A DNA stretch of 64,000 bases from Owenia fusiformis (lineage: Eukaryota; Annelida; Polychaeta; Sabellida; Oweniidae), in assembly GCA_903813345.2 (NCBI GenBank), contig CAIIXF020000004.1, forward strand, positions 14,205,196-14,269,195, read 5' to 3'. The position numbers were made by a program, and so were the translations under genes. Shown here in pieces: positions 1-64,000 of the stretch. The notes under the pieces are model-generated. The model was not told the DNA's origin. It did no database searches and saw nothing but the letters and a program-made list of their open reading frames with translations. Numbering within the stretch: position 1 is the first letter of the stretch; the number at the start of each line of letters is the position of its first letter.

Positions 1-290
1 CAATATGAACAACTAAGTAAATTTCAAATATAGCAACAAAACTCACAACAAACAAGAACAAAACCCAAGCATAAGAAACACCAAATACATAAAGAAACAG
101 TGTTATACAAAATGTTTAACAGAATCACCACCAAAAGTTATGACATATTGTTACTCCAAATTTTTTGTGAACTTTGTTCGGCGGTTTGCCGTTTGACGTC
201 TACAACAAATGGTAAACGATGATATTTTGCATGTTGGCCTTGTTATTTGCTTGTTATGCCTCTGTTACTAATATTTGTAGAAACACGTAC

Positions 291-1381
291 CTGTTGGTAA
301 ACTTGATATCACCGCCATTGATGTGATACATTCCAGCTCCTCCGACACCGTCGAACCAATGCTCTATTCTCTCCATTGGATTAGGACTGTCAAGGTCACC
401 AAATGAACCCCCAATTTGACGGATAAAGCGACCTTGGTTAATAAGAAGGAAAAATGTTACACACGATTACATACAACACAACTTTAAATCGTTTCATATT
501 ATTCTTATTTGTTATATTCGTTAGTATACATGTATTAAGGATTATAATGGATTTTTTGACCAAATGTATCATTTATTTTACAAGGTGTCGACTTTGTAAG
601 CACCATCCTTATGTATATTGCCATACGTTTAAACTTCTCCAGCGTTATGCATTCTTGTTAAGATCAACCAAAGTAGCACTGAATTTATGAATTTCAAGAA
701 CGATGGATTAGGCTAAAATGGACAATGGTGTTTATTGACCTAATTTTTCATATTTTTATACACTTTTAGGACTTGCATAATTTTCAGAGCATCTCTGAGA
801 GTTCTCGGATATGTACATGTTGCATAAATAATATACGTGTTTAATTGACCATGGCCGTTGACATCTTAATACCCGATATAATAGGGGCCTTTGATCCATA
901 GTTTTATCTGGTATGGTTTATTGCTCTTGCGCTATACTATTTAAATGTTCACTTTGTCAAACATTTGAAGCATGTGTGTTTCTTTGCTTTCAATGTTTAG
1001 ATTATTGAATGTGTATTTATTTTAAAAAGTACTATACACGGTTCTTCTCTTATTATCTGATATGAGTTAAGCAAGATATTTCAAACTATTTCTAATCCTA
1101 TGATGTGCTATTTCAAATCATCTTTGTAAAGTTCTAGTATGAGTTTCAAGAAATAATGTGCTATGAATAGTCTCATTTTTTGGACATGCATTTATGTCAT
1201 AAAAGTTTCGAATTCTTCTCTAACCCTTACCATTTATCCAATCGGGGAATTCACCGCTGACTTTAGTAACAGAAGCATTGGTAAATTCAGTCATTAGTGT
1301 TTCGAATCCAACTTTTGCATGGTTATTGATGGCTTCGCAATACAGGAACATTAAACACAACTGTGACAATAATCGTAACAT
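291..1381 (-). CDS. Carotenoid oxygenase-like gene, copy D, first two exons (partial)
   Basis: I place two exons on the minus strand: exon 1 at 1381-1231 (ATG at 1381-1379, donor GTAAGG) and exon 2 at 432-291 (acceptor AAG, donor GTACGT). The rest lies beyond the left edge. Exon lengths and phases match copies A and B (exon 2 is 142 nt in all three). The protein begins with a hydrophobic signal peptide (MLRLLSQLCLMFLYCEA), followed by a stretch like the N-terminus of RPE65/BCO/CCD enzymes (FETLMTEF, SGEFPDWINGRF). The conserved EHWFDG motif is in exon 2. No lesion is visible in this part. From the family I expect an iron(II) dioxygenase that cleaves carotenoid or apocarotenoid double bonds. 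The signal peptide suggests entry into the secretory pathway. Activity cannot be judged because the four histidine ligands are encoded off-window. Confidence 0.75.
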
Positions 1382-2008
1382 TTTCCTCTTTATTTAGACG
1401 CCGTGCAGCAGTTTTACTATCTTCGATGTAGTTTGATGTTTGAAAGATCAGTCCTCTTTTAAACGCTCTTGCTCTGCTGATTCATTTAGTATGGCGTATG
1501 AATCAATGGATACAGACTCATACGAATGACCCATGTTTACATGTTGTATTTGCAGATTGTATTAAATATTAAGATTAGTTCAGTTTTACATTTGAGAAGA
1601 TTGTAACGGTATCTTTTTGGGCTTATTTGATAATTGTTAAGTAATGTTTGGATAAGATAGCATATGTATGAAATAAATACACCCAGGAACATTTGCTTTA
1701 AATGTGCATTATGATTGTCAGATACTGCTAGGTATTAGAACCCGTACTTATCGTTCGATCAGTATTTGTTTAGCTACTTCAATAATTTCAGACAATGTAT
1801 TTTACTTATCCCTAATTTCCAAGGGTAAAACAAGCGCGTGGCATTCAAACAATCAAAGCGAAGTTCTAGTGCATTCGGGTTCAATGCCCTCGCGCTTATC
1901 TATAGCTACATGTAGGTGTGATATTGTAAGGACGAAGACAAACGTCGGAGGATAACGATAAGGCATACTCGTCTTCCTCAGCATAGTTTAAAATGTGCAA
2001 AATCTCTC
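1382..2008. other. Upstream region of copy D, no gene seen
   Basis: This AT-rich stretch should hold the promoter of copy D, read leftwards from 1381. I recognise no TATA box or other element with confidence. A degenerate tRNA-like segment at about 1832-1897 has a B-box-like GGGTTCAATGCCC, but it does not fold into a convincing tRNA. Confidence 0.4.
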
Positions 2009-2010
2009 TA

Positions 2011-3005
2011 CAGGGCGTATAAAAAAACGCAACAAGTAGATATCTTGTAAAATCACAAAACTAGAGATGACTACATCAATTTCATTTAATGCATCATAAA
2101 GCCACATCTCTCCTCTTTCCGATAATATGTCTATCATTTACATGTGATAATGGTTGGGTGAGAAATCCGTCCGTTTACACAGTGGGTCAAAATCGGCTCT
2201 TGGCCAAGTTTTAGAAATTGCAAAAATCAGTACAAGGGCTAAGTGCCAATGGAAGTTCCTCTGAATTGAATTGTTGTGACTTTTTCTTTTGGAGCTATAT
2301 CAGGAGCATCTGTGCTCACAATTCCTCCACCAGATATTGCAAAACCTCGAGAAAGAATTGCCCATGGACTGCTTTTCTCTGCTTTAACCCACAGATGACT
2401 CAGGGCTGAACCATGCATGACGTGGGCAGATGAGCACATCTTTATGTGCAAGGAAGTGGTGGCAATTTGAAGAGGTATAGGATGTATTCTTGCAAGAGTA
2501 TGAGTATGGACACTTTACTGTCTATGCCACACCTGTCACACCTTCTTCCAATAGCCCCTATACCCTTTGTACTGGCTTTTGCAATTTTTTAAACTTGGGT
2601 CCAAGCTGAATTTTGCCCCACTTTGCAAAATTAATGATTATTCGGCCAGTCATGACTCCCTGTGAATGAATGATATTCCATTGCAAAGAGGAGCAATTTG
2701 GCTTTTTGGTACATTGAATTAAAAGGATGCAGTCAGCATTGGTTTTATGTTTTTTTTCAATATTGCATCAGGCTCCGTACACTGACTTTTGCGATGTTTA
2801 TAACTTGGCCAAAAGCTAATTTTGGCCCACTTTGCAAATGGAATGATTACTCGCCCAACCATGACCAAATATCAATGAATGATATATCATTGTAAAGAGG
2901 AGACACATGGCTTTATGGTGCATTGAATGAAATTAATGCTGAACTATCATTGGTTTTGTGCTTTTCCGAGATAACAATCTGTTGCGTTTTTTTTGATACG
3001 CACTG
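2011..3005. mobile_element. Non-autonomous DNA transposon with TA target duplication
   Basis: The ends are inverted repeats of about 28 bp: CAGGGCGTAT then an A-run and CGCAACA on the left, and the complement of CAGTGCGTATC, A-run, CGCAACA on the right. They are flanked by TA at 2009-2010 and 3006-3007, as in Tc1/mariner-type elements. The interior has no transposase reading frame. It holds two imperfect direct copies of a roughly 190-bp segment (about 2570-2760 and 2780-2960) sharing phrases such as CCCACTTTGCAAA and TTGGTTTT. Family placement rests only on the termini. Confidence 0.7.
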
Positions 3006-3007
3006 TA

Positions 3008-4180
3008 TAGTATAGGGGCAAAGGTAATTCCGTGTCCTTTTTAGAGGCGAGCTAAGCGACATATATTTTTATGAACTATACGTGATACTTACCAAAATAT
3101 GATGTTGGCATGATCTAAGGAAAAAAAGAAACTGTACTTTGTCTTTAAGTTGATAATTCGTGAAAAATTCAATGATCTATATATTTTCACGACCTGGAAA
3201 TAACTGAGAAACGTACACCTGGAGTTGATGATATATTTGAACCAGTCATCCATCATTATTACGGTGGTCATTATTTTGATCGTTTATATTAACTTAAAGA
3301 TACATACACCAGGATGTTATTTAAATTGGATATTTATAAGAAATAAATTGTTAACTCATACATATTGTATACATGTGATACAGAGCCCCCTCCAAAAATA
3401 AAACCAGATGCCCGAGATAGTATATGTGTCAAGCCTGTTTGGATCTTACTTTTACATATAAATTTACATATGAATTATATAACAACACTTGCCTTATCTT
3501 GCCTTCCGTCCAAGAGGGGATTTCGGGTTATCAGGACTTTGGACAAGATTGGTTGTAGATTTTGTTGGTCAGCCTACTGCAAAGTGTCAAGATCAGGTGG
3601 AAAATTACCTTAGTTTAGATTTAGCCATCTTCTCCCCGTGATTCCCCGGTATTTTCCATTTTAAAAGCCATACATGCAATTTTTCTACATATTTTGTTTT
3701 TGTCTAATACTTATACGTTGTTAAGAAAAAAATGTTGAAATGTCTTTATCAAGTTTATTAATCGGATCCATCCAAGACTAGTAACTGAAAACTTCCAAAA
3801 GTATGATATCACGAAAATTAATGACGTAAGGATAAATCCAATTTATTAAGATGAAACATACGCCAGAATCCACATTGCGACAACTGAAGAGAGGAAAACA
3901 TTTTATCATTACGTGTTTCCTTAAACATCATGTCCCCATATTTGTTTAATATTGTTTTCACAAAAATACAGAAGCATATTATTTATTCGTATTGGGACTC
4001 CAGGTGAATAATTTGAATTTCAAAGACCATGACAAATTACAAATTAAAGATTTCGTAGCTTATACAAGTGTAATGTGGATAAGTATGGTTTTCAGTTAGT
4101 GCTATTTGTCACTATGTAAACACACGATACATTTACAGATTTGGAGCAAAACATATTGAAACTATCTTCTCATAAAGTAT
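3008..4180. other. Intergenic, no gene; contains a shared flank cassette
   Basis: I see no supportable gene. The part at about 3785-3890 (AAAAGTATGATATCACG and following) resembles segments at 44585-44645 and 63930-63990. This looks like a piece of the spacer that lies downstream of oxygenase copies and has been duplicated along with them. Confidence 0.45.
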
Positions 4181-4450
4181 ATAAACAGGATGTCATGTTC
4201 GTTGATTTTCGAAACAAAATGTGCCACGTTACACCATGCCATAGCTGTGACAGGTAGGAAAGAGGTAAGATGGTCCTCAACTATTTGATCTTAGTTTTTA
4301 ACCCCTCCTACATTCGGAAAGTAAACTAAAGATTTTTGATAAATGTAACAACATTTTAATAATTTTAGTTATAATATAAGACAAGGTATATAAGCAATAC
4401 AGATTCGATTATTTTAGAGACATCTCTTTACATCCGCAAAGTCATACACT

Positions 4451-4884
4451 ACGTGCACTGTCTTACCTTGGTGAGTCACAAACATTTGTACTGTCTTACC
4501 TAATGAGTCACAAACATTTGCACTGTCTTAACTGGTGAGTCACAAACATTTGTACTGTCTTACCTAATGAGTCACAAACATTTGCACTGCCTTACCTTGG
4601 TGAGTCACAAACATTTGTACTGTCTTACCTAATGAGTCACAAACATTTGCACTGTCTTAACTGGTGAGTCACAAACATTTGCACTGTCTTACCCAATGAG
4701 TCACAAACATTTGCACTGTCTAAACTGGTGAGTCACAAACATTTGTACTGTCTTACCTAATGAGTCACAAACATTCGCACTGTCTTACTTGGTGAGTCAC
4801 AAACATTTGCACTGTCTTACTTGGTGAGTCACAAACATTTGCACTGTCTTAACTGGTGAGTCACAAACATTTGTACTGTCTTAC
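4451..4884 (-). repeat. 32-bp minisatellite of exon 7 end plus splice donor (copy C)
   Basis: About 13 tandem units of 31-33 bp follow the real exon 7/intron 7 junction. On the minus strand the unit reads ATGTTTGTGACTCA, two variable bases, AG, GTAAGACAGT(G/A)CAA. The first part repeats the last codons of exon 7 (Met-Phe-Val-Thr-His-Gln) and the second repeats the 5' splice donor. Some units keep AG/GTAAGA; others read CCAG/TTAAGA and have lost the GT. Most units also contain TGACTCA. The same array occurs in copies A and B. Confidence 0.9.
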
Positions 4885-5345
4885 CTGATGAGTCACAAAC
4901 ATCGGATCTATTTCCATTGCAGCAACGACCTCCATGTTGGATTTTCTCACTACATAAACTTTACTTTTAATTTCACTCCTGAATTTCCAAAGCCTTTTAA
5001 ATGTTGGATCACCTGGTGCGGAATAAACTAAAATGCAGATAAGAAATGCCGTTTAACAAAAGCGAGAGTTAATATCCATGGTCACTGTCAATACCCGAAT
5101 GATATTCTCACAGAAGCTGGAGACGGGGAAAGGAAATATCATACATATATGAAATCAAAATATTACTTTTTTCTTCGCACATGTATGGTGTTAAACACTG
5201 CGGTTCACATAAAACAAGAACATTGAATTGTTGTAAGAACCAACTGTTTGTTACATTTGAGTAAATCTAGATCGTAATATAACTGAGTCCCTGTGCTGCT
5301 ATCTGAAAAATGAACAAAAATAACATACTTACTAAAAGCATCACA

Positions 5346-5619
5346 CGCGGTAGCTAGGCGTCGTTGTCGGTTCAAAAAAAAAACCAAAACAAATAACAAA
5401 GCAATGAGCGTTTGAAAATATAGTTACTTTATAATTGCGTTACAATTAGGTGCTAGGCCAATCTTGGTCGGCGGCGTGCGTCTACGCGGTAGCTAGGCGT
5501 CGTCGTCAGTTAAAAAGCAACGACATTGTTTGTTTGTAAATAGTGATTATTTTCAATTTAACATAAATTGTATACATGTATCTCCTTTATATAAAGGGCA
5601 ATAAATATATACATACATA
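5346..5619. mobile_element. Short insertion in exon 6 of copy C with 7-bp duplication
   Basis: Exon 6 of copy C is split by 274 bp flanked by CATCACA on both sides (5339-5345 and 5620-5626). One end has a short ACAT/ATAC-type simple tail (about 5606-5620), which suggests a SINE or non-LTR-type retroposon. Inside, CGCGGTAGCTAGGCGTCG occurs twice (5346 and 5483). No coding capacity is visible. The class is inferred from the tail and target duplication only. Confidence 0.6.
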
Positions 5620-5933
5620 CATCACAGTAGTCCAACATCATTGATGTGCCTGGGATTATGATGTAATCCTTGGTCATGCGCATAAATTATGTAGGTCAAC
5701 TCAATTTTGAGAATTCGTTCGACTTTCTCTCACCTGAAAAATACAAAGACACTTCTTGATATAATTTCCACGAGAAACATGATTACAACTAGGGTCAATT
5801 TGAAGACAAACAACGTCGCTACATAGTGGTCCAAAAATTTGAAAGATTAAGGTAAGGAGCTCCGAGAAAAAGCAAAAACAACCGATCCGTTGTTTTTCAG
5901 AATCTCAACTTGCCTAGGGTTTTTAATGCTTGG

Positions 5934-5995
5934 TGATGCGCCTCTGGGGCCATGACAAATCTCAGATATATATATAAAGGCCCAGAGGCGCATGA
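5934..5995. repeat. Short perfect-stem hairpin
   Basis: ATGCGCCTCTGGGGCC at about 5936-5951 can pair with GGCCCAGAGGCGCAT at about 5980-5994, with one bulged base and a loop of roughly 30 nt. It lies exactly where homology to the plus-strand P-gene exon begins, so it may mark a rearrangement or small insertion point. Confidence 0.5.
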
Positions 5996-6002
5996 ATGCA
6001 CC

Positions 6003-6245
6003 TAACTTCAACAATGACACGGATGAGCTTGTTGTCACTCGTGAAGGACGCGCAAAGGGAACTCCTTTCCTAAACTTTGGTGTCACAGAAAGGGCAGGGT
6101 TGTCTACTAACGCCGATGGAATTATGGGTAAGTTGAATCCAATAGTTGCGAATTCTAATAATAAGGTTTTAAGCAATGGACGGGTAGCGATGAGTTGGGT
6201 GTAGCATTTTGAAAAATAGTCACACTTTCGCGAATATTTCTAGCT
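6003..6245 (+). pseudogene. psi-P0, 3' part of exon 5 of a P-family gene
   Basis: The stretch encodes a fragment like residues late in exon 5 of P1 and P2 (LVVTREGRAKGTPFLNFGVTE then ADGIMG), ending at a conserved donor (ATGG/GTAAGTTG at 6128/6129). Intron 5 similarity continues to about 6245. The 5' two-thirds of exon 5 and exons 1-4 are missing. Together with the broken exon 6 at 11052 it looks like one decayed copy whose intron 5 has grown from about 0.7 kb (in P1) to 4.9 kb by repeat insertion. Confidence 0.75.
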
Positions 6246-6447
6246 CAAAGCATTTCTTATCATATCATTATGGGGTACGGTTCAACACGAGGGTGATGAA
6301 ATTCAGGTGAAATTTGACCAAACTGATGTTTCCATCGTTTCAGAAAGATCTAATTTATAGATATTTTTATATGTGAATATCTGTAACATTATCCTAGACA
6401 GTGAACTTGATTTGCATATTTTAAACTACAAAAACTCAGGATGAGGA

Positions 6448-6529
6448 ATACGGTATAGCGCGCGGGTAAGATTCGTGTAACGCAAATCCAATTCCTTGTA
6501 CCGAACCGTTACCGCGCATTATACCGTAT
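6448..6529. repeat. GC-rich inverted repeat
   Basis: ATACGGTATAGCGCGCGGGTAA (split as 6448-6457 and 6458-6469) faces TTACCGCGCATTATACCG (from 6509) as an imperfect inverted repeat with a spacer of about 40 nt. It lies at the outer edge of the foldback region and may be the terminus of that element. No gene is associated. Confidence 0.45.
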
Positions 6530-6565
6530 GCGCCAAATCGCTTCCAAAGTGGCTTAGTTAGTCTA

Positions 6566-7460
6566 AACCGATGTTGAGGTAGATTACTAAGAAGTGGCCC
6601 ATAGTCATTACAGATTGGTTCATTGACTTTTCATTTTCACTTGTCTGCAGTTAAAAATGTGACACGAAAGGGCTAAATGGCTTGCCCCAAGGTGCAACCG
6701 TCAAAAATATGAGTTTGAAAAAATCATGTTTTTCAAATAATAGCAGTGAGTATATGAAATATGAGGCACATTTGATATTGATATGTATGATAGTCTATTT
6801 GTCTATTTGGGTGTGGTCATTTTTATCAAAAACAATAATGGTGAAGAATTATACATTGCTGACCCTGAAATGCCATTTTAATTCAAAAGTCACTGTTGCT
6901 AATGATAATAATCCTATTTTACTTATTCAATGTTTTCTAAATGTTTCAATTACCATTATGTTAGTTTTTGGCAAAGTAAATAATTATAGGGGTCACACAA
7001 GGATCCACTTTATTTACAACTTTTTCATATTTAGTGATGATTTCAAAAAATACTAAGTTTAACACAATTTTATTTGTAAAATATTATATAAAATGATGGT
7101 ATTGTGTTTGTTTCATTGTTTCAACTAAAAATCGCAATTCATTGCTCTTGCTCTTAGAACTGCAGGGCATATTCCAGTACAAAAAGTCTTCAATAAAGTT
7201 GATCCTTGTGTGAGCCCTATGTTTATTTACTTTGCCAAAGATGAATATAACGATTATTCAGATATATAGAAATCCTTTAATAGGTTAAATAGGAATAAAA
7301 TGATTGACTTTTGAATAAAAAGGCATTATACATGTACATATAGGCTATATGTAGTTGTTGCAGTAAAATTACCACACCAAAGTGGACTATCTTTCCATAT
7401 TAATATCAAATTGGCCTTCTATTCGCATTTTACTGAAATTATTTGTAACAAAAGTTTATT
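6566..7460. mobile_element. Foldback-type repeat, left member
   Basis: The segment is a long imperfect palindrome. GGCAAAGTAAATAA with CACACAAGGATCC near 6970-7005 recurs inverted near 7198-7240, and the part at 6765-6830 recurs inverted near 7380-7425. A related copy lies in opposite orientation at about 9640-10512. The reading frame at 6682-7056 is part of this repeat and matches no protein I know. Confidence 0.65.
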
Positions 7461-7959
7461 GTGATAAAGCTGGCAGTGATTTTGATACTTTTTTTAGCTT
7501 GCAGACAGTGATTTTGTCGAGTCATCTTGTAGTAATGGGTGTAACAGTGATGAGGCAGGAATTGACTTTATAAATGCAACTTTTGACAATTCCATTATTG
7601 ATGGTTTATCTAACAGTTAGCCATTTTGTCCAACATTCTGCTTGGGCGCCAAATTAAAAGATACCGATTTGCATCACATCAAGTTTGATTTCTTTACAAT
7701 GTTTGTCAGAGTGATACCTGTAGCAGCTGCACTCGACTGATATGCAACAAGATATTATGTGAGCTTTCATTGCAACATTAATACATTTAGAACAGTTACA
7801 ATTTTACTTAGCCTGATAGAAAATTGAATAATTGAAGTATATTTCTTTGAGTTTATTCAATTTGAACATAACTTTTACAATACAGATACCTTCGTTTTGA
7901 AACCTTAGCAGCAATTTCATTTTCAAACGGTCAGTTTTCAACTTTGAATGTTTCATTTT
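7461..7959. other. Spacer within expanded intron 5 of psi-P0
   Basis: No gene, RNA or recognisable repeat is seen here. Confidence 0.4.
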
Positions 7960-9110
7960 TGTTCATAAAAGTGTATTCTACAAAAGTCAAGGTCATTTCA
8001 AGCTAAAATGTCAATATTTAGGTAGTTGACTTTTTAAGACACCTGGCCGTTGATTTGACCCTCCACAACCAATGATTAGGTGGCCTGAAGTCAAGGTCTG
8101 AATAAATCAAGGTAATTTTAAGGTCAAATGTCAATATCTAGCAAGTTGACGTGAGAACAATTGTGACCTTTGGCGACCAACGATAAGGCGATTTCAAGGT
8201 AATATCAAGGTCAAAGGTCAATATCTAGGTCATATGTAGTTGGCTACTGTGGGTCTTAAGTAACATTTGATCACCAAAGATAAAGTGACCTACGGTCAAT
8301 GTCACTGTTTATGGGTCAAGGTCATCTCAAGGTCAGAGGTCAATATCTGAATATTTGGCATTTTGGGGATGCTGCTTCATGTGAGGACCCATTGATATAT
8401 GTTCTGAGGTCAAGGCCATTCCTACAAGGTCAAAGTCTCTGTATTTGGCGTTTTGAGGCCCCGGGGGCTGCTATGACCCTTGGCAACTCATGCTAAGGTG
8501 ACATGAGGTCAAAGTCAATATCTATGGTTCAAAATTATAATAAGGTAAGTTTGAGGCTACACTGACATTTGATCACCAATGATAAAGTGACCTGAGATCA
8601 GTGTCATTGTTATAGGTCAAGATCAGAGATCAATATCTAAATATTTGGCGTTTTGTGGCAGCTGCTGCACTTAACTCCATTGACCTGAAGTCAAGGTCAA
8701 TCTATGGTCAAATTTCAATATCTTAGTGTTTGGCGTTTTAAGGCCACAGGGTCTGCTGTCGTGATGTGGTCCTTGGCGACTCATAATGTGACATGAGCAT
8801 GAGGTCAGTCTTCATTTAATGGTTCAATTCAAGATCATCCCGAGGTCAAGGTTAATATCTAGGTATTGGTGTTTCAAGGCACTCGGGGGATGCTGTGACG
8901 CTTTGTGACCCATTACTAGGCGACTTGGGGTCAAAGTCATTACTGATGGGTCATGTCAATTCAAGGTCAAAAGTCAATATCTAGGTATTAAGCCTTTTAA
9001 GGCCTTTGGGCGAGTTCATCTATGCATCAGAAAAGGTCAAAAGTCAATAGCCAGATATTTGGAATTATTTTTAAGGTCATGTGGGGCTACCGTGACCGAC
9101 TCGAACAGTA
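7960..9110. repeat. AGGTCA-rich degenerate tandem repeat, 1.15 kb
   Basis: The segment consists of diverged units of very roughly 150-200 bp built around AGGTCAA(A)GTCAATATCTAGGT and TTTGGCGTTTT, alternating with phrases such as GGCCAC and GCTGCTGTGACC. AGGTCA hexamers recur throughout. Perfect direct repeats with one-base spacing (DR1) are at 8208-8220 and 8330-8342. The same hexamer is the half-site of many nuclear receptors, but here it is simply part of the repeat unit. Confidence 0.75.
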
Positions 9111-9639
9111 GATTGCTAGTATTATAAAAGATACACAAGAATAGGGCGGGAGGGTTGCAAAATCGTATATTTACTTTAATATGCAAATATGGCACTCTGT
9201 AAGGAACCGAGGATTCCCTCGGGGAGTTGCGTTGTAATGCTCTGTGTGTGAACCAAACCTAGTACATTCTAATCTAGATTCTGATGCTCTACCGCCTGAA
9301 CTAGCAGCCACACTACAATTCCATTTAAAAGAAAACATGGACCGATATTGTTTTGTTTCGATAAATATGTCAAATCAATTTTCTACTACAATTCAGTTAG
9401 AGCAATACATTTTTTCAATTGACATTTCAAAAGTAATAATCAATCATTTCTGTTTTATCATGTCAATTTTAATAAAATTTTCCAATTTGAAGTAAAATTA
9501 TAACAGAAGAGAGGTTATTCAAATATGAGGTCATATTAATGACTGCACTCAGTAATCTTCAAAAGAAAGAAAGAGTAGCTTTATGTTGTGGTTCAAAATT
9601 GAATAGGTATAAGCATGTGCGTTTTCAAAATTGCAAATT
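9111..9639. other. Spacer, no gene seen
   Basis: This AT-rich spacer lies between the AGGTCA repeat and the right foldback element. A frame at 9244-9495 has no recognisable domain and no splice context, so I do not call it. Confidence 0.35.
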
Positions 9640-10512
9640 TAAAGCAAATTTCGCAAAATTTAGTTATTGATATGTAGAGATAGTCCATAAGGGCAATGGT
9701 TATTCTCTTTAAAACAATTATGGTACTTTGGTACTTCTGACTATATAATGCTTTTTTATTTAAAAGTCAATTATATTATTCTTATTTTGACTATCAAATG
9801 ATTTTCATATATCCAAATAACCATTATATTAGTTTTTGGCAAAGTAAATAATAGTAGGGATCACACAAGGATCAACTGTATTGAAGATTGGTCAGACTGG
9901 TATATGCCCTGTCGCTCTAAGATCAAGAGGAATGAATTGTGATTTTTCAGTTGAAACAACGAGACAAACACATCATCATTATTTTTTTTTAACATTTAAC
10001 AAATAATTTTCTGTTAAACGTAGTAATTTTTCAAAACATCACTAAATATAAAAAAGTTGTAAATAAAGTGGATCCTTGTGTGAGCCCCATTATTATTTAC
10101 TTTGCCAAAAATGAATATAATGGTAAGTGTTACATATAGAAAACATTGAATAGGTATAATAGGAATATAATTAATAACAACCGCGACTTTTGCATTAAAA
10201 TGGCATTTTAAGGTCAGAAATGTATAATTCTTCAATATTATTGTTTTTAATAAAAATGACCACACCCAAATGGACTATCATACATATCCATATCAAATTT
10301 ACCTCCTATTTCATATACTCGCTGCTATTATTTGAAAAAAAAGATTTTTGTCAAACTCATCTTTTTGACGGTTGCACCTTGGGGCAAGCCGTTTAGCCCT
10401 TTCGTGTCACTTTTTTGAGTGCAGACAAGTAAAAATGAATAGTCAATGAACCAATCTATAATGACTATGGGTCAGATCATAGTAACCTACCTCAACATCA
10501 GTTAATGGGATT
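9640..10512. mobile_element. Foldback-type repeat, right member, inverted to the left one
   Basis: On the opposite strand it matches 6573-7270: the segment at about 10365-10512 is the reverse complement of 6573-6705. It is itself palindromic (GGCAAAGTAAATAA near 9838 against its complement near 10090). The pair could be the two ends of one roughly 3.9 kb element or two separate insertions. Confidence 0.65.
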
Positions 10513-10985
10513 TTCTGGAGTTTTGGCGCACACTATATATTGGGAGTTAGTGTAGTAGACTATAGGTATGATAATGGAATTCATTCTGTCAACATTTCAT
10601 TACCCTCTGTGTTGTACTGTACCCCGCGCGTTCAACTGCCACGCTTAATATGGTACGTACCATGATACTAAAGTCTATGTCATATGCAATAGGAATGAGC
10701 ATTTTTGCGATAATTTCCATAAAAAAATTTCATTCACAAAACAGCAATATGTTACAAATGGAATGCTTCTGTGAAGCGCAACTGTAATACACATACTTAT
10801 TCCCTGATTAGCTTATTTTTGATTTTTGTTTACATCATGTTAAATTATAATTGGAATTTTGTTTTCTAGCTTAAAAAATTAAATCAACTGAAGAAAGAAT
10901 TATTGAATCGCAAATTCATTTGGGACAGAATTGCAAATTATAGCACAAATGCTCATTCCTAATGCTCATGCATTGTCATAGACTT

Positions 10986-11006
10986 TAGTATAGTATAGTA
11001 TAGTAT
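10986..11006. repeat. Microsatellite (TAGTA)n
   Basis: About four copies of TAGTA precede the psi-P0 exon 6. Confidence 0.7.
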
Positions 11007-11051
11007 TTCATTTACTGTAACTTAATTTAAACGCGCAATCAATTATTACAG

Positions 11052-11260
11052 GGTGGATTGGTAACAAGGCTGTTTACAAGGATGAAGGCCCTCATTCTGG
11101 TTACATAACATTGGGAGAAGTCACAATTCCTGTTTACGACAATAAAGACGGCTGCTTGAGCGTATTTGGATGAGTTCAGCTCTATTCTCAATACGTTCGA
11201 AATAGATTAAAGTTTAGTCCATTTCGAACAAACTGAGAATAAATTCTTTGAAACTTATTC
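11052..11260 (+). pseudogene. psi-P0, exon 6 with 10-bp deletion
   Basis: After a usable acceptor (TTACAG, ending at 11051) the sequence follows exon 6 of P1 and P2 (WIGNKAVYKDEGPHSGYITL, then PVYDNKDGCL). Near 11160 a 10-bp segment present in P1 and P2 is missing, so the frame runs into TGA at about 11171-11173. Flanking sequence still resembles the P1 3' end for some 30 bp. It pairs with the exon 5 fragment at 6003. Confidence 0.8.
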
Positions 11261-12853
11261 AGACGAGCACTCATTAAGACAGTCATATTAAAAATACAAA
11301 ATAGAACATCATAATGATAGATGTATCACAATCTACAATATCACGCATAGCTTGGAAATATTTAAAATATAGACAAAAAGTGACAAAACGTTCACATCTG
11401 TTCCTATTGATTGTGCTTTCCCGAGACCAATAAAGATATCAGACAGCCTATAACATTAGGACATACGACAGATGTATGATTCGTCTCTGTTCCAGCAATG
11501 TACATGTATGCTGTTGATAAAGTCAAGTTACATTGTTTCAATTTTATCATTAAATTTTATTGCAGGTTCTGTATAAATAATTATCAGACATAAAGCGGCT
11601 TTTACACGTAGACCAATGGGGGATCTATTGTTGCCAAGCTTTTTGAGGGAAGTGTATATGGATCAGATGTTTTTAACAAACTCATATTTCAGATATGTTA
11701 AATGCAAGCTTGATTTCACTCTACAACTCCTAACCCCTATAGTACTATGAATGCATAAGATACTCTGTTTGTTTAATTGTATTGTTTAGTATATTTTTGA
11801 AAGTACCTTATTAACATCTAACAGTCATCCGATAAACCATTATAAGGAACAGACGAGTACAAACAAATAACATAATCATCACTAATAAGTCAAATGGGTT
11901 GCTCATGAACATTACATGCAAGTTATAGTAGAGTGAGATAGGAAAACTGTTAAGCTGCAGGGTTTTACGTGAATTTGTAGAATTATGGTTTTCCCTACTT
12001 GTAATAAGGGCTCTGAGAAACAACTGAAAGATGGACAATAATGCAATGTGCCATTGGATTACACGTTCACGTTCAAATTCTCAAAAACGCATCGATAATC
12101 CCCCCTCCCCAATTACATAAGTCGCGACTGCATGTTGCAAAATACTCATTTAGTGCCAACAAAAAAAGCAAGTCCAATGTCCTGTTTAGAAGCCCACATT
12201 CTCATTTCTCATGATTGAAAAAAGCTTAACTAAGGCCTTTTAGAAATTTTTGGTTAGTACTAATTTTTCAACTGAAAAATCTAACGATGAAAATTGTTTT
12301 AAGACTTGATTCATGGATAATGCCGTCGTCAAAAATGATACAAATATGTTGTCAATAGTTTCAATGTTCACTGGGGGATGTCAGATCAGATAACATTGTA
12401 CCAATATGCAATGTCAATTAGGACTGTTGTCATTCAATCATCGAACGTCAAACATAATTTATCTGTTAATTAGAATTTGAAACATATGTCAAGTTTAGAC
12501 AAAGCAACACAGCCGGTGGAGGTAGGAAGCTTGCTAACAATTTTTAAATAATACATTAGTTCGTTCAGTGCGATCGTTTCTCCTTTGCCTCTGAAGATTA
12601 ATAATTTCCGAGGCATATTATGCTGGTTCCTCAGAGTCAATCGCTAAATTGAAACGTTGCTAATAAAATAAAAAATACATTTGCCCCGTTAAAGTGTAAT
12701 CTTAACCTTCAACACCAGAGGATCATCGGTAAAGAGACGGACGACTGCAGTGATTTGATCAATAGCTATAGTTGACAATTATCAAATGAATGTGTATTTC
12801 ACTGGTGACCCACTCGATTACGCTGGGTACCGTAACGGTTCGTTTCGGTAACC
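11112..12853. repeat. Tandem duplication block 1
   Basis: The block starts inside the psi-P0 exon 6 (CACAATTCCTGTTTACG) and repeats at 12854 with minor changes and insertions. Shared landmarks include GACAAAACGTTCACATCTG (11380 and 13130) and GTAGACCAATGGGGGATC (11609 and 13440). It contains no gene of its own. Part of it recurs a third time at about 36590-37530. Confidence 0.75.
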
Positions 12854-12953
12854 CACAATTCCTGTTTACGACAATAAAGACGGCTGCTTGAAAATAGATG
12901 AAGAGTATTTGGACAAGTTCAGCTCTATTCTTCATTTGTTCGAAATGGATTAA
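12854..12953 (+). pseudogene. P-family exon 6 fragment (3' part only)
   Basis: The fragment encodes the last 32 or so codons of the P-family protein (PVYDNKDGCLKIDEEYLDKF through FEMD and the stop at 12951-12953) without a lesion. It lacks the first half of the exon and any acceptor. It was created by the tandem duplication of the 11.1-12.85 kb block, whose breakpoint lies inside this exon. Confidence 0.8.
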
Positions 12954-13834
12954 AGTTTAGTCCATTTCGAACAAATTGAGAGTTAATTAAATGTGAAACT
13001 TATTCAGACGGGCACTCATTCAGACAGTCATATTAAAAATACAAAATAGAACATCATTATGATAGATGTACTACAATCTACAATATCACGCAAAGCTTGG
13101 AAATATTTAAAATATAGACAAAAAGTGACAAAACGTTCACATCTGTTCTACCCTTTGCATTCGTTTGACTTCACTTCTTAAAAGAGAGCTTCGTCTTGTA
13201 GTTTAACTAGACTCTGTACGCAGGGTACACCTGTTCCTATTGATTGTGTTTTCCCGAGACCAATAAAGATATCAGCCTATAACATTAGGACATATGACAG
13301 ATGTTTGATTCGTGTCTGTTCCAGCAATGTACATGTATGCTGTTAATATAAAAGTCAAGTTACATTGTTTCATTTTTATCATTGGAATTTTATTGCAGGT
13401 TCTGTATAAATAATTATCAGACATAAAGCGGCTTTTACACGTAGACCAATGGGGGATCTATTGTTGCCAAGCTTTTTGAGGGAAGTGTACATGGATCAGA
13501 TGTTTTTAACAAACTCATATTTCAGATATGTTAAATGCAAGCTTGATTTCACTCTACAACACCTAACCCCTATAGTACTATGAATGCATAAGATACTCTG
13601 TTTGTCTAATTGTATTGTTTAGTATATTTGTGAAAGTACCTTATTAACATCTTACAGTCATCCGATAAACCATTATAAGGAACAGACAAGTACAAACAAA
13701 TAACATAATCATCAGTCAAATGGGTTGCTCATGAACATCACATGCAAGTGATAGTAGAGTGAGATAGGAGAACTGTTAAGCTGCAGGGTTTTACGTGGAT
13801 GTGTAGAATTATGATTTTCCCTACTTGTAATAAA

Positions 13835-14135
13835 CACGCCTAACCATCGTGTAAGCAGGCGTCACCGTACAGCGTAAAAAACAGTAGTACACTGAGAAAA
13901 ATCCGAACAGTGCTCGTAAAACGTTTGTCATAATCAGAAAGTTAAAACCATTTCTAAGAGAATGCTGTTTTTATTTCACATGAAATCGTATTAGTTTTCA
14001 TCAAATTAATTTTTTTTAAACCCTTGTCATAGTTTTTGCTTCAAAGCAGTTAATTTGCGTTACCGTACAGAAAACTGTACTCCGCTATTTTTTGACGCTG
14101 TACGGTGACGCCTGCTTACGCGATGGTAAGGCGTG
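13835..14135. mobile_element. 301-bp MITE with long inverted ends, filled/empty pair
   Basis: The ends are inverted repeats of about 60 bp (CACGCCTAACCATCG, GTAAGCAGGCGTCACCGTAC and their complement). They are flanked by ATAAA at 13830-13834 and 14136-14140. The matching place in block 1 (near 12003) reads straight through without the insert. There is no coding capacity. Confidence 0.8.
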
Positions 14136-15042
14136 ATAAAGGCTCTGAGAAACAACTGAAAGATGGACAATAATGCAATGTGCCATTGGATTACACGTCC
14201 ACGTTCAAATTCTCAAAAAACGCATCGATAACCCCCCCCCATAAATTACATAAGTCGCGAATGCATATTGCAAAAGACTCATTCAGTGCCAACAAAAAGT
14301 TCTAAAAAGCAAGTCCGATGTCCTGTTTAGAAACCCACATTCTTACGATTGAAAAAAAGCTTAACCAAGGCCTGTTTAAAATTTTGGGTTATTACTAATT
14401 TTTCAACTGAAAAATCTGACGATGGAAATTGTTTGAAGACTTGATTCATGGAAAATGCCGTCGTCAGAAATGACATCTTCATTCACAAGGTTTCGATTGT
14501 TCCTACCTCTAGACCCAGTGGAAAGCGACGATGAGAAATGATACAAATATGTAGTCAATAGTTTCAATGTTCACTGGGGAATGACAAATTAGATAACATT
14601 GTCCTTTCCATTTACCAATATTTAATGTCAATGGGGACTGTTGTCATTCAATAGTCGAACGTCAATCATAATTTATCTGTTAATTAGAATTTGAAACATA
14701 TGTTTAGACAAAACAACACAGCCGTTGGAGGTTGGAAGCTTTCCTACAATTTTAAGTAATACAGTAGTTGTTCGTTCAGTGCGATCGTTTCTCCTTTGCC
14801 TCTGAAGATTAATAATTTCCGAGTTATATTATGCTGGTTCCTCAGAGTAAATCGCTAATTTGAACCGTTTCCTTATCAAACAAAGAAATACATTTCCCCC
14901 GTTAAAGTGTAATCCTAACCTTCAACACTAGAGGATCATCGGGAAAGAGACTGAACGCAGCAGTGATTTGATCCAAGTGGTTGATAAATAGCTATTAGTT
15001 TGAACATTATCAAATGAATGTGTATTTCACTGGTGATCCACT

Positions 15043-15463
15043 CGGTAACAAAACGTCGGAACATCGAAGGTACGATTTTTCCTTTTTCCTTATTTCACAC
15101 GTTGTAGGCAGAATTCCCACGACATTTTTATCACAAACGTGAATCAGTATCATATGTTTAAGAAAATGAACAAAGTTGCAAACAGCTAGTTCAGAAGACA
15201 ACAGAATCGTCGATTTGATTCCTCACTTAGGTTACACAAACAGTATTTCGAAAAACAGTTAAGATCTGCACTTTTCACCCATACCGTTTATGTAACTTTA
15301 GTGGGCTATTCTTTCCCAAACATGTACATTTTCTAAAACATATAATACTAATACACCTTTGTGGTAAAAATGTCGTGGGGATTCTGCCTACAACGCGTAA
15401 AATAAGGAAAAAAGAAAAATCGTACCTTCGACGTTCCAACATTTTTTTTACCGCAAACAACCG
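15043..15463. repeat. Palindromic repeat upstream of P1
   Basis: Arms of about 140 bp face each other: GAACATCGAAGGTACGA and GTTGTAGGCAGAATTCCC on the left, their complements around 15365-15440 on the right. The centre (about 15180-15300) is unique. The same structure precedes P2 at 24089-24508, with a deletion in its left arm. It is probably a foldback or MITE-type insertion older than the duplication. Reading frames across it are artefacts of the repeat. Confidence 0.7.
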
Positions 15464-16527
15464 AAAATTGATCGTCTGTCCCTGTGTCCCAATGCATTGC
15501 GTGATCAACTGAAAATAAAACTGCGCGGGCAAATTTTCTAAACTTTAGCCATTGAGGACATTTATCAATCACGATATCATTAGTAAATACATTTTTATGA
15601 TATAAATTGAGATTAAGTGATGTTATGTGAAATAAATGGTGACTGAAGTGACTGAAGTGAAAATTGCTCGCATCGTTTTATCTTCAGTTGATCGGTATGG
15701 CCAATCAGAAAGTTAGCGGGTGCGTGCTTTTCAAAAGTTATTTTGGCCCGCTGTCTTTTGTAGTTTACACCATACATCATCATATGTATGTAATAACATA
15801 ATATAGAGAAGCAAACAATAATCTGAACTATGCATTGATTTCCCAATATTTTAACGTTTCGATATCAAGTTGGTAAATGAATCATTGTATCTCCTTGAGA
15901 GTATGAAAGTTTGTTTCAACTTTGGAAAATAAATCATTTCTATTACTGTGAAGAGTTGAAATTTTAACAAAAATGCAATCCATCTTTAGTGGCACCTTCT
16001 GGATTTGACAGTAGTTTCCAAGCGCAAATGTCATGAAGGTGTGAAATACAATGTTCGTCAATGAGGATTGGCATCCGTCATTCAATCTAGATCTTATGTT
16101 GCCTGGCGTTAAACAATTTGGTAACGATGTTTTCCATGTCTTGAAGGCTAGTCCTGCTAGGGGCGTTTGAGTACTATATTATATCACCATAATACTCACA
16201 ATGTCCTCTTCCAATGAAATACTCCGTCCGAAGATGAACCTGATAGAAATATTATTACTTAATTGTTCCACGCCAGGAAACGCAACATAAAGTAATGGGT
16301 TTCAACCCTCCTTGATTATTTGTTCAACTGAAATTATTGGATTATAAAAACCGTCTATCAAGTGATTCAAATGTTGTCAACGGGAAAATGCTGTCGTCAA
16401 AAACTGTCAATACCATACAATAGCTGAATGTCAGGCAGCATTTATCTTCTCATCGTAATGTACTTATACATCATAGTCCAGCAGTTTGAGGAGGCATTCT
16501 CATACTGAAGCACCCATTGCTTCGCTT

Positions 16528-19500
16528 ATGATGGAATTTTCACGAATCACGCTCATTGTTGCTGTTCTTTGGACGTCACCTTTGACAGTTTCAAGTCAAA
16601 CGTGGACGACCGGTGAGTTTATAGAATGCATAATAAAATACAGATCAGCTACGATGGCTCATTTTATTTTGTTACATGTAAATGAGAATTTCTTAAAATT
16701 GTAATAGCATAATCGAAAATCAGAGGTATAAGGTGTTCACCTGATGTTGGGGACTCGGTCATTTTAAAAAGGCTATACAAATGAAACGCAGATGAGAAAT
16801 AATTGCTGTAATTCATGGATATGTGGAATGCAGAACATGATACTTGTTTTCATGTTTTATATTCATTTAGGTCCTGGGGTGACATGTACACCAACGTGTC
16901 TATATTTTTTCCCTACTTATCAGTGCCTTCAGATCTTGACTCCCGTCACACAGAACGGGGTGTGTCCACAGGTTGAGGATTCGCGAGGTTGTTGCGCTGG
17001 CTGCGTTACAGGCAAGTTTATGGGCCATCCGTGTCATTAGCAAACATATCACATATTGGTAGTCAGGGGTAGATCTACGAAATTATCATTCGTCAAGAGG
17101 CGAAGATAGGATTGGTTGCGATTTGGTGAACCTTTTATATTGTTTTAGTACTATTTTTGTTTTTAGTATAATTTAATTTTGTTCTTTTCTACCAATGCTC
17201 TGGAATCAAATAAAACATCTAGAATTTAAATCAACACCCCACAAATAGTTCGTTGGAACTCCCCGAACCTACGTTTGTACGTTTTTAATGTTTTATTTAT
17301 TTTAGATAACACACAAAAAACTATGCATTTTTGTATGTGTATTTCACACACACACAGGTTTGATTGACGCATCATCCGGTATTGGCAATTTCCTCCCGTC
17401 TATAACCGGTACCATTACCGGAGCTACGGTATTTGATACCACCGAACAAGGCCTTATCGATCAAGTACTTGCTGACTTAGTGGGTCTCGAGCAGTTTGGA
17501 AACATGGAGAATATACTAAATAATGTAGATAACCAAATTGTTCCGAATATTTGTACTTGGGGCCAAACCTTTGCGACAAAATTGTGGCGTATTAAGGTCG
17601 ACATAGAGCGTGTCCTCGCTTTAGTTGATGGTCGAGGTGGGACATTTGGACCAGGTGAAAGAGAGGCATTACAAGTTGTGATAATTTTTGTCAATTGGTT
17701 TAAACAATGCCTTTTACCAAGACGTAAGTTACCATTCAACCATATAGGCTATATCGTCCACTTCAAAACCAATGCTATAAAGTTCACTCTTCATTATGAT
17801 TTCCCCATGGAGAAAAAGTAATTCATCTGATTTCCAAAATGAATTTACATATGTAGTGCTTCTATTATTGCATTTATGTATACTAATATCTTGTTGACCT
17901 ATATTCAGTACTGAATTGATGCATTGGCCACTTACTAAGGTCCATATTAAAAAAAGGAAGTGTAGAGGCGTAGACGCTAAATCAGCTAATTTTTTTGTGT
18001 CAAAATCCATTTGCATCCTTCGCATCCACATATCTTATATCCTGGCAACAGTAAAGTCAGATACCGTTGTCACAAATGGCGGACATAAAAGTCGCTCAAA
18101 TTAGATTTTCATGAACTGTATGTTTAATAGAGCACCTAGTCTAAATTCCTATGGAATCAATCAAGGTGTCTTAATACTCATTATCACAAGAACTTAATGC
18201 ATGCACAGAATTAGCGACGATAAAATTCCATGAAATGAGGACCAAGTGATAAACAGTTGAAGCGACGGTAACGTCCGCCATTTGTGACAACAGTATCCGA
18301 CTTTACCGTAGTCACTAGTCAGGCTATCCCGCGGTGTATTGGGATATGATGATATCCTCATGTTAGGTCAATGTAGCACATCCCATGTCAAATCAACACT
18401 AGTACACCCTTGCTGAACTTAATGACCCCAACCTAAGCCCATGTGAGTCCAAACGCTTAATCAATTTCCAAAGTGTTATGTGACATTATATTCTTCATGT
18501 CACACCTTAAAATGATTCATTCTGACCAGAGGGATATTTGGCCATAATTATACATTTCTTGCATACATCACCAAGTCTAATGATATTGCATATTATAATG
18601 AACAAGACAAGCGAATTGAGAAACAGAAGTTACAGCTGATGTCTCCGAAAGACGATATGACGGATGGTTCATACTATGTGCAGAAAGAGATAGACAAATA
18701 ACCACATTTAGACCTATTTTGGACACCCAATATGTGCTAATAATCATCTCATACTCTTTAGTGCTTGAACTCAGTGGCTTGGAGTGTTTCAAAGACGATT
18801 TGGGTTGCGATTATCGGCATCGTCCATTCTGTAAACCCGACTGCAGATGTTCGGAATGTAGAGATGACAACGACTGTAACGAACCAAGCAGGCCAAACTG
18901 CAGAAACAATCAAGCAGGAATAATGATATGCGGGGATCCCCACATATCTCAGACCATTAAAGGCGCCGACCATCGACGACTTTGCTACGACTTTTTGGGA
19001 AAACCTGGTTCGGCATATCTGTTCTTCAGAGATTACGAGATAGGTAGATATCTTTGTTAAACGTTGAATGTCCCCTCCCTTAGATATACGATCTGTTAGC
19101 TTTTCGCTAGTTGAGACTCAAATTTGACGATGAACAGCAGATTTTTAGGTAGCTATACCCCGCGTGCCCACATTACATTGGAAGTAACTAATTTCTATCA
19201 GTTTCTTTTTTAGATATCAAAACAACGTTCATCGAGAATGAGGACGCCAACCTCGAGTCTTTTGTCGACTACATCGGGCAAATTAATGTAACAAGAAGCG
19301 ACATCGAGATTTCTATCTCACCAGATCAGGTAATCTTGAGGACATTAGAATGTGAAACAATTTACCCGTGGAAAGAAGATACCGTTAAGCTCGAAGGCGG
19401 ATTAATGATGACCGGAAAGAAACAAGTCCGTGTTTACTTAAACAATAACACGGTTGAGCTTGTTGTCACTCGTAAAGGACGCGCTAAGGGAACTAATTTC

Positions 19501-20442
19501 TTGAACTTTGGTGTCACAGAAAAAACAGGCATGACTATCAACGCCGGTGGAGTTATGGGTAAGTTGATTCCAATATTTGCAAACGTTAACTAATATATTA
19601 ATAAGGGTTTTAAGCAATAAAAGGTAGCGATGAGTTGATTATGATTTTCGGAAAGTAGTCACACTTTTCCAATGTATAAAGCTTGGTCATGGTATTCCTT
19701 GCCATTTGTCAGTTTATAGTGCCGATTTCATTTCACGAAAATGACTTGTTGAAAATTCCTGGACTCCCCACTTGTTCACACTTTCAGAATACCATGCAAT
19801 GTAGATTATCGTTTTTACTGTTTTTACACATTGTCATGATCCCTTGCTGACTCATAATTAGAATATCATGTTTCTTTGTACGATTTTGCATTTAACATTG
19901 TTGTTCAAAGGGTTATTATTGTAAGAATTAGATTGCCCCTTCATTTTTAGAATCTGATTCGATCAATTCCATTTCATCAAATGATGCATGGATATAAAGA
20001 AATGCCTGTCTAAATGATCAGTAGATACCCAGAATCAAGCAATGGATTTAGCTTCATTGCCTTGTAATTGTTCTTTACAAACTTCGGATATTAATCCTGT
20101 AGTATCTCTAACTTCTTTCATTCATTTGATCAGATATATTATGTTCCAGGTATGAACCATGAGGGGCTTATTTGCATAAGCTTGTAAAATATTGTTTTCG
20201 ACATTTACACTTCATATATACAGTGTTCATATTTTTATCTTTGATATAACTTTAAACGAACAATTGTTACAGGATGGATTGGTAACAAGGCTGTTTACAA
20301 GAATGAAGGCCCTCATTCTGGTTACATAACATTGGGAGAAGTCACAATTCCTGTTTACGACAATAAAGACGGCTGCTTGAAAATAGATGAAGCGTATTTG
20401 GACAAGTTCAGCTCTATCCTTCATTTGTTCGAAATGGACTAA
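16528..20442 (+). CDS. P1: secreted cysteine-rich protein with VWD/ITIH-C-like C-terminus, 462 aa
   Basis: Six exons: 16528-16612, 16871-17011, 17358-17723, 18762-19043, 19214-19558 and 20273-20442 (1389 nt, no lesion). All five introns are phase 1; intron 2 starts with GC (AG/GCAAGT). Residues 1-24 form a signal peptide. Exon 2 (29-75) carries seven cysteines in a small module ending GCCAGC. Exon 3 (76-197) is a helical-looking stretch I do not recognise. Exon 4 has a second Cys-rich segment (206-244, with CRDDNDC) and then CGDPHI at 254-259, typical of a VWD-type start. Exons 4-6 (to FEMD) resemble the C-terminal domain of inter-alpha-trypsin inhibitor heavy chains. No VIT or VWA domain is present. 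I infer an extracellular matrix, plasma or mucus-type protein. The first in-frame ATG of P2 is ATT here, so I chose the ATG-ATG at 16528. Confidence 0.8.
18051..18307. mobile_element. MITE in intron 3 of P1
   Basis: Inverted ends share GTAAAGTC(A/G)GATAC and GTTGTCACAAATGGCGGAC and face each other over about 257 bp. The identical element sits in P2 intron 3 (31814-32070), so it predates the duplication or was copied by conversion. One end of a relative is at 61623-61740. Confidence 0.75.
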
Positions 20443-20559
20443 AAGAGTAACAGTTATTCAAAACTTTTTCGAGGACTTTCTTTAACTAACTTGAATATTC
20501 GATCGATCATAATTAATGGAATTGTTCATATATTTATCAGTATTTTAGCTACTATATTT

Positions 20560-21037
20560 CTACAAATTTTGGCTATTAACATACACTTTGTTTATTAACA
20601 CACATTTTAGCTATTAACATACACTTTGGCTATTAACACACATTTTGGCTATTAACATACATTTTGGCTATTAACACACATATTTTGGCTATTAACAAAC
20701 ACTTTGACTATTAACACATATTTTGGCTATTAACATACACTTTTGCTATTAACACACATTTTGGCTATTAACATACACTTTGGCTATTGACACACATTTT
20801 GGCTATTAACATACACTTAGGCTATTAACACACATTTTGGCTATTAACATACACTTTGGCTATTAACACACATTTTGGCTATTAACATACTTTTTGGCTA
20901 TTAAGAAACGTTTTGACTATTAACATACTTTTTGGCTATTAAGACACATTTTGGCTATTAACATACTTTTTGGCTTTTAAGACACATTTTGGCTATTAAC
21001 ATACTTTTAGGCTGTTAACATACATTTTGGCTATTAA
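20560..21037 (+). repeat. 19/38-bp minisatellite downstream of P1
   Basis: About 24 units of roughly 19 bp alternate TTTTGGCTATTAACATACA and TTTGGCTATTAACACACA types. The array lies between the P1 stop codon and the first AATAAA, so it is probably transcribed as 3' UTR. P2 has only about five units at the same place. Confidence 0.8.
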
Positions 21038-21045
21038 AACAATTA

Positions 21046-21051
21046 AATAAA
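21046..21051 (+). promoter_or_regulatory. Probable polyadenylation signal of P1
   Basis: This AATAAA is the first one I see after the stop at 20442. The equivalent in P2 is at 34611-34616 in the same context (AATAAAATGCATGGATAAA). The implied 3' UTR is about 600 nt in P1 and 230 nt in P2. Confidence 0.5.
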
Positions 21052-21228
21052 ATGCATGGATAAACAGATATAAACGTTTTGTTTCATGAATGTAGAAGCA
21101 GTGATCTGGTAATAATTATATTATCATTCAGCATATCATGCTTTCGAGCATTTATATAATTAATTTGATTCTTGTGATAAGGAGTATGTGCCAGTCAGTG
21201 TTATTCATTCGATATGATGTTGAACTGT

Positions 21229-22849
21229 CAGGAACACATAGATACTTGAATGATGTTGATTGGACATCAGGGTGCAGATAAATCGTAATTTTACTGAGAG
21301 CAAGGAAATTGGCACACGCCTTCATACTTTATTTTGTACCAGAAAAAGACATGTGCAGGTATAGCAATTTTTACAAAAATGTTATTTTCTAGCTGTACCT
21401 TAAAGAGATCGAGTCGTCCAGATTTCTATTCTGGACAATCAGTAATGTCCCAATATAATTGCTCATAAAACATCATATATACCTTAGATATATCTTGAGA
21501 CCAAATCATAAGCACGATATCGACAATATATTGAGGAATGAACAGGACAACCAAAAGACCAATCAACTGTCAGAATTGAACAGAATAAGTCGAAAACAGA
21601 ATACAATGTTTTTTGGTAATGTATCTATATTGTAACAACTTAGAAGTAATAAATATGGTTTCTCTAAGCCAAAATAATCTGAAGGAAAAAGGCAATCAGA
21701 CTGGAACAAAATTGAGCGGGCTTTTTAAATTTGAACTTCTATTGATGTAAGTGAAAATTCATGGCTAGGAACAATCATTGAATTGATATTGTTAACGAAT
21801 TAATTCAAGCCTCAGAATTGATAAATTGATAAACAAACTTGTTTTACATCAAATAACACGAAAAAATCAGGGGGTTACTCTAATTGTGTTTTTAGGAGAC
21901 CCGATCACCTTAAGGGTGGTAATTTCAAAATACTACACAGTGGCCAATGTTTTACCAAATTGCTACATTGTTTCAATGAATATGACGTTAGAACTGTAGT
22001 ACATTTTAACATTTATAATATTTAACCATGACAACAACCGGATAACTGAATATCTAGGGCAAGTGTATTTCCAAAATAAACTTTGTTGATGGACCTGTCT
22101 TCTAGACGGTAGCTTCTAGACAGACATGAAATTGTTAAAATCAGCAATTCTTAATTTTGATTTTAGGACGTCAAATTGGTTAAAACGCATTAATAACACT
22201 CTTGCTTAAGTTGCTTGTGTTTTTATTGTTATATTATTGAAGTAAAATAAATTTTGCCTCTAGTTTATGTGAGCTAATTTGATAACAAAAAGTAAAGGGT
22301 AAAGTGTTCAAATCGCGGGTCAGTTATTATCAAAAAATTTTGTGGGGTACTAATTAAAGACAATATTCACTCTTTCAATAGTTGAATATTAAGCATAAAA
22401 GAAACAAACTTAAAATCTGAACACCGAATTGGTCTTTTACCTTGCCCCACACTGTATGTGTAATCTCATCAGAATAGCATTAAGCAACTCTTCATCTTCA
22501 TTAAACAAGACTAATGTGGAAATTTAAGAAACAAAATAAAAAACTTTATTACATATTATTATATTATTCTAAAATTGCATTAATAAACAATGGTTATTAC
22601 ACTTGTGCAGCGCAACCGGGCTCCGTTTTTGATGCTATGGTAGTGTGCTCGTGGAGTCGGTTTGCTGTCATTTTTTAGTTTATAGGCATGGGCGGACTCC
22701 AGGTAAAAACCCTTGTGTGAGTCCTAGTTGTAATGTTCCAATTCCGATTTATAACCCCCTATTTCGGTAGTGTAACTGCCACCAGTGAACTAGGTTCACA
22801 ACTAAAGATAATAAGGAAACTAAAATATATCACAATTGGGTAATCGTAT
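21229..22849. other. Unique spacer between the duplication units, no gene
   Basis: AT-rich spacer. I find no reading frame with recognisable domains, no splice-flanked exon and no clear repeat. Confidence 0.4.
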
Positions 22850-23890
22850 ATCCAAACGGGATATCTCTCTTGTTTGTTCTCTCTTATGAAAAGCCCAATG
22901 GGATAATCACATTGGGATCATCCCATTGGGAAGTTCTTTAAATAATCAATGTACCTGTGAATTTCTCAATTAGGGAAAGTCACTCTTCAGTTCCTATTTG
23001 GTATCTCACCAATCGGGATCCTAAAATCAGGATTGGATTACTTAGCTAGGCAATTGTCTTTTTATACCAACATATCCTCACTAGTAACCTTGTTCCCCTA
23101 CCAATTAGGATATTCAGCCTTCTGACTGCTCTTATCCCGATTTGGCAGGTCTTTTTTATTGAAGCCAGTCTTGCTTCCCAGAATGTGAAACTCTGACGTA
23201 ATCTATACCGGCGATCACGTCGTAAAATATGGTGTGTGTGATTTAAATACCTGACCCAATTCCTAGGGTACATTCACAAACAGATTCATAAAACGTCATA
23301 AACTCACTATGACTTTGTCTCTCATAGACCACCGTGTATTTTGCAATAATATATACCGCCAAAAAGCTCTCACTTGCTTTATCATTGGCACCAATCAATC
23401 ACACAACTCCTATGTTGCAAAATACCAACAGAACTTCCATTAGTTCATTATAACCTTTTGTGATTCAGTATTCACACCACAACCGACACTCTTATTCAAT
23501 TATTCACATCCGAAGGGAATCAACCAAGCCCCATCAAAAGGGGACCTTAATTACCCATAAGATATCTCGTATTGCAATCTAGCAATCTCATCTGAGATGT
23601 TACTTTCATGAGATGTCCATCGAATCTCTTTACCCGTTGAGATTTAGTTTCAGTCTCTTCAGAGACGTTTCCTGTTGAGACTTTACAACCAAATCTTATC
23701 TCTTCAGAGATGGTACGTGTTTGAGATTTGGTTTAATCTGATCTCATTCAGAGAGGTGTGTTCTTTTGAGATTTTATTTCCATCTCAGAGATGTGCCCTC
23801 TTTGAGATTTTGCATAATCTCATCTCTTCAGAGACGTTTCTTGTTGAGATTTTATAACCAATCTGTGCGCTCTTTTGAGACCCCACACAA
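22850..23890. repeat. GGGAT/GAGAT-rich degenerate tandem repeats
   Basis: Two themes occur. At about 22855-23010, variants of CCCAATGGGAT and ATTGGGATCA recur. At about 23560-23890 there are six or so units of 55-65 bp built on CTCTTCAGAGACGTTTC, TTGAGATTTTATAACC and AATCTCATCTC. The repeat ends where duplication unit 2 begins. No gene is present. Confidence 0.6.
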
Positions 23891-24088
23891 TCTGAGGAGC
23901 AAAGAAATACATTTCCCCCGTTAAAGTGTAATCCTAACCTTCAACACTAGAGGATCATCGGGAAAGAGACTGAAGGCAGCAGTGATTTGATCCCCATGGT
24001 TGATAAATAGCTATAGTTTGACCATTATGAAATGAATGTGTATTTCACTGGTGATCCACTCGATTACGCTGGTTTAACGGTTCGTTTC

Positions 24089-24508
24089 GGTAACAAAATG
24101 TTGGAACATCGAAGGTACGATTTTTCTTTTTTCCTTATTTCACACGTTGTAGGCAGAATTCCCACGACATCAGTATCATGTGTTTAAGAAAATGAACAAA
24201 GTTGCAAACAGCTAGTTCAGAAGACAACAGAATCGTCGATTTGATTCCTCACTTAAGTTACATAAACAGTATTTCGAAAAACAGTTAAGATCTGCACTTT
24301 TCACCCATACCGTTTATGTAACTTTAGTGAGAAATTAAATCGATAAATTCTGTTCTCTTCTGGGCTATTTTTTCCCAAACATGTACATTTTCTAAAACAT
24401 ATAATACTGATACACGTTTGTGGTAAAAATGTTGTGGGGATTCTGCCTACAACGCGTGAAATAAGGAAAAAAAAATCGCACCTTCGACGTTCCAACATTT
24501 TTTTACCG
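24089..24508. repeat. Palindromic repeat upstream of P2
   Basis: This is the counterpart of 15043-15463. The left arm lacks about 30 bp after CCCACGACAT, and the centre has gained a short segment (about 24331-24360). Confidence 0.65.
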
Positions 24509-25914
24509 CAACCAACCGAAAATTGATTGCTGTCCCTGTGTCCCAATGCATTGCGTGATCAACTGAAAACAAAACTGCGCGAGCAAATTGTCTAAACTTT
24601 AGCCATTGAGGACATTTATCAATCACGATATCATTAGTAAATACATTTTTATGATATAAATTGAGATTAATTAGTGATGTTATGTGAAATAAATGGTGAC
24701 TGAAGTGAAAATTGCTCGCATAGTTTTATCTTCAGTTGATCGGTATGGCCAATCAGAAAAAAGTTAGCGGGCGCGGGCTTTTCAAAAGTTATATTGGCCC
24801 GCTGTCTTTTGTACAGTTTACACCATACATCATCATATGTATGTAATAACATAATATAGAGTAGCAAACAATAATCTGAACAATGCATTGATTTCCCAAT
24901 ATTATTTATAACGTTTTGATATCAAGTTGGTAAATGAATCATTGTATCTCCTTGAGAGTATGAAACTTTGTTTCAACTTTGGAAAATAAATCATTTCTAT
25001 TACTGTGAAAAGTTGAAATTTTAACAAAAATGCAATCCATCTTTAGTGGCACCTTCTGGTTTTGACAGTAGTTTCCAAGCGCAAATGTCATGAAGGTGTG
25101 AAATACAATTGTTCGTCAATGAGGATTGGCAGCCGTTATTCAATCTAGATCTTATGTTGCCTGGCGTGAAACAATTTGGTAACGATATTCCCCATGTCTT
25201 GAAGACTAGTACTGCTAGGGGAGTTTGAATACTATATAATGTCATCCTAATACTCACAATGTCCTCTTCCAATGAAATACTCCGTCCAAAGATGAACCTT
25301 ATAGAAATATTATTACTTAATTGTTCCACGCCAGGAAACGGCAGATCGCGTTAGAGTAATGGCTTTGAACCCTCCTTGAAATGACATGTTCAACTGGAAT
25401 TACGAGGGTTGTCCCAGAAGTAATGCACTATATATGCTCTAACTTTATCAATAATTGATATTTTTCCATGAAATTTTCAGTAAATGTTCCTTGGAGACAT
25501 TTTGATTATTGTGAAAATGTTCATGTTGACTGATAAAACTATATTGATGTTATAATAAAATCAATTTGGTGAGTTTGGGTAGGGCGGGGCAGGTTATAAG
25601 TTTAAGTTTAAGTTTAAAATAGTTTATTTTTGTGTCACTGATATTACAATATACATATAAAATACATAATAAAAACAACATTTTGTAACATCACCAGCCG
25701 GTGCCGACTTATGAGACACAGTATACATTATATCTGAGTGTGACCCATTACTACCCCCAATGGGCAGCTTGGGTCAACATTCATAAAGACAGAGACAAAA
25801 AATGTCTCTGGTAAAAATTTATACAATAATAACCAATGATATAAATAAATAAATATAAATTGTCTGATTAATCAGTTTGGCATAAATAAGCAGTTCATGG
25901 AATGATATTGTCAA

Positions 25915-26465
25915 TCATTATATTAAATACATATATTGCACCTAATGTGAGATGGATGTTGCATAACAAATACATGTATTGCACTAAATGAGAGTAGCAT
26001 GTTGCATATGGTCAAAAATTACAATAAATACAAATATCGCACAAAATGTGAATTGTATCATGCATTTGGTCGAAGACTGATATTACAATAAATTCATATA
26101 TTGCACTTAATGTGAGTAGGATGTTGCACTATGGTCAAATATTACAATAAATATGAATATTGCACTAAATGTGAAATACACAATGCATACGATCGAAGAC
26201 AAATATTACAATAAATACATGTATTGCACTAAATGTGAGATGCATATTGCATGATAAATACATATATTGCACTAAATGTAAGTAGTATGTTGCATATGGT
26301 CAAATATTTCAATTAATATGAATATTGCACTAATTGTGAAATACATAATGCATATGGTTGAGGACAAATATTACAATAAATACATATATTGCACTAAATG
26401 TGAGATGCATATTGAATGATAAGTACATATATTGCACTAAATGGGAGTTGCATGAGTGAATAAAT
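25915..26465. repeat. Tandem repeats in the retrotransposon 3' UTR
   Basis: Diverged units centre on TACATATATTGCACTAAATG, alternating with ATGTTGCATATGGTC and ATATTACAATAAAT. I count about eight to ten units of 45-60 bp, partly arranged as longer double units. Confidence 0.7.
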
Positions 26466-26657
26466 AAAACAAGAACCCCATAGATAATATACACCTCTGT
26501 AGTAATTAATTGAGACCATCTTCCCCAAGGTCGATAGCTCAAAGCACTAAAAAGAGGCATCATAAAACCAAGGAGTTTCTGACTAGATACATTTTAAATA
26601 AATAAATATTTTATAAAGGAAACTTAGGTGACATGCATACTCATTTTAAATTAGTGA

Positions 26658-29227
26658 TTATAGCCTATCAATATTAAGAGATCTCTTATTGCACATATTA
26701 TAAACTAAAGCTCCTAATGGTCTTTGGAGTGAAGTACAATTCATAATGGAGACAAAAAGAAGTGTAGAATTGGCTGATGTTACATCTAAATAAGGCAATT
26801 TCTGTTTAACATTTTCATAAAAATCACATCTTAGATCATCATAATGGCTACATTCTAATAAGAAATGCTTTTCATCTTCTACACAATCCATGTCACATAA
26901 TAAGCATTTCCTTTCGTGTAATGGTATACCTGTGTAGCGCCCTGTCTCAATTGCTAAGGGCAAAGTACCAGTTCTGAAGCTCGCAAGTGACCTACGGTGA
27001 TGCTTTGGTAGGGCCAAATACCCTTCCTTGCAAACACCATATTTGTACAGTCTATATTGCCTCAATTTATTGCCATTAATTTCATTATTTCTATCATCCC
27101 ATATGTTATGGATAAATTATCAGAATTTTGAAGAGAGTTAGTAAACTGTTTTAAAATGTCCTTGGTATGACCAGTGAAATTTATATTACATGTATTTAAC
27201 ATTGAATTAACTTTAAAGTCCCAACTGCTTTTCCGTTTAATGGACCATTAATGTATTTTAAAATTCAGCCTATTCTGATTCATGGACTTCAGTTTAATGA
27301 AGAATCTAGCACATTCCACCTTTTGTTTTAAATGTGGAGTGTCCCATCCGAGATCTCCTCTAACAGCTTCATTGCTAGTGCGTTTGTTTACACCTAGAAA
27401 GAACTTGCCAGCTTTATTTTGAACATTGTTCAGGCATTGATGTTGGTTGAGGCCAAATATAGATGAACCATAGTTTAGTATAGGCTGGACTAAAGAGTCA
27501 TAGAGCTTGTTGTAAACTGCAAACTCCATACCCCCAGTTTGCTTGTATTTGCTGATAATCACACTCAGGGCTCTATTTGCTGATTTTGCAATTTCTCTGG
27601 CAGAATGTGTTGAGTTCACATGCTCTTGGAGCCAGATCCCCAGATATTTATAAGTGTCTGTATAATCCAGATCAAAGTCCCCACATTTAAAAGCAAAGTC
27701 TGACCTAGGATGTGATTTGGGGCGATAATGCACTATTTTAGATTTTCGAGGGTTATTTAGAAGTCTCCATTTGCGGCACCATTCATGTAGAGTGTTTAAC
27801 ATCTGTTGTAAGTTATCAGCTGAGCTTGCAATAAGCGCTATGTCATCAGCATAAAGAAGGACGCCTATGTTCTCGTCCTCCATTTGTATTCCACATTGTA
27901 GACTGTTAATGTCGGAAACTAGATCATTCACATACACTGAAAATGATGTCGGGGATAGCAGACAGCCTTCCCGGCAGCCATTGCTTACGTTTACTTTTGG
28001 AGATAGTAGACCATTTATGCGGATGTTACATGTCACATCTTCATATAGGGATTGAACTGCTTTAAAGATCTTGCCTTTGATGCCAATCTTATTGAGTTTA
28101 TACCATAGGCAGTCTCGATTAACACCCGAGAATGCCTTAGTTGCGTCAATGTAGCAAATAAAAGTATCGAGCTTAGAAAGTTTCCTATTATTGATGATTG
28201 AGTAGACACTGTGAACTTGTTCTTGACAACCACGTCCCTTGCGAAAGCCCCCTTGTTCATTATGAATAAGGTTATTGTCCTCAAGGAATTGAGTTAGGCG
28301 CTTGTTCAAAATATCAGTGTAGACCTTGCAAGGCACAGATATTAATGTAATGGCACGATAGTTCAGAGGATTACATGGGTCTCCATCTTTATATATTGGG
28401 TGTATAATACCCTCCATCCACTGACTTGGCACAGTGCCAGAGTTAAAACAGAGTAACATAATTCTGTGTAACATGGTTATACAAAGTGGATTTTGCAAAG
28501 CCTCAGCTGGTATAGAGTCAATTCCTACAGCTTTACGAACTTTGGCCCTACCGACTGCCTCTACAACCTCTTTAAATGAAATGTCTTTATTTATGTCTAA
28601 ATTATTGTCAGTAACATTATCTTCTATATTGGCTACTTGTTGTTTTATATATTCTAAGTGATCAGAGTCAAACATAGGGTTATTCTGAGCGGATGAATAT
28701 AATTTTTCATATGTGTCAGCCCAGTGGTTCAGAACTAGCTGTTTATCATACACCAATTCACCAGATTGATTTTTCATTGTCCACGGAACATCTTTGGTAC
28801 GCTCGTTGGCTATTCCTATTTTCCCTATGTATTTCCAAAAGTCCTGTGAACTGGATGATTTGTACAAATCAAATAGATGGTCTTGTTCTTGCTTCTGATA
28901 TCTGCGCTTAGCTTTCCTTAGACTCCTATCAAAACAACGCCTTTCAATACAATAAGTTGCTTTGAGACATTGTCTTTTCGCTGTATCTTTGCATTGTATC
29001 CATGTTTGTTCAGCTTTTTGGACCTTATCCCATAATGATTGAAGCTCAGCACTCCAATAAGGTTTTCTACATGATTTAGAACGTTTGTGGGTTGGATTGG
29101 TTTGCTGGGGTATCGGTTCACATAAACGGTCCATTTCTGATGACACTGTCTTAACAAATGTGTCATAAAGAGTTTTTATTTGATTGACAGATACTTCTTC
29201 ATTTGTTATCCTATCTATTGTTTCCAT
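26658..29227 (-). pseudogene. Reverse transcriptase ORF2 remnant of the non-LTR element
   Basis: The main frame (29227-27248, 659 aa) has the region before the RT (basic, KPYWSAELQSLW) and RT motifs in order: RAITLISVPCKVY, GGFRKGRG, CYIDATKAF, GCREGCLLSP and the catalytic VLLYADDIAL, then KYLGIWL in the thumb. It stops at TAA (27250-27248). The same frame resumes and a one-base shift at about 27066 leads into a C-terminal domain (27065-26658) with LPLAIETGRY and a Cys-Cys-His-Cys pattern (CLLC then HFLLEC). One stop codon, one frameshift and the lack of an endonuclease domain make it inactive. The usual KAFD appears as KAFS here. Confidence 0.85.
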
Positions 29228-29432
29228 TATTTACCGAGAAAGTTATACAGTCACGTCAAAAGTAATAAAAATTGAAAATATGAAATAACAAATACCATTT
29301 TGTGTAGCTATAAGAAGTATGCTCAAAATACATTTCAATATACTAAATTACTATGAGCACATCCAAGATTTAATGGATGTACATTTCGCAGTGCCCCATT
29401 TCACATTTTCTCAAAATATTGCCCTTTGCATG

Positions 29433-29720
29433 TTATGTACTTTTGATGCCTGTCAGGTCAAACACTCTTGGCAATTTCTTCCATTGTGACTTGTGGAGTT
29501 TTTGCCTCCCATGTTTGGAGTTGTCATCCAGGGTCCAGTCATCACTTTTAAATCTCTTCTGCCATCTCATAATTGCAGTTCTAACTGGTATATACTCCTT
29601 ATACACTGTCTTCATGGTAGCATAAGTTTTGCGTGGTTGTGAGTCCAAGAGAAGTATGAAATTAGGCCACCCATCGCAATGCCTTCTGTTACCAGGTGAA
29701 AATTGCAGCCATTTTTGCAA
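29433..29720 (-). pseudogene. Mariner-like transposase N-terminal fragment
   Basis: About 95 codons resemble the paired helix-turn-helix start of mariner/SETMAR-type transposases: a basic region, VYKEYIPVRTAIMRWQKRF, then a short acidic stretch and a GRP-like GRQ. The DDE/D catalytic part is absent; downstream sequence is out of frame and then interrupted by the retrotransposon. It is the remnant of the element bounded by 25403-30096. Confidence 0.6.
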
Positions 29721-30278
29721 TTTCTTGACTGTGACTGTATTTGAATTGGTGACTATTGAAATGTGGTATTATGACATTACAGTGCTAAATATCATTATTT
29801 GTACTTGGTTAACATCATGCTGAATAAATTAAAAAATTTCCCAAACATTTTGATCATTTAAAGGAAAGAAAAATTAATAAAATAACACTTTGAATGTTTT
29901 CATAATCAGAAAAATTGGTACCTGCCCCGCCCACCCCTACCCCCATGTTGTTATTGCAACCATATTAAGACTTTATATTAGTTTTAGATGCTGAAACTTC
30001 AGGATAAAATAGATAAGACTTCAATTGTTATATAGCTGAATTGAAGAATATTAAAGAAAGTTAGAGTATAGTGCATTACTTCTGGGACAACCCTCGTATT
30101 GACATTAAAAACAGTCTATCAAGTGATTCAAATGATGTCAAAAGGCAAATGCTATCGTCAAAAGCTGTCAATACCATACAATAGCTGAACGTCAGGCAGA
30201 ATTTATCTTTTCATCTTTCTGTACTTATACATCATAGTCCATCAATATTAGAGGAGGCATTCTCATACTGAAGCACCC

Positions 30279-33200
30279 ATGGCTTCGCTTATGATGGAAG
30301 TTCCAAGAATCACGCTCATTGTTGCTGTTCTTTGGGCGTCACCTTTGACAGTTTCAAGTCAAACGTGGACGACCGGTGAGTTTATAGAATGCATAATAAA
30401 ATTCAGATCAGCTACGATGGCTCATTTTATTTTGTTACATGTAAATGAGAATTTCTAAAAATTGTAATAGCATAATCGAAAATCAGAGGTATAAGGTGTT
30501 CACTTGATGTTGGGGACTCGGTCATTTTAAAAAGGCTATACAAATGAAACGCAGATGAGAAATAATTGCTGTAATTCATGGATATGCGGAATGCAGAACA
30601 TGATACTTGTTTTCATGTTTTATATTCATTTAGGTCCTGGGGTGACATGTACACCAACGTGTCTATATTTTTTCCCTACTTATCAGTGCCTTCAGATCTT
30701 GACTCCCGTCACACAGAACGGGGTGTGTCCACAGGTTGAGGATTCGCGAGGTTGTTGCGCTGGCTGCGTTACAGGCAAGTTTATGGGCCATCCGTGTCAT
30801 TAGCAAACATATCACATATTGGTAGTCAGGGGAAGATCTACGAAATTATCATTCGTCAAGAGGCGAAGATAGGATTGGTTGCGATTTGGTGAACCTTTTA
30901 TATTGTTTTAGTACTATTTTTGTTTTTAGTATAATTTAATTTTGTTCTTTTCTACCAATGCTCTGGAATCAAATAAAACATCTAGAATTTAAATCAACAC
31001 CCCACAAATAGTTCGTTGGAACTCCCCGAACCTACGTTTGTACGTTTTTAATGTTTTATTTATTTTAGATAACACACAAAAAACTATGCATTTTTGTATG
31101 TGTATTTCACACACACACAGGTTTGATTGACGCATCATCCGGTATTGGCAATTTCCTCCCGTCTATAACCGGTACCATTACCGGAGCTACGGTATTTGAT
31201 ACCACCGAACAAGGCCTTATCGATCAAGTACTTGCTGACTTAGTGGGTCTCGAGCAGTTTGGAAACATGGAGAATATACTAAATAATGTAGATAACCAAA
31301 TTGTTCCGAATATTTGTACTTGGGGCCAAACCTTTGCGACAAAATTGTGGCGTATTAAGGTCGACATAGAGCGTGTCCTCGCTTTAGTTGATGGTCGAGG
31401 TGGGACATTTGGACCAGGTGAAAGAAAGGCATTACAAGTTGTGATCATTTTTGTCAATTGGTTTAAACAATGCCTTTTACCAAGACGTAAGTTACCATTC
31501 AACCATATAGGCTATATCGTCCACTTCAAAACCAATGCTATAAAGTTCACTCTTCATTATGATTTCCCCATGAAGAAAAAGTAATTCATCTGATTTCCAA
31601 AATGAATTTACATATGTAGTGCTTCTATTATTGCATTTATGTATACTAATATCTTGTTGACCTATATTCAGTACTGAATTGATGCATTGGCCACTTACTA
31701 AGGTCCATATTAAAAAAAGGAAGTGTAGAGGCGTAGACGCTAAATCAGCTAAATTTTTTGTGTCAAAATCCATTTGCATCCTTCGCATCCACATATCTTA
31801 TATCCTGGCAACAGTAAAGTCAGATACCGTTGTCACAAATGGCGGACATAAAAGTCGCTCAAATTAGATTTTCATGAACTGTATGTTTAATAGAGCACCT
31901 AGTCTAAATTCCTATGGAATCAATCAAGGTGTCTTAATACTCATTATCACAAGAACTTAATGCATGCACAGAATTAGCGACGATAAAATTCCATGAAATG
32001 AGGACCAAGTGATAAACAGTTGAAGCGACGGTAACGCCCGCCATTTGTGACAACAGTATCCGACTTTACCGTAGTCACTAGTCAGGCTATCCCGCGGTGT
32101 ATTGGGATATGATGATATCCTCATGTTAGGTCAATGTAGCACATCCCATGTCAAATCAACACTAGTACACCCTTGCTGAACTTAATGACCCCAACCTAAG
32201 CCCATGTGAGTCCAAACGCTTAATCAATTTCCAAAGTGTTATGTGACATTATATTCTTCATGTCACACCTTAAAATGATTCATTCTGACCAGAGGGATAT
32301 TTGGCCATAATTATACATTTCTTGCATACATCACCAAGTCTAATGATATTGCATATTATAATGAACAAGACAAGCGATATGCTTACTGAATTGAGAAACA
32401 GAGGTTACAGCTGATGTCTTCGAAAGACGATATGTAGGATGGTTCATTCTATTTGCAGAAAGAGATAGCCAAATAACCATATTTAGACCTATTTTGGACA
32501 CCCACTATTTGCTAATAATCATCTAATAATCTTTAGTGCTTGATCTCAGTGGCTTGGAGTGTTTCAAAGACGATTTGGGTTGCGATGGACGGCATCGTCC
32601 ATTCTGTAAACCCGATTGCAGATGTTCGGAATGTAGAGATGACAACGACTGTAACGAACCAAGCAGGCCAAACTGCAGAAACAATCAAGCAGGAATAATG
32701 ATATGCGGGGATCCCCACATATCTCAGACGATTAAAGGCGCCGACCATCGACGACTTTGCTACGAATTTGTGGGAAAACCTGGTTCAGCCTATCTGTTCT
32801 TCAGAGATTACGAGATAGGTAGATATCTTCGTTAAATTTTGAATGTCCTCTCCCTTAGATATACGATCTGTTACTGAGCTTTTCGCTAGTTGAGACTCGA
32901 CTTTGAAGATTAACAGCAGGTATTTTAGGTAGCTATATCCCGCCTGTCCACATTACATTGGATGTAACTAATTTATATCAATTTCATTTTTAGATATCAA
33001 AACAACATTCATCGAGAATGAGGACGCCAACTTTGGGTCTTTCGTAGACTACATAGGGCAAATCAATGTAACAAGAAAGGACATCGAGATATCTATCTCA
33101 CCAGATCAGGTAATCATAAGAACGTCAGAATGTGAAACAATTTACCAGTGGAAAGAAGATACCGTTAGGCTTGAAGGCGGCTTAATGATGATAGGAAAGA

Positions 33201-34389
33201 AACAAATCCGTGTTTACTTCAACAATGACATGGTTGAGCTTGTTGTCACTCGTAAAGGACGCGCTAAGGAAACTAATTTCTTGAATTTTGGTGTCACAGA
33301 AAAAACAGGCATGTCTATCAACGCCGGTGGAGTTATGGGTAAGTTGATTCCAATATTTGCAAATTTTAACTAATATTTTAACTAATATTTTTAAGCAATA
33401 AAATGGTAGCAATGAGTTGAGTGTGAGTTTCGGAAAGTAGTCACTTCTTCAATATTTAAAGCTTGGTCAAGGTATTCCTTGCCATACCATTTGTCAGTTT
33501 ATAGTGCCGATTTCATTTCACGAAAATGACTTTGTTTAAAAGGTGTAGCTTTGTTGACAATTCCTGGACTCCCCACTTGTTCAAATTTTCAGAAGATCAT
33601 GCGATGTAGATTATCGTTTTTACTGTTTTTACACATTGTCATGATCCTTTGTTGACTCACAATTTAAATATCATGTTTCTTTGTACGATTGTGCATTTAA
33701 CATTGTGACAAAGGGTTGTTCAAAGGGTTATCATTGTAAGAATTAGATTGCCCCTTCACTTTTAGAATCTGATCAGATCAATTCCATTCATTAAATGATG
33801 CATGAATATAAAGAAATGCCTGTCTAAATGATCAGAAAATACCTGGAATCAAGCAATGGATTTAGCTTCATTGTCTTGTAGTTGTACACACTTCGGATAT
33901 TATTCCTGTAGTATCTTTAACTTCTTTCATTTATTTGATCAGATATATTATGTTCCAGGTATGAACCATAAGGGGCTTCTTTGCATAAGCTTGTAAAATA
34001 TTGTTTTTCATATTAACACTTTACACTTGATAGCTTGGGTAAAAATTGGCCTTATACAAAGCCTTGTGGAACACCACATAGTGATGTTAGTGATGTTCTT
34101 TCAGGTTTGATATTGCTTTAAGCGTGTAAAATATTGTCTTTGATATTTACACTTCATATATACAGTGTTTATATTTATATCTTTTGATGTAACTTTAAAC
34201 GCGTGATCAATTGTTACAGGATGGATTGGTAACAAGGCTGTTTACAAGAATGAAGGCCCTCATTCTGGTTACATAGCATTGGGAGAAGTCACAATTCCTG
34301 TTTACGACAATAAAGACGGCTGCTTGAAAATCGATGAAGCGTATCTGGACAAGTTCAGCTCCATTCTTCATTTGTTCGAAATGGACTAA
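30279..34389 (+). CDS. P2: paralogue of P1, 466 aa
   Basis: Six exons: 30279-30375, 30634-30774, 31121-31486, 32537-32818, 32994-33338 and 34220-34389 (1401 nt, no lesion). Lengths of exons 2-6 are identical to P1, all introns are phase 1 and intron 2 again starts with GC. The start ATG (MASLMME) adds four residues before the P1 start; a signal peptide follows. The module order matches P1: small Cys module, unknown 120-residue region, Cys-rich CRDDNDC segment, CGDPHI and an ITIH-C-terminus-like end. Exons 2 and 3 are nearly identical to P1 (one amino-acid change in exon 3's coding part). Exons 4-6 differ more (for example GRH for YRH and DANFGS for DANLES). It is likely a secreted extracellular protein of unknown role. 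Confidence 0.8.
31814..32070. mobile_element. MITE in intron 3 of P2
   Basis: This is the counterpart of 18051-18307, differing from it by about one or two bases. The inverted ends carry GTTGTCACAAATGGCGG. Confidence 0.75.
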
Positions 34390-34504
34390 TAGAGTTACAG
34401 TTATTCTAAACTTTTTCGAGGACTTCCTTCAACTAACTTGACTATTCGATCGATCAAAATTAATAGAATTGTTCATATATTTATCAGTATTTTAGCTACT
34501 GTAT

Positions 34505-34602
34505 TTATACGAATTTTGGCTATGAACATACACTTCGGCTATTAACACACATTTTGGCTATTAACATACACTTTGGCTATTAACACACATTTTGGCTATT
34601 AA
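34505..34602 (+). repeat. 19/38-bp minisatellite downstream of P2, short
   Basis: About five units of the TTGGCTATTAACATACAC type are present, against about 24 in P1. The probable polyadenylation signal follows at 34611-34616. Confidence 0.75.
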
Positions 34603-34787
34603 AACAATTTAATAAAATGCATGGATAAATAGAAATGAACGTGTTGTTTCATGAATGTAGAAGCAGTGATCTGGTAATCTTTCTATTATCATTCAGCAAA
34701 TCATGCTTCCGAGCATTTATATGATTAATTTGATTCTTGTGATAAGGAGTATGTGCCACTCAGTGTTATTCATTCGAAATAATGTTG

Positions 34788-36589
34788 AACTTCGAAAATA
34801 CAGGGAGTCAAATACATATGTTTTCCCCTTATTTCAAGAGTATAAACTTTTGTGCATAAAGTGCATCTAGTTGAGCTAGTCATCAGAAACTTCTTGTAGA
34901 CATGCTCCATGAAGCCTCGTTTTAATGTACTAAAGAACAATTCAGATGTAATGCTTACAACAAAATTATGCAACATTATGTGGATGTTAAGGTTAAGGGG
35001 GGGGGGGGGGGTATATTTATTTGACACCCTGTATATTGATATTGATTTACTAAGCAAATATTCCATTTTAAACATGGTAATATTATAAAACTTGATCATC
35101 TTGAGATAATCATCATATTGAGATCACAATTAACATTAAATATTTATAACAAATTATGTGTCCTGGTATTTGTTCCGGGCATAGTTACCGAGGTTATTAT
35201 ATTGAGATCACAATAAACATTTAAATATGTTTTGTGGATGGGTGTTGTTATATCATAGATACTACATCCGAGTGTTATGATTGGCTAATTGAATACTATG
35301 TGATCAGCAATACCAGAAAATAGTTCACATCTTCCTCAATGATGACAAATATATAAAATATTTCATTCGCGCATGTTCATTGGAATATAACTGTATCCTC
35401 ATTTTAAAGTCTTTATATATTGAGTCCTTGCAAAGTATATTCCAGGGGAAAAAACAGTTTTGGTCTTATTGCAAACATTCGATTCATCGGAATATGCCAT
35501 TTTATCTAAATATACTGATCCAACTGAACAGAGTAGAACGTATAAAAATAGTTTTGAATGAAGGTTAGCGGAAAATTCTACATCACCGAATTTTAGATTT
35601 TTATTTATTTAACCCTCCTATCACACCAAACTAGTTCTCAGTAAATTTTTGAAAACAGGCCTAAACTGTGAACGAATAGATATACTCAGAACCATTTGGG
35701 ATTCTGAAACAAAAATTTCCTTGTGGTCACTACATTCTGCAATCAGAACGAGTGGCAACGTACTTAAGACAAGCCGAACCTACAACGAACGGAACTGTCG
35801 TACTTCGATCCTTGTAAGAACCTTTTTTAGAACGAGTTGAACTGTCTTTGGACGTACTGAGAACGAGGTAGAACTAATTGCCAACGGGTTTAAACTGATT
35901 AAAATTGTAAGACATGAATGAACGGTTGAGAACAAGTTTAGTGTGACAGGGGGTTAACAATTAACTTATATTGCAATAATAGTCGCAAACGTTTTATCCC
36001 ATCAATTTTCCAGCCAAGCAGTGAGATTTTAGTGCGACATATATAATTTATCTCTATCTTCAGGGATGCAAACGAGTAGAGTATTGTCGTTCGACAAGCA
36101 GGTAGTTAACCCCCCCAAGGTATCCCAAGGATTTCACTGTTCCCTTCCTGCCCAAACCTTTTTTTATTTTTGATTTCTTACAATAAATTAAACTACTCTT
36201 TTTGACATCTTATCATTTTTATTTATTTCGATTATTTTTTGTATAACGCATGGAAACTAACTTTAAAAAGTGAGCAATGTCATTAGTGTTGTGATAAAAA
36301 CGTCCCTTATACCTATTTATTACAGGTCGTGTACACCATTGTTGCCTGATTTATAGCAAAAACATTGACTTTTGCACGTTAGTGATGATGCGCCTTTTTA
36401 ATAGATCTCATATCTTAAAAGCGTATCAGTTCAAAAAAATACTAGAAGACCTAAAATATTTTGCTATGCACTGCGCCTATTCATTTGGCAATTCAGTTGT
36501 AAATTTTCTCTTGAAAAAATAAACTTCCTAATTTGTTGAGTTCTCTTGCAGAAATCGCCCACTCCCCCTCCATCCATTTTGTACGATCA
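34788..36589. other. Intergenic, no gene seen
   Basis: No exon with splice context or recognisable domain is found. A run of 14 G lies at 34998-35012. Part of 35640-35950 is less AT-rich and repeats GAAC-type words (AACGAACGGAAC, GAACGAG), which I cannot classify. Confidence 0.4.
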
Positions 36590-37530
36590 CCGGGCGTGAA
36601 ATATTTCAAATATAGACAAAAAGTGGCAAAACGTTCACATCTGTTCCTATTTATTTTATTTTTCCGAGACCAACAAAGATATCAGCCTAAAACGTTAGGA
36701 CGTGGTTCATCTCTGTACCAGCAATGTATGCTGCTGATAAAGTAAATTCAAGTTACATTGTTTCATTTTTTTCATTTGAATTTTATTGCAGGTTCTGTGT
36801 AAAATTAATAATTATCAGACATAAAGCGGCTTTTACACGTAGTCCAGCCTTCGTATTCGATCACGTGGTACCCATGTGCTATATCCATATAAGGCTTACG
36901 TGACCATATAGGAATCCAACTGACCGTTGTCCGCCATTTTGAATAGCATGTGATAGATCCGTATAAGGCTTGTATGACCATATAGGATGGCTAAGGGGAA
37001 TCCCCGAATACGAAGAATATTATAGTATTATGGGAGCAGTGGCGGATCCGGGGGGGGGGGGGGCATGGGGCCCGCCCCCCCTAAGGTTGGCCCAGAAAAA
37101 AAAGTTGGGCCCAAGAAAATGTTAGGCCAAAAAAGACCCTAAGGCTCCAAAAAGTGGGCCTTTTGGTCATTATTTGGTCGTTATTTTTTCTCTGACCTCC
37201 AATATGGGCCCCCCCCTGTTGGTTCCTGGATCCGCCACTGGGGAGCTACTAACTTCTTCTGAAACAAACTCATATTTCAGATATGTTTAGCGCAAGCTTG
37301 ATTTCACTCTACTTTACCTAACCCCTATGAATGCATAAGATACTCTGTTGTCTAATTGAATTGTTTAATATATTTTTGAAAGTACCTTATTAACATCTAA
37401 CAGTCATCCGTTAAACCATTAATAAGGAACGGACAAATAAAAACAAAAAACATAACATTACTAATAAGCCAGATGAGTTGCTTATGAACACCAAATGCAA
37501 GGTATAGTAGAGTGAAAGTACATAAACTGT
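36590..37530. repeat. Third, interrupted copy of the 11.3-11.9 kb block
   Basis: GACAAAAAGTGGCAAAACG (36613), GCGGCTTTTACACGTAG (36825) and CATATTTCAGATATGTTTAG (37271) match block 1 in order. Two insertions split it: an inverted-repeat element at 36846-37020 (CTTCGTATTCG against CGAATACGAAG, with an internal duplication around CCATATAAGGCTT) and the element at 37037-37240. Confidence 0.7.
37037..37240. mobile_element. hAT-like MITE with CAGTGGCGGATCC ends
   Basis: It begins CAGTGGCGGATCC and ends GGATCCGCCACTG, with GGGAG on both sides (37032-37036 and 37241-37245). The interior is G/C runs and GGCCCA-rich sequence. A relative lies at 62086-62363. The hAT assignment rests on end similarity; the 8-bp duplication expected for hAT is not evident. 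Confidence 0.65.
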
Positions 37531-37777
37531 ATGTCATATTCGTTGATTTCCGAAACAAAATGTACCACGTTAGTGCATTACACCATGTCATAGCTATGAA
37601 AGGTAGAACGGAGGTAAGATGGTCCTCAACTATTTGATCTTAGTTTTTTAACCCCTCCTACATTCGGAAATTAAACTAAAGATTTCTGATAAATGTAACA
37701 GCATTTTTATCATTTCAGTTATAATGTAAGACAAGGTATATAAGTAATACAGATTCGATTATTTTAGAGACATCTCT

Positions 37778-40700
37778 TTACATCCGCAAAGTCATAATCG
37801 CTGTAAGTGTGGCTAAAACGATCGACTGCACTGTTCGTGTGACACCAGATGATGTGTCATTGGATCGATCTGGGTAGAATCTATTGTGGAGACCAACTGG
37901 GATGATGGTAGGCGCATGGAATCTGGCAGTCTCTTTCATTGTCTTTGCATCCACCAATGCAACGAAGGCTGAAATGATCAATACACATTGTGTAGGTCGT
38001 TAGAGGGTTTGTCCTTGGAGTGTTTCTAAGAATAAAAACTCATAAACATTTGCATGTACATGCGAATATTTAAAAAAATTGTAATACATCAGATGAATGA
38101 TCCTCATTTTAAAAGACTACTTCTTTCAACCATATTGTTTTATATATGAAAAAGAAATGAGTCAATAGTGTATATTACTCCTCGTAGAAACATGATGACG
38201 CCAGTATCTGCACTTTTATCTTACTTGTATTATCCGGGACGCTGATGCCGTTTAGTAACAATAATCCATCGTCCTCAACTGTGGCACCCGGTCGTGGGAT
38301 AAAAATAGGTTCCCATGGCATGTGTCCGAAGCCAGGGTCATAACGCAATTCTTCTTTTGTATCTACATTCAACTGAAACAATAATATATTTGTATGAATT
38401 TCACGTTTTTTTCATTTCAAATAAACATCAACGATGCATTGCTACAAACGGAAAATGGAACAACTACTGGTGGATGGCTTCGTAGGAAAATTAAGTGAGT
38501 GTCCTTTACTGCATCTTCAGCAGGCGTCTATTTTCTGAAATGCTAGCTCCAACTTCCATTTCAAGGTTATCATTCTACCTTAAGGTTTGACTAAATTCTG
38601 CCGAATTTCATTTTGACAGTTCTGCATCTTAAATTTTCAAGAGCTGCTAAATTCGATTAGATATCTAAAATCCTTGTTTGAGAAAATACAAGTGCATTTA
38701 GAATAAAAGCACAAGTTCTGAGATTGGTTCCAACACTTTATACTCCCTATGGCGTCAATTTCCTTTAATTTCCATTTATATTTGATTGCAACTATATCTG
38801 AAAGGAGTCATTGTATGGACTTTTGGGCGACCTCATCCCATTGAACGATTTTGGTTCAAATCTCCGAATGGGGGCCCCTCCTCGCTGTAAAATGTCCCAT
38901 TTGTATTCAAGACACTAACTAAAGCCAGGAAATAAATCCACATTGAACTATTAAGTTACATAATGAAATATTCCATCAATTTACCTTCAGTATAGTTGAG
39001 TTTTCATGTAGTGCATCCATCACAATGTAAGCATATTTGTACTCCTTTCCATGGAATGCATTATTAACCTGACTGAACTCCGCATTGACAGGATAATCCG
39101 TTGTCAAATGTTGCTTTGTAATACTCCAGTTGCTTGTATCAATGACAAATCTTGCGACATCTGTTACAAAATTTGTCTAGAAATTCAAAAAAAGAATGTT
39201 TTAAACAGTAAGAATACAATCATAAAACATATGTAAAGAAGAACTAAAAATCAGTATCTAAAGTCTCCCTAAATGAATGCTTTTTTGCTAGAATTTGCAA
39301 TAACAAATTTTCATACGTAAAATAGCAATATGCTGCTGATGGAATGCCAAATGAATATGTGATTTGACATCTTTCCTCAGTTGTTGGATTGATGATGGAA
39401 CAACCGACAAATTAGTCACAAGTTTTCTTGGCACAAAGGCACTGCATCAGAAACATATAGCTATTTTTTGTATGAAGAATGTTATTGCAAATCATAGCAG
39501 CAAAAATGCTCATTCATTTTGTTACTCAAGGAGCACACGCGTCTCGAACTCGCAACCTCGTGGTTACGGCGCCCAATAAGATAGATTTAAGAAGAGTGGA
39601 TTGGTTAGTATGAAGATCTCAAATTGATTACCATAGCATAAATGAATTGATTGCTTTTGTTGCAACCTCGGGTGTTGATGCTATCGCCATACGAGTTCAT
39701 GAACTATTTTTTGATATTTGACCACTTATTTTTAGAAGACGGTTTAACACTATGCATTCGACTTTTATATGCCATTTCGTTGGTTTCATGGTCTTTTACT
39801 AACTAAAATACGATTATGCATTGAACTTACTCCATTGAACATGTCTTGGACTTTCAGATCATAGTACACTCTTTCATTGTCGTAAACCAACATGTCAGCC
39901 GTTATCTTTCCATCTTTTTCGTAAGCATTCAACTGGAACTTAATTGTGCCAATGTAGGTGTTTCATGTAAAGGTATTGTAGCGAAACAAGGGTTAGGGTA
40001 AGAGCAACTCACTATAATGTAATTTGCTCGTTTTGATAGGTGGTCTGATTTTCATTGGAAAAATCCTCGATTGCTGCCCTGATTGGCCCAAAGGCCATCG
40101 GATAATGCTTTGTTCCAGACACCCGACTCTAAATATTAACCGTTTCAATTTACTTACTTACAATATGTTTAGGCCTATTTTCTGTATTTTCAATACCTCT
40201 CGGTCTTTACACTTAGGGTTCTTTTAATACACATTTGCACTGTCTTACCTGGTGAGTACCAAACATTTGCACTGTCTTACCTAATGAGTCACAAACATTT
40301 GCACTGTCTTACCAAATGAGTCACAAACATTTGTACTGTCTTACCAAATGAGTCACAAACATTTGCACTGTCTTAACTGGTGAGTCACAAACATTTGCAC
40401 TGTCTTACCTAATGAGTCACAAACATTTGCACTGTCTTACCAAATGAGTCACAAACATTTGTACTGTCTTACCAAATGAGTCACAAACATTTGCACTGTC
40501 TTAACTGGTGAGTCACAAACATTTGCACTGTCTTACCTGGTGAGTCACAAACATTTGCACTGTCTTCCTGGCGAGTCACAAACATTTGTATTGTCTTACC
40601 AAATGAGTAACAAACATTTGCACTGTCTTACCTAATGAGTCACAAACATCGGATCTATTTCCATTGCAGCAGCGACCTCCATGTTGGATTTTCTCACTAC

Positions 40701-43700
40701 ATAAACTTTACTTTTAATTTCACTCCTAAATTTCCAAAGCCTTTTAAATGTCGGATCACCTGGCGCGGAATAAACTTAAATGCAGATAAATAAGAAATGC
40801 TGTTAAACAAAAGTGAGGGTTAATATCCACTGTCAATACCCGAAGAATGTTCTTACGGATGCTGTAGACGGGGAAGGGCAATATCCTACATAAGGAATCA
40901 AAATATTACTTTAAGATTTTTATTGGTAATGTATAATGTTGAATTGTTGTAAGGAACAACTGATTGTTACATTTGAGTAAATCTAAATCGTAATATAACA
41001 AAGCCCCTGTGCTGCTATCTGGAAAACGAACACAAATATACTCACTAAAAGCATCACAGTAGTCCAACATCATTGATGTGCCAGGGATTATGATGTAATT
41101 CTTTGTCATTGTAAATGAATGGAGATAAGGCATCAGTTTTGTAGTATCTGGATATGGAGCTCCGTTACATTCTCCTAGTGATATATTCCCCATAACAATT
41201 TCTCCCTTGGGAATTCTCGTCTCGTTTATAACTTGGTATAAAATAAGCCTGAAAATATAAACTTTAATGTACAGTGTATTGTCTTATGGAGTAAAGCATG
41301 TAATAAAAGTGAGGATCACATCTAGATAACTATGGCATTGCTAATTAATTATTCTTTTAACATACATGCACGGACTACATTTTATATTCATTTCATGGAT
41401 AAAACTTATTTATATAGGTTTCCGATAAAATATTATTATTGTTTACATATTACACGAATCGCACAAAACAAAAATGATATAGACAGCAAAAATACCAAAA
41501 TTGTCTCGTGAATTCACAGCGTTCGACAAACTAACACCATTCAATGGACATTTAAGGTCATTTAAGTCTTACTTTGACGTCAACAGACCTCTCCTCCCGG
41601 CTGGAGTTAATGGTACAATGGCACCTGTTATCATCCACTGCTCCCCCGTTACCATGTCGATTCGATCATGTGCAGGTTGATTGACTAATATAGTCCCCTC
41701 GGGCAGTCCAAAATGTGGTCTATCCTTATATGGATACAGTCCCCTGCTCTCCATAGTGTCTTTATTTAGTAGCATAGCTTTTAAGTGAATATAAACATTA
41801 ATAAATGAAACCCCATAATGGAAAATTGAATTTATTAATCTTATTAAAAGAATAAAAGAAAACATACATGTACCTTATTGAAGGTTAGAATGAACGAATG
41901 AATGAATATTGTAGTTTATTGATTTTAGGTTTCTGCGCTTCACATCAAATAATGTTGAAATAAATGTCACCTTGGTATTTACATGTATTGTCTAGCCTCC
42001 CATACATTTACAAGGTTACCTAATCTGACCATGTTTTCAATACAAATAATTAAAAATAAATATAAAACAAACATATAGCTAGGACAATTTATTTACGTTG
42101 ATGATTTTCTGTTACTGCCAAGATCTCCTCTTCAAGTTTCCAGAAGTTGACAGATGGATTGGAATCTCGCTTATCGGGAAACAATCTCAGGTTCTCGATC
42201 ATTCTAGTATAATTCTGAAAATTGTGAGAACTTCACGATCCAATATTTCGATTGAAAAGACTTACATTCTTATTTAATATGCAAGGATGTGTAAACATAC
42301 TGATCAACGGGTAAATTCCAAAAGGTAAAAAGCATATCAAAACATGTGTTAGTGGAACATCTTTGGTACCAAGAAGGTGTTCAACTTGGGAAGTGTTTCA
42401 CTTACAGAGGCTCATATATCAGTAAGTCAGTCGGTCATGGGACTCTGAAAAGTGTTCAACTTCGTAGATGTTGCACAGCTTTTGCTGTCTTAAAAAGTGT
42501 TCAGTAAGCTGGTTGAAACTTGAACACTTGTATAAGTGTACACATACATTTCGGTCACGAATATTATTGTTAGTTTAAAATGATACATACTTAGTACTTA
42601 CATAAGGTGAAAAGATGGTGACCCAACTAACTTGGGACCTCGCCCAATCATTGTCAAAACTTTTCCAAATGTTGTATCCTCTCGTATCGTAAAACCTAAG
42701 ACATGATATCATGTACATCAAGGAATCAAGGTTTATAAAATAAAAATAAAATATTACATAGTGGTAAAGGCAATATAAGGAACCTAAGTAGAACCATACT
42801 CGCATCCTCAAAGAATCTTAGACTGAGACAATCTAAGTATTTTTAAATCATCATAAAAAATGTTATGAATAAATATACATTTCGAGGTATCAAAAGAGCA
42901 AAAAGGGGTTATACTAATAAAGAAAAGCTGGACTCTTGAGATAAAAAAAGAAAATTACAACCGATTTTAAGGAAAAATACACAACAGTAATCGAACTTAT
43001 ACACGCTGAACTAACTTCAACCATCAATTTGTATTTTTGACCTACCAGATGCTTGAAAATAAAGGATTGCGAGTTTCATGCTACACCGTTTTTCTTCAAA
43101 CTTGTTCCATTCAAAACAAAACAAAATTGCTGTCGGTGAATTGCTTTATTGTAGAGTCCCTCGTTTTAGCAGCGTTTTGGTCCCCAGCTGTTTGAAGCCT
43201 TTCTCATAGCTGGGGACAAAAATGCCGCTGGAAGTAGGGATAACTTTTTAATGTACCAACAGAAAGGATTTTTTGTTATAATTTGAATGTAACAAGTTTG
43301 AAGAAAAACGGTGCAGTATGAGACTCGCAATTCTTGATTTTAAAACATATGGTTTCAAACCCAAAGCCAAAAATCATGGAAACATATATTCAAAATTATA
43401 TTTCCCGGGGTGTGTGTAACTTAATATCTTGGTGTTAAGTCTGCACACAAACGTATACACTTTGTAACTCATAAATAAGATAAGCGTACTTGTTTGTGAA
43501 CTTGACTTCGCCATCCGTAATATGATACATTCCAGCTCCTCCGACACCGTCGAACCAATGCTCTATCCTCTCCATTGGATTATGACTGTCAAGGTTACCA
43601 AATGAACCCCCAACCTGACGTATGAATCGGCCTAAAATAAACAATGTGAACTAAGCATTTCATAAAAATGGCAAAAAAGAAAAAATGTAAATCTTTATGA

Positions 43701-43951
43701 GCCCTACGCTATGTGACTCTGCCTTAAGCACCTCTGATTAACCAAAATAACTTCGACTGAGGCAATATATTAATATACTGTTACTTACCCTTTATCCATT
43801 TTGGAAATTCTCCACTAACCCTTGTGACAGATGCATTTGTAAATTCAGTCATCAGTGTGTGAAAGCCAACCTTTGCATGGTTATTTACGCCTAAACAACC
43901 CATGCACAGCCAACATAGCTGTAATACTATCATCAACATATGCCTCTCCAT
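37778..43951 (-). CDS. Carotenoid oxygenase-like, copy B, 11 exons, one nonsense codon
   Basis: Exons: 43951-43789, 43631-43490, 42695-42602, 42214-42097, 41777-41573, 41248-41046, 40774-40632, 39932-39831, 39176-38985, 38372-38225 and 37968-37778 (1701 nt, 566 codons plus stop). All have AG/GT borders, but exon 4's donor is weak (AAC/GTAAAT). A signal peptide (to about residue 22) precedes the RPE65/BCO/CCD fold. Iron-ligand histidines by alignment are H209 (PAHDRID), H284 (YLHSFTMTKNY), H355 (THxLNAYE) and H531 (PVGLHNRF). EPIFIPRPGATVEDDG is the typical late motif. The C-terminus (SSG, spacer, hydrophobic SIVLATLTAIMTL) looks like a GPI-attachment signal. Codon 356, the last of exon 7, is TAG where A and C have CAG. 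B is thus either a recent pseudogene or an allele or sequence variant. I infer a cell-surface carotenoid-cleaving or -binding protein. Confidence 0.85.
39528..39580 (-). ncRNA. Possible tRNA-derived SINE relic in intron 8 of copy B
   Basis: On the minus strand GGCGCCGTAACCACGAGG then TTGCGAGTTCGAGAC resembles the 3' half of a tRNA with a B box (GAGTTCGAGAC). The 5' half and A box are not recognisable. It may be the head of a decayed SINE. Confidence 0.35.
40233..40631 (-). repeat. 32-bp splice-donor minisatellite, copy B
   Basis: About 12 units lie directly downstream of exon 7 in intron 7. Variants at the junction are CATTAG/GTAAGA, CATTTG/GTAAGA, CACCAG/GTAAGA and a donor-less CACCAG/TTAAGA. 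The unit touching the exon is the CATTAG type, which puts a stop codon at the end of exon 7. Neighbouring higher-order doublets (two unit types alternating) resemble those in copies A and C. Confidence 0.9.
43039..43350. mobile_element. MITE in intron 2 of copy B
   Basis: Inverted arms of about 55 bp (GGATTGCGAGTTTCATGC, CACCGTTTTTCTTCAAAC and complement) enclose a second hairpin (GTCCCCAGCTGTTTGA against CATAGCTGGGGAC). Single arms of the same family are at about 55745-55830 (intron 2 of copy A) and 61940-62040. Confidence 0.7.
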
Positions 43952-45850
43952 TTGTCTGCTATGCTATGTATAGGTCTACCAAAATCGCCTTCTTTACTAT
44001 AATGTATTTGCTAATATAATGATTCGTGGATGTAAATGAATCAAAATACACTTCATTAAGGCTTTTAGTTGTTATCATAATTGAAGAACCAATACTGCAA
44101 AATGTTGACAATTTGGAGTGCTAGTAATCGGGATGAGTAAAATAACTGAACAAAGTACATTTTTATTAATATATCTTAATCTTTAATATTTACTCTAAAA
44201 CAAGTGTTTTACAATTCTGCTGTTCCTAAAACGACCCCATGATACAGTGTCAAGAGATTCCACACATCAAAGTGCGTTATTCGCTGCAAAGGCCAATATA
44301 TATATCATTAAAGAGTGAAATGGGACACTGTATAGTATACATAAACTAAATCTATTAAGTGATCCTAGTAATTTGGTAACTTTAAATATACTGTATTTAG
44401 CATAATTTATTATAGCTATACAAAATAGTTGTTAATAAAGTATTTCACATTTCTACTTCTATTTACGTGACAAAAAACTGCTCGTCCTACTCAGACTCCA
44501 AAACTTGTAATGGCAAAACATCACTCGGTATTGATGAAGTTAGATTGAACCCATCTAGACAATGCTAACTAATAAGACATTTTCAAAAGTATGATATTAC
44601 GAAAATTAAATGATATAAGAATAAACATTGGTTAAATCACATATCCATTAGCATCACTTTGGTACACGTAGATACCGATAATGGACGGGTTGGGTACAAA
44701 CGTTTTACCGGTGCGGTACGACAGATACTCTTTGATTTACCCATAAGCAGCTTGATATCTAACTCCCAATATGTTGTTACATTTTGACATAGCAAAACCG
44801 TTCAATACTCATCAAGGCCTTTCTTTCTTGAGAAAGTATTATCGGCAACTGATAAATTAATTCATTGAAAATTTGTACATGAGACCTAAGAAATTTAAAA
44901 TAGCATGTCAAAAATTCCCATACCGGAGCTCTGTATGAGACCTCTATAGTGTTTGTACCAGCTATCACCTTCGCACGCTCGGTCTCCACTGCGCGTTTGA
45001 TGGTAGCCGAGTGATGTCTGATTAATTCTTTTCATTCATCCCAAATATCACAAATCCGATTCATTCTCAAAATTCATTGGAGGTGATATTTTTAGAATAA
45101 ACACGGAAAGATATTTTTGCTTGGAAATGGATAAATAAGTGACTTTTACATTGCTATTGTGTATTTTGACATACTGTCTTTAATTCCAAAATACACACAT
45201 GGCAGGGAAAGTTTTCCCAAAATTTGGCTTATCCATTACTTGTCAAATTGCTTCTTATTTTTAGTACAAAAACTATGAAAACATTGCATTGCTCCGGTAT
45301 GGGATGTTATGACATGCTATCTTGAACTTCTTAGTACTCACATAACATTTACTTGATCTTTTTTATTTTTTGTACCTTGCTAACGATACTCTTCGGCAAC
45401 TATGTACACATTTTCAGTGAATTTGGTTCATCAGTTTGCTGCCGAGATAATACTTGTCAAAAAGTGGTTCATTTTTAGGACACCCGATATAATATGTGAT
45501 TTTCAATTGATGAGTTTGCAAACACACAAAACATTTACAGATTTCAAGCCAAAAATGATGAACCTTTAATCCTTTATATTTTTATCGCGATCGTATAAAG
45601 CCAATAAGCGGTCCATGTACCTTTCCTACCATCGGGAACTAAACTAACGATCTATGTTGAATGTAACCATATTTTCGTCAATTTTCTTTATATTTTAAAA
45701 CAGGATATATTAGTAGGACAAATATGTACAAGGTACATGAGTATTGTAATGTAATTGTATGGTGGTAGGTAGACCACAAATTTGGTTGCCAAAATATTGT
45801 TTAACTTGAACTTCATGTAATATGTAGCCGCATGAACAAGAGAAATGTCT
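43952..45850. other. Spacer between copies B and A
   Basis: No gene is seen. It should hold the promoter of B (43952 upwards) and the 3' end of A; TTTATT at about 45361-45367 is a candidate AATAAA for A on the minus strand. The segment 44585-44990 (GATACCGATAATGGACGG, TTACCGGTGCGGTACGACAG) recurs at 63680-63850, and its left part recurs near 3785. Confidence 0.45.
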
Positions 45851-48800
45851 TTATATCAGTAAGGTCATAAGTGCAATAAGTGTTGCTAAAACGATCGACT
45901 GCAGTGTTTGTGTGGCGCCAGATGATGTGTCATCGTGGGATGGATCTGGGTAGAATCTATTGTGGATACCAACTGGGATGATGGTAGGCGCATGGAATCT
46001 GGCAGTCTCTGTCATTGTCTTTGCATCCACCAATGCAACGAAGGCTGAAAGAGTTAATAAACATTGTATCGTCTGTGATTAATTCTGAGAATAAACCTGC
46101 ATTTTTTAAGGGGGAGTTAAAAAATCCAGGGGCTCACATTTGACAACGTTGACAACTTAAATAGTTCTCAGAATGGTGAAAACTGCATGGTTTTGAATGC
46201 GAACATGTTAAAAGAAAATTGTAATACATCAGATATGTGAACCCCATTTAGACATCTTGTTTCAACCATATCGGTTTCTAATTGAAAAACACATGACTAA
46301 AGAGTTTAGGATCAAATCTACGATACTCGATATATTCAAATTCTGTAATTCTACTAAAGCAACAAAAAAACTTTAAGAAATATTTTCAATATATATCGCA
46401 TGGTCATGATTACCAGTTGTGTTTGCATCAAAATAGCACACATGAAATGTTGGTGATATCACACACATGATTCAGGCTGTGGTAGAATAACAGAATTTGA
46501 ATATATTAATTATCGTAATTTTGCCCGGGTATCACTCCTCGTCGAAATATAGTGACGCCAGGATCTGCACTTTTATCTTACTTGTATTATCTGGGACGCT
46601 GATGCCGTTAAGTATCAATAATCCATCGTCCTCAACTGTAGCACCAGGTCTAGGGATAAATATAGGCTCCCATGGCATGTGTCCGAAGCCAGGGTCATAA
46701 CGTAACTCTTCCTTTGTATCTACGTTCAACTGAAACAAGATTATATTTGTATTAATTCGATGACGGCTATTTTGTTAAATGTAAGATACACGTTGTACTA
46801 GCTTTATTTTAGGATTATCCTTCTATCTTTTAGATTTTCTAAATTTGATTCAATACTGATGAATTTTATGATTTCAATTATCTTCTTTATCAAAATACAT
46901 TTAGTATCATATCCGTAACATTGTTACGATTTTGAGATAGGCTCAAACACTTTATACTCTCTATTTGTCAATTCGAATTCCTTGATTATCATTTTTATTT
47001 GGATTACATACTTGGTCTGAACAGATATTCCAAAGGTGCCACTCTGCAAACGATTGGGGCGTGATAATTACCGAATAATGAGGTTTGTCCTTGCTATCAA
47101 AATCTTTTATTTGTACTGGTATTTAACATACTAACTAATATAAAAGCCAGAGAATTAACCAAGAATTCACATTTTAAGTTATAGTGAAATTTTTGCATCA
47201 ATTTACCTTCAATATAGTTGAATTTTCATGCAGAGCATCCATCACAAGGTAAGCATATTTGTACTCCTTTCCATGGAATGCATTATTAACCTGACTGAAC
47301 TCCGCATTGACAGGATAATCCGTTGTCAGATGTTGCCTTGTAATATTCCAGTTGCTTGTATCAATGACAAGTCTTGCGATATCTGTTACGAAATTTGTCT
47401 AAAAATTCACGAGTGAAAAGTTTATGTTTTATACAGATATATTTTAATCATAGTACATAGTACCATAGTACATTGGTATTTATATACGACGATCTCAAAT
47501 TTATTATTTTTATTGAATGGTTTAAAGTGCAATACAGGACATATTGTGCTCGAGAAATTCTGTATTGGTACAAGACGAAGTATTGCATTGCACTTTAAAT
47601 CATTCTATCACGTTTTTATCGTGTGATCTTAAGCGAAATAGGAGAAAATTCCTGGAAAATATTCTTGCTCTGAGATTGTCCCCCCGTACCAAGATTTTCT
47701 GTATTGCTACGGAGATGATCAATCCCGTACCAATACTAGGTGAGGGGACAATCTCAGTAGCAATACAGATTGGTACAGCACGATAACTGGCCAATCAGAG
47801 GGATTTATTATACAGATCATACGATAAATTAAATATTGACTGCCAAAGTTAAAAACAATTTTCATAAGAAGTACTAGGATGCAACACAAAATAGAATAAA
47901 CCAACATAGATTCATGGTATTTTACAAACTAGAATATCATTATGTATTAAACTTACTCCATTATACATGTCTTGCACTTTGAGATCATAGTATACTCTTT
48001 CATTGTCGTAAACCAACATGTCAGCCATTATCATCCCATCTTTTTCGTAAGCATTCAACTGGAACCACAAGAAGTAAGTAGCTCCCATAATTATTTGGGA
48101 TTATTTAGTAACAGGGACTTCCTCTTAGCTTTCCAAACATGGCCCTACACGCCTTATATGGATCTATCACACGACATTAAGTAAACAGTAAGCTCGATTC
48201 CAATATGGTCCTAAAAGCCTTTTATGGATACATCAGATAGATACCATATGACAAAGTGCCAACTCTGAACTCTTGAAAATCCCCTTGAACTAGAACGTAT
48301 TTATGTCAATGGAAGTATTACTTGTAGAGGTAGGTTAAGCATAGGTAAAGGGGACAAGCCATTAAGAGGCCATTCTCTGACTTAGTCATTTTTTCAAAAG
48401 TGTGAAATAAAAAAATTCATGAAAAGTTCTTAAAGTATTCTGAATAACAAGTTGAATATATATATTTAATGATGGCACACGCAAAAGTCTGAAAATTAAC
48501 ATGAAATGAAGGGTTTTGACAGATGCAAAAGATGGTAGATTTGTGATGAAGAAATAGAGGTTTTTGCAGTGACAACACAATTACCTCAAAGTTATCCGTT
48601 ATGAGAGGCTGAGGACTAAACTTGAAATAATTTTCAATCTCAGATTATCAGTAGTATCTAACTTAAGCCGGACAGCCACTCAAAATGTATATGGAGCCCA
48701 TAAGATTCATTTTTCTCAATTGAAGTCACTATTTCTGTTTTTAGCTTCAGAGGATAGGAGGTACATGAACATGCTAAAGTTACCTAGATCACAAGCCGTA

Positions 48801-51800
48801 CCACAAATATAAAGTATATAGGAATAGAGTTGATATGTGTGAAAACCTTAAACTTCCCATTTTATTGGGGATGGAACTTGTGGACCATGTGTATTTCTAA
48901 CTTCTTCACATCTGCATGGATCTAAAATTGTGGCAGCCATCTTGGATTTGTCATATATGTGGACATGGTTTTGGTTGTGCTGAATTTGTTTCAAAATAAC
49001 ATTTCTTGTATACCTTCGATAAGTGAGATTGGCATTTGGCATAAAATACAGATAGTATACTTGACATTTAATGCAGTAAACAGTAATACAATTCATTCTT
49101 ACATAATAAGTGAGTCCTGACAAAAAGTTGTTATTGTGTTAGTTTAACTGGGCATAAATTACACTCATTGGCCTTGGTTTTCTTAATTGGCTTGGATAAA
49201 ATGTTGTTCTGTTTATTCAGAAAAGGAGTATAGTTCAATATACAAGTTCACATTCGTTCCATCCTTGTAGAAATGAATCTCATATTATTTCATCTCAAAT
49301 ATAGAACACAAAAAAATAATAAAAAACAAGTTTCTATTAATTGCAAAAGTTAGCTTCTATGTCATGACTGAGTTTGGGTTCCGCTTCTAGGGAAAAATAT
49401 CTATATGGAAATATCATATTGACCATTGCTATACACTCCATATTTAATCCTCCCAGTAAATAACATTGATATACAGTATACAAGTATATATGACATCGAG
49501 GATCTGGGGTTTGGGTAATGTGAGACATGAGGCCACTTGTCTTTTTGAATCTTATATTCAATATTCTTTCTTTAAACCCTCATATTTAATATTTTTGGAG
49601 TGGTAATTCAATTATGTACCTATTTTTTTATTCTTTATCCCATAGTTGAACTCTGTTCCGCTCTGTTAGGTAACATGAAAACATATTTGTGATATTTTGC
49701 AAATGCGTGGAAAAAGTGATATCTGTGGAATACGGAAAATATTTCACAGATATCACCTTTTGGCAGGGATTTGAAAACTACCACCAATATGATGTGTTTT
49801 GTTACATAGTGATTTCATGACATCACGGGGATGAATGTATGTTGTTTTGATATGTTTTGTTTAGTTTTAGAGGTGAACTATGGGAAAAATAGAACATCCT
49901 ATGAATTTTCGTGATATTGTGTTAATCCAACTCATTGATATCAATATCTGCGCTAATTCGCTATTCTAACTTGGCAAGATATTGATATCAACTCGGAGAT
50001 AAAGATAAAATCATTTAAAATCATATAATATCCTATACATATCCTTTACTGTGCCACAACTTTCTCATTTGTTATATATTTTGGCACAGGCCATCATTTA
50101 TTTTCCTTGAATTCATGCTTTTGTTCCTCGTTTTAGAAATGAGAGGAAATCTTTGATTTTCCTTGTATTTAAGTTGCTTAAAGGTTCCCCTGTGATGTTG
50201 ATAAAAGTCAATAGTAATCCATTACAGTCACAGTTGAAATGTACCCATTGCTAGCCCAGAACCTACCAAAATAGCATTTGCATTTTGTCAATATTGCCCT
50301 ATGTGCTTTTCCATGAAAATAATTTTAATCGTATCTTTTCTTCAGTATTTCATATATTACATTTTGATATATTTGAATTGGTTAATATTTATATACTATT
50401 TACTTAGACAACAATAAATAAAGAATTTTTTGTAAAAACACCAAAAATGGTATATGATCTTTAAATGACTGTTGTGTGAACATCAAAGGTCAAAATTCGC
50501 TGAAATTGTATTTTTATAAAGCACAAATAATTTTTCTTCAATATGATATGCATTATTATCAGATATCTTTGGGGGCTAAAAAGGGCCCTTAATGACACCC
50601 GTCCTTTGAATGAATCTTGATCAGTTTCGAGAGATGGACTGATTTTCATTGAAAAAGGTCCTCGGTTGCTGCCCTGATTAGACCAAATGAACACCGGATG
50701 ATGGTCAAATGACCGGATGATACTCAAACCTAGAAAAATACCCTTTAATATACTTGCGATCTTATTCGGATTGTTTTCTTTTTTGCTGTGTTATGTAATT
50801 AAACGATTTCTAATGTTTCCCCATTGGCCATTGCCTTGCATATTTGCTTTTAATACGTCTCATTTTTTTACACTTAGGCTCTTTATTTGCATGTTTGCAC
50901 CGTCTTCCTGGCGAGTCACAAATATTTGCACTGTCTTCCTGGCGAGTCACAGACATTTACACTGTCTTACCTGGTGAGTCAAAAACATTTGCACTGTCTT
51001 ACCTAATGAGTCACAAACATTTGTACTGTCTTACCTTGGTGAGTCACAAACATTTGAACTGTCTTACCTAATGAGTCATAAACATTTGCACTGTCTCACA
51101 TGGTGAGTCACAAAACATTTGCACTGTCTTACCTGGTGAGTCACAAACATTTGCACTGTCTTACCTAATGTGTCACAAACATTTGCACTGTCTTACCTGG
51201 TGAGTCACAAACATTTGAACTGTCTTACTTGGTGAGTCACAAACATTTGCACTGTCTTACCTTGATGAGTCACAAACATTTGCACTGTCTTAACTGGTGA
51301 GTCACAAACATTTGCACTGTCTTACCTGATGAGTCACAAACATCGGATCTATTTCCATTGCAGCAACGACCTCCATGTTGGATTTTCTCACTACGTAAAC
51401 TTTACTTTTAAGTTCATTCTTAAATTTCCAAAGCCTTTTAAACATTGGATCACCCGGCGAGGAATAGACTAAAATGCAGATTAAAAATATTGTTTAACTT
51501 AGATGAGAATTAATATTATTATTAATTGCTTTTCAATACCCAAAGGATGGACTTACAGAAGTTGAGGAGGGGGTATTTATACAGCTTATCAATATATTAT
51601 TGTAAGATTTGAATTTATTTGTACATGTATGATTTAAAACATTACGATTCACATAAAGTAGAATCATTAATTTGTTGATAGAAATAATTCATAATAAGTC
51701 ATAGAGTGTTACATTTGAGTAAATCTAGATCGTGAGATAACATAATCCTTGGGCTGCTGTCTGGGAAACGGACATGATAACAAACTAACCGAAAGCATCA

Positions 51801-54800
51801 CAGTAATCCAACATCATAGATGTGCCGGGGATTATGATGTAGTTCTTGGTCATTGTAAATGAATGAAGGGCATCAATTTTGTAGTATCTGGATATGGAGC
51901 TTCAGTTACAGGGTTGCATTCACCCAGTGATACATTCCCCATAATAATCTCTGCCTTAGGAATTCTCGTCTCGTTTATAACTTGGTATAAAATAAGCCTA
52001 AAAATAAATATACTTTCCCCATAATAATCTTTGCAATAGGAATTTTCGTCTCGTTTATAACTTGGTATTTCACCACCACGTCGAACACAGACCGGCGAAC
52101 TCCAACCGCCAAACATTGTCCACAAAAGGTTGAATAGCAATATGTAACGACTTCTAGTGGTGACATAGAAGGACCACATGTATAAAATGTTATAACCTTT
52201 GCATCGCTAATAACTATGAATTTAACATACGGACGCTCTTTTGAAAGCATTTTTTATGCCGTATTTATATAGTTTTTTTCAAATGATATCATTATTCGCC
52301 AACATACGCGAGTCGCACGAAAGAAGAATGCCATTCAACAATAAAATTCACTCAATATCTAATATTCCAAAACGGACTTTTAACGTACGATACACCAAGT
52401 ACTGTTTAATGGATATGACTAAAGTCATTATAACGTTCAATTCGAATCTTACTTTGACTCCAACGGACCTCCCATCCCGGCTGGTGTCAATGGTACAACA
52501 GCACCTGTTACCATCCATGGCTCCCCCGTTTCCATGTCGATTCTTTCATGTGCTGGTTGATTGATCAAAATAGTCCCCTGGGGCTGTCCTATATCCGGTG
52601 TATCCTCAAATGGGTATTCTCCCCTGCTCTCCATTGTATTTTTATTTAGGAGCATAGCTTATAGGTGAATAAAATTTAATCATATATGTAACAGTCCTAA
52701 AGAAAAAAAATTAATTCTACTAATTTTCATTGGTATATTTCAATTGATCACGATTTTATGGCCATTTTACAAAATATGTCTAATATCAAGAAATGTTAAA
52801 ATTAATATCACCTTCGTATTTTTGTCTGCCTTTAGATTTTACAAGGTGACCGAAAATGACCAGGTAATCCATACAAAAAAATAAGTAAAAAACAAACAAA
52901 TAGGGCAATCTTTACCTTGATGATATTCCGTTACTGCCAAAATCTCCTCGTCTGGCTTCCAGAAAGTGACACATGGATTGGTATCTAGCTTATCGGGAAA
53001 TAATGCCTGGTTCTCGATCATTCTAGTATAATTCTGAAAAAATTGTGAGAACCTCAAAAACCAATGCTTTGTCATTAAAAGGTTAAGTTGCACCCATTTG
53101 GGAGAACTCGCGTCGAACGTAAATGACCCCCAGGAATTGTTGTCCCTCTCTTAATTGGCTTAAACGGGGACGTTATTACAACGATTTCCCCAGACCTTCA
53201 TACCCAATCTGGCAAATAAAGACAAGTTGTGATGATCCTCCCATACTTAATACAATGTTATGTGATTATTCTGGAGGATTATCACTTTGTTTAAATTGCT
53301 CTTACCTTTATTTATCAATTATGTTTGTAGATACTTCATAATTCAGGAGTTTGTTCAGAATTTTCTTATTTCACTACTTCCTTGTTCAGCCATGTTTGTT
53401 GACGGTCTCATTGAAAAGTTTATATTGTAAGGGATAGATTGGTAGGTCAATTATACGAGTTGCTTGTAATTTTGTCACCCATATAGATCTGATTCTGCCT
53501 TTAAGCGATTACATTTTACTTTGAGACTATAAAAGTTTGGCTAGATTTTAACTTGAATATGTTGTAAAGTGCTTTAATAATTAAATAGATCGATCATGTA
53601 AATTGTATGATTGTGTTTGATAGCTTATTTGACAACTTATTATGTATTTAAACATGGTTAATGGGGGCTATTCGAGTTAGTTTTTTTATTTGCCCCGGGT
53701 GCCTTGATTTCAAGTTACTATGGCAACCATTTCTTATCTAATGTTTCTGTTATTCTAAATATTGTTTGCTTGATTAATAAAACATTCCATGCTGCACATT
53801 CTGTGAAAATTTCATTTGAAAATATTGAAAAATAAAGAAATAAGAGAGATATTATGAGAACTTTATGATCAACCCTCGTATATCATCTTTTTAGATACAC
53901 TAACCTAAGTGAACGGGTTGGTAAGGTAATGGAATTGCTTTTACTTTAAAACAGAGAAACTGTTTATACTTTTTCCTTGTTGGTGAATCTTCTGATTTCT
54001 CTCACTCATTTAGCTTCATTTACATTAGCATAAATTCATTTAAACCATGTTAAGGGTTATTATATCAGGTTCAAAAAGAATATTCAGGGCCATTTTGTAT
54101 GAATACGACTTTGATTTCAATCTGCCTGGTCACACCTTGTCTCAAATGTGGCTGTACATATTTATATAGCAGATTGATTTGAACTTTCAGAACTGTATTT
54201 CTAATTAAACCTTCATAAGCATTGAGTGAGCTACGTGTACATTCTTGTGAGAAGCATTTCTGATTCATTTGACATTTACAGATTGACTTACATGTAGATT
54301 TAAGATTCAATCGCCAACTTGATATTTTTGGCTTTATCTTATATAATTTGAGGGAAATATCTGCTTGCCAGTGTTGATTATTTGAGTTACTACAATATTC
54401 ATACTTAAAATCTACATTTTGAACTGAAAATTTGAGAGAATTACCAGCTATTTATTTCACTTTTATATGTATTGCAACTGCCTAATGTATTCCATATTAT
54501 TGTTTTTATGATGACAATACAACCCATCTTTTGCCTGTATTGAATTAATTAGACAGGTCATTTTACCAAGTGAGGAAAACTGGCAGGCAGAATTAAGAGT
54601 AGCAAGTTACGTTATAGTTTGCATTGAATTTTCTAGATACACTGAATTTCATAAGTGTATTTGACTGAAAATAACGTTACTTTCTGTTGTATTGCATAAC
54701 TGACGGTAAATCTATGTAGAATTGTATAACCAAACACATGTATATATCTTGAAATAGAGTTGAATTATATTCATTTTATATAATTTCCCATTACATTCTC

Positions 54801-57713
54801 TGTTGTGTTTAATGATTGTGTAAAGTGAATGTGGATATAGATCAGTGTTTAAAAAGTCCCCCATTCCCATATATTTTACAATCTATTATCAAGCTAGACC
54901 ATTAGAAATCCAAATACTTGATAGCTGGGTAACCCAGGACCACGCTACCCAACACCCTGGGTTGCCACAAAGTGAGGTGAACATAATACATAAAAAGTAC
55001 ATTTAAATCTAACACACGTGGACATTAAAATATGGTGATAATGATCTTTCATCTGAAACTAATAGCAACATTTGACTTCATAAGCTCAATACATCCTTAC
55101 CAATAGCTACTAGCCCCGGAATATTTATCTTTAATCACAGTTAATATTTTGTATTAATAAGTATGTAACAATAGAAAACGACACAAATATGTGTTAGTTT
55201 ATAACTATATATACTTACATAAGGTGAAAAGATAGTGGTCCAACTAACTTGAGATCTCGCCCAATCATTGTCAAAACTTTTCCAAATGTTGTAACCTCTC
55301 GTATCGTAAAACCTAAAAATAACAAACGTATATGAAATGGAATTTTGAAAATTAAAACTTCATGAATAAATATTCATTTCAAGGTGAACATATGTAATCA
55401 CAAGAGGCAAACGGGGGATATATCAAAAAATGAAAAAAAGATTTAAATAAATAGAAAAGAGAGAATGCCAGAATACAATTAAAGTAACGAAAACCGAGCA
55501 TTCCAAACAATAATCAACTCACAATTCACTAATTAGCAAAACCATACGTCACCTTTCTCCGACCTTACTTGAATCATTCACCCGAATCCAAAAGACTATT
55601 TTTTTTATTTATTTACTCAATTTATTTGTATCAATATAATACAGTTTATTACAAAAGTTGCTCCTCAATCGCTTTTCAGCATTGTAGAGGAGCAAAATAA
55701 ATGAAAAATAAGACAATACACAACAAATGTGTTATGCTTTGAATGGACCAAGTTTGAAGAATACGGTGCAGTATGAGACTCGTAATCCTTGATTTTCAAA
55801 CATCCGGTAGGTCAAAAATTCAAATTAACGGTCGAAGTTAGGACCGCGTGATATAGTCTCTGGTTTAAACGTTTCTAAACATTGTACGACACATTGACCA
55901 GAATATAGCGTTAACATTATTTCTTATCCACTAAGCATACTCACAAACGTAAACATTATGTAATTCAAAAATAAATAAAGCATACTTGTTGGTAAACTTG
56001 ACTTCGCCATCAGTAATATAATACATTCCTGCTCCCCCAACACCGTCGAACCAATGCTCTATTCTCTCCATTGGATTAGGACTGTCAAGGTTACCAAATG
56101 AACCCCCAACCTGGCGTATGAAACGGCCTAGAATAAATATAAATAAACATAAGATAACATATTGTATGCTGAAATCTTGAAAAAGACTTGGGGATACAAG
56201 TCGAAAGCCTTGATCTAATAAAAAGTTCTCTGAAGAAATGAATAAAGTTGTTTTAGTAAACATAAATGACAGTTAAGAAACAAACTGCATACAACTGTAT
56301 CACCCTGTAATAATACTTTTCTAGGTTATTTACCATCTTTAACGGAACATAGTGTACTAAAACAGTTTTAGATATTTAATTCATCCTTGGTCCAAGAGTA
56401 TTTCACATGATTTATTCGATAGTGAAAGCATTATAGTGAAACCCTGATCTTGAAGCATGGCTTGTCTGGACGTTCAATTTTTTAACACTTGAACACTTTT
56501 CAATTGAAAAGGACTCTCGATTGATTAAAAGAAAGGTTCGCTGATTTCATTCGCATGACCTAGCTCATTATTCTGATTTAGTTTTCATCAGTAAGTGTAG
56601 ACATCAAGCTTGCATGTTTGTATATATACTCCTAAAAGAAAGTTAAGGACCAGTGATTTTCCTCATAGGTTTACATGTTAACCCCCATATTTGTTTGAAC
56701 GACTATTTTCTGGGCTTGGATCAAAAGAAAACCCGATAAAGTAAATACATCTGTATCTTGATTCTATTCCCTATAAAGTCTGCAACATTTAAATGTTATA
56801 TCTCCATTATATTGGGTCAAAATTTGATGTCAAAATTGATGAATTTCATGAAATTTAACAAAAAGCAGATCCCATGTTAAACAAATGGGGAATGGTGGCT
56901 AAGGGGCAACTCACATTTTGGGATATCTATTCAGTGAAACATTTGTTAAAAAAACTTTCTGAGTAGAAAATCGAATGATTTTACATTTTACATGCTAAAT
57001 GTCTAGCTTATATTGGTAAAATTAGCGATACATAGTAATTTTGACCACTTCACTGACCACCTGTGTTATTTCAATAAAAGGATCCTTAAAATAATTTTTT
57101 CTAAATTTCTTGAAATTCATCAATTTTGATATCAAATCTTGACCCAATGTAATGGAGATATAACATTGAAATTTTGCGGACTTTAGGGAATAGAATCAAG
57201 ATACAGATGTATTTACTTTATCGGGTTTTCTTTTGTTCCAAGCCGAGAAAATAGTCGTTCAAACAAATATGGGGGTTACCATGTAAACCGATGAAGAAAA
57301 CCACTGGTCCTTAACTTTTTTTGAGGAGTATATAACTCACTTAAAAATGAATTTGATCTGTGTTTAATTCATAACGCTAGCCTGTGATGCACATTGCGCT
57401 AGGCAGCGCCCAATGTAACTACTTTTTAAGACACCAAAATCTGTAAGTACTTTGCCGCATGAGAATTGAAATAAATGAACTGAACTGAACTTGGATGATA
57501 TATTGGAATCTCAAATTATGGCTGGGTCAATATATACTGTAACTTACCCTTTATCCAATTTGGAAATTCTCCACTAACCCTTGTGACAGATGCATTTGTA
57601 AATTCAGTCATCAGTGTCTGAAAGCCAACCTTTGCATGGTTATTTACACCTAAACAACCCATGATACACAGCAAACATAGCTGGAACGCGATCATCAGCA
57701 TATTCATCTCCAT
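45851..57713 (-). CDS. Carotenoid oxygenase-like, copy A, 11 exons, one frameshift
   Basis: Exons: 57713-57548, 56127-55986, 55312-55219, 53033-52916, 52657-52453, 51997-51790, 51468-51326, 48058-47957, 47398-47207, 46729-46582 and 46044-45851. Sites and phases match copy B. Exon 6 is 208 nt instead of 203: a 9-bp in-frame insertion (after GECN) and a 4-bp deletion near 51865. The deletion shifts the frame just at the second iron-ligand histidine and gives TGA at 51852-51850. Everything else is intact: signal peptide (MEMNMLMIAFQLCLLCIMG), EHWFDG, PAHERIDMETGE, THQLNAYE with CAG at the exon 7 end, EPIFIPRPGATVEDDG, PVGIHNRFYP and a GPI-type tail (DDTSSGATQTLQ then SIVLATLIALMTLLI). The family performs iron-dependent cleavage of carotenoids. 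This copy is either a recent pseudogene or carries a local sequence error. Confidence 0.85.
47514..47608. repeat. Stem-loop in intron 8 of copy A
   Basis: GAATGGTTTAAAGTGCAATAC faces TTGCACTTTAAATCATTC as an inverted repeat with a loop of about 50 nt. The neighbouring 47640-47790 carries a second imperfect inverted pair around GAGATTGTCCCC and GGGGACAATCTC. It is probably a small decayed MITE; no function is evident. Confidence 0.5.
48059..50888. other. Long intron 7 of copy A, no gene inside
   Basis: Intron 7 is 3.3 kb here against 0.7 kb in copy B; the extra 2.6 kb is AT-rich, largely unique sequence. I find no exon or transposon protein in it. The 32-bp array occupies its 5' end (next entry). 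Confidence 0.5.
50889..51325 (-). repeat. 32-bp splice-donor minisatellite, copy A
   Basis: About 13 units follow exon 7, which ends CAT CAG/GTAAGA. Units farthest from the exon (about 50900-50945) are degenerate (CAGGAAGACAG, no donor GT), suggesting that older units lie distal. TGACTCA occurs in most units. Confidence 0.9.
52017..52072 (-). repeat. 56-bp duplicate of the exon 6 start inside intron 5 of copy A
   Basis: The segment repeats 51938-51993 (most of the first codons of exon 6: YQVINET, then IIMG) with five or so changes. It lies just upstream of the real exon 6 acceptor. Without its own good acceptor it should not be spliced in. Confidence 0.65.
53034..55218. other. Intron 3 of copy A, no gene inside
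   Basis: 2.2 kb against 0.4 kb in copy B. It is AT-rich. AACCCTCGTA near 53870 resembles one terminus of the mariner-like element at 25403 and may mark a decayed insertion whose other end I cannot place. Confidence 0.4.
56623..57334. mobile_element. 712-bp inverted-repeat element in intron 1 of copy A
   Basis: Arms of about 230 bp (TATACTCCTAAAAGAAAG, then TTAAGGACCAGTG on the left; complement at the right end) enclose a roughly 200-bp centre. The arms are over 85% alike by eye. TA-rich ends suggest a Tc1/mariner-type non-autonomous element. There is no coding capacity. Confidence 0.75.
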
Positions 57714-59045
57714 CGGAATACTAGTACGTACTGGACTGAATTAACAACACTTAGGTCTACCAAACCCACCTTCCTTAATCTTACAAAACATGCGTTTGGT
57801 AATATATTGATCTAGTCGTGAATGTAAATGAACCAACCAAGGGAGATTCGAAGCCAGGATTCCAACTCGATATTCTTTAATCTCCAAGTGATGCGATATT
57901 GCTGATCGTGCCTGTATATTTCTACGGCTGCATGGAGAATGAACGATATTCCCCAACAAAGTAAGCGTCATTATTGACAGACATTTACCTAGCTATAAAT
58001 CCACAATCAACATTCAAAATATTTGAGCTAATAGCCATTAATTAAACCCATTGATATTTTGATCACCTCATGTGTGTTTTGATTTTCTGTTCGGTTAAAA
58101 GACCAAAACTCTAGAACTGACGCTAGTTTTGTTGGATAATATCGAGTATGAACCCCGGGAGCTAATCCTCCCTATGAATCAACATTGTCACCGCGTGTTT
58201 TCAGAAAAGCATTTCTTGTTAAGAAGGCTTGTACATATATTTCACTCTGTTGACTTTGTCAATAGTGGGGTGGTACATAGTGGACATTATCCGAGTGTGA
58301 ATTTGTTGTTATTAGTTTTATTCAGACTGCTGTGATGACCATCTTGGGACATTGTATGCAATATGGCAGCCTGGGGCTGTTTTCATACTTTAAAAAAAAT
58401 ACATGTGACATCATTATTTGATATAATTGAAATCTATAGTCAATGACAATAAAAAAAACCAAGTACTACTCTTTTATACCTTTAAAGGCCCTATATAAAG
58501 TTTAACTACTTGGGCTTATAAAGTAGTCTTACTCAATGTTATCAAAATCTGATATGTAAAACTTTTTTAATATCAAAAAATGGTTTTTAAAGACTTTTTG
58601 TGAAAAGTCACATCGTTTTTAAATAAGCGACATTTCACACCAATGCATGGCATCCATCCTCCTGTGTTTTTGAAAAATTAAAACATTTGTTGAAAATTAA
58701 GCAAGAAATGAATTCACCCAGTCAGGAAAGTGGTTCAGAGAAAAATGCATTTCGACAGTTTAGTTCTCATAGAAAACAATAGTTTATTTAAGGAATAAAG
58801 ACGCGATTGAGGTCTTTTAACAATGAACTGAATAAAAATTTCGGTCATATATTACGCCATAAATCATAAAATCTTGGTCTTTGTTACGATTCTAATATGA
58901 TAAATAGACAAGAAACATAACTATTTGCATTTATGAATTTTAGCGGTCATACATACTCCAATATAGTCCAGTTTATCAATTGTTCTTAGCTATTGTGACT
59001 TCATGTATCATATTAGCATAACTTGTAATGTCAAGATTAAAACAA
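57714..59045. other. Upstream region of copy A, no gene seen
   Basis: This should include the promoter of copy A next to 57714. I see no exon, RNA gene or clear repeat; short frames here lack any recognisable feature. Confidence 0.4.
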
Positions 59046-59049
59046 GGCA

Positions 59050-59690
59050 TTTACATGACAAAATGTCACCACCTAGTTGAAGCAAGATAAAAAAGACCCT
59101 TTTGACATCGAGGAGGTCATTAAAGGTCAAATTTATTTTGACCTTGAGAATGTCATTGAAGGTAAAATCTAGACCTTTTTGAGCTTTTTTGGCCTTAAGA
59201 AGGTCATTGAAAGTCAAATCTCAAATCGGAAGTCAGGTTTGAACTTCTGATAAAAAATCGATCAATTTGAAGCAAGTTGAAAAATACTTTTTTGACCTTT
59301 TTTGATCTTGGAAAGGTCATTGAAGGTCAAATCTTACATATAAAGTCAGATTGAGAATGTCATTGAAGGTCTAATCTATAGTCAGATTTGAAATGTTGAG
59401 AACTTGTAGATGATTATGAAAAATTGGTCAAATTGAAGCAAGTTGAAAAAATACCTTTTTGACCTTTTTTGACCTTTAAAAGATCATTGAGTGTCAAATC
59501 TCATTATTGAAAGTCAGATTTGAACTTCTGATAACTTATAGATAAATTTGAAAAAATCGAACAATTTGAAGGAAGTTCAAAAATACCTTTTTGACCTTTT
59601 TTACCTTAAAAAGGTCATTGTAGGTCAAATCTTAAATATAAAGTCAGATTTGAACTTTGAAAACATGTAGATGATTTTGAAAACAACTGA
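59050..59690. repeat. AGGTCA-type degenerate tandem repeat, second locus
   Basis: About five units of 110-130 bp share TTTTTGACCTTTTTTGACC, AAGGTCATTGAAGGTCAAATC and AGTCAGATTTGAACTT. It has the same GGTCA theme as 7960-9110 but a different unit. Confidence 0.7.
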
Positions 59691-61611
59691 AGTCAGTCTA
59701 GATACACTATTTGTTAAATTATTGGAAGTTGTAAGAATTTGTTACAGACACTGACCGCCAATCACCAACCACCAACCGCCGTCAAGAAACGGAGACCATA
59801 ACAATATGTAACCACTTTTTGGTGGTGACATTATAGCAAAAAGGATAAAAACTTTACACAAGGCCTTTGAAGTACGTAACTAATTAATTAGAACTTTGAC
59901 CCAATTAACTGTGTAACGACCCGAGTGCACATCTAGGAAGCTGTAGTATATAATAAGGCAGATACAGATATGGAATAAATGCTAATAAAAGGTTTTATGA
60001 ACTTAAAATGACTTTATGGTCTCAAACCTTTTAATTCGAAACTGCAATTGACAACATCCACGGAGGTTTGAAAAATATCGACCATCTATTAAGCGACATA
60101 GAAGTGCAAATTATCAAGGACCCAATGTACATGCATTGCTTAGAATTTCTATCTGTATGGCAATTATTTCACTTTGCAGGCAAACATTTTGTAGCTTTTT
60201 GTATTTATTTACAAAAGGAAAGTAAGTATCACATCGTGCGTGTGAGTTACAGTATTTTCTGATCTTTTTATTATTTTTGGTTCACAACGTATAGATATAT
60301 CAGATATAGGCATTACGGTTCTTTACACTGGTAAACTTTGCCGCATTAGATCAATTTATTCCATATACTTTGTATCATGAATAAGGAGCTTTTTATACTA
60401 GGGAATTAATCCAAACATATTTATTAACATATCGCCACTAGCAAAACACAACAGTAGAAAAGGCTAGTTTTTACAGGTGTAAAAGGGTAGGAGGTCCTAT
60501 AAAATTAAGGTGCTACTTTCCATTGATTTTTATGGTGACCTAAATACAACTCTTCCCCTTATTATCGTATCCACAATCAGGGCCAGTAAGGGCCTTTAAG
60601 AAAGGGGACCATAATCCCCAGGGGACCATAATTTCTTTTACACCGGCAAAATTATTCCAGTGGACTGTTATGCATCTGCTGTATAAACAGTCTAAACTAC
60701 GTATAATATTTAGAAGTGTTTAAACAAACGAATTGTTTGAGTCAAATAGAGTAAGAATTAATTACAAAGCCTAACTTAAGAACAAGAACCGCCAGAGTAA
60801 TTTATCAATCACAATCGAAAACTACAAGCCCAATGGACGTACAAGTTACAAGATTAGTATACTGAAGTCTGTACAACAGATAATGAAGAGCAAAATATTC
60901 ATTGTACACTGGCATATAATAATGTCAATAAACTTACTTAAATTGCTAGCTTGGTGACAAAAACATTTGAACGTTGAAGGTGGAACGCTTTTCAGATGCT
61001 CAAAACATTAGTTTTTTAAATCAAGATATAGTAACTTAGATATACACGCCCGGTGATGGTAAAATGGGACGGGGGGGGGGGGGGGGCAGTCAATTTCTGC
61101 TAGACTTTTTTTTCTGAACTATTTTTCTCAAAATAATGGGATCATTCACTTATACGAGACTGGGCCAGAAAATTCCTTACCAGATATTTTACTTTTTTTG
61201 GCTCACACGTGGCACACGGCCTTTTGGATTGACTAAGCGTCCATTGGCCCGTCGGTCCATCTGTCCGTCTGTCAACATTGACCTCACAAATTAAAACTGC
61301 TATTCGTAATAGCTCATATCCACTTTCATTAATGTATATCCATAATGGCTATTTGATCTGTCATCGCCATTTTCAAGATTTCTTTAAATATCAGACACTT
61401 TGTTAAAGTAAACTTTCAACTGAATAGTTGCTGCATGTGCAACATATGTTCTCTGACGATTTCAAAGCTCTAGGAATTACATAGTTTGATGTTTACTCTT
61501 TAACATTTTCTGGGTTCTTTCTTATGTATGAAGTCAATGGAAAATTGAAGCGTGATCGATGATGCCATCTTGCGAGGAGTAAATCGCCAGTCTTTAGACA
61601 TCACACCGGAA
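59691..61611. other. Intergenic, no supportable gene
   Basis: One exon-like stretch (TTGCAG/GCAAAC to GGAAA/GTAAGT, about 60178-60222) has splice-like borders but no partner exon. A run of about 18 G lies at 61069-61086. Confidence 0.35.
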
Positions 61612-61745
61612 TAGCCTGACAACGGTAGAGTCAGATACCGTTGTCACAAATGGCGGACATAACCGTCGCTTCAATTCTTTAATCACTTGGTCCTCGTTTC
61701 AGGACTTTATCGTTGCTTAATCTGTGCATGTATTGAAGGGGTGAC
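61612..61745. mobile_element. Single end of the P-intron MITE family
   Basis: GTTGTCACAAATGGCGGACATAACCGTCGCTTC and the following sequence, taken in short pieces, match the right arm of 18051-18307 (inverted). The other end is not present here. Confidence 0.55.
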
Positions 61746-62085
61746 AAGGCCTGTAGAGAGAAAATTCAATTTTTCTGACCTATCGGGGCAATCTTTGGCT
61801 TAACATCCACATTTGACATACCTATTTTCTCAATTCTGTAAATTAAGTTTAAAGCTTCTATAGAGGGAGTCCCCCTTATATATTTTTAAGATTCACCATG
61901 TTTCAAGAGGAATAAAAATACACACCAGTAATCTGACTCTTATGGAACAAGTTTGATGAAAAACGGTGCAGTTTGAGACTCACAATCCTTGATTTCCAAA
62001 CATCTGGTAGGTCAAAATTAAAATTAACGGTCGAAGTTACTACGGCGTGCCATTTAGCAAAAGCGGACGTTGCCTTCACCCAACC

Positions 62086-62363
62086 CAGTGGCGGATCCAG
62101 GGAGCAGCCCACGGGGCCAGCCCGCCCCTAAGTTGGGCCCAGAAAAAATTGGAACCAAAATAATTTTGGACCAAAAAAGGCTTAAGGTCATTACTGGGCC
62201 CTCTAAGGCCTTATTTTTTAATTTCAGACCACATTTGGAAGAAAATGGGCCTCACAATTGCAAATTTGGGCCAAGTTTTCGGTTTTAGGGGCCCAAAATT
62301 CGGAATTTTTTCCTCTGACCCGAAATTTGCCACCCCCCTTGTTGGTTCCTGGATCCGCCCCTG
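62086..62363. mobile_element. hAT-like MITE, second copy
   Basis: It starts CAGTGGCGGATCCAGG and ends CCTGGATCCGCCCCTG, with a GGCCCA/AAGGCC-rich interior. It is related to 37037-37240. Target duplications are not evident. Confidence 0.6.
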
Positions 62364-62491
62364 CCACCATTCTTGAATCACCATATATTTGAAAACATAT
62401 ATTTAAAATTATATTTCCCGCGGTGTGTGTAACTTAATATCTTCGTATTCACATTGACCAAGATACATTTTATATTATTTCTTATGTGTTT

Positions 62492-63490
62492 AATAATGGG
62501 CGTTAAGACATTATTTAACACGCGTTGAAAAGCATCCATACGCCCGTCGAGTTTATTTTAGCGCCGTGAATTATGAACCAATCAGCATCTTGCTTACATA
62601 GTGATACAATGCATTCTAGCTAAAAGTGCAACTCCAAGATCCTTGTGCAAGTTAATAACATACTCATGACTGTGCCAGGGACAACTATTGCAATTTATGG
62701 CATATGAAACATTATTTCTTTTCTGGGTTTCTTGGTGCACTATTTGTGCATATATGAAAGATGTACATGTGACTCTAAAGAGGACTGCATATTGATTCCA
62801 AAAAGTACACATCTCCCTAATACCAAATTTGAACAAACGTTGGCTAGGTATACTAGGCATATAGGCTTATCTGACATTTTCAGTACATTTTCAAAAAATG
62901 CCAGATCTATAGGATATAGCTATAGTCTAGAGTCAATATGCAGTTGATCAGATACTATTAGTATCTGAACACATCCTTTAGAGGGATACATTAGCGATCT
63001 GACTGTATAGTGCTTTGTAAGCTGCAATGCGTGTGAGCTTAATTAAGTCCCTATCCCTGAAGCCGACGCCTAGATTGGAGAATAATCCCAAAATTATCGT
63101 ATTAAGAAACCATACATGTATACCTTCTCAAAATATACTGCAATTTTATCGTTTCTACAATGGGTGTTGATAACTGCCAACATAGTACATGTATCTTCAA
63201 TTTGCCTTTTAATTTGCTCTAAAAATTGAATATTTTTTTTGTTACGTCTAACAATCTTGAACGAATATTTAAGGACCTCAATACAACACACTAAAATGTA
63301 AGCGGGCTTCTCAGGATTGTTATTTACTTACGCAAGGATTTTGGAGTTTCTCTTTTAGCAAGGATGCATTAAATCATTATGTAAGTAAGGTGCTGATTAG
63401 TTCATAATTTACGGCGCTAAAAATAAACTCGACGGGCGTGAAGATGTTTCTCAACGCGTGTAAAATAACCATCTTAACGCCCGTAATTAA
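62492..63490. mobile_element. 1-kb element with about 200-bp inverted ends
   Basis: The left arm (GGGCGTTAAG, CACGCGTTGA, ACGCCCGTCGAGTTTATTT, TTATGAACCAATCAGC, then CTTACATA) is matched by the complement at 63300-63490. The interior holds no recognisable transposase. Confidence 0.7.
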
Positions 63491-63660
63491 TCAATTTAAC
63501 GCCGTAAGTTTACGCCCGTAAATGTTGTTTGAACGCCCGTAGAATTTACTTCTTCACGGTCGTTATTTACGCCTACACAGGCATAATTGTACGTCTGCAC
63601 GGGCGTAATTTTACATCTGCACGAGCGTAATTAACGCCTACTCACCCGTTAACTAGACGT
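63470..63660. repeat. ACGCCCGTAA/TTACGGGCGT cluster
   Basis: About ten variants of the decamer ACGGGCGTAA in both orientations are spaced 10-30 bp apart (for example 63477, 63511, 63532, 63596). They adjoin the right end of the element at 62492-63490 and share its terminal motif. Confidence 0.6.
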
Positions 63661-63679
63661 GCATTCTTTGGGCTGGTAA

Positions 63680-64000
63680 GCCAACCATAGATACCGATAA
63701 TGGACGGTTTGGTTACAAAAGCTTTACCGGTGCGGTACGACAGATATTCTTTGATTTACCCATAAGCAGCTTCATATCTAACTCCCAACATTTTGATACA
63801 TTTTGACATAGCAAAACTTTTCAATACTCATCAAGGCTTTTCTTTCTTGAGATGGATTAGTTATTTTTTACTATAACTTCTCCTTGGTATTTCCAGCTAA
63901 ATAGCCATTGTACGATTAATTTGTCATTTTAATTTGGATGAATATACGCTAGGATTCACAATGCTACAACTAAAGCGAGGATTACATTTTGATTATGCCA
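63680..64000. repeat. Duplicated spacer cassette at the right edge
   Basis: GATACCGATAATGGACGG, ACCGGTGCGGTACGACAG and TACCCATAAGCAGCTT match 44665-44830 in the same orientation; the end (63930-63990) also resembles about 3840-3890. At the other loci this cassette lies downstream of an oxygenase copy. Confidence 0.65.

What the first reader, a model, noticed from the sequence alone, without database searches (positions are those of the whole stretch)
4451..5027. A 5' splice site turned into a minisatellite, in three paralogues
The 32-bp units next to exon 7 (4451-4884, 40233-40631, 50889-51325) are tandem copies of the exon 7 end (codons Met-Phe-Val-Thr-His-Gln) plus its donor GTAAGACAGT. Each gene therefore offers the spliceosome the true donor plus 12-13 decoys downstream. 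Because 32 is not a multiple of 3, choosing a distal donor shifts the frame unless three units are skipped. Units come in donor-competent (AG/GTAAGA) and donor-dead (AG/TTAAGA) types that partly alternate. The repeat begins one codon after the third iron-ligand histidine. Its presence in A, B and C means it predates the duplications and has been kept. I know of no described case of this type.
Basis: partly seen in the sequence, partly recalled or inferred. Interest (0 to 1): 0.85.

Follow-up and report, generated by a model that had tools for sequence, protein, structure and literature searches.

The report
Donor splice-site minisatellites ("mirages")
In the genome of a lophotrochozoan animal, the end of one exon together with the splice signal behind it has been copied 12-13 times in a row in a small family of carotenoid-oxygenase genes; this is a known kind of oddity called a "mirage", but here it recurs in several unrelated genes, which makes it a natural test of how splicing picks one signal among near-identical copies.

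Summary
Exon 7 of carotenoid-oxygenase (PF03055) copies A, B and C, and of a fourth copy E outside the window, is followed by 12-13 tandem 32-bp copies of its last 18 nt plus 14 nt of intron. The unit was found nowhere else in the 498-Mb genome.

Parts of the interpretation fail. Skipping three units does not save the frame: decoy donors run into an in-frame stop (VRQ[C/Y]KCL*). The arrays are not in three intact genes: A is a fragment, B's own unit ends in TAG, C has a 4-nt frameshift; only E is intact. The kind is described: amphioxus "mirages", and human F7 intron 7, where only the most upstream donor is used.

New is the breadth. The host looks lophotrochozoan; paralogue Z has its own 65-bp duplication at the same boundary; a nearby beta-carbonic-anhydrase gene has a 31-bp x 45 donor array; in a two-pattern survey, 16 of 25 array loci start at an exon-like end, 7 with database support. 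In UGDH, NCS1, Rab27, XPNPEP3 and DNAH2 genes, conserved protein joins the first donor to the next exon without a gap. Most likely the arrays are passive because the first donor wins. No RNA was available.

The parts
4885..5027 (-). Copy A, exon 7 (143 nt), ending CATCAG|GTAAGA; A is a gene fragment
   Evidence: tblastn of B exons finds only part of exon 6 and exon 7 here; phase and ends as
4454..4884 (-). Copy A, 13 decoy units of about 32 bp
4381..4446 (-). Copy A: sequence matching the end of exon 11 and the 3' flank of B, joined to the array; exons 8-10 and most of 11 are missing
   Evidence: local alignment with B over 66 nt, one mismatch; no exon 8-11 hit between 1430 and 4885
5618..5677 (-). 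Copy A: remnant of exon 6
   Evidence: 20-aa tblastn hit, 90%
37778..43951 (-). Copy B: eleven-exon carotenoid-oxygenase gene model, one in-frame stop
   Evidence: exon models with GT-AG ends and fitting phases
40632..40774 (-). Copy B, exon 7; its last codon (40632-40634) is TAG, so the coding end carries a unit identical to decoys B7 and B11
40231..40631 (-). Copy B, 12 decoy units
45857..57713 (-). Copy C: eleven-exon gene model with a 4-nt deletion in exon 6
   Evidence: exon 6 is 208 nt against 212 in E and Z, frame lost
51326..51468 (-). Copy C, exon 7, ending CATCAG|GTAAGA
50894..51325 (-). Copy C, 13 decoy units
51790..51997 (-). Copy C, exon 6 with the frameshift
52005..52076 (-). Copy C, duplicate of the start of exon 6 inside intron 5 (acceptor-side counterpart)
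   Evidence: above 200 of 200 controls; alignment
291..1384 (-). Paralogue Z, exons 2 (291-432) and 1 (1231-1384); its exon 7, with its own 65-bp duplication of the boundary, lies left of the window (L001 1994-2120)

Best explanation
It is a donor-side 'mirage': a tandem duplication across the exon-7/intron-7 boundary that arose in the ancestor of A, B, C and E, grew to about 13-14 units and was carried along passively in intron 7. Splicing most likely uses only the first, exon-bearing donor, because the splice site nearest the upstream acceptor is committed first (oriented 5'-to-3' choice, as reported for human F7). The decoys stay silent or nearly so; any decoy use gives an early stop just behind the third iron-ligand His, so no alternative protein results. 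Shown here: the anatomy, the single origin, the stop behind every usable decoy in C and E, purifying selection on the coding parts, and, in other genes of the same genome, that conserved protein uses the first donor of such arrays. Inferred: actual splice choice, silence of the decoys, and growth by slippage or unequal exchange. A side effect, suggested but not proven, is that array-type sequence can overwrite the coding unit (TAG in B, CAC in E).
For: Unit composition and absence elsewhere. The exon part comes first: the same protein end stands in paralogue Z, which lacks the 32-bp array. Shared units and aligned distal flanks (B-C 30, B-E 41, C-E 226 local score; no shuffles run on these) point to one origin. 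Decoy use gives VRQCKCL* in 11 of 11 GT-bearing decoys of C and of E. dN/dS 0.19-0.21 and dS 0.09-0.29 among B, C, E. In UGDH, NCS1, Rab27, XPNPEP3 and DNAH2 genes of this genome the exon before the first donor and the next exon align without a gap to solved homologues (5e-38, 3.9e-52, 2.8e-53, 2.5e-35, 3.5e-36). Among 19 donor arrays the period is a multiple of 3 in 7 (6.3 expected), so no sign that the frame through the array matters. Literature passages: mirages do not disturb regular splicing; only the most upstream donor of the F7 repeats is used.
Against: No RNA was available, so donor choice is not observed. Only one of the four array-bearing copies (E) is intact, so the array could have harmed its hosts. 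Some decoys score at least as high as the true donor (2 of 13 in A, 4 of 12 in B, 5 of 13 in C, 3 of 13 in E), so strength alone cannot explain a single choice. The joined proteins were put together by eye from translations.
Confidence: 0.8

Rival explanations
1. The array is a regulated poison switch: decoys are used under some conditions, every use truncates the enzyme behind the third His, and array length sets how much active oxygenase is made.
For: Every usable decoy in C and E ends in the same stop; 9-10 decoys per array score like real donors; the array was kept while the coding sequence was under purifying selection.
Against: The stop follows automatically from reading the unit in the shifted frame. 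In the wider set only 10 of 18 arrays have a stop before the first decoy and 4 of 18 (XPNPEP3, L026, L041, L050) could insert residues in frame, so there is no common logic. No RNA.
Confidence: 0.09
2. One reading: decoys give alternative proteins, in frame when three units are skipped.
For: 3 x 32 = 96 is a multiple of 3.
Against: The first read-through unit holds TGA in the exon-7 frame; extensions divisible by 3 (C4, C8, C9; E2, E3, E6, E9) also stop after VRQCKCL.
Confidence: 0.01
3. The array is a cluster of AP-1/bZIP sites (TGACTCA) working as an intronic enhancer; the donor is a passenger.
For: 48 of 55 units hold TGACTCA; that this is the AP-1 consensus is recalled.
Against: The 7 positions of TGACTCA deviate 8 times over 51 decoys, no less than neighbouring windows (6 to 9 for the windows at positions 1-2 and 4-7). 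Other donor arrays of the genome have unrelated units.
Confidence: 0.03
4. The array damages its hosts and is on the way out: units move into the coding position and inactivate copies.
For: B's exonic unit (TAG) equals decoys B7, B11 and C10; E's (CACCAG) equals E7, E11, B3, C4, C6; A's and C's CATCAG units are unlike all decoys. A, B and C are broken.
Against: Each change is one transition, so point mutation explains it as well. A and C were broken by a large deletion and a 4-nt loss in exon 6. E is intact.
Confidence: 0.05
5. Assembly artefact (wrongly expanded or copied repeats).
For: Tandem repeats are error-prone; no reads were seen.
Against: The four arrays differ in unit order and lie in diverged gene copies; similar arrays stand in unrelated genes.
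Confidence: 0.02

Closest known systems
Amphioxus 'mirages' (Adh3, globins BflGb6 and BflGb9, troponin C, PGBD5)
   Same: [quoted passage not shown] reported not to disturb regular splicing (PMC3087553 and PMC3902484, passages).
   Different: Here the host has lophotrochozoan Hox signatures (signatures recalled), the array was carried through gene duplication into four copies, and every usable decoy of C and E leads to the same stop. Unit lengths given for amphioxus are 10-72 bp (Adh3) and 150-160 bp (globins).
Human factor VII (F7) intron 7, 37-bp repeats
   Same: [quoted passage not shown] an oriented scanning mechanism uses only the most upstream donor; cryptic downstream donors are activated when it is mutated (PMC6627357, passage). 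The original study (Borensztajn 2006) was not held.
   Different: Single human gene, tested in cells; here several genes of one genome, untested.
Variable internal tandem repeats in human segmental duplications
   Same: Minisatellites at exon-intron boundaries of recent paralogues that can change gene structure (PMC2812944, passages).
   Different: Those are mostly exonic repeats with proposed intron gain; here the donor boundary itself is the unit and exon length is unchanged.

Membership tests
[quoted passage not shown]
   18 nt exon + 14 nt intron per unit in A, B, C, E; 4 of 40 introns positive, all intron 7
[quoted passage not shown]
   38 of 51 decoys score within the range of real donors (9+9+10+10)
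[quoted passage not shown]
   No RNA. Indirect: in five other genes with such arrays the first donor gives the conserved protein without a gap
[quoted passage not shown]
   One assembly only; paralogues differ slightly (12 or 13 decoys)
[quoted passage not shown]
   11 Antp-like homeobox matches in one cluster, one followed by KLTGP (Lox5 mark, recalled), others with QAIKEIN and QQIKDLN; species not identified
F7-type first-donor rule | Exonic unit is the most upstream copy and its donor is the one used | tested here: inconclusive
   Position met in A, B, C, E; use inferred from protein conservation only
Carotenoid oxygenase family (PF03055) | Family profile match and FHH-region motif | tested here: met
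   Z product: PF03055 4.3e-65, 221 bits, cut-off 27; MFVTHQLNAYEKDG aligns to FFAFHHVNAFEKQE of 6vcf
Genome-wide satellite | Unit present at unrelated places | tested here: not met
   44 of 44 hits lie in the four arrays

The most novel reading that the evidence does not exclude
Donor minisatellites are a common feature of this lophotrochozoan genome, in conserved genes as well as in this family, and are tolerated because its spliceosome follows a strict first-donor rule. They are not fully silent: a small leak to decoys, growing with array length and mostly ending in stops, tunes the output of each gene, so array length is a heritable rheostat of expression.
Probability: 0.12. Interest if true: 0.88.

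Novelty: new member of a known kind. Interest (0 to 1): 0.6.

Why it matters
How a spliceosome chooses among near-identical donors is mostly studied with mutants and minigenes. Here a genome supplies natural arrays of up to about 45 donor copies in genes whose correct product is known from protein conservation. RNA reads over these junctions would show directly whether the first donor always wins, how fast use falls with distance and number, and what the leak costs. It also extends a feature known to me, and in the papers seen, from amphioxus and one human gene to a protostome-type genome, and suggests that boundary-spanning duplications survive because they leave the first donor intact.

Tried and rejected
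Species: no COX1 match in the assembly, so mitochondrial gene order could not be used; the Hox cluster served instead. I first expected amphioxus because mirages are known there; the Lox5-type mark speaks against it.

AP-1 array: tested and not supported.

Selection for weak decoys: variant types counted by hand from the table fall in the 9 donor positions 13 of 31 times (expected 8.7, p = 0.069) or, with an insertion added, 14 of 32 (p = 0.042). Too weak and hand-counted; not used.

Word enrichment: CAGGTAAG x3 gave 303 matches against 65 for the backwards word, but AGGTAAGT x3 gave 213 against 357. Match counts are ruled by a few large arrays, so I claim no enrichment. By distinct loci in the listed range (C1 to C4:12.7 Mb) the first word has 11 loci, or 9 if the three dispersed-satellite loci count as one, its control 3.

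Exon-like calls: 9 of the 16 exon-end loci rest on an open frame and an acceptor seen by eye, without database support (L026, L028, L031, L040, L041, L042, L043, L047, L048); no control was run for that judgement. The name DIP2 for L048 is recalled: no Pfam match up to E 0.1 and no PDB match up to 0.001.

mis-estimates some periods (doubled for bCA, XPNPEP3, BCO_E; wrong for Z), so its decoy-donor lists were not used; only its stop distances were, with periods from TRF.

C1 cluster of PF03055 genes: fetched, TRF and tblastn run, gene models not completed, boundaries not tested.

Papers said to lack the case: searches; several listed only part of their hits (9: 15 of 308, 30: 15 of 102, 72: 10 of 125, 83: 8 of 25). 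The earthworm paper PMC12783039 (passages) has minisatellites in intron 1 but the passages describe none spanning a donor.

Full report
What is there. The window lies in a 498-Mb eukaryotic assembly (contig C4:14205196-14269195). On its - strand is a tandem cluster of carotenoid-oxygenase genes: the spliced product of paralogue Z matches PF03055 at 4.3e-65 and solved carotenoid oxygenases. I modelled four eleven-exon genes, Z, B, C and E, with GT-AG ends and fitting phases, and a fragment A. Z lies mostly left and E right of the window.

The arrays. TRF gives 32-bp arrays at 4454-4902, 40231-40649 and 50894-51343 and in E. Each begins with the last 18 nt of exon 7 and goes on for 13, 12, 13 and 13 decoy units in A, B, C and E. 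A unit is 18 nt exon + 14 nt intron, about 32 bp, with a few 31- and 33-bp versions. The unit was found nowhere else in the assembly (44 of 44 hits). Intron 7 is the only donor side of 40 introns in which the exon end recurs above all 200 controls; it does so in 4 of 4 genes. On the acceptor side one intron (C intron 5) is above all 200 controls and two more (Z3, C10) are reached by 2 of 200.

Origin. The exon part came first: Z has the same protein end (MFVTHQ) but no 32-bp array. One unit type occurs identically in all four arrays (A1, A7, A11, B4, B8, C1, E2), mean identity of units is as high between arrays (0.874-0.897) as within (0.875-0.904), and the flanks behind the arrays of B, C and E align. 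So the array and its unit types predate the duplications (dS 0.29 for B against C and E, 0.09 for C against E). Z has a separate duplication at the same boundary: a 65-bp unit, 2.0 copies by TRF, a weaker third piece by alignment. Whether this is a second origin or an older layer I cannot tell.

Decoys. With a donor profile from 36 donors of these genes, 9 of 13, 9 of 12, 10 of 13 and 10 of 13 decoys of A, B, C and E score within the range of real donors; 2, 4, 5 and 3 score at least as high as the true donor of their copy. Reading past the true donor meets TGA in the exon-7 frame within the first unit. All 11 GT-bearing decoys of C and all 11 of E end in VRQCKCL*; A reads VRQYKCL*; B stops at its own TAG. 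The idea that three skipped units restore a product is therefore wrong.

State of the copies. A keeps part of exon 6, exon 7 and the array, which is joined to the end of exon 11. B is open except for TAG as the last codon of exon 7. C has lost 4 nt in exon 6. Z and E read through. B, C and E show dN/dS of 0.19-0.21, so the array was carried in genes under purifying selection before A, B and C broke. B's and E's exonic units are identical to decoys, A's and C's are not; this fits overwriting from the array but one transition each explains it too.

Beyond the family. TRF on fetched flanks showed a 31-bp array of 45 copies behind an exon of a neighbouring + strand gene (C4:14196261-14197647). The exons before and behind it match Pro_CA, PF00484, at 5.7e-8; all 40 pattern hits in the assembly lie in this array. 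I then searched for three close copies of CAGGTAAG and of AGGTAAGT (lists cut at the first places of 303 and 213 matches). The listed places form 25 distinct loci. Sixteen begin at the end of an exon-like open frame. Seven of these have database support: XPNPEP3-like (PF00557 4.9e-19), DNAH2-like (PF08385 1.4e-14), one with PF15874 (6.1e-8), UGDH (PF03721 1.5e-10), NCS1, Rab27, and a Kringle exon (6.6e-6, below its cut-off). The other nine rest on the open frame alone. Of the nine remaining loci, one lies about 50 nt inside an intron behind a PheRS-like exon (PF01409 4.4e-4), three belong to a dispersed 22-bp satellite, and five are unclear (L030, L036, L037, L038, L045).

First donor. For UGDH, NCS1, Rab27, XPNPEP3 and DNAH2 I joined the exon before the array to the next exon behind it and compared with solved structures. 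All five align across the junction without a gap. The conserved protein thus uses the first donor of the array. This is evolutionary evidence, not a view of splicing. For the DIP2-like gene no structure was found; its next exon is itself preceded by a 72-nt duplicate of the acceptor side.

Frame. Over 19 donor arrays (BCO counted once) the period is a multiple of 3 in 7; 6.3 are expected. Of 18 tested, 10 have a stop before the first decoy; 4 (XPNPEP3, L026, L041, L050) would allow an in-frame insertion (periods from TRF). The arrays look like intron sequence without frame preference.

Known context. Passages of PMC3087553 and PMC3902484 describe such repeats in amphioxus as mirages and state that they do not disturb regular splicing. 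A passage of PMC6627357 describes the human F7 case, with use of only the most upstream donor by oriented scanning. The host here has 11 Antp-like homeobox matches in one cluster with a KLTGP mark behind one, which by recall means a lophotrochozoan.

Verdict. A real feature of a known kind, explained best as a passive mirage under a first-donor rule (0.8). Its interest lies in the recurrence across conserved genes outside chordates, which makes donor choice directly testable.

Noticed in passing
L005 262-1648 (C4:14196261-14197647): 31-bp x 45 donor array behind a beta-carbonic-anhydrase-like exon.
   Followed up: yes
L027 from about 1535 (C2:378.8 kb) to L056 about 1070: 30-bp donor array of several kb behind an XPNPEP3-like exon.
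   Followed up: yes
L034 from 2097 (C4:3068.7 kb); L039 from 1030; L044 from 1358; L049 from 1362: Donor arrays behind exons of DNAH2-, UGDH-, NCS1- and Rab27-like genes.
   Followed up: yes
L054 (reverse strand, about 150-300): DIP2-like gene (name recalled): 72-nt duplicate of the acceptor side before the next exon, in the same intron as the donor array.
   Followed up: partly
L029 2240-2351 (reverse strand): 21-bp array with donor words starting about 50 nt inside an intron behind a PheRS-like exon, not spanning the donor.
   Followed up: partly
L032, L033, L035: Dispersed 22-bp satellite that contains CAGGTAAG or CAGGTTAG at three loci.
   Followed up: no
20562-21037 and 34513-34606: 19-bp arrays with the same unit about 1 kb behind two near-identical + strand ORF groups (17306-19590 and 31069-33370).
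   Followed up: no
27251-29230: 660-aa open frame that looks like a reverse transcriptase of a retroelement by eye; no search run.
   Followed up: no
G000: C8:18012087, C12:26563101, C1:41772401, C11:34701389, C1:27721594, C4:1758673: Six PF03055 matches that cover nearly the whole family in single open frames of 479-538 aa, as intronless copies would.
   Followed up: no
G000:C1:17970454-18468329: Cluster of 11 Antp-like homeobox matches, read as a lophotrochozoan Hox cluster.
   Followed up: partly
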